Positions 1 through 64,000 of a stretch of 64,000 nucleotides of DNA are shown here, one piece after another. Numbering within the stretch: position 1 is the first letter of the stretch; each line of letters begins with the position of its first letter. The position numbers were made by a program, and so were the translations under genes. The notes below the pieces were generated by a model. That model did no database searches and was not told where the DNA came from. It saw only the letters and a list, made by a program, of their open reading frames with translations. Source of the DNA: Rhyacophila brunnea (Eukaryota; Arthropoda; Insecta; Trichoptera; Rhyacophilidae); contig JAGYXB010000956.1 in NCBI GenBank assembly GCA_022495005.1, positions 124,001 to 188,000 on the forward strand. The letters run 5' to 3'.

Positions 1-95
1 TTGCTCAACCTATTAGGTCCATACCCTGACTCACACACAAATTGAAAAACAATATGTGTACTTGCCAGACCCAGGATTCGAACCTACTATTTTAT
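1..95 (-). repeat. tRNA-derived SINE, partial (window edge)
   Basis: The body and box B (GGATTCGAACC on the plus strand) match the full copy at 63.7-63.9 kb. The tRNA head beyond box B is lost, and the tail lies outside the window. Confidence 0.7.
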
Positions 96-1450
96 GTAAT
101 AAAAATACTTTATGCAGTCAAATATTCAGTCAATAATCAAATGTTTAAAATAAATATAAAGGATAATAAGGTTTTAAAATTATATAAACAGATTATCTAC
201 AACGTTTAACGAATGTCCAGGCTTATGCTCTGAAAATACCATAAAACCTCCATTTTGACCTACGTGGCGCATGTGGGCCCTTAAGTTAAATTTATGCATT
301 TGCACATTTTATGTAATTGTTTCCAACATTCTGTAAAGAACTCTTGTAATCTGATCCATTACATTCCAAAGAAAATATCGACATTTCTGTGTTAATCAAT
401 GTTGTTTGAAGGCCAAGTCAGCCCAAAACATTCAAATTAATGTCATGTCGCTCTGCTACAAAAATCACTAAATTTCCCAGTTCCATATTTTCATACAAAA
501 AAGCAGTTGGGTTATATCAGAGACCGGCACGGTGACCAGAATCCATACCTATTTACGAAATGACAGGTGAAACGGAGTATTTTAAATAAAATTCTCCTAT
601 ATTATAGTATGTCTCAATTATATACATCGGTCTTTTCTAACGCATGTTATAGTATTGCATAAGTCAATGAAGGAATAAGACAGAGATTTGTATCGATGAA
701 GCGATTTGCAAAGTCGATTGTCAACACATGACTAATAACAGATAAGACGGGGTAAGAACAAAAAGTAATCAAGCCACAAAATTTATTTGTGTCTTTGATT
801 TTCAATATATCGCACCATCGCAACTAAACTGCCACAATCCAAAAAACGTCAAACAGAGAAAATGAGCTTTGAAGTTTTTACCTTTCGCATTTTTGTACTA
901 TGTTTTTGAAATATGTTTAGATATTGAATGAAGTTTTGACTTAATTTGATGACTTAGAGATATGAAATTTTCGGTACATATACTATGAACGATAGACAAT
1001 GAAACATAGTAATTAACTCGAAACATGTAAATTTGGACTTGTGGCGGTTTAGTTGCGAGGATGCGATATATTAAACTGCAAAGTTCTAAAAGTTCAATTA
1101 AATACGTTGTAGCAAAAATTTAAGTCAACAGCACTGGACCCTCACTCACTCGCCGATTTGGACGGAGATGTCACTACTTACATTTTGTGTATCCATGAAA
1201 TAAGGATATTTTAGATATATGTACACAAGAAAATCCTGACCTTATCTTAAAAGACAAAGATTTACATAGTACAAACCATTTTTCTTCGGGTGATAGAAGT
1301 CATAATACATGTTCGTCTGGAAATGTCGTATTAATTAAAAAATAATAAGTATATTATTATAGTTGCGTATTAGTTCTTTTGCTACTCATATTTTATATTA
1401 ATTTATGAATATTGTAAAGTGTGTGTCAACTATGTACCGTAAATAACATT
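96..1450. other. Intergenic, no recognisable feature
   Basis: AT-rich sequence with only short random open frames. I see no coding, RNA or repeat signal. Confidence 0.5.
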
Positions 1451-1559
1451 TTCCACTAGGTATTACCTAATTGTATCGTAAAAACAAAAATATGTTTAGG
1501 TATCGTGGAAACAGACGCCAACGTATTGCGATTGCATGTTTTGCAATGTATGCCCATGA

Positions 1560-1629
1560 CAGGGTCATAACGGAAAGACGTTGTTCCGAATGGGTGAAAC
1601 AGTGGCTTATGGAGTAGCAACATTTTAGC
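1560..1629 (+). pseudogene. PIF/Harbinger transposase relic, left half
   Basis: Plus-strand reading RRCSEWVKQWLME, a TAG stop, then QHFS resembles the RRWWV...WLxxR start of PIF/Harbinger transposases. It is interrupted at 1629 by the large insertion and continues at 9333. Confidence 0.5.
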
Positions 1630-2539
1630 TAGACCTTCCAAACCGGTTTTAACCGAAACCGTCTAACCGCGGGTTCCTGAACTAACCGAAAACCTGGTAA
1701 TTTTACGCGGTTAACCGGTTATTAGTAGATACCTACCTAAGTATATGAACCAAATTACTAAGAGACAAACAGCCAAAATATTATGTGAAAGCTTTTTTCA
1801 AAAATGTCACGACGTAACTAAAATTGCCTGCCTAAATTATTTTATTACCTACTTACCTACCCTTTAAATGTCTTACTTATTGTTATTGACGTTGAGTCAA
1901 ATTTCCTAGAATAAAATAGCGCGGAGGCATGCGCATGCATCTGACGAACTGTCCCACGGTCAATCTATTATAGAGAGCTGTGGGATAATATCCACTCCCT
2001 TGGGTTTTTTGCTTAATCCCCCAAATTGCGTACACTTGCCTTGTTCGTAAATAATTTGGCTTTTATAAAAACATATTGTAAATATTTTAATAATGTCATT
2101 GACAAACATCAAAGTACATAAATGGTAACATATTATGTTACCATGCCGTACGTGTCGTGGCAAAAATATTGTTTTGATTTATACATGTTTCAAAAGTCTA
2201 AATTATTATTTATTTTTATTATTGAATGATTGCAAAATCAAATAATATACCTTTTATTTTCCCAAATGTCCCACTGAGGCGGACGAAACCGGTCCTAATA
2301 TATTAATTAAAGTGGAATAAGTACAAAAAAAAAAAAAAAAATGCGTTTTATTAAATAAAAACAACAAAATAATATACCCTCAAATTGCTTATTTTAATCA
2401 CTGCATTGTTGTAAGTAGGTAATAAGATTCATGTTGTCATTGACAGGGTTTTCCAAAAATATCGAAGCTATGAAATTCTAAAAAGAGATTACAAATTAAT
2501 TACTTAATTGACTAGCTACTAACCACTTTTTATTAATAA

Positions 2540-3176
2540 CTAGCTGAAGTACCCGGCTTCGCACGGGGTCGCTCCGTGGTTATATTTATCTTAGATATTT
2601 GAAAAATAATAAGAGGTAATTATTTCTTTAATATTAAAATATCTGTGTAATACAATATGGCAATATGAAAATAATTATAATAGGAGTAAAGGCCAAACAT
2701 AAGAACACTAAATTAAAATCGAATCCAAAATATGAAAACGTTATTAATGTTATAAATATGTAGTAAAAAAAAAATCAAAATTGGATGGAACAAACAAACA
2801 ACAAACTTTGTATGTTATATAATAATAATTTAGAAACCGCACACAACTGACAAAAGTTTCATCGCAATCGGATGAATGGTATAGGAACGCATACGAATAG
2901 TAGAAGAAGATGATTTTCTAATTCAGAAACCTTCGTAGGCATGCGCATGACAACTCACCAAAGTTTCATTGCAATCGGATGAATGGTATAGGAAACGCAT
3001 AATGACAGACACACAGACAGACAGACATTCATTTTATACATTAGTATAGCCTATACTCTTCCCGCAAGTGCAAGCAATAAGTTTACAAAGTTTTATCGCA
3101 ATCGGATGAACGGTATGGCTGCGCATTAAATACGAACAAACAAACACACAAATATTAATTTTTATATATTAGAAGA
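2540..3176 (-). mobile_element. Helitron-like non-autonomous element (minus)
   Basis: On the minus strand it starts TC (TCTTCTAATATATAAAAAT), ends CTAG after a GAAGCCGGGTACTTC stem, and lies between A and T. These are the Helitron rules. It matches both ends of the copy at 4930-7155. Helitron assignment rests on the termini only. Confidence 0.55.
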
Positions 3177-3984
3177 TATTAATAATTTTTATAACTCACA
3201 TTTGATTTCTTTAGAAGTGAGTTCTTTGAAACAACCTACTTCAATTATTTATATGAATTAATGCATACATTATAATTTAGTAGAACTTTACTGTTGATGA
3301 ATAAAATGATGTATAAATTTGTTTATATAAGACATAAATAACTTAACTAGGCAGTTTCAAAAAACACTTCTGTAAAATATATTTTGTGTGTAAGAATGTT
3401 CTTTGAAAAATAATAATCATTATGTTTTTTATCTATCATGTAGGGTCGAAATTATAATCATATTAGAAAATATAACAGGTAGATACTTGACAATAATGAC
3501 TAAAGTCTTAGTACCCTTGCATAGGTACTTGATAATAATTAATTCTTTCTAGTATTAATTGTGACTTTCTGTGAATTATCGATTATTAAAATGCCAAACA
3601 ATTTAAAAAGATGTATGTACAACTATATAGTAGGCAATATTTATAACGACTTCATTTACCATAGACCAGGTATGTAGAATTTGAAGTAGGCTGTGAGGCC
3701 ACTGTCCAGTATCAAAATGCAGTGAGGCGTTACAAATTAAACAACACGTCATATATTTTATCATCCCTGGTAAATCCTCAATTTCCCATTTGTATATTGA
3801 CAAATTGAAAAATTGACAATAGATTAAAATTTGAAGAATTTGTTGTTTCGTTAATGTATTATCTCAGTACGTCTTCTTTGCGTCTCGTTTCACACTATGT
3901 AACCACTATTTTCTATGTTGAACATCGTGACACATTTAAATACTTTTAACTCTGCGTTGCAAGGAAAAAATATATGCCCATGAT

Positions 3985-4560
3985 ATGGTAAAAAGTTTGA
4001 ATGGATTTCAATTAAAACTCAAGTTATTCCTTCGACAAATATTGAATAAAAACGTGGACTACTTTCCAGCTTTGAAGTTGCTGAATATACCAGAATATAA
4101 ATTTGAAGAATATGGTAAAATTATTAAAGCTCTGAATGACGATTTTTTACAAAGATTTGGTGACTTCCGAAAAATTGAGACAAGTGTAGCAACAGTACGC
4201 GATCCATTTTCAATAGATATTGATAGTGTACTGACAGAGCTACAACTTGAGATTATTGGTCTGCAGTGTGACACTGATTTAAGAGAATTGCATCGTCGTG
4301 AAGATATATCCAAATTTTACAATGCCCTTAATTCAGACAAATTCGACCAACTTAAAGATTATGCAAGAAAAATGTTAGTTATTTTTGGATTAATCTATAT
4401 ATGTGAACAAACATTTTCGATCATGAACCTCAATAAAAATTCTTTACGATCAAAATATCTCTGATGCCCATTTACAAGCAGTTTTGAAAATATCAACCAC
4501 AAAATTAACACCTGAATTTGAAAAAATGTACAACACTTTCATTCTTCTTATTATTTTTTT
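3985..4560 (+). pseudogene. hAT-family transposase C-terminal fragment
   Basis: Residues such as DPFSIDIDSVLTELQLEIIGLQCD and ICEQTFSIMNLNKNSLRSKY are the hAT C-terminal dimerisation block of the ZBED5/EPM2AIP1-like group. A stop at about 4462 is followed in another frame by DAHLQAVLKIS, so a frameshift broke it. About 115 nt downstream a reversed CAGGGGCGGGCAAACTTTTT terminus ends near 4675, a typical end for this hAT group. Confidence 0.72.
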
Positions 4561-4929
4561 TGTAATGTTTATTTTTCGTGATAATAAATAGTGTAAATCT
4601 AAAAATGGTATTTTACTTGCGGCCCGCCGCTCATTTTGAATTTGGCCCTCCATCCAAAAAGTTTGCCCGCCCCTGGTCTAAACTATTATTAGAGTTCCAC
4701 CTATTTGTAAGTTTTAGGCACAAAATGCTATCAAAAACAAATGTCAAAAATAATACTCACTTCAAATCATTCAAAACTTTATTATGTCTTATCAATATTA
4801 TATCCGTAGATACCTATATGGCAGAAGCATATACCTACTTAAGTCATTTTTTCGCATTTTACAGGAGACGGTTTTTAAGGTTTAAAGAAGTGTCACAAAC
4901 CAGGATGTGATGGAAATTGGATTGTTTAA

Positions 4930-7155
4930 TCTTCTAATATATAAAAATTAATATTTGTGTGTTTGTGTATTTGTGTTTGTTTGTTCGTATTTAATGCGCA
5001 GCCATACCGTTCATCCGATTGCGATAAAACTTTGTAAACTTATTGCTTGCACTTGCGGGAAAAGTATAGGCTATACTAATATATAAAAATGAATGTCTGT
5101 CTGTCTGTATGTCTGTCTGTCTGTGTGTCTGTCCCGTATGCGTTCCTATATCATTCATCCGATTGCAATGAAATTTTGGTAAGTGGTTGTATGCACACCC
5201 ATGAAGGTTTCTGAATTAGAAAAATCCTCATCTTCTTCTTCTTCTTCATTCTATTTTCTTTTATTCGTATGGTTCCTATACCATTCATCCGATTGCAATG
5301 AAATTTTGGTAAGTGGTTGTATGCACATCCATAAAGGTTTTTGAATTAGAAAAATTATCATCTTCTTCTTCATTCTATCTTCTTTTATTCGTATGGTTCC
5401 TATACCATTCATCCGATTGCGATGAAACCTTCGTCAGTTGTTGTGTTAACACCCGCAAAGGTTTCTGAAATAGTACAACTATCTTCTTCTTCTTCATTTT
5501 ATCTTCTTTTATTCGTATGGTCCTTATACCATTCATCCGATTGCAATAAAACCTTCGTCAGTTGTTGTGTTAACACCCGCAAAGGTTTCTGAAATAGTAC
5601 AACCATCTTCTTCTTCTTCATTTTATCTTCTTTTATTCGTATGGTCCCTATACCATTCATCCGATTGCAATAAAACTTTCGTCAGTTGTTGTGGTAACAC
5701 CCGCAATGGTTTTGAATTAGTACAACCATCTTCTTCTTCTTCTTCTTTTTCTTCTATTCTATATTCTTCTATTCGTATGCGTTCCTATTCCATTCATCCG
5801 ATTGCAATAAAATTTTTGTCAATAATTGTGCCAACACCCGCGAAGGTTTCTGAATTAGTACAACCATCTTCTTCTTTCTTCTTCATTCTATCTTCTTCGT
5901 ATGGTCCCTATACCATTCATCCAATTGCGATGAAACCTTCGTCAGTTATTGTGGTAACACCCGCAATGGTTTTGAATTAGTACAACTATCTTCTTCTTCT
6001 TCCTTGGTTCCTATACCATTCATCCGATTGCAATGAAATTTTGGTAAGTGGTTGTATGCACATCCATGAGGTTTCTGAATTAGAAAAATCATCATCTTCT
6101 TCCTCTTCTTCATTCTATCTTCTTCTATTCGTATGCGTTCTTATACCATTCATCCAATTGCGATGAAAATTTGACCAGTTGTTGTGCGCAAGCCCGCGAA
6201 GGTTTCTGAATTAGTACAACCATCTTCTTCTTCTTCTATTCGTATGCGTTCCTATACCATTCATCCGATTGCAATGAAACTTTGGTGAGTTGTCGTGCGT
6301 ACGCCTGCGAAGGTTTCTGAATTAGTAAACCATCATCTTCTTCTTCTATTCGAATGCGTACCTACACACATTCATCCGATTGCAATGAAACTTTGGTGAG
6401 TTGTCGTGCGCATGCCCACGAAGATTTCTGAATTAGAAAATCATCTTCTACTTCTATTCTTATGCGTTCCTATACCATTCATCCGATTGCAATGACATTT
6501 TGATCAAGTGTTGTGCCCTTGCCAGCAAAAGGTTTCTGAATTAGTACAATCATCTTTTTCTTCTTCTATTTGTATGTTCTTATGCCATTCATCCGATTGT
6601 GATGAAATTTTGACCAGTTGTTGTGCGCAAGCCCGCGAAGGTTTTTGAATTAGTACAACCATCTTCTTCTTTTTCTATTCGTATGCGTTCCTATACCATT
6701 AATCCGATTGCAATGAAACTTTGGTGAGTTGTCATGCGCATGCCCATGAAGATTTCTGATTTAGAAAATCATCTTCTTCTAATATTCGTATGCGTTCCTA
6801 TACCATTCATCCGATTGCGATGAAACTTTTGTCAGTTGTTGTGCGCACACTTGCAAAGGTTTCTAAATTATTATTATATAAAATACAAAGTTTGTTGTTT
6901 GTTTGTTCCATCCAATTTTGATTTTTTTTTACTACATATTAATAACATTAATAGCGTTTTCATATTTTGGATTCGATTTTAATTTAGTGTTCTTATGTTT
7001 GACCTTTACTCCTATTAGAATTATTTTCATATTGCCATATTGTATTACACAGATATTTTAATATTAAAAAAATAATTAACTCTTATTATTTTTCAAATAT
7101 CTAAGATAAATATAACCACGAAGTGACCCTGTGCGAAGCCGGGTACTTCAGCTAG
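4930..7155 (+). mobile_element. Helitron-like element swollen by a minisatellite
   Basis: 5' TCTTCTAATATATAAAAATT after A (4929), 3' GCGAAGCCGGGTACTTCAG CTAG before T (7156). About 300 bp at each end match the inverted copy at 2540-3176; the extra 1.6 kb is the tandem array. No Rep/helicase coding sequence is seen. Confidence 0.55.
5140..6870 (+). repeat. Minisatellite, about 110-bp units
   Basis: About 14-15 imperfect copies of a unit with CCATTCATCCGATTGCAATG, AAGGTTTCTGAATTAG and an (TTC)n run. Units vary in the TTC run and in a TTGTGCGCAYGCCCGC part. The single unit in the 2540-3176 copy marks the ancestral state. Open frames across it are by-products of the repeat. Confidence 0.8.
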
Positions 7156-7529
7156 TATTATTATAAAAAAAACTAGTATATTTTTAAAATATATTTAATA
7201 AAAAAAGAAAATCAACTAATTCAATGAGTTATTAAGCATTTAATGACATATGAGGTTTTGGCATAAAAATATTTTCAACATTTTGACATATCATTTACAA
7301 TAATAGATGTTTTATTATAGAAAAACTTATGAAATTAAAACAAGAGCATGGAAATTAAATGAAAACATGATAAAATTGAACTAACAGTGATAATAATAGT
7401 TGGTAAACAGTTGTTTATGAGTATTACTTATAGTATTTATATAAAAAAAATTAACAGGTATTTAAATTTATATAAAATGGACGATAAACCGGATCTATCA
7501 ATGGCAATAAACTGATGAGATCATCTTTC

Positions 7530-8860
7530 TTAGATTGATTTATTGGCAGAGGATTGTTATTATAGCATTGCTTAATGTTAACAATGTTCTTTCTTCCTCT
7601 TGTCGTATGGCGTAAATCAAGTTGAAGAAATGGGTCACTTCATGTAATGAATATTTAAATTTTATTAAACCAAACTCCTTCTCATACCTTAACCATCTAA
7701 TTTTGTTCCAAACGACATTTTCTCCAACTGTATTAATTTTTCGCTTCACCAGTTAATTAGAAAAAAGTCTTGAATAATTGTAAATCTCATCCTGAGACAT
7801 CTATTTAACAATAAAAGATTTCTTGCCCCTTACGGTTCTAACAAACTGATACCAATCATGAGGAATATTAATTTCTATGTTGGAAGTTTTCTTGGCTTTT
7901 CCAATACGTGAATGGTCAGTGTCACATTCAAGTCGCGTATGGCCTGGGAGCAAATATTTATGATCCATGACCTGGATAGTTGGTGATGTACTTACAAAGT
8001 AAGATAGAGCTGCAGTTATTATGTTATTTTTATTTTGTCCCGGACAAGAATCAGAGGATGCAATAACACTTTCAACAGTTGGACTTAAGGTATTCAGAAT
8101 ACTTATCACACAAAACGCTATTTCGTTGGCTCCCCTTGCAGCTATTCCCTCGTGCCACATATAACATGAGGTTTGGTTCGATGTGCAATTTCTTACGGTC
8201 AAATTATGTGTACAATTGCCTTTTATAGTACACTATATTCGAGTTAAGAGAAGGCGTTGGCAAACACTGCTGCAGGTTGAATGCTAAAAAAGCACTTTTA
8301 CCTTCAGATTGGAGAGCTTTGGTCTTTGGTTTTTTTTAATTCATAGCCTTCATCTGCCACTTGCAAACTTGTCGGTTTCCAATTTTTGTTTTATTTGTAA
8401 ATCTGTAGCACATTTTTATTGAATATTGTATGTATAACAAGTTTTTCATGTGTTTTTGCTAGGTACTTTAAATTTATATCCGGTGTTTTTAAAAATTGAA
8501 GCATACATACTATAATGACACAGGAATCATATTTTTTTCCGTTTGCATATCACAATACATTTCAAACATTTTTGATATGTTTAGCTGCCCAGACAGGTAT
8601 TCTTTGGATGTGCGACGACGTGAATAATGACCGTCATGTTTAGGAAAGCTTTTTATGCGTGCAATAACTTCTTCCCTTTCGTTTGTTTTCTTGTTTATGG
8701 GTTTGTGTTTTCCACGATTATCATTACCAATAAATCCTGTATCTTTACTTTGTTTGCAGTGATTCCAAAGACATGTGAAACATTTTTTTGCATACTTTAT
8801 ATTCCAGTCCCTCTGTATTGCTAATTTTATAAATTCAAAAAAGACGGCTGCCAAAAATGC
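7530..8860 (-). pseudogene. Degraded transposon protein of unnamed insect family
   Basis: Three minus-strand pieces in order: 8854-8510 (HYSRRRTSKEYLSGQLNISK), 8202-7801 (SDSCPGQNKNN, then DHKYLLPGHTRLECDTDH) and 7749-7540 (VVWNKIRWLRYEKEF). I recall this order of motifs in a multicopy insect protein family that behaves like a DDE-type transposase; I cannot name the superfamily. Frameshifts separate the pieces. Flanks at 7240-7300 and 8925-9030 share CATATNAG and TTTTGGC words that may be element ends. Confidence 0.5.
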
Positions 8861-9332
8861 AGAATACCATAGATAAGTCTGCGCATGCGTAATTTTATAT
8901 TATGCAAAAGCGTATATGTCAGAGATATATGCTTTTGCCATAACATAAAGTAGGCATTTTTTGACATATTGGCATTCAAATCTCAAAATCGCCAAAACAC
9001 AACTTATATGCTTCTGCCATCGAGGTACGGATATGTAGGTCTACAACAATTAATATTAATAAAATGATCCTTTTCAATAATACGTGTCTGGATCCAGAGC
9101 ATGAACAAGGGGGTAGTAGATTCAGCAAGTGGATAACATTATGTTATATCTCATTAATCGGGAGGTGGCTAAAATTCACGTCTAATTGTCGAGTCAAAGA
9201 GAAAAAATGTGCAAAAAATAATATCAAAAATACTTGAAAATTCATTTTTTAAATACGACGGTTAAAACCTGTTAGTTCGCAAATTAACTGCTAACCGGAT
9301 AGTATTTTTCCTCCGGTTAATTGGAAGCTCTA

Positions 9333-9455
9333 ATTTTAGCCATATTCCTTTGTTAAAAGTCATACGAGAAAATGATCCAGACGATTATAAAAATTATTTA
9401 CGAATGGATGGAGAAATGTACGATCACCTGCTGACAAAGTTACGTATCAGTTGAC
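9333..9455 (+). pseudogene. PIF/Harbinger transposase relic, right half
   Basis: Reads ENDPDDYKNYLRMDGEMYDH, then LLTKL, the conserved N-terminal 'DPxxYxNYLRM' block of Harbinger transposases, then a stop. Together with 1560-1629 it shows the pre-insertion site was inside this relic. Confidence 0.55.
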
Positions 9456-9583
9456 CAAGCAAAATGCTGTGATCGGTAAATTGATAATAATTACACATTA
9501 GTGAAACTATGATTTATTTTATCAATGTCATTGATGTGTATTTTACATCAATTTGTCTCTAAACAACTATAGACATAATAATT

Positions 9584-10720
9584 CTTCTTCTTCTTTCACC
9601 CTGTCACGTCCCAACATTGGGGCATAGGGCAAGCACAAGTTGGCGCCACTTCCCTCGGTCCATCGCCAACTCCTGTGCCTCCTGCCATGTCAGACCTGCA
9701 GCACGTAGGTCGCTTTTGTAGCATCGCTGCAGGGTGAGGGAGGGCCGGCCACGGCGACGGAACCCTTGGAGGCTGTGCCACAAGGGTACGAAGTGCCGCA
9801 CTCTTTGGCGGCATCCGGAATACATGTCCCAGCCACGTAATTCGTCTCTTCGTGATAACTTCAATCACCGAAGGCTGTTGTGTCTGCTCACGAACTCGGA
9901 TATTTGTAACGCGGTCGTACCAATGTACCCCTAAGATTCTGCGGAGACATCGATTCTCAAAGCTCAAAAGCCGTGACTCTTGAAGCTTCGTAAGATGCCA
10001 TGTCTCACAGCCATACAGGAGCACAGGTAGCACGCACGCGTTAAACAAACGACATTTGGTCCTCACAGAATACAGCCTTGACCTCCATGCGACTCTAAGT
10101 TGGTTGAACGCAGAGCCCGCCACACCCATGCGGATTCCAAGCTCACTAGAAATACCACCATCATCGGCAACCGTGGCACTCAAGTACTTGAATCTGGACA
10201 CCAGCTCGACGGGCAGACCAGAAACCCGCAGAGGAGTGTCGGCGTCGATGCAAGCAGCACTGCACATGGATTTGGTCTTAGCGGCATTCAGATGAAGACC
10301 CACACGCATCGAGTTCGCGGCTAGCCTGTTTACGGTCACCTCCAACCTCTCGATCGTCGAGTCAAACACGACTGCGTCGTCTGCATACTCCAAGTCGCAC
10401 AGTCTTTCTTCGCATAGATCGCTTGTGTCATCATGATGTAGGCGTATCCCACTGTCGGGGCAAACCGTCTTAAGCATTTTGAAATCCATCATGATGATAA
10501 AAAGAAAGGGCGCAAGTACACATCCTTGCTTGACTCCTGACGTGATTTCAAAGAGGTCAGAGGATGTTCCGGCTGCTCTCACGCGACACTCTGTATTGGT
10601 GTAGAGAGCACTTATCACGGCGACCAGTTTCCGTGGGACACCATATCCTAGCAGAATTTGCCACAGAGATTCACGATGAGGACTGTCAAATGCTTTTTCA
10701 TAGTCCACGAAGCAGCAGGC
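9584..10720 (-). mobile_element. 5'-truncated LINE, RTE-like
   Basis: Flanked by a perfect 12-bp duplication GACATAATAATT (9572-9583, 10721-10732). The 3' end on the minus strand is a (GAA)n tail at 9584-9595, as in microsatellite-tailed LINEs. The 5' part, including the endonuclease, is missing. Confidence 0.85.
9596..10708 (-). pseudogene. LINE reverse transcriptase (partial, mostly open)
   Basis: 370 codons: FDSPHRESLWQILLGYGVP, TSGVKQGCVLAPFLF, catalytic LEYADDAVVF, the thumb FKYLSATVADDGGISSELGI, then LLYGCETW and RRITWLGHVFRMP. This is the RT-to-C-terminal part of an endonuclease/RT LINE (RTE-like; clade uncertain). The final about 50 codons shift frame relative to a second reading (9604-9864) that holds the true tail. 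Confidence 0.85.
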
Positions 10721-11519
10721 GACATAATAATTAACAAAGTAAAATTATTCATGCATCAATATCATTCAAGAATACATTCATTAAACATAAGCCCTGTGTA
10801 TTATCTCCGTGAACCTAACCTCCACAGTTTCTGACGCTTGGCACAAACTTTACGTTTATGGACACGTCCATTGACAGCTCGAAAGATTTAAATGGGGTAG
10901 TTTGAACTGACCTGTGGTGTGTCCACTAACACAGTGCTCCGCAACCTTTTCTCATCCACGGCACACCAATGGTCTTCCCAGAATTCCGCGGCACACCACA
11001 CATACACCAAAACATGGACCCCATATCCTGAAGCGGGATCCTTGGCGGGTTCGCTAAGGTTAAAGACGGTGTAATACTCTGATGTAGCATTTTCCAAATG
11101 GTGTTTGAAGTAAAATTCATAGTGATTTTTTGTATTTATTAATACATCCACTTGAATTATGGTTAATAATTGTCATGTTAAGAATAATTAGTTGTTGAGT
11201 ATTGACATGATAATAAAAAAATGCATCGCATATTCAGATACTATAATATCAGTGTAATAAAATACCGCCGCAGGCGACTTTTTTTTTACTATTTGTGTTC
11301 ATCTCACTTATCTGGTTGACCTACCACGCCGCCTCTCCTAAGCCTGGGGGCCATGCACCAAAATTACATTAATTTTTTTTATTTGATAAATAATTAAATA
11401 CCGCACGAGGAAGAGGAAGAACTAAATGTACATATTTCCATGTATTTGTATTATCAATATAACTAATTAACGTGATACCTGAGCTTGTTTCCATGAACAT
11501 AAAAGTTTTATATATTTTG

Positions 11520-12090
11520 GCTTGATATTTGAAAGAGCAACCCGAAGTTCTTGGTCAAGACCCCTCAAGCACGACTGCTTATCATTTTTAATTATAACTT
11601 GAGTTGAAAAACTTTGCCCACCTAGATGTCGTAGAAAATGGGAGCTAAACTACGATAGCCTTATCGGAAATCCGTGGATATTCTTTATTAACCGAAATCC
11701 AGAAAATAGCCAATGGAACATCGGCAAAGTTCAGTTTTAGCATCCTCTCGAATTTATAGGAAAAACGCTTCAATAGAATTTTCAGCATTGGTTGCAAAAG
11801 GGTTTCGAATCCTAACGTGTTGATTGTATGAAAGTAATGATGAAATTTCTTTTGCAGCAAAGTTAAATGTTTTTAAGCCGAATCCTAAATTAATTGCTTA
11901 TTTTCAATGGTCTGGTAGGTCCTTTGGTACATTTGTAGTGTAGAGATCCTTGTCTTAACTCCTTCTGCCAAAGTTCATGTTTATTTTCGAATCCTTCCAA
12001 TTTATTAGAGCATGCCGATATATTTTCATTCTGACCTTGCATTGTTTTATTAAGTTCATTCAGGTGCTCAACCACCAAACTCAATTACCA
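11520..12090 (-). pseudogene. hAT transposase C-terminal relic
   Basis: Minus-strand pieces HLNELNKTMQGQNENIS (12.07-11.9 kb), LNFADVPLAIFWISVNKEYP and ISDKAIVV (11.75-11.65 kb), then a broken LPFSTT...VGKV...GVLTKNF part. Order and motifs fit the ZBED5-like hAT group. Several stops and frameshifts. Confidence 0.65.
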
Positions 12091-12414
12091 GCCATGTACA
12101 CAAATTTGACTATTAAGTAGGGGAAGCTGTTGTACCTTGGACATGGTTGTACCTCAAACACATGCATGTTTTTGTATATTGGCGCCATTTTATCTTGAAA
12201 TTTACAATAGTAGTTTGAACACATTCCTCTCGGTGGATACTTGACGCTAGTTTCAGACGGCAAGCGGCACGGTTGTTTATATGAAGTGATTTTGAAAATT
12301 TTCGTTCGTAAAAGTAAGTTTTTTTCATTTATTTTTTGTATAAATATATGCCATACTATGTTTCTTGTGTGAATAAGTAATTGTGTTAAATTGAATTAAA
12401 TCTCATGTCTATAA

Positions 12415-12505
12415 AACGCAATTTTTTTTTTTTTGTAGTAGTGTTTTAATTTTTATTAAAAGTGGAATAAGTACTACAAAAAAAAAAAAATTGCGTTTTA
12501 TTAAA
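12415..12505. repeat. Short foldback repeat
   Basis: TAAAACGCAATTTTTTTT followed about 35 nt later by its complement. The right arm AAAGTGGAATAAGTAC-A(n)-TGCGTTTTATTAAATAAA also occurs alone at 2309-2365. Confidence 0.55.
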
Positions 12506-12789
12506 TAAAAACAACAATACAATGCAGTTCCATGAGTTGACAGTTAACAAAATAAAAGAGATATGTCTATAACATTGGGTTATTATAGATTTTGTATTCC
12601 TTACCTAAAAAAAACTATTAATTGTTTTTGTCATTTTGGCGTGGTGTTGTACCTTGGACATAACAAATGCGTTGTACCTCGAACATGTCCAAGGTACAAC
12701 GCGTTTGCCACCCATATTGTGTATGACTATGATTAGTATTGTTCATTCATTTAAACATTCAATTTAATTCAAACTATTGTTTAAGCTTG

Positions 12790-13040
12790 TTCAGGGCTCG
12801 TAATGGACCGGAGCGGTCAAGCACAACAAGAAGGTATATTTATCATTTTGAAAATACTGAAAAGCCTGTACCCTTTATGAAAATCTTACTTCAAAGAAAG
12901 TTTTCAGTGAAGAAGAACATAATATGTTGCTGCAATACATTACAGAAGCTGCATCTTTGCAGTATGCCTTCTATGATAAGACCTCACCCCAAAGCTACCC
13001 CGTGGAAAAATAATCGCCAGGGGCGAGAAAAGGGTCGATC
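12790..13040 (+). pseudogene. pogo transposase N-terminal relic
   Basis: One plus frame reads KVFSEEEHNMLLQYITEAAS then LQY, the FSxEEExxLxxYI...LxYG motif that follows the N-terminal HTH of pogo/Tigger transposases. It is soon out of frame. Further codons to about 13.4 kb are degraded. Confidence 0.6.
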
Positions 13041-13837
13041 TCGTAGTCTGACTTGATACACCGGAGAAATTAAGAATCGAGGATAAGAAGAAAACCAAGC
13101 TGGCGAAGACTTAAAATATTATTCCATCGAAAAAAACTAATTATGTTCTAAAAAAAATATCTGCTGTTAAAAAAAGTTATTAGTTAGTTTCGAATCTTCA
13201 TCAGCAGAGTCATCGGCTGATAATTTTAATTTTAGAATATCAAGTGGGGGATTTTGTAATTTTTCTTTATGAAAGAGAATAATTATGTTCTATGAAAGAT
13301 CCTAGAAATCAGCAAGGATGGGGCAAAGATTAGCTCAATGCAAAAATCGTTAAAGGGTTGGAAATGGTCAGAAAACATCGACTCGATGAATTATCCTTGA
13401 GATGACATAATCCAGAAAATTCTACCACCTGAAAAATGCCAATCTAAATTTACTTAATTCTAAATCTACATTTATCAAGTTAAGGAAATGGCACAAAGTA
13501 TTAGGGTGATAAGGAAGAGATAATTGAGGTTTTATTATTAAAAACGATTCATTTTGTGTTATAATATCTACCTAATTCTAATTAAGATAATTATGGTTTA
13601 TGATTAAGTATAACTGTTATGAAAAAAATGTTCATTTGTTCCATAAAACATATTTGTAAAAAGCTTTTTTTCTTTTATCGTAATAATCAAAACCTGCGAA
13701 TTTAATAAATCTGTGTTTTTATTTAGCATAGGTAACTAAATGTCCCCTTATTACGATTTTTAAATGTGTGTCCAAGGTCAGTGGCGGCCGGTGGTCTTCA
13801 GAATAGCATTTTTTGGTAGTGCGCAATGGTTTACCTT

Positions 13838-14127
13838 CTATACCCAGCATTGGAGCATAGGGCAATCACAAGTTCGCGCCACTTCCCTCGGTCCAACGCC
13901 AACTCTTGCGCCTCCCGCCATGTCAGACCGGCAGCACGTAGGTCGCTTTTGTAGCACCGCTGCAGGGTGAGGGAGGGCCGGCCATGGCAACGGAACCCTT
14001 GAGGCTGTGCCATAAGGGTATGAAGTGTCACACTCTTTGGCGGCATCAGGAACACTTGTCCTAGCCATGTAAAGGTCGTAAAGCGTCTCTTCATGATTAC
14101 CTTAATCACCGAAGACTGCTGTGTCAA
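13838..14127 (-). pseudogene. LINE 3' fragment, same family as 9584-10720
   Basis: Minus-strand reading TWLGQVFLMPPKSVTLHTL and RPSLTLQRCYKSDLRAAGLT is about 85% like the 9.6-9.86 kb tail. It is a dead-on-arrival insertion inside the pogo element. Confidence 0.85.
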
Positions 14128-14255
14128 TAAGCTAAGATAATATCTTAGTGTACAATAATGACTGTAACGTCGAACTTCTCAGAAGGTAAATTAAATATGT
14201 CTTTGTTTATTTATTCTATTTCTTAAAAAAGTTTTTAAACACTTGAATGATTTAA

Positions 14256-15250
14256 CTCTTTTACTCCCAGCTGATTTAGCCTAACATATGCGAAAACTCC
14301 CAAGCGTTTTTTGACAAAAAATCGTCGATTTAGTTTTTTTTAAATAACTAATTCTACACATGTTTTAAAAATTTGAAACTTTTTTTGTGTGTTCTCAATG
14401 GTGTATAAAGCAATAATAAGTAATAATATTGATAGTTTACATAAATAAAACAAAAGAAAAAAATAATGTATCAATATTTATTTAGAAATGAACGGATAAA
14501 ACTATGTTTGAATAACAAAACAAGTGTGACAACATTTTTTTATTTATAATTGATATATCAAATTTTATAATATAATCTATCCTTATGTAGTAACAGAAAA
14601 AAAAATAAACATATTATTATTTCTCCATGAAATAGAATTTTTATAAAGTAATCAAAAAAAATCCTATAGTGTCAAGGTATTCAAGAATATTATTCAATTC
14701 ACGAAATCGCAAGAGAATTCGATACAGTATCGACGACTAACTGATATGGAATGAAGTCATTTCAAAAAATAAGTCTCAAAGCACTAAATCATTTTAATAA
14801 TATTTATATTCATGTATTTTTTCACCATCTTACCAAAAATACAGTGGCATCCATTGTTAGTTCAAAAATTACAAAATTCATTTTGTAATGTGATATATGA
14901 ATCATAAAACAACTAAAAGAAATATCAGAATTTAAAATGTGTCATAAAAATAATGTTTTATTATTTTTATGACCCTCTTTGGTCTCAAGTTCGACAGCAG
15001 AGCAATTATGACTTGTGAGTTATTAGGGTATGGCATAATTATAAACAATGCCAGCCACTAAAATAAATGTTACTCACCACCCAACACACAGTGAATATAA
15101 TGCTTCCTCTACATGAGACGAAATATGACGGGAAAAAATTTGGAATAAATCGTAAATTTGGTTCCAAACTTTCGGCCGATGGATCGGCCCAGATGGAGTT
15201 TTCGCATAGGTATGGTGGGCCGAAATATCGGCCCCGTGGGAGTAAAAGGG
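14256..15250. mobile_element. piggyBac-type MITE
   Basis: Flanked by TTAA (14252-14255, 15251-15254). Ends CTCTTTTACTCCCA and, reversed, CCCTTTTACTCCCA; a second shared block ATGCGAAAACTCC lies about 25-35 nt inside both ends. About 1 kb, AT-rich, no coding sequence. Confidence 0.75.
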
Positions 15251-16535
15251 TTAATATCAATAAAGAAAAATAAATGTCACGGTTTATGGCTTTACGCTGC
15301 GAACAATGAATGCGTCAGCCAAATTGAACCGTTCTAAACACGGATGACGACACTGGGTCACTTTGTCAATAGTGAATAGCAGTATGTTTATTTCTTAAAT
15401 TTCACATTATTAATTTAAGTGAAATTATAAAATAAACTAACATTGCGTGGGTAATATTTATATTGTAAATCAGCGTTCCTTCGAACTCAGATTTATTTCT
15501 GATGTATTTATATGTCATTAAAAGTATTTTTCTCTTATATTATCGTTCTTATTTATTATTCAGCTGTAGTACTGCTGTGTTTTTTTTTATTATATTGAAT
15601 GTATTTGAGTGGTTTAGAAATAAATTCGGCAGTTTGTATTTTCGTAAAAGTTTGGCGATTCATTAAATCTTAAATGTGAAATTGTTAAAAATTAGCTTGC
15701 CAACATTGTTATAAAACAGAAATTGGCGTTTTTGTTTCTAGAGTCCTAATTTCGTGCGCCGATCATAAAGTTTGTAAAAAATGCTACTACAGAAACATAG
15801 GACCACGGTTTAAGAAGTATACAATGACCTCATTGTAATCCTGTGCAAACTGAAAATCTATTTGGATCGCAATCGCTTTGCGCCCATGAACGAAGTATTG
15901 TTCATAATACTGCTACATGTTCTACTTCGCGAAGTGAGTGATACACATATGAATAATAATGAAAAGTTGAGCGATGTCTTCAAAAATGCAGGCGGTGCGT
16001 AGCACTTGCATGGTATTAGAGGAGCCGCCGCTGTCCAAGGTACAACCTTCATATGTTCGAGGTACAACACCACTGTTGTACCTTGGACCTAAATCCACAT
16101 TTTTTATATGGCCTAAAATCACCATAAATATCAAGATAATTAATTTGATACATATATCAAAGCATGCGCAACTGATGCTAAAATCAAACCAACTAAAGTT
16201 GGCAATTTTACCTATAACCAGTAATTTATGAAAAATCTAAAACAGAAAATAGGTCCGAGGTACAACAGTTTCCCCTATTGTATAATATACAAAACTATTT
16301 GCAATTTTTTGTTTGGAAGCACTGCACTAACATACAGTTTTTGTCTGTGGTAAACTCAACCTGGAGGTAAAACTCGCTGTGTATCGCCACCTATTGTGAT
16401 ATTTGTGGAATCATTGAAATTCACACGCTCAACACAAACTGTCAAACGATGTGAGACATTCGCAATAAAATGCATCGGTCTGCGCTAAGCATCATGTATT
16501 TCATCATACCTATCGCTGATTGAAAATAGACACTA

Positions 16536-16997
16536 CAGTAAAACCTCGTTAGCAAGAACACTGATAATTCGAAATTTGCCATAATTCGAAATTTTCCCGA
16601 AAAAAAAGTCCCTTGAACATTATTTTCATATAAAACCATACCTTTAATTCGAAATGATTTCAGAGTCCCTGGCATATAAAAATATTCAATAAATCGTAAT
16701 AAAGTACACTATCTCATAAGCCAGTCATTGAAAATTGTGAGACTTTTCTTAAAACATCAAAAATTACTTATTCGAAGGTAATAAAAATAATCCTGACATT
16801 TTATGACCCAATTAGGTAGGCATATCTCTGATCAGAAACGAAATTAATAAAAATCAAAAAAAAAAAAAATTTAATTTTAATATTTTTCCCCTCGTTGCAT
16901 TGCATTGCATTAATTGCAAACATTGCATATTTCGTAATTCGAATTTTTTTCGATTTTCAGTCCCATAGAATTCGTATTAACGAGGTTTTACTTACTG
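16536..16997. mobile_element. Tigger/pogo-like MITE, complete
   Basis: TA-flanked, ends CAGTAAAACCTCGTTA and reversed CAGTAAGTAAAACCTCGTTA, with the usual ATAATTCGAAATT subterminal words. 462 bp, no coding sequence. Confidence 0.75.
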
Positions 16998-17065
16998 TAC
17001 TTGGAAGAGCAACCTTAATGGTAAAGTTAAAATAAAAAAAATGCAATTTTAAGGGAAAAAAAGTG

Positions 17066-17071
17066 TTTATT
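17066..17071 (-). promoter_or_regulatory. Polyadenylation signal of the snoRNA host gene
   Basis: AATAAA on the minus strand, about 110 nt into the terminal exon, just before a T-rich stretch. A Tigger-like MITE begins about 70 nt further downstream. Confidence 0.55.
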
Positions 17072-17240
17072 TGCCTACACTACTATATTGAAAGTAATAT
17101 GAATATTAGGTTACAGCCAGGTGCGGGCAGCCAATCATTTACAGCAATAACCAAGGGAAGTATCGTGGCATGGTCCATCTGAAAACAGTACACAGGTCAA
17201 CGAGTGGCCCTCCATTTTTCCAAATTTTTGGCATCATTCA

Positions 17241-17311
17241 AACAATCAGCAATATTTTATCAACATGATTTTGTCTGTCGACGAAAAATAACAATTTAAA
17301 CATCATGGAAA
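17241..17311 (-). ncRNA. Box C/D snoRNA, class B copy 4
   Basis: Box C ATGATGT (17300-17306), a TTGATAA C' and D CTGA (17246-17249). The 16-nt 18S complement is at 17280-17295. It lies in the last intron, its D box ending 67 nt before the terminal exon. Confidence 0.8.
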
Positions 17312-18067
17312 ATTTTAATACAACAATAAAAAAAACATTCGTACCATTATATGAGAAAATGTGTATTGGCTGTAGGCTAATTTTTTTTAGGATTGAAAGT
17401 CAAAAAACCTCTTCATAAGAAACCATCATTATAATATTAAGCAATCATATTTTATCAACAGGTTTTTCAGAGGTGAAAAATAGTGAATGATCATTATAAG
17501 ATTTGTTCAAAAACTAAATCAAACGCCTATTCTAAAAACTGTAATTAAATGGTGCAAATTTTACAAGAATTCTAGAATTAAACAAATAATTATTTCATAA
17601 TAAACAATGGAATATACAATAAAAAATACCTCTCATTGTAGCATGCAGCAGCAGGAACAGCTTTTAAGTCCATGTCCACGTCTGCTCCTCGGTCAGAGCA
17701 TGTCGATACGGACACTACATGACACCTCTCTTACATCCTGTCCAGGGCATGTCGACATTTCTTAGCTCCGCCGTATACACCACGTATTTAGCAATCTGGG
17801 ATGTCGTAAACCAGTCAAAAAAAAAGACAGACCGGGTTGACTTTCTTGAGACATCAATCAATAGCATGAGTCCGAGCCAGGTACAAAGGCGGTTCTTCAG
17901 CATAGATGTGATGTTGAACTGGATTGTCTACTCTCTTGATACACTTTCTAAGGTGACATGACATGAAATGCCACCGATGGGGATTTGTTTATCGCTGAAA
18001 ATGAAATCAACGTTCCTCCAATTAATATTGATACAAAAATATTCTATTTGATGTCTTCAAGAAATGC

Positions 18068-18141
18068 ATAAATCAGAAGAATTTTATCAACATTGTCATT
18101 TCTGACGACGAAAAATAACAATTAACATAACATCATCCTAT
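18068..18141 (-). ncRNA. Box C/D snoRNA, class B copy 3
   Basis: Box C ATGATGT (18130-18136), C' TTGATAA (18084-18090), D CTGA (18073-18076). The 16-nt complement to 18S GACGAAAAATAACAAT is at 18107-18122. The D box ends 78 nt upstream of the acceptor at 17994. Confidence 0.8.
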
Positions 18142-18759
18142 GAATAAACGTATTATCCACTAAAAGCAGCCAAGTAGTGAAATAAAAACTATGTTTCACT
18201 TGTTTCATATGTTTGAAACCTACTGCTATTTGAAAATTTAAATACAGGCAGTCCTCGATTTACGACCAAGTCACAATCCACACTTTGCTTTGATAAGCCT
18301 TTATTTTTATATGAGTCAATCAAAAACATTTCAGGGAGAGTTTAGAAATGAAGATATTACACAGTGGGAAGCAGAGGTGTCACGCGCTCTTCAATCCGCG
18401 CCACGATTAAAAGGATGGTTGTGGCCAATTTATTACCCACACCGCAGCCGTGCCGTTTATCCAGTTCCAGTTTTTTTGGATGTGTCGCAGATTAATGGGT
18501 GTGACACACCTTCGCTTCGCATTCTCCTGTGAAATACCCCCACGATGGTGTTTCCACACGCACCAACTGAAAACTGAAGAGAGAAATTATCCCACCTTGA
18601 GATCCGGAAGACTGCGGTCTGCCACTCTGAGACCATTATGAAAATGCACTGCCCCGCCCCGCAAGTGCCAGATTGTTGGAACGGGCCCTGTAACAAATCA
18701 ATGAAATAGTAAGTCCCCAGTTTAGAGATGAAGTGTTTCACTCTATCGATATCACTTCA

Positions 18760-18830
18760 AAAGCTCAGAGGTTTCTTTCTCGTCAAGTTATTGTCAGAGA
18801 CGAAAAATAATTAGGTACACATCAAGGCAG
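18760..18830 (-). ncRNA. Box C/D snoRNA, class C copy 2
   Basis: Box C TTGATGT (18819-18825, weak first base), D' CTGA (18794-18797), C' TTGACGA (18780-18786), D CTGA (18765-18768). The 12-nt complement to 18S GACGAAAAATAA is at 18799-18810. The D box ends 77 nt upstream of the acceptor at 18687. The segment between C' and D is 11 nt and might be a second guide; I could not assign a target. Confidence 0.75.
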
Positions 18831-20084
18831 AAAAAAACTACGTATAATTCAGCATTCATCTTTATATTCAGTCGCCATTAAATTGAAACTGTTTTATGAC
18901 ACAGAAAACTTGAGTGTCAGTCGCTTCAGAGCAGAAGTGGCGTAACCCACAAAAATGTATAAACGGAGTTAACCATTGGAGAGGTTCACTAATATAGTGT
19001 TCTATGAACTAGAAGTGGTTGAACCTCCCTTTTCGTCACGTCACTTCTAGTTTAATTTCATTTCATATTCTTAATCAATTAGTGGTGTGTGTGTGGTTAC
19101 TTCACTTATAATATTATTTGACATTATTTAATGATGTATGAATAATTGGTGGTGGTTCTTTACAATCACAGCTGTAAAAGACCATGCGGACACAGGTCAT
19201 TTATAGAATGTATTCTCTATACCTTGATGCTGACATGTTATGACAAGTTTAGTGTTCAGTTGCAAACAAGCAGGAGTGTGTTCGGACGTGTTCGAGATAT
19301 GTTTATCATTGATTTCATCAACAGGAAATAGGGTAAGGGGATGTATTATCATGATATAGATAATATTGTGATACTTTTTTAAACTGAGATTTTGACGTTA
19401 CCTAGCTTAGTAATGGGTGTGAAATGGCACATACGGCGAGCCAAAAGAGTGAAAGGGACAACTGCGTGTCAGTCTTTTCCAAACCGCCGTCGAGAAGAGG
19501 TAAAAAAAACTTTTCGTTAGCGAAACGGTTAACTAGTATTTGAGTTGGGAACTACATACTCAGTTTTTCATGTAATTATCTTATAATTAATTGGTAAGTT
19601 GTCGTTTTTATATAAAGAAGTAATAGTTACACATTAGCCTTTATATATTGGAGTTATTAACTAAAAATATGAAATTACATTTAACAAAGTTTGTTAAGTT
19701 CGGCGATGAATATTTTAGGTTATTTTTTAATATTTGTGAAATAATTTGACAATATAGATTATATGAAAAACTTCATTTCTACAAACAATCTAATAATGTA
19801 CAGTGACTAATGCGGTGGGCAAAATAGAAACAACAAAATTAACGGAATATGCAATTACATTGTATTACCAATGTTCCCTATAAGGTGTGCGTGCGCGCAC
19901 ACCTACTAAAATGTGTCCGGACACATGTTTTCATCCCCCACACAGGCATCACACAAAAATATTGTAAAAGAAAGTTTCCTTTGCCAGATTTTAGTTTTGC
20001 TCGAATTCACGAAACCATCACATGCACAATTCTTCGACTCATTTCTCGAAAGGCGGAAGGCTGAAATTATGAAATTAATGAATA

Positions 20085-20200
20085 CAGTAGAACCTCGTTA
20101 ATAAGAACACGGATAATTCGAAATTCGCCGTAATTCGAAATTTTCACGAAAAGTCACTTGAACATCATTTTCATATAAAACCAAACCATACATAAGTGTG
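20085..20200 (+). mobile_element. Tigger-like MITE, left end only
   Basis: CAGTAGAACCTCGTTAATAA and following AATTCGAAATT words match the 16.5 kb copy. The right end is missing. It lies in an intron of the snoRNA host gene. Confidence 0.65.
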
Positions 20201-20537
20201 TGTAAAAAAAACCCCATACCTTATCAATAATATACTCGATAAGCATATAATAAATCGTCAAACCTAATAGATCATTAGTAATTATAAACAATAAAAATAG
20301 TACACTCAAGAGGTGTAAAATCGTCCATTCTGGGAACAATGGGAATTAATGGAGTTAACTAATGAGATATATCTAGCGGAGTCTAAGCCATCAGTTGCCA
20401 TCAAACTAAAATTTCTCACCTTCGTTGAGATTTGAAATGCTCTCGGACAGATAGGACTACTGAAACAAAATCACACAATAAAAATTTAGACGGGTTGGTC
20501 AATTGAATCACCACGTCGACGCCGATTACATTCATAT

Positions 20538-20574
20538 TTTGATCAGCTGTTTTTCATCAAGGTCATCATAACAA
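20538..20574 (-). ncRNA. Deleted class A snoRNA copy 3 (guide lost)
   Basis: Box C ATGATGA (20563-20569), a C'-like TTGATGA and D CTGA (20543-20546) remain, but the D' box and the whole antisense element are missing. Box C is joined almost directly to C'. Its exon (20420-20459) is also shortened. The spacing to the acceptor, 83 nt, is kept. Not expected to make a functional guide. Confidence 0.65.
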
Positions 20575-21376
20575 TGTATAAAATATCATTACTTCAAAAT
20601 AAATGGTGTAGTACATAGTATGAATAGTGCTAGAGCTCGGTGTTAGCCCCGGCCGCCTTTAACATCTTTCCTTGTTATGGAATAAAACAGACAAACCAGA
20701 GTCTGGAATTCCTTTTTTACACCGTCCAGTCGTAGGAATCGTGATCTAATGGAGCGTCGTCATCCCTCTGACTTTGTCAATGCCACACGATTCAGTGCTG
20801 ACCTATTTATTGTTCATTAGCATTTATTTATTGGCTGTCTCGTTTATTGTTAGTGATCCAAGTTCACGATGGCGCCGCCATACTACATCTCCAGTTTAGC
20901 CTGAGGATTTTTCTGAATACCATGTGTTCAAAGCGTTCAAAGGGGGCATAAGGCAACATCAAGAATAAATAATTGATGAAATTTACATCACTCAGATTGT
21001 TCCTTTATAATTTTACCGAGGTTTTGACTACAACCCGCTGCCATATCGCCGCTTCTCCTCCAAGTGAGGATCCGTTGTGAAAGCCCCCTACTCTTCGCAC
21101 CTCAAATTTTGGATATTTGCGTGCAAATGTCCAGTCAGCTAAATTTGTAAATATATTCCGTTTGGTGTTTTTTACTCATAATAATGATGGAAGATAAATC
21201 AGTCAATCACCTGATACCGATACCAGTCGAGAGTGGGGTGGGGTGAAAGATTGCAGTGGTGCGTTTCCTAACTGTTTTCGTCATCGGCACCGTTGGCCGC
21301 CTGCCTGAAAATTTAAAACAGCGCTTCTTAAATAAGCTATATGACAGTGAAAACATAATTATAGGTTGATTTGGGT

Positions 21377-21452
21377 ATAGATCAGTAAAATTCATCAACA
21401 TAGCATTTTCTGACGACGAAAAATAACAATTAATATCATAGCATCATGTTCA
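21377..21452 (-). ncRNA. Box C/D snoRNA, class B copy 2
   Basis: Box C ATGATGC (21441-21447), C' TTGATGA (21392-21398), D CTGA (21382-21385). It has a 16-nt perfect complement to 18S GACGAAAAATAACAAT (21415-21430). The D box ends 77 nt upstream of the acceptor at 21304. Confidence 0.8.
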
Positions 21453-22087
21453 GTAGACCTACTTCAATAATTGAGGTGGCGGGGATTAAACCATTAAAAT
21501 TGAATTAAATTATAAAATGAGTAGAGTAGAGTAGAGCAGTTTTCACATACCTACCATGTGTACCATGCATACAGCAACAGGAGTTATAAGCTTTTTAGAC
21601 CAAAAAGTGGATTCCAAATATAAAATGATTTTTTTTTCTCAACATCGTATTTTATTTGAACGTTTTTGGACTGACCAGTCCTCATTAAACACTAATAACA
21701 TTAAAAATAACAAATAATTTTTAATAGTAACAGATCATTAGGATCAGTAAGAGAAAAAGATGTCATTTACAAAATGTTGCAGTTTACAATATTGCATGTG
21801 TAAATGCACGTAATATCTAACTTTGAACTCGATATGTACCACCATTATTACCAAGTCTTGTGTTTCATAGTTCAGTTACACCTCAATTATTTTGTGCCTC
21901 GGAAAATTAAATTCTCGACTTCTACCAGTCATTGTTAAAATGTAATCTGTCTCACCTTTGCCGAGAAAGATCTGCAGGTCTCTTTGTAATGCGCCCCCGG
22001 GTAAATGGAACGACTGAAACAAATCACACTCAGAATTAGACAGGTTGGTCAGTCAGAAGGCAACGTCAGTATTGGTTTGATTGACAT

Positions 22088-22151
22088 TTTGATCAGCTGT
22101 TTGTTCTCAACATGGTTTTCAGAGACGAAAAATATAAGGTCATCATAATAA
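22088..22151 (-). ncRNA. Box C/D snoRNA, class A copy 2
   Basis: Box C ATGATGA (22140-22146), D' CTGA (22119-22122), C' TGTTGAG (22106-22112), D CTGA (22093-22096). The spacing is identical to copy 1. The 11-nt complement to 18S GACGAAAAATA is at 22124-22134. The D box ends 79 nt before the acceptor at 22013. Confidence 0.82.
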
Positions 22152-22254
22152 GCTTAAAAGTTAGGTGTCGCCATTGAAGTATATATCGACTATGCATTGC
22201 AAAAAAACATATTTGGCATATTGTTTTTTTGACCCCATTGGTCCCCCAGATGGT

Positions 22255-22405
22255 AAACGCCCACGATGGCAGAGGGGCTTATAGTGTCGTGGGTTCCAGG
22301 TTCGAATGCTGGGTCTGGCATATACACATATTGTTTTTCAATCTGTGTTGAGTCAGAGTATGGACCTGGAGGCCCAAATGATCTTCCAAGGATCGGACAT
22401 GGTAA
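22255..22405 (+). repeat. tRNA-derived SINE copy
   Basis: A tRNA-like head with box B GGTTCGAATGC, then TGGGTCTGGCA and the CATATTGTTTTTCAATCTG body shared with the 63.7 kb copy, ending GGATCGGACATGG. Confidence 0.75.
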
Positions 22406-22596
22406 AAAAAAAATTATAATATACCTAGAAAAAATCTATACTTACAAATATTTCAAAACATTATTTAAATTAAACGAATCAAGTTTATAAATTTTCCAAC
22501 ATAGTTGCATATCAGTGGACAGTGGACCTTAGTGTTGTGTTCCTGTTAAATCAAATCTGTCTTCCAACGGGTTACCTTTTCCTTTTGGGAGAAATG

Positions 22597-22730
22597 GGTT
22601 AATCCCTTGCTCAACCAATTAGATCAGCGCTCAGCCCACACACATCGGAAAACAGCATGCAAATTTGCAAAACGCGGAATCAAACTCGTGACTTTAAAAG
22701 CGGCCATTTTACCATTCGTTCATCACAGGC
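22597..22730 (-). repeat. tRNA-derived SINE copy, diverged
   Basis: TTGCTCAACCAATTAGAT and the tRNA-like head are recognisable on the minus strand, with many substitutions. Confidence 0.5.
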
Positions 22731-23045
22731 ATTTGTCCGTATATGTCGTAATTTAAATAATCAGTTGAAAAAATTCGTAGATTTTGATTTCAAATGATTT
22801 CATAATTAAAACGGAGAAATGAATTTCTGTTTATTTATTTGTCGGGACACAATATGGCAGCTGTGTTGCACTCACCAAAAAGAAGAAAACCATGTCCCAC
22901 AATTCAGGAAACGGTTCATGTAGCCTGTAGGCCTAGCTGATTGTACATGCTGCTGCATTGTTGAAATAGACCCTGCGACAAATCAATGAAAGATTAAGCA
23001 CGATAACAGATGTGGAAAATGTCACACTGTTACAGATGTCACTTG

Positions 23046-23163
23046 AAAGCTAAGAGATTTCCTTCTCTTCAAGTCTTTTCTATTCCTTGTAGGATCAGGA
23101 TTAGGATTGAACATGCTAATTTACCTTCCTTTCAGGTATGAAAGATAATTATACATCATGGCA
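23046..23163 (-). ncRNA. Decayed box C/D snoRNA, class C copy 1
   Basis: Box C ATGATGT (23153-23159) and D' CTGA (23132-23135) survive. The guide has drifted (ATTATCTTTCATAC), a short TC-rich insertion lies behind it, and the terminal D box reads CTTA. The position, 78 nt upstream of the class C exon, is unchanged, so this is a relic that keeps its intron context. Confidence 0.55.
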
Positions 23164-23559
23164 AATAAACCCACTATTTTAATTACAGGGCCGTGCAATT
23201 GGGCATTCATGCCAATCATGATAGCATAACTGAAATCTGTTGGCAGAGTACTCGCAGGATCATCAGCAAGATCCGCAAGTCATCTCAGGCGAAGACAGGA
23301 AAAACATGAAATTAAATTTACATCATTTAGATTCATCAGTTGGCTAACATTGAAGTGGATTCAATCTTTACACTATTCACATGAGACAAGTATTAATTGG
23401 GTGCAATCACCTGTGGTATCAATTGCAAGCGGCGTGAAAAGTTGCAGTCTGTCGTATTTTTCAAATTTTTAGTCACTGACGAATGCCAACCTGTAACTTA
23501 AAACAGTGCTTCAGAAATAATGTGTTCGATATATAGTAACATTAGTTAAAGTTCGATTT

Positions 23560-23635
23560 TGAAATCAGTAAAATTCATCAACATGGTCTTTTCTGACGAC
23601 GAAAAATAACAAATAATATCAAAACATCATGTTCG
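23560..23635 (-). ncRNA. Box C/D snoRNA, class B copy 1
   Basis: Box C ATGATGT (23624-23630), C' TTGATGA (23575-23581), D CTGA (23565-23568). D' is degenerate (TCAG). The antisense element at 23598-23612 complements GACGAAAAATAACAA of 18S rRNA, 15 nt. The D box ends 74 nt upstream of the acceptor at 23490. Confidence 0.8.
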
Positions 23636-23849
23636 TTAAGTTCACATAATTATTCAGTGCCGTGGAGGATTTCTTTACTGACTTATAACAGGGGCTATTA
23701 AAATATAATTCTCACCTTTGTCAAGGAAGATTTCCAGGCTTCTCCGTGGTGCCCTCGGACGGAGGGGATGTCTGAAACAAAATCAAACAATCGGAATTAG
23801 ACGGATCGGTCAATTAGAATGGCACGTCGGCGCCGATTATATTCATGTT

Positions 23850-23913
23850 TTTGATCAGCTGTTTTTCCTCAACATGTCTTTCAGAGACGAAAAATATATG
23901 GTCATCATAACAA
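23850..23913 (-). ncRNA. Box C/D snoRNA, class A copy 1
   Basis: Minus strand: box C ATGATGA (23902-23908), D' CTGA (23881-23884), C' TGTTGAG (23868-23874), D CTGA (23855-23858). A TTTG/CAAA pair can close the ends. The nucleotides before D' complement GACGAAAAATA of 18S rRNA (11 nt, 23886-23896). The D box ends 83 nt upstream of the acceptor at 23771. Confidence 0.82.
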
Positions 23914-25488
23914 ATCCAAAATAAAATGGTCAGTCATTTTGGGATATTTACAATAATATAATATTTATGATTGCTATTGTGAGCTTTGTAAAGATCGCAC
24001 TTGTTGCATCACCTCAGTACTCCTCCTACTCCGTCTTGTTTCGTATCCAAATTATCTAACGTTACTGGTTATGTGGTACACTTATGAGAACAATCAGTAT
24101 ATGCTCAGAAGATCAGTCCTATGTGACATTTCTTTTTCCAAGGGGAAAACGCGGCTATAAACCGGAGCTCTCAGTTCCCAATGAATATGACGAAATATAC
24201 ATCAAAATCAGCACCGCCTTGCGCTACAAAGAACTTTCCAGGATTTTTGCAAGGTGGTTTCATAGCCCCTATCTGCCAGTCTTTAAAACAACCTCAATAG
24301 TAAATACGAGGTATCCCTAAAGGCATCTAGAAAAAAATATCCGTTACTGGACTGTAATTGACATACAAAAATAAATTATATTTGCTACATTAATTATACA
24401 TGCCGCACTGTCAAGAGCTGCCAAGAAAATGAGAGGCAAAATACACGCTGAAATAATGATATGTCTGGGATCATGCATTACCACTTAAGCCACATCAGCA
24501 AAGAAATTAGTATGTACATAGAATAATTACATTTCATATTATACAAAACCCAGGGCCATATTGATTTATAGGTTGGTATGCTGGGATTCATAAGAGGTAG
24601 CCGGTGACAGGAAAATATTGAGAAAGGTCTTCAGGTCATGTCTCAATATGATTGGAGTCTACTTGGTAAAAATTGACAATGTATCAATAAAATATTTGTG
24701 TCTGATGCGCAATGACAATTTAAACACCGCTTACCTTAACAAGTTGGAAGTCCTCTGTTAAAATCAGATTGGCCATCATAATTCTCCTTCCATCCATTGC
24801 ATGTTTTTCCACCGTAAATCTATTTCAGAGTCCAATCAGTAAAGTGAAATTCTGTTTTAATGAATAGGTACTTCTAGTTGTGGACATCTGTGAACGTGGT
24901 AAAGAATATGTGAACAGTTTTATAAAAACAATATTACAGAACCGATCAGTTGCAATCACTTAAAAATATGTATACTCACTGAATACTGAATGTCATCAAA
25001 AGAAATGAGAGGAACAGCCCTTTTTTACTGCTATGGCGACAATTCTCATCAATTCATCAAGAGTGGAGATTTCATATAATTGTTTTCTGGTTTCATTCCA
25101 GTTACCGAAGGTCGGAAGATATCTGTTTTCACTTCTCGGTGCGATATCTTGTATCCGTTATGTTCTGGATGCTGTCTTTCATAGTTTAATCTGTCAATAG
25201 CATGTAGAAAATCCAATCGAGAACGGCAATTGGAGAAAATACCATGCCAAACTCTATGAATGACAACGAACTGGCAAAGAGTGCCTAGCAACCCAATAGG
25301 ACGCAAGAAGTATACCAAAGGCTCGCTGAGCTACCGATGAGCGTCGTATACTCGGTGTATTGAGCCCAATGACATTATTAATGGACAATGCACTCAATAC
25401 AGTATCTAGCAAGTAAATTCGCGCATAGCGACATTCGCACATGTATAGGTAGACGTCACGCAATTCCCATTATGCGATATCACGCATC

Positions 25489-25654
25489 GGGAATTTATAG
25501 CAATATGACCTTTATTGTAATGGCGTTAGAACAGTGTTTCTAGTGCCAATGTTCATTTGAGCGAACCCGTTCAAACCGAACCATTCGGCAGACCCGACAA
25601 CAAGTATTGGGAATTTATAGCAATATCACCTTTATTGTAATGGCGTTAGAACAG
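25489..25654 (+). repeat. Direct duplication, 46-bp arms
   Basis: GGGAATTTATAGCAATAT then CACCTTTATTGTAATGGCG...ACAG occurs twice with one mismatch, 119 bp apart. CATTCGGCAGACC also repeats after each arm. Confidence 0.8.
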
Positions 25655-26644
25655 ATTATGCCATTCGGCAGACCAGACAAAAAAGTGAGTGTCATTTTTT
25701 CCCCATATGATTCGTCCATATATTAATATCATTGATTGAGCCAGAAGAAGTCGCATGTTGTCAGAGCATGTAGGGTGCAGAAGAAATAAAATTCATTTAA
25801 ACAGTATTACTCCATTAATCTTTATTCACAGGAAGAAACCATTTTGATTTTTGTACATGTTTAATAAACAAAAAGCACGCCACGGAGAAATTTGGCACTC
25901 AATACGTTATGCAAAGCGTAAACAGGCGATGGCGATACCACATTTCATTATATGTACATTAAATAGAAGTGACATTAAAGTAAAAGTATGTAAGAATATG
26001 ATATTAAAAAGAGGGGAAAAGTTCCTTCCTGCAATATGAACATGACACTATTCAACAAATCTTTTTTCATCCTCAGCTATATTAGATTACATTACATTCT
26101 AAGCCATAAGTGCACTTTTCCACCATTCTTTTCATTTTACATTTCATAATAATATCAAATGTGGAAAGCGGCAAGGAAAGAATTATTTTAGGCCGGCCTG
26201 ACGCCTTCCGCCTCCCACCCGCATTCATTTTTATGAGAAATTTTAATATCAATCTCCTCATCGACCGAACAAACTAAAACAAATGCATACCGGCCCCGCG
26301 GTAAACAAACACGGCTGCGGGCCACCCCTTCTTCCCTCTCACTGGAAAATTAATTCATAAAACTCATTTCACCCCGAGGGCCAAATACTTAGTTATACTT
26401 ATGTAAATTTAAGTTTATGTAGGTAGAGCATTTTCAACCATTAAAATAAATATGTTTCGTAATATGTATGCAGATATCAAGTAAATACAGTACTGAAGGT
26501 TGTTTACATACTTGGGTCCGACAAAAACAAAACTGTATCGACTACCTGCCGATTATCTGCACAAATGTGCACGACTATCAATGTTAAAAATGTACTTAAC
26601 TATATTATTCAAACTATTGAAACCTATTTGACAATGTATTGTGA

Positions 26645-26720
26645 CCTCACCGGGAATCAAACCCAGAGTTCCCGGATGAAACGCCAGTGGCTTACGCATT
26701 TGACTGCGAGGGCCGTGTGA
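26645..26720 (-). repeat. tRNA-like sequence (second SINE type or tRNA pseudogene)
   Basis: Minus strand contains GGTTTGATTCCCGG (box B type) preceded by GCGTAAGCCACTGGCG. The acceptor stem is not convincing, so I do not call a tRNA gene. Confidence 0.35.
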
Positions 26721-28620
26721 ATGCGAAAAGTACCCCTTATTCTAATATTTTTTTTTTTCAATTACGTGCAGCTAAACAGAATCCTTTTCGACACACTCGG
26801 AGCAGTGTTCGCATTCATACACCTAACAGTATACTATACTACATTATCTCAAAACCAAATACAATAACAACCAACCGTGAAAGTCTCAAATAATCGGAAG
26901 TAAAATAACTCGGCGAGGGTGACGAGTGAGAGCGGCCCGCGCTGATGAATACCGGTCCGTTCATGACACACACGTCAGTGGCAGCATCGGGCTGGTCATA
27001 TACCATACTAAGGAGGCGGACATTCTGTCCGCCATTATAATAACAAATACTTAGGTCACTATGTAATAGGATTCGAGGGCAGCAAACGCCGCACCAATGC
27101 GGCAGTCTGCGCTCCGTACGTTACAATATAATTTATTATGTTATTTTATTAATAATTGGACTTAATTAATACGCGATTACTGTTGCAATTCTTTTGATTT
27201 GGATGTTACATGACAGAAATTAAAATGCAAATGAAGTCCAGATCGCTGTCAAAGTTTTAAAACCTTTCAGTCGGCTTGCCGTCTCTCGATGAAAACAGTT
27301 TAAAATAAAAATTACACCACACTACGACTAGTGTTAAAACTAAGATAATAATTGAGGATTGAATGAGTACTAAGAGACAGCTTTCACATACCTACCCATT
27401 TATGTATGAAACGAGATTAAAAATGGAACTACTTTGTATGAAAGGATATACTTGAGCAGTTAATTCCTAACATTGGAGTATGTCTCATGGGTATGGTGTA
27501 TAAAATTTCATTATTATTTTCACCGGTGCACTTGAATTCGTTCAATCCTCAGTAATTAATCATCTCTATTCGGTAAAATTAAACATTTTACAATACGGCG
27601 GATTCTCTGGTGAATGAAATATTTTATCAAGCCGGTCAGTGAATAACTGAGGGCCACGTAAGCTCAGCCACACAAAGAAACTCATCTCGACTGCAATCTG
27701 TTGATTTTGTTGTCATTGGAAATACACCAGTGACATTTTTCCAAAAAAAAAATCTGTCACGTGTAACAAATTTCACTCGACACGGGGACACAGGTAGAAT
27801 GCGCAGAAGCCGCTTTTCATTCGTTTGGGCTAACTGCGAGATATGACTGTCACGGTATGATCTCGCATGTGCGTGGTGAAGAGTGGCAACATTGCGCCTG
27901 GTTTTGATATATGATCATAACGCACAGTGAGTGTAAAACCAAGGCATCTGCAAAGACATCTTTTGGATATATTATGGTTTGAAGTCTTCGTTTTGTTAGG
28001 AGAAATAGAATTTCTAAAAAAACCATAATATTTGGTTTATATCTACATTATATTGCATGTTCTTTCAGTTACTTCACTTTTACATTATCAAGTTCACGAC
28101 TTTTGCAGTTGTTTTGCATTTAATCTCGAAATTGAAAAATTTGCAGATGCCCTGGTTTTACACTCACGGTGCGATAATATCCCGGTCGAGACGATTTTCT
28201 ATGTGCGACCGGGCCTTAAGCCTGCAATGATTCAGAATTGTTTTGATTGAATTTTCTATCCCATTTGATGGGGCCCATCCGTCAATTGCCGTACAATTAC
28301 AAAGATACTTTGCAACCGCTTCAATATTTGTTCCCGATTAACATTATTAAAAATAAAAATATCCTAAAGCTTCATACATACGGTGGTCTAAAAATACATT
28401 GTTTTATTTTTTTGAATGAAAAATAAGGTCTGCTGCAATTTCTTTTCCCGTCTGATGAAAACGGTTACATTTATAGTACACAGCATATTTGATAAGAGAA
28501 CTAACGACTACTATTTACATGTCAATTTATTTACACCTAAAGCTATCCTTCGCCTATCGACTGACAGGAATCAGTTTCACAGAAATGTCAATGCGTCACA
28601 ATACAGCGTAGACAACAAAA

Positions 28621-28645
28621 TTTATTTGTATTCACTCTCTTTATT
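28621..28645 (-). promoter_or_regulatory. USP10 polyadenylation signals
   Basis: Two AATAAA hexamers on the minus strand (28640-28645 and 28621-28626) lie about 170-190 nt after the stop codon. They imply a short 3' UTR ending near 28.6 kb. Confidence 0.65.
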
Positions 28646-28810
28646 GAGTTTAGATTTTGTCATGCCGGCGGTTACGCATCATGGCCACGGTTATACACTT
28701 CAACCTTCGTGATGCGATTTCTCTACACGTCAATGTAAAAGGCATTCATAGAAATAGCAAAGAGGAAATAGTCAGTGATGTGATCAGCGGGCGATTCGAA
28801 GGGAGGAGGG

Positions 28811-29097
28811 TCACTGGTTCCTGTGGTGCGTTTGGTGCGGCTGGGGAGGTTGCACGGTGTCGTGGCGGCGGTAGAGCAGGAGGTAGGGGGTACGAGGTGG
28901 GCGGGGGCGCAGTACTTGCTGCTCTGTGACCGCGGAGACGAGCGAGTCGTCGTAGCGCAGCCAGCCGGCGCTGGGCGCATGGTAGGCATCAGCCGAGTAG
29001 TGCCCTTTCTCTGCTTCCGCTCCCTCATGGTACACCACTGCAAACAGCTTGTACGACCTCTGCTTTGGCCCATACTTCATCTTTGATGAGATTATCT
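28811..29097 (-). CDS. USP10: USP10 coding exon 9 (catalytic His/Asp, stop)
   Basis: Acceptor GTCTGACAG|AG. It encodes YKLFAVVYHEGAEAEKGHYS with His1054, WLRYDD at 1067-1072, and PYLLLYRR near the end, then a short tail and TGA at 28811-28813. Confidence 0.93.
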
Positions 29098-32000
29098 CTG
29101 TCAGACAGAAAAAAACTTTTTCATCTATGTGTTCACTTTCTGATTCTATTCCGGGTCAAGTTGAAAGTATATCAACCTATCCAAAAGAAATGACTATTTT
29201 TTAAATTCAAATAAATAATACACATGATTTTAGAATGTACCGCTTTTTAATTGCATTTACCAATTTTCAAGATTTACTAAAGAATGCCACATTCTTGCAT
29301 GGTAATCATTAGGGAGCCGATTTATATGCAACAAAAAACATGATTATATGCATGCACATACATAATTATGTTAATTGTATAAAAAAATCGTATGTAAAAA
29401 AGGTACGTTTTTGAGGTTGTTCAGCAATATGAAACTGTCAGAAGCGGTCGCACATGAGGAGATTTGTCAATACGCATTAAGCATTGTGAAAGAGGCAAAG
29501 GTCGGAAACTCACTCGGGTCGATCTTGAGGTCGATAGGGTAGTCGATGGCCTTGACGATCTTGACGGTGGCGCCGTCCTGGGGGCGGCAATGGAAGCACT
29601 TGAGATGCAGGAGAAGCACCTGCGGCAGTTTCTCCAGTTGCCACTGCTGCCAGGCTTCTACGGTTCGACCTCGCGCTCCGCACACCACACCCTCCACGCG
29701 GTCACGCCCTGCTACGCGTTCCAACGCCTCCCGTACAGAATTCGAGCGCTGTAATCGGAGACGATAGACATTTCTTTTTTTCACTGTTCAAGATGAAAGT
29801 CAACTGTTTACATTTTGAAACGTCAACGTGCCGATTTCGGAATATATATTTTGTTATTGATATATATATATATATAATGAGAAGTACTTCTAAAACAGAT
29901 CGTGGGAATTCCAGAGATATAATTCTAAAAGTATAGTAGTTCTCCGATGACGAAAAATCACAAAAAGCATTGATAATATTCAATGACAGGGTGGTCGCCA
30001 TGACACATTGTCAGTATTACCAAGTTCTCAAGTAATTTCTTGTTTTTTAGTTTTGTTTAAAAAGATATGATATAAAATATTAATAATGTTGGATAGCAAT
30101 ATAAAATAATATATAAGTACCTATTATTTCTGTGTGCAAACTAAACAGACCTATAAAGTAAATTAGTAAATTATCAATTGAACTTACATTTTCAAGGTCG
30201 AATTCCATAATAAGAACTCTACAGAATTATCGTTATGTATGTATATATATATTATATAACATGTAATAAAAATAAAACTTTACGGAATACACTATAACTT
30301 ACCCTAAGGGGCTCGTAAACGAGTAACTTTTGACGGCAATTTGGTACGGCAATTGTGTTACTATTAAAAGTTCCGCAAAATACGAAAATAGTAGTCCACG
30401 TTGCCGAAACTTTCCATCTATAGCCTTTGCTTTTTGGCAGCATGGTTGGTCGATACATCGAATTCAATCGAAAATACGGCAATAATTGCTAGATAAATCT
30501 ATTTCATTCTCGCTCTGCTCCATATGTGCGTCTCTGTTTGACCTCACCCCTAGCAACAATAAATACATTTGTGACAGCCGATTCGACAATATATTGTTAT
30601 AATTTTTCGCCGTGTCGTTATTAATATTATTATGGTGTTATTATTAATCGTCAGGGTATTGGAGCTTATGAATGTGGTTTATTTACGTCCGGAGCTATGG
30701 AACACCGAATCCAAACTATAATGATACTAATATGAAAAGGCCAACAACAAAGTTGCACAAACGTCAAATTTTGAGTTTTTAAATACATAATTATCAATAA
30801 CTAATTTCTGGTTTATATTACTTATTGTTTCACATTTGTTTAACCTTTTCGTCGCGCCAATGGTCGCCCCAATGTATATCATTTGTCAGCCGCGTGATTT
30901 TTACGAATCATAAATCATATCATAACTCGTTAAAAACTGTCATTAAAAATCCGAGAAGCAGTAGAACCGATAAATATACATTCCTAATAATTTTACGACA
31001 TCTAAAAATAAACAAATACGACTTAAATGGGGCGATATAGCTTGAACAAACACGTCCCATAGTAAAAAAAACCATGCATAGGTACATACCAGGCGGCCAC
31101 TGTCGTACTTCAAGTGGCATGGACACTTGCGCCGATGACAAGTTTATTAGGGCACGCACGATACGTGGGAACCCCACTTCAAACACAGAACACATTAATA
31201 TTTTACAGAGCACATAAAAAATATTACGAAATCACTTTATTTATTATTGAGGGGTTATTTCAAAACACTTAACATAAAATTTTATCGGACAAGAATTTAA
31301 AATTTAATAGTTTCATGGTAATCGTAAAAACAGGGCTGAGGGCACAAAGCTACATCACATTCTCGACACATAATATTTGTCATTTTTCTTTTTGTATTTT
31401 TAATGGTAGATTGGGAACATACCCGACACCGCCTAAATGCTTTGACTTTTTTCTCAGTTGGGGGAACTTGACGTGGCAAATGTTTTAAAAGTTCGGTTTT
31501 TAACATTCTTTTTGGATTATTACTGGAAGAAGGTATATTTAATGATGTTGAAGGTTTTGAGGCACTACCATATTTTTCTATTAATTGACGAATTACTTTA
31601 ATCTGAAAATCGGCCAAAGAAGTTTTTTTACCGGTTATGACTGTGTAAATAATACTAGCATTTAATAAAAATAAATCAATGATGTGGAAACCAACTTTTT
31701 TGTACCACTTAATTGTTTTTCGCATGCACGACAGACTACTCAACATCATGTCAACTTTATCGACAGAGCCCATGTTTTTGTTGTAATCAACAACGCACTT
31801 CGGTTTTATAATGGGTAGTCCTGTGGCTCTATTGGTTTTATGTGTGGGCACCATTGAGTCGTCGTGCATGGTAGTTATCATGTGTACCTCCCTTTTGTCA
31901 TGCCATTTCAACACAAGCAAAGGGTGTCGGTTTAAAGATTTTATTTCACCCTTTTTTAATTTTTGAATTTTCGGCATTTGCTTCCGATTGCTGCGAACTG

Positions 32001-35000
32001 TCCCGCACGCATTTGTTTTTTGTTTAAACAAATGTTCAAATAATTCTGGGCTGCTGTACCAATTGTCGCAAAAAAGTTTATGGCCTTTGCCAAAATAATC
32101 CCTCATCAATGTGGTCACAACAGCCCCAGACACACCCAACTTTTCACTATCGGTAATTTCAGTTCCGTCGCCACAATAAATTATAAAATCTAAAATATAT
32201 CCAGTTTCAACATCACAAATAACAAATAACTTAATCCCAAACCTATGTCTTTTTGAAGGTATAAACTGCTTAAATATAAGTCGTCCTTTAAATACTATAA
32301 TACTTTCATCTATACAGAGGTTTTCATTCGGCAACATCGAGTCTTTGAACAAATTTCTGCAGTGGTCGAGAAGTGTTCTAATTTTGTAAAGTCTATCACC
32401 GGCAGGGGTTTCACTGTCAGAGTAGTGAAGCATTTGCAAAATTAGCTCATAACGATCTCTGACCATTGTTTGGCTAAAAATTTTTGCATTTAACAAAGGG
32501 TCGGTACTCCAGTGTTCCTCTATTGTAAGACGGCGGTTTCTCGTCATCAATAGGGTAACAGCGTAAAATATGTACAATTCGCTTATGGAAGTATCATACC
32601 AGTTATGAATTCGGGCGTTAGGTGTGTGGACTTGTGTGTTGGTCAGATGATCGTGATAGCCGTTGGTAAAGTTCACTATTTTACCCATTATATCTTCATT
32701 TAAAAAGTGTGTGAAAAACTCCATTTCACTTGAATTCTCATTCAAGCCTACACTTGGATTAACACCAGTGTTAAAACTGTCAAAGTCATACACAATTGGC
32801 ACAAATGGTCCCGCGGTCCACGGTTGACGTGGAGCCTCTGGTGCTTCATGTCCAGAGGTGGAAGTGGAAACCTCTGGTGCTTCATGTCCAGAGGTGGAAG
32901 TGGAAGCCTCTCCCACATTATGGTCAACATCAGAAGGGTCGTCAATATTGTGTGGTTCTGCCAGCCCTGTTTCTCCTTCATCATCAGTTTCCATTTCATA
33001 ATCGGAATCCAAGTATTCAATGGATTCTTGGGCTTCCTCATCGGATACACTATCACGCGCAGACATTTTGATCGCAATGTACAAAAATTAACTTTAAATA
33101 TTTCACTACACAATGTACCTACACGAACTTATTGTCACTATTACAAATGTATATAAAAATATATATGAAGAATCTGTGAACTCGAAATTATATTATTGAA
33201 ATTTAAAATACTACTTTTACACACATTTTCCACTAATTTCAATGGGTAAAATGTATGAAATCTCCAATATTATGATTAAAATAATTACACTTAATCACAG
33301 AATCGCGTATTCAAAGTAATTTTATAAAAGCCGAAACTGAATGGTATCGATAACCGTACGAAACCAGACACACACTGTTGAAATAGTATCACCGCACTAT
33401 TCCAAACAAAGCCGAAGTCGGAAATGACATCACGCGCCTGCGCATATTGCGCAACCAACTAGCGGAGATATTTGAATCGACAAAACTGATTATTTGTATT
33501 TTGAAGGAAGTCGATATGGGTCGAGTCTTTGCTATATTACGAACTATTTCATAATGTTTGGATGACAAAAATCAACAGATGTCAGTAGAATAATAATGAA
33601 GCAAGTTCGTAAAACAAATTTCGTCTCTGTTGCTTACCAAATAACGAAAATACAGCAGTAGAAACTTACTGTCACCTCTAGGCGACGCTCGCGGCTCACA
33701 TATACGGCGATCACCGGCATCTCTACATGACGCGCGCGAGGAATAGGTTAAAAGTAGGACCCGATCCAAATCCTTCTTTCATTTTGGATTAATTTGTTTA
33801 GGTATGTGATTATTTTTTATATGGTGCAGAAACTTCATTGCTGGCCGTTGTTGTCACGTGTACGCACAAAATACATCAGCCTCACTTGCCCGACAATGAT
33901 GACGGGTCATACATTGCCCAGCAACTGGGCAATAGTTGCATCATTTTTCTGCAATTTTTGATACTTATTCGAATACTTTAATTCGAATTACGAAATTCGA
34001 ATTAAAGGTATGGTTTTATATGAAAATAATGTTCAAGGGACTTTTTTTTTGCGAAAATTTCGAATTACGGCGAATTTCGAATTATCCGTGTTCTTTTTAA
34101 CGAGGTTTTACTGTATTGACTAAATGAGTAAAGATCTCTATAACTCGTGTCTGATTATTCGTCTTTTTATGAGATTTCTTGTTCTTTGCTCGTAAAAGGT
34201 GCGGGCGGTTTACCTGTATGTCGAGGGGCAGGGTGAAGAACGGCTGCACACAGTGGGTGGTGTCGGAAGCGGAAGCGTCGGTCGCCCTCTGCAGGCGGCT
34301 GCGCAGCTCACCCTGGAAGATATCGCTGAGCGGCGTGCGGCCCGCCAAGCAGCGTCTCTCCATCGCCCCCCGTTTCTTGGGCCCCATCACCTGTAATCAC
34401 CGGCCGCACGTGTCACCTCACTGATCTATATTCGCTTCTATCTGATTATTCCATTCGCCGTTGTCTCCCGGCCTCAGATCTACTATCGAGCCCACACTGC
34501 GTGTTCGGTTTCAAAGTATTTATCATCATTGTGCCGGGATATCCGCCAAAGCTGTACATCCAACATGCAGTATAATATTTCCATTGTGGAGGATCCATTG
34601 CGGAAAGATATATTAAAAAATGAAATTAAACCGCCCGAGCGGAAACTTCAGTGAATTACAATAAATAACATGGTTTGGAGACACTTTCGCATAGCAAAGC
34701 AAACATCTAATCAATAAAACAAAATATAAATATTTTTTCTTGAAAGTTTGATATTTCTGTGAATAGTAGTAAACCAATGTTCACAAATTATTGTCAATCT
34801 AATCATATTAACACTTTGTGTTGAAATCAATTTATAGACATAAGCAATAATCGGATGTTTTTTAACAGCTACATACCATGTAGAGGTAAATCGTTTTACA
34901 GTGGCACCATGGGTACGGCAAATGCGGCGTGCAGTTGTAGTGCTATTGTTTGCTAGCATTGAAACAGGCATTGTCGCAAGCAATTCAATACACGCGTGAA

Positions 35001-38000
35001 TCGCCTATGGTGCCACTGTAGAATGATTTACCTATACCTAATTGTAATATAACACAACCGATTCGCTTTTTCTACTTAGAAATTAAGTACCTGCTGAATA
35101 AATTATCACAATATGGTGGCAGTTGGCACTTAACTATTTACTATTGCTAACTAACTTTAATTGTGTCAATTTATGTAGTACAATAAGCAGTAAATATATT
35201 AGCCATAGATGAAAGTAAAATCCAATGTCCTCAGTGCAAACATGGTCAATTCCAAATTCGACATTTATTGTTTCAGGGCTATATTCAATTGTCTATTGTA
35301 TTTTCATATAATTTTATTTTGTGGTGTTATTTATTGTTACCTACATAAAGACAAAAATATCTTTACCAGACAATTTATTTTATTGTTGAATTATACACAA
35401 AGTGTGTATATGTGCTACGCATAATATATACTACTCATATGTACTCATATTGCAAGACGTCGCTTGTTGATAAAGATCAAATTAATATTTCTTAAAAATT
35501 TTTGCATGTCTTGCAAAACATTTGAAGACAAACTTACTCGTTACCTACATAGTACATTGTTCTTTGGGTATCACACGACATTACAATATGAAGTAATGAA
35601 GCATGGTATTTAGCACCGATTTCAATTTGTTATCAGATAGTTTCGTATTAACCAAGTTTACAAAGTACAATAGGTGCTTGAAGATGCAGAAAGGCCAAAT
35701 GCGGATCACTAAAAACTCTTCCAATGTAAATTTAGATGAATTAGAATTTTTTACATTATATTTCCTAGGGTCTACTACTAGCATTCGTCTATCAGGTAAA
35801 ATTGGCATTGAAATATGCATGCTTTTAATTATTATCGGAAGACGATCACAATTTTTCGGAAGATGTGCTTAATAAAAAGAGAGAATAAAAGTCACCTTCC
35901 AGTCGTCTTCATCCTGAGGCGGGTCACGGGTGTCAGGTGTGGCCGTGCCGTTGGCGAAGGGGGCCGCCTCCTTTGACTCCTCGGGCTTGAAGAACTTGAT
36001 TACCTGCCGGCAGTCATTCGTTGCCATTGAAATAGAGCAATTGCAAATAAGAAAATTAGCACGAGAAATAAAACTTTTTGTTTTGTTCTCCATTTCCAGA
36101 CACTTAATCAGTCGTAGTAAATCTAGTATTACTCATATTGTACTTATGTAGTTAAATAAATATTTTTCTTTTGTACTAGTTGCTGATGAGAAAGGATTTG
36201 TTTTTTAAAAATAGTTTGTGAAAGTGTCAATATTATCATTAAAAACTGCAATGAATCGTAAATGAGTGAATAAGGGAAGGGTACTAGTGATTCTACTTAC
36301 TACTACATGGAGAAAACAAAAGAAATCAGATGGGGGCTTAAGAAGATTTTCTTAATAAGCCGTTCAACCACTGATTATCTTGGGGGGGGTTTGACATTTC
36401 ATGCATACGCCTCTTACACATTCAAATGACTGTACCTATACGGCAGGGAAGCGGATATAAGAGGATAGGGGAGGTCACCTCAAGCATCTCGTCGTTGAGT
36501 CCGTTGAGAAGGCAGCCGAGGAATTCCTCGGCATCCTCTTGGCGGCCGTCCACGCGGAAACTGTCGCCGCCACGCTGTACATCGCGCAGAGCTCGTAGGA
36601 CTGCGGCCGCATCTAAGGGGGGCCCGGCTCCCACCAGGGGTGTGCCCTGTTGCGGGACACGATCTCCCGTCGCATCAGCCGGTGCAGCTGCCGCCGCTCG
36701 AGAATTTCGTTCAGCACGCGTCACTCGCGCGCCCGCCGCCATCGGGGTGAACTTATGGCATAAATCCACCCTGAAATGAAATGTCTATCAATAACTATGA
36801 TCATGGACCCGCATCCTGAAGGGGGGCCCGGGCTAGGATGTACGGTGGCCCCCTCCCCTATGGGTATCCATGTATTTTAGTGATTTATTATATTATTAAA
36901 TAAATCCACTTGAATTATGTCGGCACTCAGCATCATATTATGAAATGCTGATCACGAATCCCTTTTGTGGTGCATGCGCAATGCGCACAAGTAACATGCG
37001 ATCATAGAGGTATTAAATAAAAAGAGGGGCAAAAAATCGGCTTTCTCTATTCTCTCAGCCATTATTGACTATTGGACGTGCCATATTAGTGAACACCGGA
37101 TTACCTAGCGCGCCTACTGTATATGTAGAAAAGAGTAAACTTCTTTCAGAAATACAACCATAGCTCGCGGGCTCTACAGAAATACTTGGCGGGCCGTAGT
37201 TTGCCCAGGCCTGGTATAGAGTATAGACAACAAACATTAGTCTGCAGCAATTTATTGTTTTCACGCATTTAATTGCAATAATTGTAATGACACAATTATG
37301 AAAACAAGTTGAAAAGTTGATGCTGGCATTCGAATGAATATTTACCCAGTAGAATGATCTCTTCAACAATCTTTGTTTAATCATAAGTTACTGTTAATTA
37401 AAATGTGTTACGTTTCGTTATGTTACCTACACAGTGCAGTGCGGTGGTTATATAAATTGATGTCTTAAGGAATGACTGACTGTTAGCCATTCGCCCGAAC
37501 TATCGGTATGGATAATAGTGAATGAACATCTGGGATCAGCGAGCAATTTTCCAAATGCTTCCTAAAGATGGGACCTCATTTGGAAAACATTTATGTAGTA
37601 TTTATGAAAGTTTTAGTTATGAATATGACTCCATCATCATTTCTATACAACCAGATCTGTAGTCTGGCCAGTGGGGCGTGTTGATCGAGTAAAGTCGGAC
37701 AATATGGAAGGTGTATATAAAGGGTGCGAGACTGACATGGCATCGATGACTGGTGTGCTGGAGCGGTCGCGCTTGGTGGCGAAGGGCATGTTGAGCATAT
37801 TGTAAAAGGGCGGGCAGGCAATGAGCGCCTGCAGTGTGGCATTTGCGTAGCAGTAGTTAGAGCGGTTGGACATTCCTCGTGGCAGTAGCCACACACTCTG
37901 GTGCTCCAGCCGGTGCGCTGACAGCAGCCCTGTAATCAAACCGTTCAATATCAACAGACCTGTAATATTCCTCTCACCCCTCCTCTCACCGGTCCAATAA

Positions 38001-41000
38001 AATAATACTCACTTCCGATGCGGTACGAGTCAGGGTCATCCACATGAGCGGGAACACGGTCGCGTTCCTCTCGGGTGCTCTTTCCATCCTTGCCGGAGGC
38101 GGCTGACTCTGGACTCTTTGCTTCACTCCTGTCATCCGGTCGGCTGTCGACGGCTCCATCGGGGGACATGCCCGTCGTAGGTCTCTCTGAGGTAGACTCC
38201 CTCGGTAGTGGGTCAAATGGCCCTACCTTGGCAACGGGACGGACCCCGGTTGCTGGGGGACGCCGAACCGGTTCCTCCGGAACATCGGCTTCCCCGGCAA
38301 CAGGAGGCCGTGGGCTGCTGAACAAGCTGGCAAAGGACCTGATGGAAGGAGTAGGCGGCCCTGCGGGGGGACCCGGGACCCGAGCAGGCTCCGGGACTGC
38401 GTCGGAGAATCCTCTAGATGGCGGCGGGGGAGGAAAGTCAGAAGGTGAGGGCGCCGGGCGGGCAGCGGGGGGTGTCTCGGCTTCTCGTACAGGGGAAGAC
38501 CGCCGAGGCCTACGGAACGGGGCTCCGCCAGAAACCGGAACCGTTAAGGGAACATTCTTAGTTGGCGCAGGACGCTTAGACTCCTCTGCGGGTCGGGCAG
38601 GGACAGGAGCGGTTTCATAGGAATCAGGCAGGGGATCGACAGGTGTTTCCCGGCGATGCTTGCCAGCAAATGGGGCCTTGGCCGGGAGAGTGCGTTGGGG
38701 TGGCGTCCCCCGAGCAGGGTTTCCTTTCACGAACGTCTTGTTGACGGCGAAAGGAGCGGGGCCGACATCGGCACGTTCAGTTGCCAGAGGGGGGGCTGGA
38801 GCAGGAGTGGGCGGTTCAACAATTTCGAGGCGCGAAAATGCAGCTGATGGCGGGGCGACTGAATCGACAGGCGTTCTGTCCCCTTCAGTATCTAGCACGA
38901 CAGGCTCAGATTCGACTGTCTCTTGACGAGGAGCATCGGCAGGCACCACTTGGACTGGCGCAGGAGTGGCGATCGGTGAAGGGGTTGTTTCTCCAACTGC
39001 GCCTTCCGGTACAAGATCACGAGCAGGTTCGGTGACCGGTGGAACTTGGGGGATATCCCGCTCAGGTGAGGGGTCCCGCGGCCGAGGTCTAGGTTCTCTG
39101 GGAGGGTGCCCCCTACGGTCTCCCAGCCGCACGAAGTTCTTGGCATGCACGTTAAATTGGTGGGGTGTCACATGAGGAGGTGGATGGGCCGGTGGCACTG
39201 GAGCGGCAACAGGCATTCTAGGTGGAGGGGCCGAGTAGAAGGGTGCGGACGCCTCGCCGGAGTCGTACATGCCAGGAGGTACGGCAAAAGTAGGCCGGTA
39301 ATACATCTCAGGTGCGTGGTCTCTCTCGCCCTCGGGAAGGTACTCGTCGCCCTTGTCCGCCTGGGGGTCATCGGCAACAGGATATTCATAGGCGGCATAG
39401 GGGTAACCGGCTAGGTATGACACTTGAGGGTATACGGGCAAGTGGTAAAGGGGGGCGCCCTGCGCTGTTTGCGCGGATGGGTAATATTGCGGGTAGTAGA
39501 AGAATGGTTGAGGGCGAGGGGGGGAGGGGGCGCGTTTGGGCGGACCGGCGCGTCGCCCTCTCCGGCCTTCCCGCGGACGACCGTCTTGAGATGCAGGGGG
39601 CCCATACGCTTGAGGGTGGGCGTGAGGGTGCGGTCGGTAGTATTGACTCATATAGCCGTGAACGTTGACGTTGGCCGTGACCTGGCTGACATAGACATTC
39701 GATGGTGCAGCCCAGGGTTGGTTGTGGGCGGGAGCCGCAGGATAGAAGGGGGCGGCGGGGGGCGGTCGGGAATAGGCAGGGTCATGGGCCGGGGGCGGCA
39801 CGGCTCCACGGGGGTGCGAGGGGGGGCGGGGGGAGTGCGCCATCTCCTCGCCTGGTGGTGGACCGCTCAGCGTCGTTGCCGCTCCCTCACGATCGTGCCG
39901 CGGCGACTCTGCTAAACAAACGACAAATGAGAACTAATATTAGGAAACTTGCATCACCCGTAGAAAATTTTGTATATGAAATTATTATGTATAAATATTT
40001 AAATTTGGACAAAAACTAAGACCCATAACTTCCCTGAGAATAAGATATGCAGCCTCAGTTGTGTTCTGGACAGAGGGAAATTTGTTTCATCGGCAAAATA
40101 AAACTTTTGTAACAGTGTTGCCTTAGTCTTGCCAGATCTTACTTGCGAAAACCACAGTGGGCACGTGGCTTCAGATCTAACATTTTTCAAAATCAAAACT
40201 AGCATGAAAGTTTTCATAAAAATACTTTACGTTGACAGATGACGTTGAATATGTGTGGTGTTGCAGGGTAGTGATTGAGTAATATCTCGACTAACTGCCC
40301 TGCTAAGTAAAGTAAAAGTTAGTGTCTATTTATAGATTATGTTGAAACGATCTAATAATTTTATTTAATGTAAGAGAAAGGGTAGTTAAAACTTGGATTC
40401 TCATTTCACTAAAATCAAAACCACTGTCTTTTTACTTAGCAGGGCGGTCTACTCGAGAGATTTTTTTTCATAGACAATAAACGAAGGCTGCAATTTTTTT
40501 TACTCCTAATGACATCTAATATTCTTTCCTGCAAAACTACTATCTAAGTGGCATTTTTTTGCAGGTGAGTGTCGGCAACAATGATTAAGTTGATAGGCAA
40601 ATATATAATACCGTATGGAGGGCGAAGGTCCGCGGGAGGAAGCGGAGTCGACGAAGGCTCGGGCGCAGGCGCGGGGGGCGCTGGCGAGAAGAGCGCTGTG
40701 GTCAGGCTGCTTCGCTCCTCTTCATTTATGTCCGTCAAGTCCAGGAATTCATACTCCTGCAAGGGAACGTTAATCAGCGGTCAGCGGTAATCTTACATTG
40801 CACCACTTTGAAACGAAAGCCGGCATACGAAATATTTAATTTTTTATCTCGAGGCGAAGGTCTCTGACGTGTCGCCGCAAAATGAAACTACTTTTGTTTT
40901 CAGTTTCAGTCAGATTTGATAGTAATCGCTGTCCACTTTCAGTGTGTTTCGACCCACCGAGTCGACTGAGCCCGAGCGATTCAGAACCTCGCGCAAATGT

Positions 41001-44000
41001 TACGACAGAACGGGACAAAATTACAAATACTTACACGTTTAAATATAGAAATAAAGTCTAAAACAACGGACGTTCTCAGTGATTTGAATTGTGATCATAT
41101 ATGTATGTATATATATATATATATATATATACAGTACACTCTCAGTACGTTCATCGCGAAGAAAGTAATGTACTAGGGAGGAAAGTGACCAAGGACCGCA
41201 TCACAATTATGCCGTGCTCCAATGCAACAGGGACACACAAAATTAAGCTTTTGGTCATAGGGAAAGCCAGGATTCCTAAGCCATTCAAGAATATCTGCCA
41301 CACTGAACAACTGGTTGTGTCAAGTGATTTACTGTTTAATATTTAGTTAATAAACTTAGTTTATAAATGTATAATTTAGTAAATACTTGATTTTTGATTG
41401 TAAATAAAGCCGTAATTTGCTAGTACAAATTTCTCAAAAAAACTATTTTTACGAAATACCTGTTTTAATTTTTAACCATATTTTGTATGTATGCACTATA
41501 ATCCGCCGCTTTCACTAATTGGATACTTGTCTGGTTTTTGGGGTGGCAGATTACTGAGAGAGTACAGTATAGGTATATATTTTTTTTTTCTTACCGATAC
41601 AGCGAAGTTCCCCTTCATATTGACTTTTTATCTGAAATGGCACCTCAGAAACTTTTACTCGGATAGGTACAGACTTGATTTGATTTTCAAATATTGCATC
41701 AAAAACTCTAAAGCGTAGTCTGATACTCCGGTCTATAATAGTGATCCTATTATATATTTCTACATGAACGTTTATTCAAACAGATACCAGAATAGCATTG
41801 AGACCGGATGACATGGTCTCAGTCAAGCATTTCACCGGGTGGTAATTTATAAGCATTTTAAAAACATCCGTATCTGTATGAAATGCAATATCGTATATAT
41901 TTATATATAAATATATTCGATATTATTGTATCTCTGTTTCCTACATATATGTTTCTAAAATGTGTACAAATTACCACTCGGCGAGGCGATGAAAAAGAAC
42001 GTGTCATCCAAACTCAATGCTATTCTGTTATCTTTTGTTTGAATAAATGTTCGTGGCCATAATATATATGTACAATTGCTTACATACATTTTACAGGTTA
42101 CAGATATGGTTTGAATTCTGATTCACCCATACGTATACGATGCGATAAACCCTACTCCCTACTTTTTACTTATTTATGTCAGTTATTGTTGTGTTTATCC
42201 TTATGGGGTCAACAGGAACATTTTGGGATCATTGCAGAGATAATTCCTAAGAGATAATGTACTATATACTGTCGGGTGTACGCTCAGAGCGGCCTAAGTA
42301 TGACGAAAAGGGTTCGGTTTAACTGGCAGCGAACAGTTTACTGTGTCAGTTCCGACTAAATAAGCCAAATCAGATATTTTATTTTGTCGAAAGAATCGGA
42401 AGCCATGTGGTTTTTAAATTTAGCTTGTCATGGTTCCGGTGTATTTCAATAGGCTCCATCGATGAGCTCCTTTCTACTCCAAGCAGTACTAGCTAAACCA
42501 ACCCTTTTCCAGCGTTGCCAACTTAGCGTTTTTCTTGCCAGATCTAGCATTTTTGAATTTATTTTAAATAAAATTGTATGACCTGCTCTATTAGTTTGTA
42601 AAAATGTTGTTAATATTTAAACACATTTTTTAGAAAAAAGCTGGCAATACTGCTCTTTTCAGAATACTCAAACCGGTGTTCGCATTCTTATTCATCTAAT
42701 GTCTAGTCCAGATCTACATAGGTACATCTGTTTCTTCATAACATTATACATTGTATTAAGACCGTTTTCAAACACTTAATTGCAATAAAAACATTTCAAA
42801 TGTCGTGATACCAATGTTCATGATTTCTTGCATTGCCGCAGATGGAAAAAGTGTGCTAATACACTGATGAACAACCAAGTGTAGCTATATTTGTAGTCAT
42901 TTTTACTGTTTCATCGGAAGTAGTGACACATCGTCGCTATAGTACTTGTTTTCCGAATATCCATTTTTGTCAAAATCGACATTTTAATGCAGTTATATTT
43001 CTTTTGTCTAACTACACCGAAATCATTTATAAAAATTGTATATTTTCATGTAGAAACAGAGATATTTTTTAAAAAACTCCGAATACGCCATGTTTCGCAA
43101 CGATTGCTTTGTGCTTATTTTCCGAATGTCAAATAGAATAGCTCGGTCTCACTCTCGCATATCGCTTTCATATAGCGCTGTCTACTTCTAATGTCGCTCA
43201 CTTCATATGTGACTGATGTCCGTTTTTCGTCTTTCAAAGCGCACGATTTTGACTACCATTGTGTTATTTTAAGTTTCTATCGTTTAAATAGTGAATTTAT
43301 CAAATTTAAAGTTATCAATCTTGGCTGCTACATCACCGGTTCGCTCTGAACTTACAGCAGAGTTATGGAAGTAAGTATTTTAACCTAAATTACTGTATTT
43401 TGTACTGAGAAACAGAGATAATATCCCAACGGTCATACGAATTGTACAGTGTGACTCGGTAACTACGGTCTAAAACTTTTTCTGTTTTTAATTTACTTTT
43501 TATCTATTCATGCTAAAATGTATGCGAATATTTAATCTCATTTATTAATAAGATGTATGTTTATACGTATTTTTTTTTTTTTGGTGGATTTCCATTGAAT
43601 AGTACATTTGATTGTATTTTCATTAAGTATAATTATAATACTATTGGCTATCCAATAGATATTTTAGTAAATGTACGATCTATTAAGATTAATTCTGGTT
43701 TCGTGAGTGAATATTTTATATAATAATATTATACTCAGGATAGAATATTCGCAATCAATGGTTATTAAATAACACATGCCCCAATTTTTTGTTCCATGCC
43801 AATAAAACATAATACCTAATATGCAATATATGGTTTGTAATAAGTTTAATTGTATCAAGTTCGATTAAAATCCATAATGAAGCATTATTTGTGACCAATA
43901 AAAATATCATTGCCACCGTTTTAATATAGAAATTAGGAAAATTTTACTACCTACATTATTATTACGTAAATCTATGGATACAGATTTTTATAACTATAAT

Positions 44001-46299
44001 TAGGTATATAATTTTATGTTGATTCCCAATTTTGTAAACAGAAAATGGTGAATGGCATATTTTATAATTACCTATGAAATTAGGTAAAAACGATCATTGA
44101 TACAACTTGATCACCTATTTACAAAAAATCATGTACCTATCAGTAAATTTATTAAAAATTACGTAAATAAATATTAAGTTTTTAAGTTTGTACTTTTTGA
44201 CCACACGGTATACCGTGGTCCATGCAACGATACGCTACGGTCTTACATTCCGAATGTCCTTGTTTTGTTCCGAATATCCACTTTTCGGAGCCAGCGCTGA
44301 GAATGATCCGTATATCCACATTGCTTACTTGTAAATAAAACGTATTTTCTCTTAGTTTAATGAATTATACTAATATATTATTCATCAAATCTCTTCTTGG
44401 ATAATGTGGCAATCATAAAAAGGTGACAGAGTGCTTGATATATAAACTGATATTTAAATATAAGACAGGGAACTTTGTTTTTCGTTTCCTGAACAATCGA
44501 CATTTGGTCTATTCGGAAAACAAGTACTATAGCGACGACATGACAGGTAATATGTTTTGATCAAAGCATGCAAATTTGTATATCGGCTGTTCCAAATTAC
44601 ATTTTTGATAGCGATGTTTGCTCTGATGCGGATATGAGTTAAGCTTCGAACAAATGTTTGTGTAGAGCCAAGTTCAGAAACAACTGATTATACCTATATA
44701 ATTTGTTTGCAGGCTAATGTATATCAGTCTGGACTAGGTTACACAAAACCTAACCTAGTCCAGGCGGACATACCGAGTAGATTAGTATACCTATACAGCA
44801 TACACTCTATTACATTATCTCCTGAGAATGGCCTCTACAATGAGCTTGAAACGTTGGGGAAAGAAAGGGAAAATCCAAAGATGTTGAAGAAAACCATATT
44901 GTATAGAGATGGAGCCTAAATGTATAAAAGCGAGACAAATGGCCAAAAAGGAGCTCTGGAAATAGGTACTGCACTAATGTGACATACCAACTCTCACGAT
45001 AACTTTGATTACTTTTTCTCTCTTCCAAACATAAATGGCACTTACGTTAAACTGGAGCTTGCTTCAGCGATTTTTGTAGGAAAACGACAAAGGCTCCATC
45101 TGGAAGATTCTATATCTTTGGGAAAAACACACAATGACAGCCCAGAAACCAAATACAAAAACAGTCAATTGTGACAGTCTTACGCAATATTATGTCATTC
45201 ATCCTCAGGACCTCGATTATTTATTTTTTTAAATAGTGTTCCTGAGAAATACTACTTCAACGACACCTATCAACTAATAATACTCACATTATAATAATTA
45301 TTCCGTCTTTCGACCGGCGGAAAATATTCCAAATGTTACTAATTTAATACACTTCCATAATGACGTGCAGTTTTGACATGCCCACAATAATAAATTGACA
45401 AACACATATGTAAATAGCTACGAACATTATCGAGACTTGTAAGTACTTATTTAATCACTAATCGGTAGCGAGAAGTCGCCAGAGCTACAAATAAAAGAAA
45501 AACACGAAGCGGATAACGACACAACACGAATACTCAATAATAATAAGTAATATCATCATTCCATTTTCCATTCCAAAGGTCTTGTGGCATGCTTCCATTT
45601 ACATTACGATTACGACATGACAGCTGAGAGTACCTACCGATTATTTGAGGCTAGGTTCACCGATTCAAAATGCCAATAATTACGCCGGAATGATTATTTA
45701 CAAACATTTTGGCAACTTCTGAAAAATATACGGTCAAACTAAATATCTCCAAATGATAATCGAAACTCGGGAAACCGTTTAATCTTTGCGAACACAAATA
45801 ATTATATGAGACTCGCGTATTGAAATTAACATGTGGTCGATGTAACTTTGCCGAAATATTTTACGAAAGTACTTAAATAATTATTGACAAATAATAACAA
45901 AAAAATTGCGTCAGCATACCCGAGTTAATCGATCGAGGAAATTTATTTATTAATTTAAAAACGAGTACGGCGGCGTCTCGCAATCATGCCGACGTGAAAA
46001 TGTCCGATAATGCCGACAATAGACGGGCAGCCACATTAAGATGGCGTAACGGCAAGAATGTTGAAGCCGGTCTGCAATTGCAAAAGTTCGCTAAGTTCCG
46101 AGTTAGAATTAATCGGAACGCACGCCGGTTGTGAAAATTACACATTAATTTATATCGCTTACCTCTTGCTCGGTCAGACTTTCTGTAAAGAGATATTTTA
46201 ATGAAATGCTAGTAGTGAAATATGCACATGAAAGTCATGACTTATGATTGAAAAATCGCCACTCTCCAACGGGACACTTACCGATTTAGTTTGATCCAT
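28811..46299 (-). CDS. USP10: USP10-like ubiquitin carboxyl-terminal hydrolase (whole gene, 9 coding exons)
   Basis: A deubiquitinase that removes ubiquitin from substrates; vertebrate USP10 works in the cytoplasm with G3BP on p53, ribosomal proteins and stress granules (family knowledge). Seen here: joining 46282-46299, 40612-40756, 38013-39908, 37737-37929, 36479-36770, 35896-36003, 34214-34390, 29514-29748 and 28811-29097 gives 3351 nt, 1116 aa plus stop, with GT-AG introns and matching phases throughout. Residues 1-686 are a low-complexity Pro/Ala/Tyr-rich N-terminus; residues about 700-1105 are the USP domain. The Cys box has N711-Y-C713, the exon 5 box reads GRQEDAEEF, the mid-domain has QPFFTLPLDIQ, and the His box has KGH1054Y followed by WLRYDD (1071-1072). 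Exons are GC-rich against AT-rich introns. Catalytic order and exon joins match the USP10 family closely; the orthology call is strong, the G3BP role is not shown by sequence. Confidence 0.93.
29514..29748 (-). CDS. USP10: USP10 coding exon 8
   Basis: Acceptor CGATTACAG|CGC, donor CCCGA|GTGAGT; 235 nt. It encodes SVREALERVAGRDRVEG and LEKLPQVLLLHLKCF, the conserved beta-strand and LHLKRF-type box; Cys replaces the usual Arg. The intron upstream carries the piggyBac element. Confidence 0.92.
29760..30839. other. USP10 intron 7, piggyBac-free part
   Basis: AT-rich intron sequence with an (TA)n run at 29860-29876. A word GATGACGAAAAATCACAA at 29949 resembles the snoRNA guide region but lacks boxes. 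Confidence 0.5.
30840..33300 (-). mobile_element. piggyBac-family transposon in USP10 intron 7
   Basis: Surrounds an intact transposase frame. A TTAA at 30840-30843 followed by CCTTTTCGTCGCGCC is a possible 3' end for the element. I could not find the matching end beyond 33.1 kb, so the right limit is a guess and this copy may lack one terminus. Confidence 0.6.
31297..33084 (-). CDS. piggyBac-type transposase, intact reading frame
   Basis: 595 codons without a break; the second Met (codon 7, 33066) starts MSARDSVSDEEAQ, the usual acidic piggyBac N-terminus, and is the likelier start. A 13-residue repeat (STSTSGHEAPE) lies at 61-83. Catalytic Asp triad: D291 (CDVETGY), D340 (CDNWYSS), D442 (GSVDKVD). 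The C-terminus (about 552-588) is a Cys/His-rich zinc-binding domain (CRVC...CREC...CPQPC). Length and domain order match active family members. It acts by TTAA-specific cut and paste in the nucleus. It runs in the same direction as USP10. Confidence 0.92.
   Translation of the reverse strand: MYIAIKMSARDSVSDEEAQESIEYLDSDYEMETDDEGETGLAEPHNIDDPSDVDHNVGEASTSTSGHEAPEVSTSTSGHEAPEAPRQPWTAGPFVPIVYDFDSFNTGVNPSVGLNENSSEMEFFTHFLNEDIMGKIVNFTNGYHDHLTNTQVHTPNARIHNWYDTSISELYIFYAVTLLMTRNRRLTIEEHWSTDPLLNAKIFSQTMVRDRYELILQMLHYSDSETPAGDRLYKIRTLLDHCRNLFKDSMLPNENLCIDESIIVFKGRLIFKQFIPSKRHRFGIKLFVICDVETGYILDFIIYCGDGTEITDSEKLGVSGAVVTTLMRDYFGKGHKLFCDNWYSSPELFEHLFKQKTNACGTVRSNRKQMPKIQKLKKGEIKSLNRHPLLVLKWHDKREVHMITTMHDDSMVPTHKTNRATGLPIIKPKCVVDYNKNMGSVDKVDMMLSSLSCMRKTIKWYKKVGFHIIDLFLLNASIIYTVITGKKTSLADFQIKVIRQLIEKYGSASKPSTSLNIPSSSNNPKRMLKTELLKHLPRQVPPTEKKVKAFRRCRVCSQSTIKNTKRKMTNIMCRECDVALCPQPCFYDYHETIKF
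33964..34113 (-). mobile_element. Tigger-like MITE end in USP10 intron 7
   Basis: Reverse copy ending AACGAGGTTTTACTG followed by TA (34114-34115). It shares the GGTATGGTTTTATATGAAAA stretch with the 16.5 kb copy. Confidence 0.7.
34214..34390 (-). CDS. USP10: USP10 coding exon 7
   Basis: Acceptor GATTACAG|GTG, donor ATACAG|GTAAAC; 177 nt, phase 0. It encodes VMGPKKRG, TPLSDIFQGELRS and ends in QPFFTLPLDIQ, matching the 'LQPFFTLQLDIQ' segment of the family. Confidence 0.92.
34885..35032. mobile_element. 150-bp foldback MITE (copy 1)
   Basis: Ends GGTAAATCGTTTTACAGTGG and reversed GGTAAATCATTCTACAGTGG. It is about 85% identical to 57096-57244. It lies in USP10 intron 6. Confidence 0.85.
35896..36003 (-). 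CDS. USP10: USP10 coding exon 6
   Basis: Acceptor GCCGGCAG|GTA, donor TGGAAG|GTGACT; 108 nt, phase 0 at both ends. It encodes VIKFFKPEESKEAAPF and an acidic end (QDEDDWK), the acidic linker found before the middle of the USP10 catalytic domain. Confidence 0.85.
36479..36770 (-). CDS. USP10: USP10 coding exon 5 (QEDAEE box)
   Basis: Acceptor TTTCATTTCAG|G, donor CTTGAG|GTGACC; 292 nt. It encodes VDLCHKFTPM, an alanine-rich insertion typical of GC-rich insect exons, then GRQEDAEEFLGCLLNGLNDE, a conserved USP box. Confidence 0.92.
36790..37215. mobile_element. hAT-like relic in USP10 intron 4
   Basis: Contains CATGGACCCGCATCCTGAAG and TCCACTTGAATTATG, both shared with the hAT at 11.02-11.16 kb, and ends near a reversed CAGGCCTGGGCAAACTACGG terminus. 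No coding sequence. Confidence 0.5.
37737..37929 (-). CDS. USP10: USP10 coding exon 4 (catalytic Cys box)
   Basis: Acceptor TTGATTACAG|GG, donor GCCAT|GTCAGT. It encodes LLPRGMSNRSNYCYANATLQ, the nucleophile box with Cys713, then ALIACPPFYNML and STPVIDA. The split ATG completed by exon 5 gives VIDAMVDLCHKF, the conserved continuation in USP10. Confidence 0.92.
38013..39908 (-). CDS. USP10: USP10 coding exon 3 (large Pro-rich exon)
   Basis: 1896 nt, acceptor TTTAGCAG|AG, donor GGAA|GTGAGT. It encodes residues 55-686, almost entirely low-complexity Pro, Ala, Tyr, Ser and Arg. Two segments stand out: a VSQVTANVNVHGY stretch near residue 130, and FNVHAKNF at 306-313, which fits the PAM2 core ([L/F]NxxAxxF) used by PABP-binding proteins including vertebrate USP10. 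An internal ATG at 39843 is in frame but not needed as the start, because the exon stays open to its 5' splice site. Confidence 0.9.
40612..40756 (-). CDS. USP10: USP10 coding exon 2
   Basis: Acceptor CCCTTGCAG|GAG, donor ATACG|GTATTA; 145 nt, ending with one base of a codon completed by AG at the start of exon 3. It encodes an acidic start (EYEFLDLTDINEEERSSL) followed by a Pro/Ala/Ser-rich linker. Intron 1 upstream is about 5.5 kb. Confidence 0.85.
41146..41345 (+). pseudogene. Tigger/pogo transposase DDE fragment in USP10 intron 1
   Basis: Reads KVTKDRITIMPCSNATGTHK then IKLLVIGKARIPKPFKN, the start of the DDE_1 domain of Tigger-like transposases. Only about 65 codons remain; it stops at TAG. 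Confidence 0.75.
41764..42055. mobile_element. Foldback MITE with long inverted arms
   Basis: Arms of about 110 nt: GAACGTTTATTCAAACAG...AGAATAGCATTGAG...GGATGACA...GTGGTAATTT on the left, reverse complement on the right. The loop is short. No clear target duplication. Confidence 0.8.
42931..44538. mobile_element. 1.6-kb element with 28-bp inverted ends
   Basis: TCGTCGCTATAGTACTTG then TTTTCCGAATA at both ends in opposite orientation. TTTTCCGAATGTC/ATATCCA words recur inside (43.12, 44.25, 44.28 kb), like subterminal repeats. No transposase seen; superfamily unknown. Confidence 0.65.
46163..46182 (-). other. Candidate 20-nt microexon / poison exon in USP10 intron 1
   Basis: On the minus strand TTTACAG precedes and GTAAGC follows the 20 nt, so both splice sites are good. 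It sits only 99 nt downstream of exon 1. If included between exons 1 and 2 it makes codon 9 a TGA stop. It could be an alternative 5' exon, a regulated poison exon, or a chance pair of sites; no transcript evidence is available here. Confidence 0.35.
46282..46299 (-). CDS. USP10: USP10 coding exon 1 (start codon, MDQTKS)
   Basis: ATG at 46299-46297 lies in a good initiation context (GGCCATGG). The six-codon coding part ends in phase 0 at a strong donor (TCG|GTAAGT). Spliced directly to exon 2 it gives MDQTKSEYEFLDLTD, an open frame. The 5' UTR and promoter should lie just upstream, about 46.3-46.5 kb; no TATA box is obvious. Confidence 0.7.
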
Positions 46300-46449
46300 G
46301 GCCTTTTTGAAACACCATTACTGATTCTTTGAACTCATTACATGCGGCGGAATAATTCGTCTTATTAAAAGATATCTCAATCTCACTCGACACAAGACCA
46401 CACATATGGCATAACAGGATGTACCAAAGCCCGCGCTCGCCGGTTCAAC

Positions 46450-46870
46450 CAGTGTTGCCAGTTGCCATCTTTTGGTGACCGAATTATAGTACGCGGTTGA
46501 AGAAATTATACATAGTTATTCGACAAAAATTATAGTACGCCCTGTCATGAATAATAATTGTTGAAAATGTATAGGATTTTTGCTTCTTAACAAAAAAATA
46601 AAGGAAAATTTAAGAAACTCCGAGACCCCCTTTTATTTCGATACTTCTTCCGACCGAAAACGCTTACCGACAAATTCAAGAATTTTCATTTTATACCAGT
46701 CAAGGGGTTTTTTACGTTTTTCGAGCCATTTTTTCCAGGTTCTTCAATTTTCTTATGTTGCAAAATTATAGTACTTTGCACCAATTTATAATACGGAAAT
46801 ATCAAAATTTTAGCACCTTGTACGTATTTTTTTCCAATATTCAAAATTATTGTATTTTGGGCGTATACTT
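46450..46870. repeat. Dispersed repeat ('GTGTTGCCA...ATTATAGTACGCGG')
   Basis: CAGTGTTGCCA, TTGCCATCTTTTGGTGACC and GAATTATAGTACGCGG also occur, partly reversed, at 58530-59080. Lies just upstream of USP10 and could overlap its promoter. Confidence 0.45.
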
Positions 46871-47372
46871 AATGTGACCAGACGTCCCGTTTTCACCGGG
46901 ACAGTCCCGTTTTCAGGTGGCGTGTCCCGGTGTCCCCGAACATAGCGACGGGACGCCAAAATGCCCCTTTTTCGAAAAGAGAGAAACGCGTACTAAAAAT
47001 TTTAAAATAACGTGCAAAATCAAAATCCTGGCGGTAGAATCTAGTACCTACTCAAAACATATAGGCACATACCGTAAAACTTTATTACTTGAGACGGTAG
47101 GGTAACTTGAGAAAAAATGACCTGTTGTCCTTTTTTTCATTGTCGTAACATTATCACAGTGACCTCACTTTTAATTTTTAGTCTGAAGGGAGGCTGCATA
47201 ATATGTGTCTCTCGTTTATAATTCTCCCAAGACATTTAACTCACAGGTAAGAAGCAGAGTCTTTATTATAATTTCAGTAAATAAAACGTAGAAAAATAGT
47301 CCTAACATAACTTTATCGTCAACCTAAACTTTCAATTGTTTTTTCTTTCAACATCTTTTTTGCGGTTACTTA

Positions 47373-48663
47373 CAGCTAACGGTTTTTCGGATTGTTCGAG
47401 TGATTTAGTCGAGTAGCGAGTGATTTGGTAAAAAAAAAAGTGTCTGAACAGACTAATTTAGTCGAGTAGTTTAGTAAAATCATCAGTCCAGTCACCTCTA
47501 TCTATAGATTAATAAAGTCTGAGCATAACTTTTTGCACAAGCAACGAGTGGTCCACTGCCATACTATTTATTGATAAAAAAAAACTTGAAAGCAGATTTT
47601 GGTATTCTATAATGACTGAAGAGTATAAAATAAGTTATTGTCGTTTAAAATCGACTGTCAAATTGACAAACGTCCCAGTGTATTATGATAATACACAGAA
47701 GAAGTTTATTTACTTTGATCGTCACTTCCAATTATTAATAACACAGAACCACTAAATCAGATCAACTCCAAGGTCTCCAAGATACGTTAAAATAATCTGA
47801 AAGAAATCTGAAACTAAGACTCTGACAGACGCATCATTTTGAGCACTCTATAGACAATGAGAGGTCATCCATAGAGAATGGGAGGGGAGGAAAGGTAGTA
47901 CTTGTCGTTAAATGTATCGGCTTTCCTCTTCAGTCGGCAATGGTCCAGTCGATCCATTTTATTCTATTATTTCGGCCGAGTAGCGACCCCCACCACATCT
48001 CACTAAATACTAAACAAGCCACGAAACAAGTCTGAACAGGCGAGTTCATTAGTCGCCGACTGCAGTAGAAATGGCACAGCGTTGGAACGAAGATACTACT
48101 CGAAATAATATAATTTATAATTATTATACTTCAATGCGACAAACCGTCGCGAACGTGTGTTGATAGATCCGTAGATAAATTATGGAAATTTTTCACAGAA
48201 AGCTTGTTGTTATTGAGGATAGGTAAATTATCTTATAAGTTATATTCCGTTTATTTTGTATAGTCAGTAAGGACCATGGAGCACAAAGTACCTATTTATT
48301 ACCTAAACAAACTACAAAAATACATAGGTAAGCATACAAAAATTTATGAAACCACAAAAATATAATAGGTACTTACCCTATATAAATTAGTATTCATCAA
48401 TAGGAATTTCGAGTATAAATCGATTCAATTATGTCAACGCCGTTTTTTTATATTGACATTCGAATTATTTTTGAAGTTACAATTTTATCTGACAGACGGA
48501 AGCACTCTCGTGTCGCGCGAATGGTGTCCGTTTTGAAATATCCATCGCTCTGTTCATTTTAACACGTCACTCACTAATCTACTGTGTTCGGATACTTTTC
48601 AGTTACTAATTCACTAAATCACGCGCCCCTCTACTAAATCACTCGACTAGTCTGAACCGGCTA
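47373..48663. mobile_element. Candidate 1.3-kb TIR element with TTA duplication
   Basis: Both ends carry GTCGAGTGATTTAGTMGAG in opposite orientation about 25 nt inside; TTA lies outside each end (47370-47372, 48664-48666). The outermost bases match poorly. Confidence 0.4.
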
Positions 48664-48737
48664 TTACGTGGAGGATACTCTACTTCTACTATATCTCTGT
48701 TTTATATCGTACATACCTAGTACGCAAGCGAAAATTA

Positions 48738-48916
48738 GTGCTCAGCCGTATTGGTTTGGCGGGCGCGGCGTGGCGGCGTCTTGCGAAACTCAAACGTATA
48801 ACCGTGTGTATTATGCCCCAAAAATACACTGTCTACGAACATTTCACAAACGGTTATACGTTTGAGTTTCGCAAAACGCTCCGCGCCACGCCCGCCAAAC
48901 CACTACGGCTGAGCAC
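48738..48916. mobile_element. 179-bp foldback MITE, TTA-flanked
   Basis: Arms of about 75 nt (GTGCTCAGCCGTATTGG...GCGAAACTCAAACGTATAAC) are nearly perfect inverted copies. The target duplication is TTA (48735-48737, 48917-48919), fitting PIF/Harbinger. Confidence 0.85.
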
Positions 48917-49227
48917 TTATAGTACACAATAAATACTATAATTATGGTACGGTTGGCAACACTGGGTTGACCAGTAGTTTAGCCATTGACTATTTTCCCT
49001 ATATTGTAATTCCTAATATTTTTTATTTTTTAATAATTTAACTACATAATTAAATTAATTAATTTTTCAAAATTTTATTTTAATTAGAATAATTCACACA
49101 TTTAGTATTTCCTTAAATTAATCATTTCATTTCAAATTAAAAAATATGCAGTTAATACTATATTATTCGAATTTGACTTTGAAGTCTTGAGATAGGGTTT
49201 GCTCTTCAATCTTCGCGTGAGGTGTTA

Positions 49228-49761
49228 AGCCGGCGGTCCATTGGCACGCAAGTCAGACGATTTGAAGTGTTCGGATTTTTTTTCGCGTGGAGCACCCCCC
49301 TGCGGACTTTTTAATCTGCAGAGCAGGCTCGTTGGATTTCAAACATGTTTGATATTTTTGCCAGACTTCGTCAGTCGATCACTATGCAAATTCGATTTGA
49401 CATTAATACGCAATCATTCGGACCGAAAAAAATCTGTTATTATTTTAAACATTTTCATTGATTAATTTGTTAATTTACACATAAGAAAATGAGAGATTTG
49501 CCAATTATTTTTTTATTTGTATTTGTGAAATTCTTAAAAGAAATCGTAAAACTTGTGTTGTTTTCACTGCTATTTTATTTTATGCACGTGTACATATAAA
49601 TAACACAAAATTATAGGATTATCGGAAGACATTACGAGAATCGTAACTTTTCACTTTTGACAGCTCGACTTTTTTATTCGTTCGTTGATCAGTAGCAGAG
49701 CATAGACAAATCGGACGATGTATTGTCCTCGGACTATTGGCTCGCCAATGGAGCGCTGGCA
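49228..49761. mobile_element. 534-bp MITE nested in the DIRS left repeat
   Basis: Ends AGCCGGCGGTCCATTGGC and reversed TGCCAGCGCTCCATTGGC; TTA duplicated (49225-49227, 49762-49764). The right DIRS repeat keeps the empty site GTGTTATTCTA, proving the insertion. Confidence 0.82.
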
Positions 49762-49970
49762 TTATTCTACTAAATTATTTTCCTTTTTCTTGTCGTTGGT
49801 CATTCCTCCCTTTTTATTTACTGGTCATACCCGCGCGTCCGTTTTTTTATGTAGGGAGCTTGGGACTCCTTTGTCTCCTTCATTCTGGATTTGACTTTCT
49901 TATTGTCTAGATGTAGCGTTTAACATTTCATTTCTTACTATCAAAAAAAAATATCTTGGACGAACATTAA

Positions 49971-50505
49971 GGCCCTCCTCCCACGGCGCTACTAAAATCT
50001 GACAGAACTGGTTTGTGAAGGAACTCATAAACTGGCCAATGTGATGCTTCGCACACGGCGCTACTGAAACCACTTAAAATAATAATCACATAACCTCAAA
50101 CTGTCAAACTGGACCATCAGCTGTTTTGTACAAAAACCAACAACACGCACGCTGCCACGTTTACTTGAATAAAATTAGGTTATTTCAATTTTGCTTGTCT
50201 TGTACTTTTGACGTCTTGGGTTGTAAATGGTTTTTATAGCATGACACTTGTTCGCAGTGCTACCAATTTTGGTAAGAAAATATGATTTTTCACCGAATCT
50301 AATGATGTTGGTACCACTGTTTTACGGTGACTGGAAACTTGAGAGACCGCGCGACTAGCATGTCGCATCTGTTCGCGACCGTTTTGAAGCCGAGAGATTC
50401 CAGTCTCGCCGTCAGCGAGCCGCCATTGAAATACATTAGCTAGATACTGGCTGGAATTTTAGTTTCAGTTCCGACGGACATAAGTTGCGCCGTGGGAGGA
50501 TGGCC
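49971..50505. mobile_element. 535-bp MITE nested in the DIRS 5' region
   Basis: Ends GGCCCTCCTCCCACGGCGC and reversed GGCCATCCTCCCACGGCGC with TAA duplicated (49968-49970, 50506-50508). CACGGCGCTAC also recurs near 50053. Probably Harbinger/ISL2EU-like by its 3-bp target duplication. Confidence 0.75.
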
Positions 50506-50859
50506 TAAGTGAACGTTAAGTGATCAGTGATTATGGCGCGACATCTGAATAACCGTGAGGAGGATATTCTAAAAGCAATGGACACCAGACGGCGAAGCAG
50601 AACTGCTACAGGAGGAAAAGTTCAACGTACGAGCGTCGATTAAGATGCTGATGTTTGAGGTATCCTCATTACGTACCTTATTTCAGCAGGGGGACCGGCA
50701 AGGAGTGGCACAACGCCCAAAAACGGTCGTAGAGTTAGGTCTAAATGACGAGTTGCGTCGGTACGACCACGATCAGCTAACCAGCTGACGGAGAGGACCA
50801 TCGCGGCCCTCCAGAATGCGATGTTTTCCCAACGGGACAGCTTCTGAAAGTGTATGCAA

Positions 50860-51270
50860 GGGTTAGCGGATTGGGCAACCAATTCTCAAAAGATCATAAC
50901 AGCGATGGGCCTGTACCAAAAAAATCGAAGAGGTTTTTGCGGACAACGCATAATAAAATTTGCGAGGACATGACTCAGATCCTTACCGAGATTATACAAG
51001 CTCGGCGCCAGGTGATTTCGTCCTCAGTGAAGGATACCTTCACTCGGGAGGCACTATCATGGATTCCTCTGAGCTCAGAGTCCCGGAAGGCCCTCGAACT
51101 CACATTATGGCCGGGGTACTCCCAAGGGGCGACGCCCTGTGGGAAAGGAGTTCTCCATCGGAGGTACGGGCTCCACCAGGGATCCGTACTCTAAGCGGAG
51201 GTGACCGCATCTGGACGACCAACAATATTGAGGGCCGCCTAAGAGACTTTCGTGGAGTCTGGATGGCGTA
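50860..51270 (+). pseudogene. DIRS first-ORF (gag-like) relic
   Basis: An open stretch DGPVPKKSKRFLRTTHNKIC and ILTEIIQARRQVIS precedes the RT. Position suggests the gag-like ORF; I see no diagnostic motif. Confidence 0.4.
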
Positions 51271-51394
51271 GTGTACCCCCCCCTCCCCAACATTGGTAAA
51301 AATTATAGCCGTAGCTTGCATACCTTTTGTGTGGACACCACCATTGGTAAGTCATTCTTAACTTTTACGGAATGAATTTCAAACGCAACAATCA

Positions 51395-51835
51395 GCAGAT
51401 TTCACTCTCGAGATCGAGGACTTAAAAAACTCAGGGGTTCTAGAAGAAGCGGGTCCAACCCCCAGTTTTCTCTTAACCCTGTTTCGGATCAAAAAAGCGT
51501 TTGAATGCGTTCCTACAGCCAAAGCCATTCAAACTAATTCACCATTACGAGGTTCCAGCCGGCTTACAAAAAGAAGACTGGCTAGTAATAATAGATTTAA
51601 GCCAGGCGTACCTCCAGGTACCCATGGCTTCTCAACATCGTCGATTCGTTCAACTATCCTACCGAGGGGAGCTCCTACAATTCACGTGTCTCCCGTTCGT
51701 GCTGTCAGCCGCTCCGATTATGTTTGCATCCCTGACCAATTGGGTCGCCGAACGCCTACGAAAGAATGGCTGAGAATATTCACTTACCTAGACGACTTCT
51801 TAGTAGCCAACCAATCCGAGAAATAGTATCTGTTC
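51395..51835 (+). pseudogene. DIRS reverse transcriptase relic
   Basis: EIEDLKNSGVLEEAGPTPSF, then in another frame LVIIDLSQAYLQVPMASQHR and LQFTCLPFVLSAAPIMFASL, then YLDDFLVANQS (catalytic YLDD) near 51785-51820. The order of blocks is that of DIRS-like RT. At least two frameshifts. Confidence 0.75.
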
Positions 51836-52012
51836 AGGTGGAATACAGGATAACCTTCCTACGGTCTTTAGGGTGATTAATAAATATAAAAAAATCCTGT
51901 CTAATCCCAAGCCAACAATGAGGGTTCCTGGACATCACGAAGGCCACACAACAACAAGCGGAGGTTTCTGTCGCCGGAGAAGTGTGTAGCACTCCATCAC
52001 CATCTGCTAACG

Positions 52013-52710
52013 CAGGTACAAAAAGGCAGTTGGTCCCTCAGACAGGCACATATCCAATCCCTTATGGGGTGACTCAACTTCACATCCTACCTCCACGAGG
52101 AAGGTTGCATTGCCGACGGCTATAACGCTCCAGTCATCAATATGGCCGAGGTCCCATCCTCGCCAATTGATGACAATCCCACCACAGGCCCAACAGGACA
52201 TCATGTGGTGGCTCTAGGCGATAGGATCCTCAGAGTTGACACAACGCAGGCACAAAAGGCAGTTGGTCCCTCAGACAGGCACATATTCAATCCCTTCTGG
52301 GGCGACTCAACTTCACATCCTACCTCCACGAGGAAGGTTGCATTGCCGACGGCTACAACGCTCCAGTCATCAATATGGCCGAGGTCCCATCCTCGCCAAT
52401 TGATGACAATCCCACCACAGGCCCAACAGGACATCATGTGGTGGCTCTAGGCGATAGGATCCTCAGAGTTAACACAACGCACCAAAAGGCAGTTGGTCCC
52501 TCAGACAGGCACATTTTCAATCCCTTCCGGGGCGACTTAACGTCGCATCCTACCTCCACGAGGAAGGTTGCATTGCCGACGGCTACAAAGCTCCAGTCAT
52601 CAATATGGCCGAGGTCCCATTTTCGCCAATATGCGACCATCCCACCGCAGGACACCACAACCTAACCTTACCTAACAGGACATCATGTGGTGGCTCCAGG
52701 TGATAGGATC
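52013..52710 (+). repeat. 233-bp tandem repeat, about three copies
   Basis: Units begin near 52013, 52248 and 52481 with AAAAGGCAGTTGGTCCCTCAG and run to GGCGATAGGATCCTCAGAGTT. They are more than 90% alike; the last degenerates after 52620 around a CCTAACCTTACC insertion. It lies between RT and RNase H parts of the DIRS element. Confidence 0.9.
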
Positions 52711-52729
52711 CTCAAAGTTGACACACAGA

Positions 52730-53080
52730 AAGACATTCAATCACTTCCTGACGACAGACGCAGCCGACACAGGCTGGGGAACCTAACTGAATGAACACCA
52801 CCTATCAGGTACGTGGAAACAAGGCCAGTTAGCATGGCATAGCTTTCAACAGGAAGGAAATGTTTGCAATTCAATGGGGGCACAAAATCTATCACCCTCC
52901 TAAACCTAATATGCCGACAGATACTAGTATATACCAGTCGAGCCAACATCACGTTTACTGCACAATACCTCCGCAGAAATTACAACTGCGTGGCAGATCA
53001 TCTCTCCCGCAGACAACTCATTCCCGAATGGCACCTCATCTACACCGCAACCATCCCCCTGTTTCAAAGATGAGGAGTTC
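52730..53080 (+). pseudogene. DIRS RNase H relic
   Basis: FNHFLTTDAADTGWGT (first catalytic Asp region) at about 52735-52780, then SRANITFTAQYLRRNYNCVA and DHLSR near 52950-53010, the RNase H end typical of DIRS and Gypsy-like polymerases. Confidence 0.7.
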
Positions 53081-53486
53081 CCGAGGTGGATTTATTCGCA
53101 AGCGAAACAGCACATGTCGTTGCAACACACGTCTCACGAGACGTAACAGACAGTGGCGCGCTGTTTCACGACGCCTTCAGCCGAGTATAGGACTTCAGAC
53201 TGGCGTGGATATTTCGCCCACCAAACTTACTTCCACGAGTCCTAGCGCACCTGAACTCAGCAAAAAGTACTTGAGTACTTGGGAAGTACTTACTAGTGGC
53301 ACCTAGCTGGAAACAATGCTTTTGGGGAGTGGACTTACGAAAAAGGGCGATAGTACCTCCTTATACAATACTTCACCTACATACGACACTAGTAGGTACG
53401 GAGACCAACCGTCCATCTGCAAGGACCCAGGACCTGTCCCTTCAACTATGGATAATTTCGGGTGCGGTGAAATAACATCAAATTGA

Positions 53487-54190
53487 ATGGTGGAAGAAAG
53501 GGCACTCCTTACTTCCAGATGGCGGCCTTCGACTCTAAAAACTTACAAACCAGCATGGAACAAATGGAAGACAATGCCATGGTGTAACACGAACCTAATG
53601 GATCATAATAGCCCTCAACCAATGGAATTGGCCAGATACCTAGGCAACTTGCACAACACAGAGGGTTTGTCGTACAACACCACCCTGGTGCATAAGTCAG
53701 CCATAGCCACATTTTGCAGACCGATGATCATTGGAGATATCAGCATCACCGTGGTAGTACAACACAATTTATGTTAAAGGCAATTTCGGTACATAAAATC
53801 AAACCCGTCAAAACCACCGGTTTCGGATCCAGGACGAGTGATACCTAGATCATCTTAGGAAAACAACACCGGTGTAGTACAACCTATACGAAACGTCTCG
53901 CATGACAGCTACTTGGCTGTTTCTCGCATCGGGACGAAGGGTTCATGACCTCACACCACTCAGTAATAGTAGACAATGGATTAGTGGATAAAGGTGACCA
54001 CATAATTGTATGGCCAATGTTTGGCGCAAAGACAGATACCACCAAGCATCGTCAATCGGAATGGAAGCTAAGCGCTTCCACGTGTCAGAACATCGACCCA
54101 GTATTCTGGTTACGGAAACTCGTCTGCATGTCAAACCCAAGGAGAGAAGAAGGTGGGGATATTTCTGAATTATTTATATCTTCAAGAGGA
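53487..54190 (+). pseudogene. DIRS tyrosine recombinase relic
   Basis: RPSTLKTYKPAWNKWKTMPW and MELARYLGNLHNTEGLSYNT form the SAM-like N-terminal half of a phage-type recombinase. The catalytic half (about 53.9-54.2 kb) is broken by stops and not fully readable. Confidence 0.65.
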
Positions 54191-54540
54191 CCACCAAAAC
54201 CAGCCACCAGGACAGTTATAGGGAATTGAATAAGGTCAGTACTGTTGGAAGCAGGGGTACAAGAACCACCAGGCAGTGTCCGCTCAGTGTTGGCTTCCTT
54301 AAACTGTAAATACCTATACCCAATAGATGATATCTTAAAGAGAGGTAACTGGCGTAGTGAGTCGACATTTCACGACAACTACCAGAGAACGATGGACACA
54401 CCACCATCAGATGGGGAAAAGGACCCATTAACTTCTCTATTCAACCCTATACATTGAAAGTCACGTTGGTCTATACCTCGTCAATGAATAATTGTCACAT
54501 ACAGAAATTTGGCACACCCAACACCAGGTGATAACAAACA

Positions 54541-54634
54541 GATATCTCAAGGACTTCAAAGTCAAATTCAAATAATGAAAGGAGTTTTACCTACTAATAA
54601 AACTCTTATTATTAATGTTGACTTTGAAGTCCAG
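54541..54634. repeat. DIRS internal complementary region
   Basis: TATCTCAAGGACTTCAAAGTC...GTTGACTTTGAAGTCC: its first half complements the left end of the element (49163-49195) and its second half the right end (54828-54868). This is the template thought to circularise DIRS elements. Confidence 0.8.
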
Positions 54635-54868
54635 GTAATTTCTACCTGGTTGCTTGAGCCATGTCATAATGAAGACAAAAGAGTCCCAAACTCCCTACAT
54701 AAAAAAACGGACGCGCGGGTATGACCAGTAACTTAAAAGAAAGGAACGACCAACGACAAGAAAAAGGAAATTAAATTATTAGAATAACACCTCACGCGAA
54801 GAAGGAAGAGCATACCCTATCTCAAGGACTTCAAAGTCAACATGAGTAATAAAAGTTTTATTGGTAGG

Positions 54869-56030
54869 TTATACTCCTTTAATTTTTTAGATAGGTAAGT
54901 AGGTAGGCATCTATATTTTAATAATTTATTTTCTTCACAAAATTCAATGCCATGCACACTGCAGTCCTATAAAAAACGGAGAAGTTCAATATTTTTGTCA
55001 AGCCTGGCGGCCTTGATTAATAATATTAAAATTGATGTCGATGAATACTACCGAAATCAACGTTAATACCTACTGTGCTTGCAGAGATTTGGACGGTACC
55101 TAGGTCTTAGAGAGAGAACACACAAAAATAAATGTCAGTCTGAAGCACTTTTTTGTCTACCCAAACTCCATTAGAATGAAATAAGTAGGAACACGTTGCC
55201 GCAAAAGGGCCATACCCACCGTTCACTCTTGGTCGAGCGAGCTATTTTCACGTTTTATGTTAAAAAAAACAAAAAAAATAATAAAGTTACCTAGCTACTG
55301 AGATATCCCGGGTCCTGTGGCCATCTCGGGATGTTGGTAGGACCCGGGATTCACAAAAATTAAATAATAATTGAAATAGGTAGGTAGCAGTAAAATGAAA
55401 AAGTCTTGACTATTTCGTTCAGAAAACGTGGTTTTTATATTTTGGCTATATCGACACACCATCAATCAATTCACAATATTATTCTTACACATTTCCGTCA
55501 CTTAATATTACTGCTTAATCTTTAATTTGCTTTAACTTTAAACTTAATTCTATATAGGTATCCGTTTCTCTAACTAATTTTTCACGTCCATGCGTGGTTA
55601 TGTCGTTTCTTTTTTCTCTCCGAGTCGTGGGGCCGATGTTGCCTCTTTCAATCGCGACCAATATTATGGCGACCTTCTACTGACTTTTTTCTATCGAACA
55701 GTATTGCCATCATTCCCTTACATACTTCTTATTATTAAATTCCTTGCTTTCGTCTCTTTTATTCGGCAAATCACATTCTTCTCTGACATACTATTATTAT
55801 AATTAGATACAATTCTTACTTGCTAATTAAGTACATGTTGAATATTTTTTGCACGTACGTACGCCCATTGTTGACTAGGAGGTCAGGTGACATGGTTATA
55901 CCTAATAATTATTGATTTAATCTATCGGGAGAGGCCCAATAATTATGGGTGTGACAGTACTTACACAATATAGTTCCGAAAAAAGTGTCAAAGTTTAGGT
56001 ACATAGGTATTATTTGGATTCATTTAGGCC
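54869..56030. other. Intergenic with a GC-rich hairpin
   Basis: No gene recognised. 55305-55350 is a 12-bp perfect hairpin. A 70-codon open frame at 55590 has no known relative. Confidence 0.5.
55305..55350. repeat. 12-bp perfect hairpin
   Basis: ATCCCGGGTCCT and AGGACCCGGGAT enclose a 22-nt loop that itself contains a second CTCGGGAT word. Conspicuously GC-rich in AT-rich surroundings. Confidence 0.8.
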
Positions 56031-56032
56031 TA

Positions 56033-56627
56033 CCGCGCATGAACGATTTCCTATCGTACGGTCAACAATCGAGGAGTTGTAACCATCGTATTGCAATGCG
56101 ACCCCGCGCATGGACGATCGAGCGAACGGCCGAATTGAAAATCTGTGTTCAGACACAAAATTTTACACCGATTCGAACCGGCCGGGGTCCCATTGGCAAT
56201 GCTTTTAAACGAGAGCCTGCACATGACAAGTCATGGCCGGCCGAGAGTGCACTCATACATGCACGCACAAGTGACGCGGTCGTATGTAGCGCACGCATAC
56301 AAGCCACACGTACCAGTCCCATTTTTTCAGTTTCTTTCTTCATAAATTAATAATATATACACCCACATTTTAAAACAGTTTGATAATCTATACAAAATCT
56401 CTATGTATTATATAATATAAGCTTTACAAAATCCATTTTGACGTTTCTTATATTGCGTCCGCCATTTTTCGGTGCGGAAGCATATCTTCAGTGCGCGCGC
56501 ATTGCCTCCGATCTATATCACGTCATGCGCGCTTAAACATACTGGCCGATAATAATTTGGATCATGCGCGAGCAAACCAACGATTGTCCGAATGCTACCG
56601 GCCGGTTATGCAATCGTCCATGCGCGG
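56033..56627. mobile_element. 595-bp MITE, TA-flanked
   Basis: Ends CCGCGCATGAACGATT and reversed CCGCGCATGGACGATT with TA at both sides (56031-56032, 56628-56629). GCGCATGGACGAT also occurs inside near 56106. The open frame within it has no known relative. Confidence 0.65.
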
Positions 56628-57095
56628 TATTCCTTATAAGCTTGTCGAAAATGTATTATTGTTTATCTAAGTTATTTTAGTTCAGTGATGTTTTCAACCC
56701 TTTGATCATAGACAATACACGCACAAATTTTATGCGTGGAAAGTAAACCGGAAACAGTTTCAGATTTGACGTTTACTGTTCCAGTGAAAATCAAACCATT
56801 CTCTGACCGTCAGAAATGGTTTGGTATGAAACGTCAAACTACTTCTTACGATCAGCTGTCAAAGTGATGTGTGTGATGACGGCCCAGACAGCACCTAACC
56901 TAAAAATTATAGTCAGTTTTTATTATATTCCGTATGTCATTTTATCGACATATTGCGTAACCTATGAATATTATAATATGTTTAGGATTAAGAAAAATTT
57001 AGGTGATAAGCATTCTTTATCATTTACATATCGTGAGATGTTCATATTAATATTTTAGACATTTACACCATAGGAGTTCACTTGAATTAGGTATA

Positions 57096-57244
57096 GGTAA
57101 ATCATTCTACAGTGGCACCATGGGTACGGAAAAAGTGACTTGCAGTTGTAGTGGTATTGTTTGTTAGCATTGAATCATGCATTGCAGCAGACAATTCCAA
57201 TACACAGGCTAAACGCCTATGGTGCCACTGTAGAATGAGTTACC
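57096..57244. mobile_element. 150-bp foldback MITE (copy 2)
   Basis: Same ends and interior (TGCAGTTGTAGTGGTATTG) as the copy at 34.9 kb. Intergenic. Confidence 0.85.
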
Positions 57245-57620
57245 AATACCTATATTATAGCTTAATAATGATCAATACCTATTATTCATACTCGTAAGTA
57301 ACCATACGCAAACAAGAAACCGCTTTTGGTCTTATTATCACAAAATTACGCTCATATTTTATATGCAAAGAGTTCGATTTGATATCATTACCTACCTACC
57401 TATATTATCATGTCAGACCAACAACTTATTTTTATTTTGTAAAGGAGATTCTAAGCTACAAACTGTGTTACATCAACCCGGAATCAATCAGGTTTTATAA
57501 TATTATTATCTAACGAATTTTATGTACTATGTACTTATCGATTTTATCAATATTATGTTCGATTGTCGTAAGTCACAATACCATGTCGACATGAAAACAA
57601 TCATACGAGTGGGCTATTTG

Positions 57621-58136
57621 CAGTGACGTCCCTAGACAAAATGCCGCCCCTAGGCAGTGCCAAAATGTCGCCACATTTTTTATAGTTAACGGTACTTTTT
57701 ATCATCCTTTCATGGCTCCAATATCTAAGAAATGTGTTGTATGGTGGATACATTACCAACATGATAATATATACCACTAAATCTAATTTAAATGCCATAT
57801 CTGCTTCAATAGACAATGTCTACGATTTCAGATAGGTACTTTTAAAAATACGCCTGACAACTTCCAAAACTCGCGAGTAACTAGCAAACATATTAAATTT
57901 GGATAAATTTTAAATTATGTAAGTATGTGTACCTACCTATAATTAAAATATTATTTGCAAATCTGCACGTGTTATTGCTGTTCACCAAGGACTTTTTAAT
58001 GGAAGGATATTTCCGTTATTACTAAGTTTAGGTAGCTATTGCTATATAAATAATGATTCTCCAAGATTTGCCGCCCTTCGGGTAATTGCCGCCCCCAAGC
58101 GACGTTCAATCTGCCTACCCCCACGGGACGTCACTG
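57621..58136. mobile_element. hAT non-autonomous element
   Basis: Perfect ends CAGTGACGTCCC / GGGACGTCACTG and a perfect 8-bp duplication GCTATTTG (57613-57620, 58137-58144). 516 bp, non-coding, with GCCGCCCC words near both ends. Confidence 0.9.
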
Positions 58137-58529
58137 GCTATTTGGAAAATAAATTAATACGACAGTGTTAAATTTGTGTTATTAGGTTCGTATCATTCAA
58201 ACTGAATCGAACAAATCAAATGGAAGGTTGGATTTATTTGGGACCGTTTGGCAGAATGTCCACGGGAACGCTTTTCTGACTAATTAGTGTTGCCAGTACT
58301 TAAAATTAATTCAATACATATTAGTCTCTAAAATAGCAACACATTTATTGCAATGTCAACTTGTTATGAAATTCTAACCTATCGTCGTGTCTACAATAAC
58401 ACAACTTTAACAAACTGTCGTATTCATTTATTCTAAATGAACAAAATATAAATAATGCTTCATGAGTAGGTAGCCAGGACCTTTTTACTGGTTCTCCGCC
58501 GTCGCGAGCTGCCATCCTGTCAGTAAGCG

Positions 58530-59080
58530 CAGTGTTGCCAACCGAACTATAATTATAGTACATTTTGTCCGCGTACTATTAAAAAAGTAACATTTTCGTC
58601 CGAGTACTAAAAGTAGTACGTAAAAAATACCACAATTTTGAAAAATGGAATTTGCCGGTTGTGCGAATATTCCCCATTGCATTTAAAAGTTGTCTATATT
58701 TCTATAGTTGTCTAAATGTTCGTACTTACTTCGATAACAGCAAATCGTAATCACGTGAAGCGAGGGACGTAGTAAGTATAATCTATATAATAATTAATAT
58801 CCCAGTGTGCGATATTAGTCTATGGACGTAGTATTGCGTTTTACACTCTAAAAAAACTAACAGTTAATGACGGCGGGCGGCGTTAGCATTTTTCGGTCGT
58901 AAGAGGTGTTTAAATACAGCAGGGCGTCGGAATTTCTCGAATTCTCCGTTATGTTTATGTGACAAACAAAAAACTTACATTTTCAACACGTCCTATAAGT
59001 TTTGACGAAATCCTATGTCTTGGACCGCGTACTATAATTCGATGACAAAAAGATAGCTGAATTCCAAAATGGCGACTGAC
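58530..59080. repeat. Dispersed repeat, relative of 46450-46870
   Basis: AGTGTTGCCAACCGAACTAT at the left and GCGTACTATAATTCGATGAC, reversed kin of the 46.48 kb block, at the right. No coding sequence. Confidence 0.45.
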
Positions 59081-59202
59081 AGATAAATACGGCGGAGGGC
59101 AGTCACTACCACCGAATCATTTTTTTTTAATGAAAACCGTTAAAAATTATAATGTATATAGATAGACCTACCTAACCGATATCCACATTTCTTATACAGA
59201 TC

Positions 59203-59348
59203 TACAAACTTATCTGGGAAATGAGATGGAGGAGCCACTGTCGAAAACTACCCAATCACGACTCGTAACTGGCAAAATCTGACATTTTTCAATATGACGT
59301 CCTGTGGTAGGTAGTTCCACTTTTGGCCATTCTCCAGATAAGTTTGTA
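59203..59348. mobile_element. 146-bp MITE
   Basis: TACAAACTTATCTGG and its inverted copy CCAGATAAGTTTGTA at the ends; consistent with TA insertion. Confidence 0.65.
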
Positions 59349-60154
59349 TATTTGCTTCCAAAGATAATATTTTGTTTAATCTCTAACAAATGTTTGAATA
59401 CATCTATTTTTCCTGTAACTCATTTACATAAATTATTATCTGCTATTTCATGAAGTCACGCCTCAACTATTTATTTTTTCATTGCGTATTTTCCAATCTT
59501 AAAAACAGTTTTGGCATCTGTGAGATCAGAAATCCATGTCTAGATTAAAAAAAAGCGAATTTCAGGCGTTGGGTTTCGAACTCAAATCTACTTATTGAGC
59601 AGGCATGAGACCATAAGTCTATTTTATTTTTTGCAGAAAAAAATTCGAAAAGCATATCTCAGAGTGCAAATAGTTCTCTATTTACAAGCATTATTAAATT
59701 TACAATGGTATTCAAATTGATTAGAATTCGTTACGCAGGTATTATTTCAAAATATGGCAGTAGTGCATATTACTACCTCTTACCTGCCTTCTAATCTTGA
59801 GCAGTTGGCTGATGATGCTACTGCCCAAAGACCCCACCACATCTTGATATCAGCTTTCTAAGACCTCTGCAAGTATTAAATTCTTCTATAATCAACCTCT
59901 CATTTTATTCAAGGATTCAGAACTCAAACCGTACATGCATTGGGGCATTGTAACGGGGGTGAAGGACGCGTGGTGGGGCGACCCAAGCGCGAGAAAAAAT
60001 TCGTCATCTTTTCAGGGACAAACACTTTCAATGGCTCTATCTATATTTTTCTATAATCTAAGCCTGTTACTAATAATGGTAAATATAATAATATATTATG
60101 GAATCGTGGTATGCCATTTAGACCTAATGCAGCAGCCACTTCGCGAGCCTAATA

Positions 60155-60266
60155 CTACAAGGTTCCAAGTATTCGTCCTTGAGAAAACAAACCCAACAAT
60201 AAAGTAGTATTTTAAGTTGCCTCACTGTTACTTTTGTTTCAAGGACAAACACTTAGAACCTTGTAG
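60155..60266. mobile_element. 112-bp foldback repeat
   Basis: CTACAAGGTTCCAAGTATTC and its imperfect inverse (GAACCTTGTAG end) with a short loop that holds AATAAAGTAGT. Confidence 0.65.
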
Positions 60267-61920
60267 TTCTCCACTCACGACTTGTCAGTGGGCATACCGA
60301 CTAGTTGCCACAGATCATAGCCGGAGCCCAAATGATTACCGTTCGCTGCTTTGATGAGTGTCTAGGCAGGGGGTATGTGTATAGGAGGATAACAGTCTAA
60401 GCAATGAGTTCAAGTACGCGTGTGGATCAGAGTTTGGTTGTGTGTGAGTCATCGAAAGGGTATCTTAGGCGTCCTAAGCGGTTATATGTAAATTGTACGT
60501 AAAACAGTTCACTGTGAGCTTTTTATCGGAAAGAGATGACCGTATACTACACGGTCTCCAATTTTATTAGATTTAATATGAACATTAATTCAATTTTCAT
60601 AGCCGATTTTGGCAAAATTCATGAATTCAAGAATGAAAATATAACCTAACCCAACAAACAATCCAGTATATCGGCTATTTTCAAAATTTGTTTGCTGCTG
60701 GCTTTCTGTAAAGTGTAAACTGACAAGAACCGTGTTCTATTTAGACATGAATTATATCTCAGTAAGTACAATACGAAAGAGGTTGGACGGTCTTTAATTC
60801 TTACAGCACAGCTGTTTAAATGCTCCGCGGTGAAGCAGTTAATGTACGACCATATATATCCGATACAACATTTCACGGAGAAGTGTAATACGGCGAACTG
60901 CATACCAGTGGCGAAGGGTGACTTTTGGAAAGAGGTAGGCTGTGGAGATCTGATAAAAAGAATACAGTTGTCGGGTATACTTACGAGAAATAAGAAGATA
61001 ATATGATATTACTACTAATGAATAGGTACACACTAATTTAACGAAACTCACTGACGACATAAAATTAAGCGATCAGTTTAAATTACGTATTATTTATACA
61101 CATCAAAAATCATGAGATAAAAGTTCTTTTTATTTTTAAAAACAGTATATTTATTACTATTCGATTAAACACCATAGAAATTATTTTTGTAAATTATCTG
61201 ATTATTAATTTTTTAGTTTTAGGCTCTGCGATCGGAGCTTACCTTAGTTCATACAATTCGATAGACTGGGCGGGGCTACGTGACGTAAAGTCCATATGAA
61301 AAAAATTGAGAATTATTTGAAACATAATCCGACCTTTATTTACGTCAAGACAGATGGCGCGCTGTGGTATATTTTTCAAAACCTTTGCAGATTGTTTTCT
61401 AATTATCTGTGTAATACATTCCTACACATACGGCATCTCTCGTTGGCAAAATAAATTATTTTATAGAATATATAATCAAGTGATTATGTAAATAAGTCAA
61501 TATGCAATTAAAAAATATTTTTAACCATACATAATTTTGGATATTTTGTAGATTATTTGTATCAGACATAGACAGGGTTTAATGAATTTTAAAAAACTAA
61601 CCCAAACCATCTGTATTCTTAATTCAATGAAAACAGATAAGTATGACTGAAAAATGTGATCGCTCATAGCATACCTAAACTATTATGGTTTGGTTTAGGC
61701 ATGGTTTAATTGAATATGAAAAACTAACCAGCACCATCTGCAAATTGCATTCTTAGTTCAATGAAAATAAATAAATATGACTGACAAAGTTTAGCATACT
61801 CTATTTAGGTAGAATCTTAAGAGCCTACCTCCACCCCTCACCACTGCTATGTACGCATCAATGGCGAAGAGTGCCTATTGGGGGAAGTTAGGCTGTGGTA
61901 GGTAACAGAAAAAAGTCCTT
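60267..61920. other. Intergenic
   Basis: AT-rich sequence. A roughly 100-bp block around 61570-61650 recurs diverged at 61690-61780 (TTTAATTGAATATGAAAAAC type, AACCA..CCATCTG). No gene recognised. Confidence 0.5.
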
Positions 61921-61924
61921 TTTT

Positions 61925-62010
61925 TACCATGTTGAATCCAAACAAGATCATAAATTGGCCTCCACAGGAAGAGGTTGTATTAACAGATTTATTTGTTTTT
62001 TACAATGGAT
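61925..62010 (-). repeat. SINE tail fragment
   Basis: TTGGCCTCCACAGGAAGAGG and AACAGATTTATTTG match the tail of the next copy. Only the tail is present. Confidence 0.55.
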
Positions 62011-62040
62011 ATAATACTCATACTCAACTGGAACTCAAAC

Positions 62041-62252
62041 TTTCGACCATGTCCGATCCTAATAGGACCATATGGGCCTCCACAGGGTAGAGGTTTGTTT
62101 TAATTAACAGATTTTGTTTTTTACGAGAAATGGATGTCAGCCACTTGCTCAACCAATTAGGTCCATACCCTGACATCTCACACAAATTGAAAAACAATGT
62201 GTACTTGCCAGACCCAGGATTCGAACCTGAGACCCTCGGCGTGAAACTAACT
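62041..62252 (-). repeat. tRNA-derived SINE copy
   Basis: Tail, body and box B (GGATTCGAACC) match the 63.7 kb copy over most of its length; the head decays after GACCCTCGGCGTG. Confidence 0.8.
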
Positions 62253-62559
62253 CCATATTATTACTATAAAACGAACATGTCACCATTTCTGTCCTTCACT
62301 ATACCAACTTTACAATGACAGTTATATCACGGCTAGACATACGTGTATTATGCTATCTCGCTCGCGCGCATTTACTGTCAATAGTATTGAAAGTCTACCA
62401 ACAGTACCAACTAGAGAGTAGCGGTGATGATCTCACCGCATGCGTTCGAACTTCCAACAAGTTTCTTGGGCCACCCGTACCGAGTATGGGTAGTACATGC
62501 CGAGACTTGAGTACGCAAACTGATGACAGTTTTTCTAACTCACCTCTAATATAACCACT

Positions 62560-62692
62560 TACTCAACCTACCAAGTCCATACTCTGGCTCCAAACGCATA
62601 TTGAAAAACAATATGTAAATTTGAAAACCTGAGATTCGAATCCGGGACCCACGACATTATAAGCCAATGTGGTAACCGCTCAGCCATCGTGA
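62560..62692 (-). repeat. tRNA-derived SINE copy, diverged
   Basis: ACTCAACCTACCAAGTCCAT, body, box B GATTCGAATCC and a tRNA-like head ending at the ATCGTGA block. Confidence 0.7.
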
Positions 62693-62784
62693 ATATGGAC
62701 AGCCATATTTACGAGAATTTCTTTTCTCTTCAGTATTTTACATTGTAAATTTAACATAATACTTATATTATATTTTACTTTTTA

Positions 62785-62860
62785 AAAAAAGTGATACCGA
62801 ACCGGGAATTGAACTTGCGCTAGCTGCACTTTCTATCTGCTAAGCCAGTCAGAGCTTGCC
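62785..62860 (-). repeat. tRNA-like sequence
   Basis: Minus strand contains ACTGGCTTAGCAGA (box A type) and GTTCAATTCCCGG (box B). There is no credible acceptor stem, so a SINE head or pseudogene is more likely. Confidence 0.35.
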
Positions 62861-62899
62861 TGGATTGCGTAAAATAACATAAAAAGAGATAGGCTTTAC

Positions 62900-63679
62900 C
62901 GTATGAGCCTCACATATTTCATTGAAGCAGACAGGGTGTGAAGGAGTCAAGGACAAACACCATCCGAATACATAAAAAAAAAACTTAGGATTATAACAAG
63001 CCTCTATTTGCATGTTAGTAAATTGGATACTCTGTCTGCAATAGGATTCACATATACTATAATGAATTGTCATAACGCATTTAGTGCTGACACTGCGACT
63101 GGCGCGTTTACGTTACTTCGCTATTAGATATAATTAACATATTTAAATGTGGTAATTAAAAATTAATTAACAGGTCAGCAGTGATTGTGTTAAGGTTATT
63201 TATTATATTAATTAAGACGGTAGGTTTTAAATAATCACCTAGTATGGAGTTTTCGCACACTGGTGTGCAACCCCTGAAGACGTGAGCGGCTGAAACTGAG
63301 GTCCACAGAACATTTTTTTAAGATAGAAATGTGAAAGTCAGTCGCCATGGAGAAAGGCTCTTAAGCTGGATTCGGTTCATTACTTTATGTTGATTAGGCC
63401 GTTATACAAAAAATACAAAGTGTGCAATTGTCCTTAAATATTACCAACATTGAATGTGCGTTTCGTTTATGTGATCAACTTAACTTTAATGCATAATATT
63501 GTGATACAAAGTTTATTGCAAAGTTCTCCACTCAAGAATTAAACCTTCATACAGCCTCACTATGAAGGCAACCCACTTACCTAATTTTTGCGTTCTCTGC
63601 CTACACGGGATGTCTAAGAGTGAGTAGCCAAAGCAACACTAATTCGGATGAATGGGTAGTGTTAGATAATATTATAGTC
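62900..63679. other. Intergenic
   Basis: Nothing beyond short random open frames. Confidence 0.5.
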
Positions 63680-63916
63680 TCTCCGACCATGTCCGATCCT
63701 AATAGGATCATATGGGCCTCCACAGAGTAGAGGTTTGTGTTAACAGATTTTGTTTTTTACGAGAAATGGATGTCAGCCACTTGCTCAACCTATTAGGTCC
63801 ATACCCTGACTCACGCACAAATTGAAAAACAATATGTGCACTTGCCAGACCCAGGATTCGAACCTGGGACCCACGGCGTGATAGTCCAACGCTTAAGCCA
63901 CGCGGCCACCGTGGGT
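63680..63916 (-). repeat. tRNA-derived SINE, full-length copy
   Basis: Read on the minus strand: a tRNA-like head CCCACGGTGGCCGCGTGGC with box A, then box B GGTTCGAATCC (63854-63864), body to TATTGTTTTTCAATTTG, tail to GGATCGGACATGGTC. The head can pair CCCACGG with CCGTGGG as a stem. Best reference copy for the family in this window. Confidence 0.85.
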
Positions 63917-64000
63917 GTTATTATAGTAGTAGGCAATTATTACCTATAATATTTGACTACACAAAAAAAAACTGGGTACTTTTGGGTGAGGCTAAAACGT

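Follow-up and report, generated by a model that had tools for sequence, protein, structure and literature searches.

A predicted non-coding host gene in Rhyacophila brunnea with an array of intronic box C/D snoRNA candidates for one 18S rRNA segment

In the 64-kb window (the whole stretch of Rhyacophila brunnea DNA that was analysed), the minus strand at 17,045-25,015, downstream of USP10, appears to be a host gene for intronic snoRNAs that has expanded in tandem. We read it in this way because a similar spacing to the splice acceptor was found in seven of the eight units scored and because three pairs of exons are paralogous. The locus is very probably a UHG/gas5-like non-coding snoRNA host gene, running from ~25.0 to 17.05 kb, whose introns hold guide snoRNAs for the C517 segment of 18S rRNA. 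Seven elements were found that measure 54-66 nt from C box to D box and sort into types A (n=4), B (n=2) and C (n=1), and three relics stand beside them. The order of units along the array is B-A-c-B-A-b-C-A-b-A, where lower case marks relics. An earlier sequence-only reading had described seven minus-strand elements with C, C' and D boxes and 11-16 nt of complementarity to 18S rRNA, and our analysis bore all of this out. In the protein search for USP10, scoring was confined to the 7,986 candidates with most words in common; the best of the 55 matches listed had 35% identity, and all 36 matches bearing a species name belong to genera that we take to be Lepidoptera.

The four type A elements, with C517 as predicted target, are A1 (23565..23630, 66 nt, C box start 23630), A2 (21382..21447, 66 nt, C box start 21447), A3 (18073..18137, 65 nt, C box start 18137, or 18136 by the full C/D descriptor) and A4 (17246..17306, 61 nt, C box start 17306). 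The predicted target is G518 for B1 (23855..23908, 54 nt, C box start 23908), B2 (22093..22146, 54 nt, C box start 22146) and C2 (18765..18825, 61 nt, C box start 18825). All lie on the minus strand. In each of the seven, C, D', C' and D boxes surround an invariant 11-nt word, TATTTTTCGTC, and the C box core TGATG, a C' box and the D box CTGA are all present. The D' box is CTGA in B1, B2 and C2 (3/7) and CAGA, one nucleotide off CTGA, in the four type A elements, and the full C box heptamer RUGAUGA occurs only in B1 and B2 (2/7); both observations count against the array reading. Where a terminal stem would lie, outside the C and D boxes, the flanks of all seven pair no better than random ones (31% to 87% of random flanks equal them), and this too counts against it.

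The word TATTTTTCGTC occurs seven times in the 7,971-nt region, whereas 1,000 dinucleotide shuffles gave a mean of 0.005 and a maximum of 1. The full C/D descriptor, which was composed after the elements had been seen, occurred seven times in the array region and in none of 1,000 shuffles, with no further occurrence on either strand of the window. A narrower descriptor found five of the seven, missing A1 and A2, and produced two overlapping off-target matches at 32930-32987, within a piggyBac frame. When a sequence-only model was made from these elements, it recovered all seven by construction (E 4e-13 to 4e-18), and its further window matches include 29935-29964 (E 0.034), where the word stands without boxes, and one at chance level (E 1.9). 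Since this box-less word (at 29957) pairs with 18S rRNA over 11 nt, the same length as B1 and B2, what distinguishes type B is its boxes rather than the length of its duplex. Identity between elements was 52-89% over 21 pairs, compared to 42-51% for upstream flanks and 43-63% for downstream flanks, where only A1/A2 and B1/B2 exceeded 60%. The guide word is unchanged in 7/7 while the upstream flanks are at background.

Two of the relics had been noted before and were confirmed. The B4 relic (17448..17497) has its guide mutated from CGTC to CACC, and where its D box should lie there is no CTGA; it is more A4-like in its 3' half, and the model matched it at E 0.0019. The B3 relic (20543..20570) retains the C box, a C'-like part and the D box, the guide and D' being deleted, and it was absent from the matches of the model search. 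We found a third, the C1 relic at ~23020..23080, which has lost its guide and can be aligned to the C'-to-D part of C2. By alignment, the intron end beside it (22957-22998) is likewise similar to its C2 counterpart. All three are on the minus strand. A C/D-like stretch at ~23263-23327 was set aside, its nearest acceptor being ~33 nt away by eye.

Contiguous Watson-Crick duplexes with 18S rRNA measure 15 nt in A1, 16 nt in A2, A3 and A4, 11 nt in B1 and B2, and 12 nt in C2, and they span about 513-530. The target sequences were a contaminant eukaryotic 18S half and human 18S, both of which may differ from the 18S of Rhyacophila brunnea. In genome contigs, the 18S segment matched this contaminant half alone, within a bacterial MAG record. 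We take GTGACGAAAAATAAC to begin at G513 in human numbering, a register that fits 22 of the 22 methylation sites considered, compared with at most 11/22 for eight other offsets. Because GTGACGAAAAATAAC starts there, the segment that the guides are predicted to cover is human C517/G518, the SNORD56 site. The sequence-only reading had placed the site near Am484 and SNORD16, which has to be corrected: the word covers C517, and A484 lies 33 nt upstream.

Published accounts assign SNORD56 to C517 and SNORD16 to A484, and the 16-nt guide word of A2-A4 is part of a published antisense primer for human 18S (PMC5612246). The same source describes a 9-nt 18S stretch from T514 within SNORD16 itself, that is in sense orientation, with which nt 29-19 of SNORD56 pair (PMC5612246). 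C517 is tabulated as methylated in human, as is its equivalent C473 in the plants listed (PMC11542601), and no Drosophila equivalent is named in the available part of PMC13228274. The antisense of C/D guides is described as 10-21 nt (PMC4300560), and the duplexes of the array fall within this range. Of 200 shuffled elements, 3 for B1 and 1 for B2 found an equally good duplex somewhere in the 18S half. A slightly longer duplex with G-U pairs allowed, at 903-916 of the 18S half (B1, B2 and C2), was ruled out, since it includes the D' box.

The fifth-nucleotide rule is presented as strict (PMC8522698). Counted by eye, it puts type A on C517 in 4/4 elements if D' is CAGA, and types B and C in 0/3, these falling instead on G518. 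The D' CTGA of types B and C lies one nucleotide nearer the guide than the D' of type A. One host gene, many guides and one rRNA site had been proposed before; the intronic C/D elements, one probable non-coding host and one 18S segment held, but a single target nucleotide did not, as the D' spacing of A and B/C differs by one. This shift is the part of the array worth testing. A rather unlikely possibility, in our view, is that types B and C have shifted their target from C517 to G518. One gene would then guide two adjacent nucleotides, and the C517/G518 methylation balance could depend on how much A RNA is made relative to B/C RNA. Since A and B/C pair with one rRNA stretch, they would compete. 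If true, this would mean tunable ribosome heterogeneity encoded within a single gene. Among the five best-ranked of 928 papers in the literature on 18S rRNA and snoRNA, ranked so that any also containing Gm518 would lead, none mentions Gm518.

The predicted exons all lie on the minus strand. The first (24980..25012, its start presumptive) has a pyrimidine-rich, TOP-like start, CCTCTCATTTCTTTTG, and ends before GTGAGT; the sequence past its donor resembles that past the B3-relic exon (75% over 28 nt). We saw no snoRNA in intron 1. The weakest exon call is a predicted 20-nt micro-exon 2 at 24735..24754, called by splice-site consensus only. Predicted exons then follow downstream of B1 (23716..23771, 56 nt, similar to the B2 and B3-relic exons), A1 (23411..23490, 80 nt, similar to the A2 exon) and the C1 relic (22876..22972). 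Those downstream of B2 (21956..22013, 58 nt), A2 (21211..21304, 94 nt) and the B3 relic (20420..20459, 40 nt) were placed by predicted acceptor and exon similarity, and that of C2 (18596..18687, 92 nt) by predicted acceptor. The exon downstream of A3 (17735..17994) has a predicted acceptor and an uncertain donor 260 nt further. The last predicted intron contains the B4 relic and A4 together, and the predicted last exon (17053..17178) has AATAAA close to its end.

Most C/D snoRNAs are described as having a conserved position relative to the acceptor downstream of them, the optimum being ~50 nt upstream of the branch point (PMC8162545). In the array, the search for an acceptor AG covered only the range 40-120 nt past the D box in eight units; the best acceptor lies 83 nt from the D box in B1, 79 in B2, 77 in A2, 83 in the B3 relic, 77 in C2, 78 in A3 and 67 in A4. 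For A1 the automatic scorer picked a weak site at 89 nt, and the A2-homologous acceptor gives 74 nt. Taken by themselves, the acceptors have modest scores, equalled by 1.7% to 36% of random positions, which counts against the array reading. Paralogous exons were found for B1/B2, B1/B3 relic and A1/A2, none of 1,000 shuffles reaching each score; that only 3 of the 36 pairs tested were similar was also counted against it. With lengths of 56, 58 and 40 nt, the B exons do not preserve a reading frame. Joining the exons, E10 excepted, yields a 113-codon frame, which counts against the array reading, and only the exon lengths argue against coding.

We propose that the array grew via duplication of snoRNA-intron-exon units, leaving most introns with one box C/D snoRNA or relic. 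The seven intact snoRNAs would be single-guide RNAs, the D' guide pairing over 11-16 nt with the conserved 18S segment GUGACGAAAAAUAACAAU. After transcription, intron splicing and trimming would release them, and the C/D RNPs they assemble into would methylate 18S rRNA. Type A would act at the equivalent of human C517, the function of SNORD56, and types B and C, under the strict rule, at the adjoining G518.

At the gathering score, Rfam gave no match in the 64-kb window. Relaxed searches gave weak C/D matches only (SNORD18 at 22 bits, snR61, Afu_328), taken as generic C/D likeness. SNORD56 (RF00275) scored 11.7 bits on A3 against a gathering score of 36, its guide not aligned, and was not among the matches for A1, B1 and B2 at E up to 10; A2, A4 and C2 were covered by wider searches only. 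In viral contigs, neither the type A guide with its D' nor the 18S segment had a match. The target segment of SNORD56 (U56) is that of the array, as is the nucleotide for type A, and the C'-to-D part of its Rfam consensus (UGUUGAuA..UCUGA) resembles A3. Human SNORD56 is located in NOP56; unlike it, the array comprises seven copies in a predicted non-coding host gene.

A same-target array had been called unusual. This was overstated, as same-target C/D paralogues in one host are common in vertebrates, whose multi-copy families likewise place copies for one site in several introns of one host. Human arrays of the SNORD115/116 type are larger but orphan. In chicken, HBII-99 is reported from introns 1-4 of one host and the U58 paralogues target U3682 and G3683, two adjacent nucleotides as in our array; the largest family in that chicken table has five copies in two hosts, compared with seven intact copies here (PMC2653536). 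Hosts of the gas5/UHG type are, like the array gene, non-coding with intronic snoRNAs, and the start of the array gene is TOP-like. The gas5 gene is reportedly a TOP gene. Drosophila Uhg4 is described as a non-coding host with seven intronic snoRNAs; those named in the available text are Psi28S-2949 and Or-aca5, whereas the array snoRNAs share one target segment (PMC9710044). Among titles and abstract beginnings, we recognised no earlier report of this array. The kind of gene is fairly ordinary, and the one-nucleotide shift between guide groups is its curious part.

Two variants of the host-gene reading concern what the copies do. All seven may guide C517, the D' of B/C tolerating the one-nucleotide shift, so that the array provides pure dosage for one site. 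We give this somewhat less than an even chance: the segment is common to all seven and C517 is methylated in human, with its plant equivalent C473, whereas the fifth-nucleotide rule is strict and B and C possess a consensus D' box, which makes their register less ambiguous. It is also conceivable, and slightly more doubtful, that only some copies work, type A methylating C517 and B/C drifting towards relics as redundancy decays. Three relics within the same array and the short B and C duplexes (11-12 nt, matched by the box-less word at 29957) fit such decay; however, element identity between B1 and B2 is 82%, and a perfect CTGA D', the C' box and the 11-nt core are kept over upstream flanks at background.

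Two further readings fare far worse. Mobile snoRNA-derived retroposons inserted singly are very improbable. Retroposition of snoRNAs is known, tied mainly to H/ACA RNAs in the available account (PMC8178906), but here all copies share one strand, the B-A order recurs, the acceptor spacing is retained and some exons are co-duplicated, and the model finds just one box-less word match outside the array in the window. Least probable is a chance AT-rich similarity or simple DNA repeat without RNA function: the word is T-rich and Rfam gives no match, but none of 1,000 shuffles reproduced the array, Tandem Repeats Finder reports no array at the locus, and boxes and guide persist while flanks diverge.

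The tandemly expanded host gene, as we read it, would show a same-target C/D array expanding together with its exons, with boxes and guide being kept while introns erode. It also suggests that guide and boxes can lead to an insect snoRNA host gene for which Rfam gives no match. The array may offer a natural example, open to testing, of a guide register shifted by one nucleotide inside one gene.

Sequence reading, together with word and repeat searches, revealed seven minus-strand elements within 17,045-25,015, each with a C box first, then the guide, the D' and C' boxes, and finally a D box. In transcription order, these were B1 (23908-23855), A1 (23630-23565), B2 (22146-22093), A2 (21447-21382), C2 (18825-18765), A3 (18137-18073), and A4 (17306-17246), the letters denoting element types. 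The TGATG core was present in all seven C boxes, and the full heptamer RUGAUGA in B1 and B2 only. The duplex was 15-16 nt in type A (D' box CAGA), 11 nt in type B, and 12 nt in C2 (D' box CTGA in both). The sequence-only reading had described seven elements with boxes and 11-16 nt of 18S complementarity, and they were found as stated. Pairing of the flanks outside C and D was equalled at random positions for all seven. No Rfam match reached the gathering score in the whole window, and SNORD56 scored only 11.7 bits, on A3. By eye, a further C/D-like stretch with another guide lies at 23263-23327 (minus strand), in the same intron as the C1 relic, with an unfit acceptor spacing.

Of nine occurrences of TTTTTCGTC in the window, seven belong to the elements. 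The other two are a boxless copy in the USP10 region (29957, minus strand) and a plus-strand copy at 43223. TATTTTTCGTC was seen seven times in the region, against a mean of 0.005 and a maximum of 1 in 1,000 dinucleotide shuffles. Dinucleotide-shuffling the array region 1,000 times never produced the full descriptor (C box, guide, D', C', and D); as this descriptor was composed after the elements were seen, this measures improbability under random sequence and is no blind prediction. An earlier, narrower descriptor caught five of the seven elements (0 in 60 shuffles), missing A1 and A2 because their C-to-D' distance is longer; it also gave two overlapping extra matches inside a piggyBac frame. 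When up to three mismatches were allowed, the window contained 8 copies of the 16-nt word, where 2.18 were expected and none of 100 shuffles had more than 6. From its sequence, we consider the array very probably a C/D guide array.

The proposal of a site near A484, guided by SNORD16, was not borne out. GTGACGAAAAATAAC starts at human 18S position 513, a register that fits 22/22 methylation sites of human 18S (at most 11/22 at any one of eight other offsets). The guides therefore cover C517 and G518. According to parts of PMC5612246, C517 methylation is mediated by SNORD56 and A484 is guided by SNORD16, which itself also contains nine 18S nucleotides from T514; this stretch may explain the mix-up. 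A primer containing the 16-nt guide word is placed at 524-544 by a legend there, but our own count and that paper's T514 both put its sequence at about 510-530. Methylation is known at C517 in human and, in the plants tabled, at the equivalent C473 (PMC11542601, in part). Against one eukaryotic 18S half, the longest Watson-Crick duplex was at the C517 segment for all seven elements. Equal length was reached by 0/200 shuffled elements for A1-A4 and C2, 3/200 for B1, and 1/200 for B2. When G-U was allowed, B1, B2, and C2 paired slightly better at 903-916 of this half, in a duplex that includes the D' box.

By the fifth-nucleotide rule (PMC8522698, in part), the predicted target is C517 for type A and G518 for types B and C, because the D' box of these two types is closer to the guide by one nucleotide. 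The type A register is less certain in principle because CAGA is off consensus; nevertheless, it yields the known site. Entries for adjacent nucleotides under chicken U58 are a precedent for the pair (part of PMC2653536). No report of G518 methylation in any insect was found in the literature searched.

Acceptors were searched 40-120 nt past the D box, and the best lay at 67-83 nt in 7/8 scored, including the B3 relic. For A1, the site picked by the scorer, at 89 nt, was poor; the homologue of the A2 acceptor is at 74 nt. Individual scores did not stand out, a fraction of 0.017 to 0.36 of random positions doing equally well. Support for these predicted acceptors comes from constant spacing and homology, and the paralogues are not independent. 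Such spacing is typical of C/D snoRNAs located in introns (PMC8162545, in part). The predicted gene is bounded by a TOP-like start at 25012 and AATAAA near 17070. The B exons (56, 58, and 40 nt) keep no frame, and joining the exons, with predicted exon E10 omitted, gave a frame of at most 113 codons. We take the predicted host gene to be non-coding. It lies downstream of the USP10-like gene on the same strand, and its transcription could start from its own promoter or be an extension of USP10.

The USP10-like gene (28814-39933, minus strand) has its C-terminal frame, with a UCH domain match, at 28814-29155; of the three frames tested besides the N-terminal one, two had UCH-domain matches. Its proline-rich N-terminal frame (37951-39933, minus strand; GC 62% at 38-40 kb) had 55 protein matches, the best at 35% identity among candidates scored. 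All 36 species-named matches belong to genera that we take to be Lepidoptera. Between the USP10 frames lies a 596-aa piggyBac-type transposase frame (31297-33087, minus strand; DDE_Tnp_1_7, E 1.5e-84; zf-Tnp_2), whose closest relative has 79% identity over 81%. The minus-strand frames 9596-10744 and 13831-14178 include a reverse-transcriptase fragment (RVT_1, E 5.4e-15), and the second resembles, by eye, the end of this fragment. A long tandem array at 5135-6870 (unit about 110-124 nt) is partly open in one plus-strand frame. Long plus-strand frames surround a 233-nt tandem repeat at 52009-52651 (2.8 copies, 94%); two tested there had no Pfam match.

Along the gene, the units run B1, A1, C1 relic, B2, A2, B3 relic, C2, A3, B4 relic, A4. 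Downstream exons were alike in B1/B2, B1/B3 relic, and A1/A2 (each score was reached by 0 of 1,000 shuffles); none of the remaining 33/36 pairs was below 21 of 1,000. Intron ends of the C1 relic and C2 were also alike (repeat pair D13). Together, these similarities make duplication of intron and exon units the most likely mode of growth. Over 21 pairs, identity was 52-89% for elements, 42-51% for upstream flanks, and 43-63% for downstream flanks. That introns are worn and elements are not argues for constraint on the elements, which would have been kept while introns eroded. An 83-nt plus 39-nt repeat (D6, D14) has two copies about 3.5 kb apart (16521-16642 and 20070-20187), one within the array's longest predicted intron; it looks interspersed.

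A same-target array had been called unusual, but C/D families usually have copies for the same target within a single host, as do 59.5% of human families with at least two expressed members (PMC8178906, in part). The kind of array is therefore already known; what is notable in this one is its copy number, its visible decay, and the predicted shift between C517 and G518.
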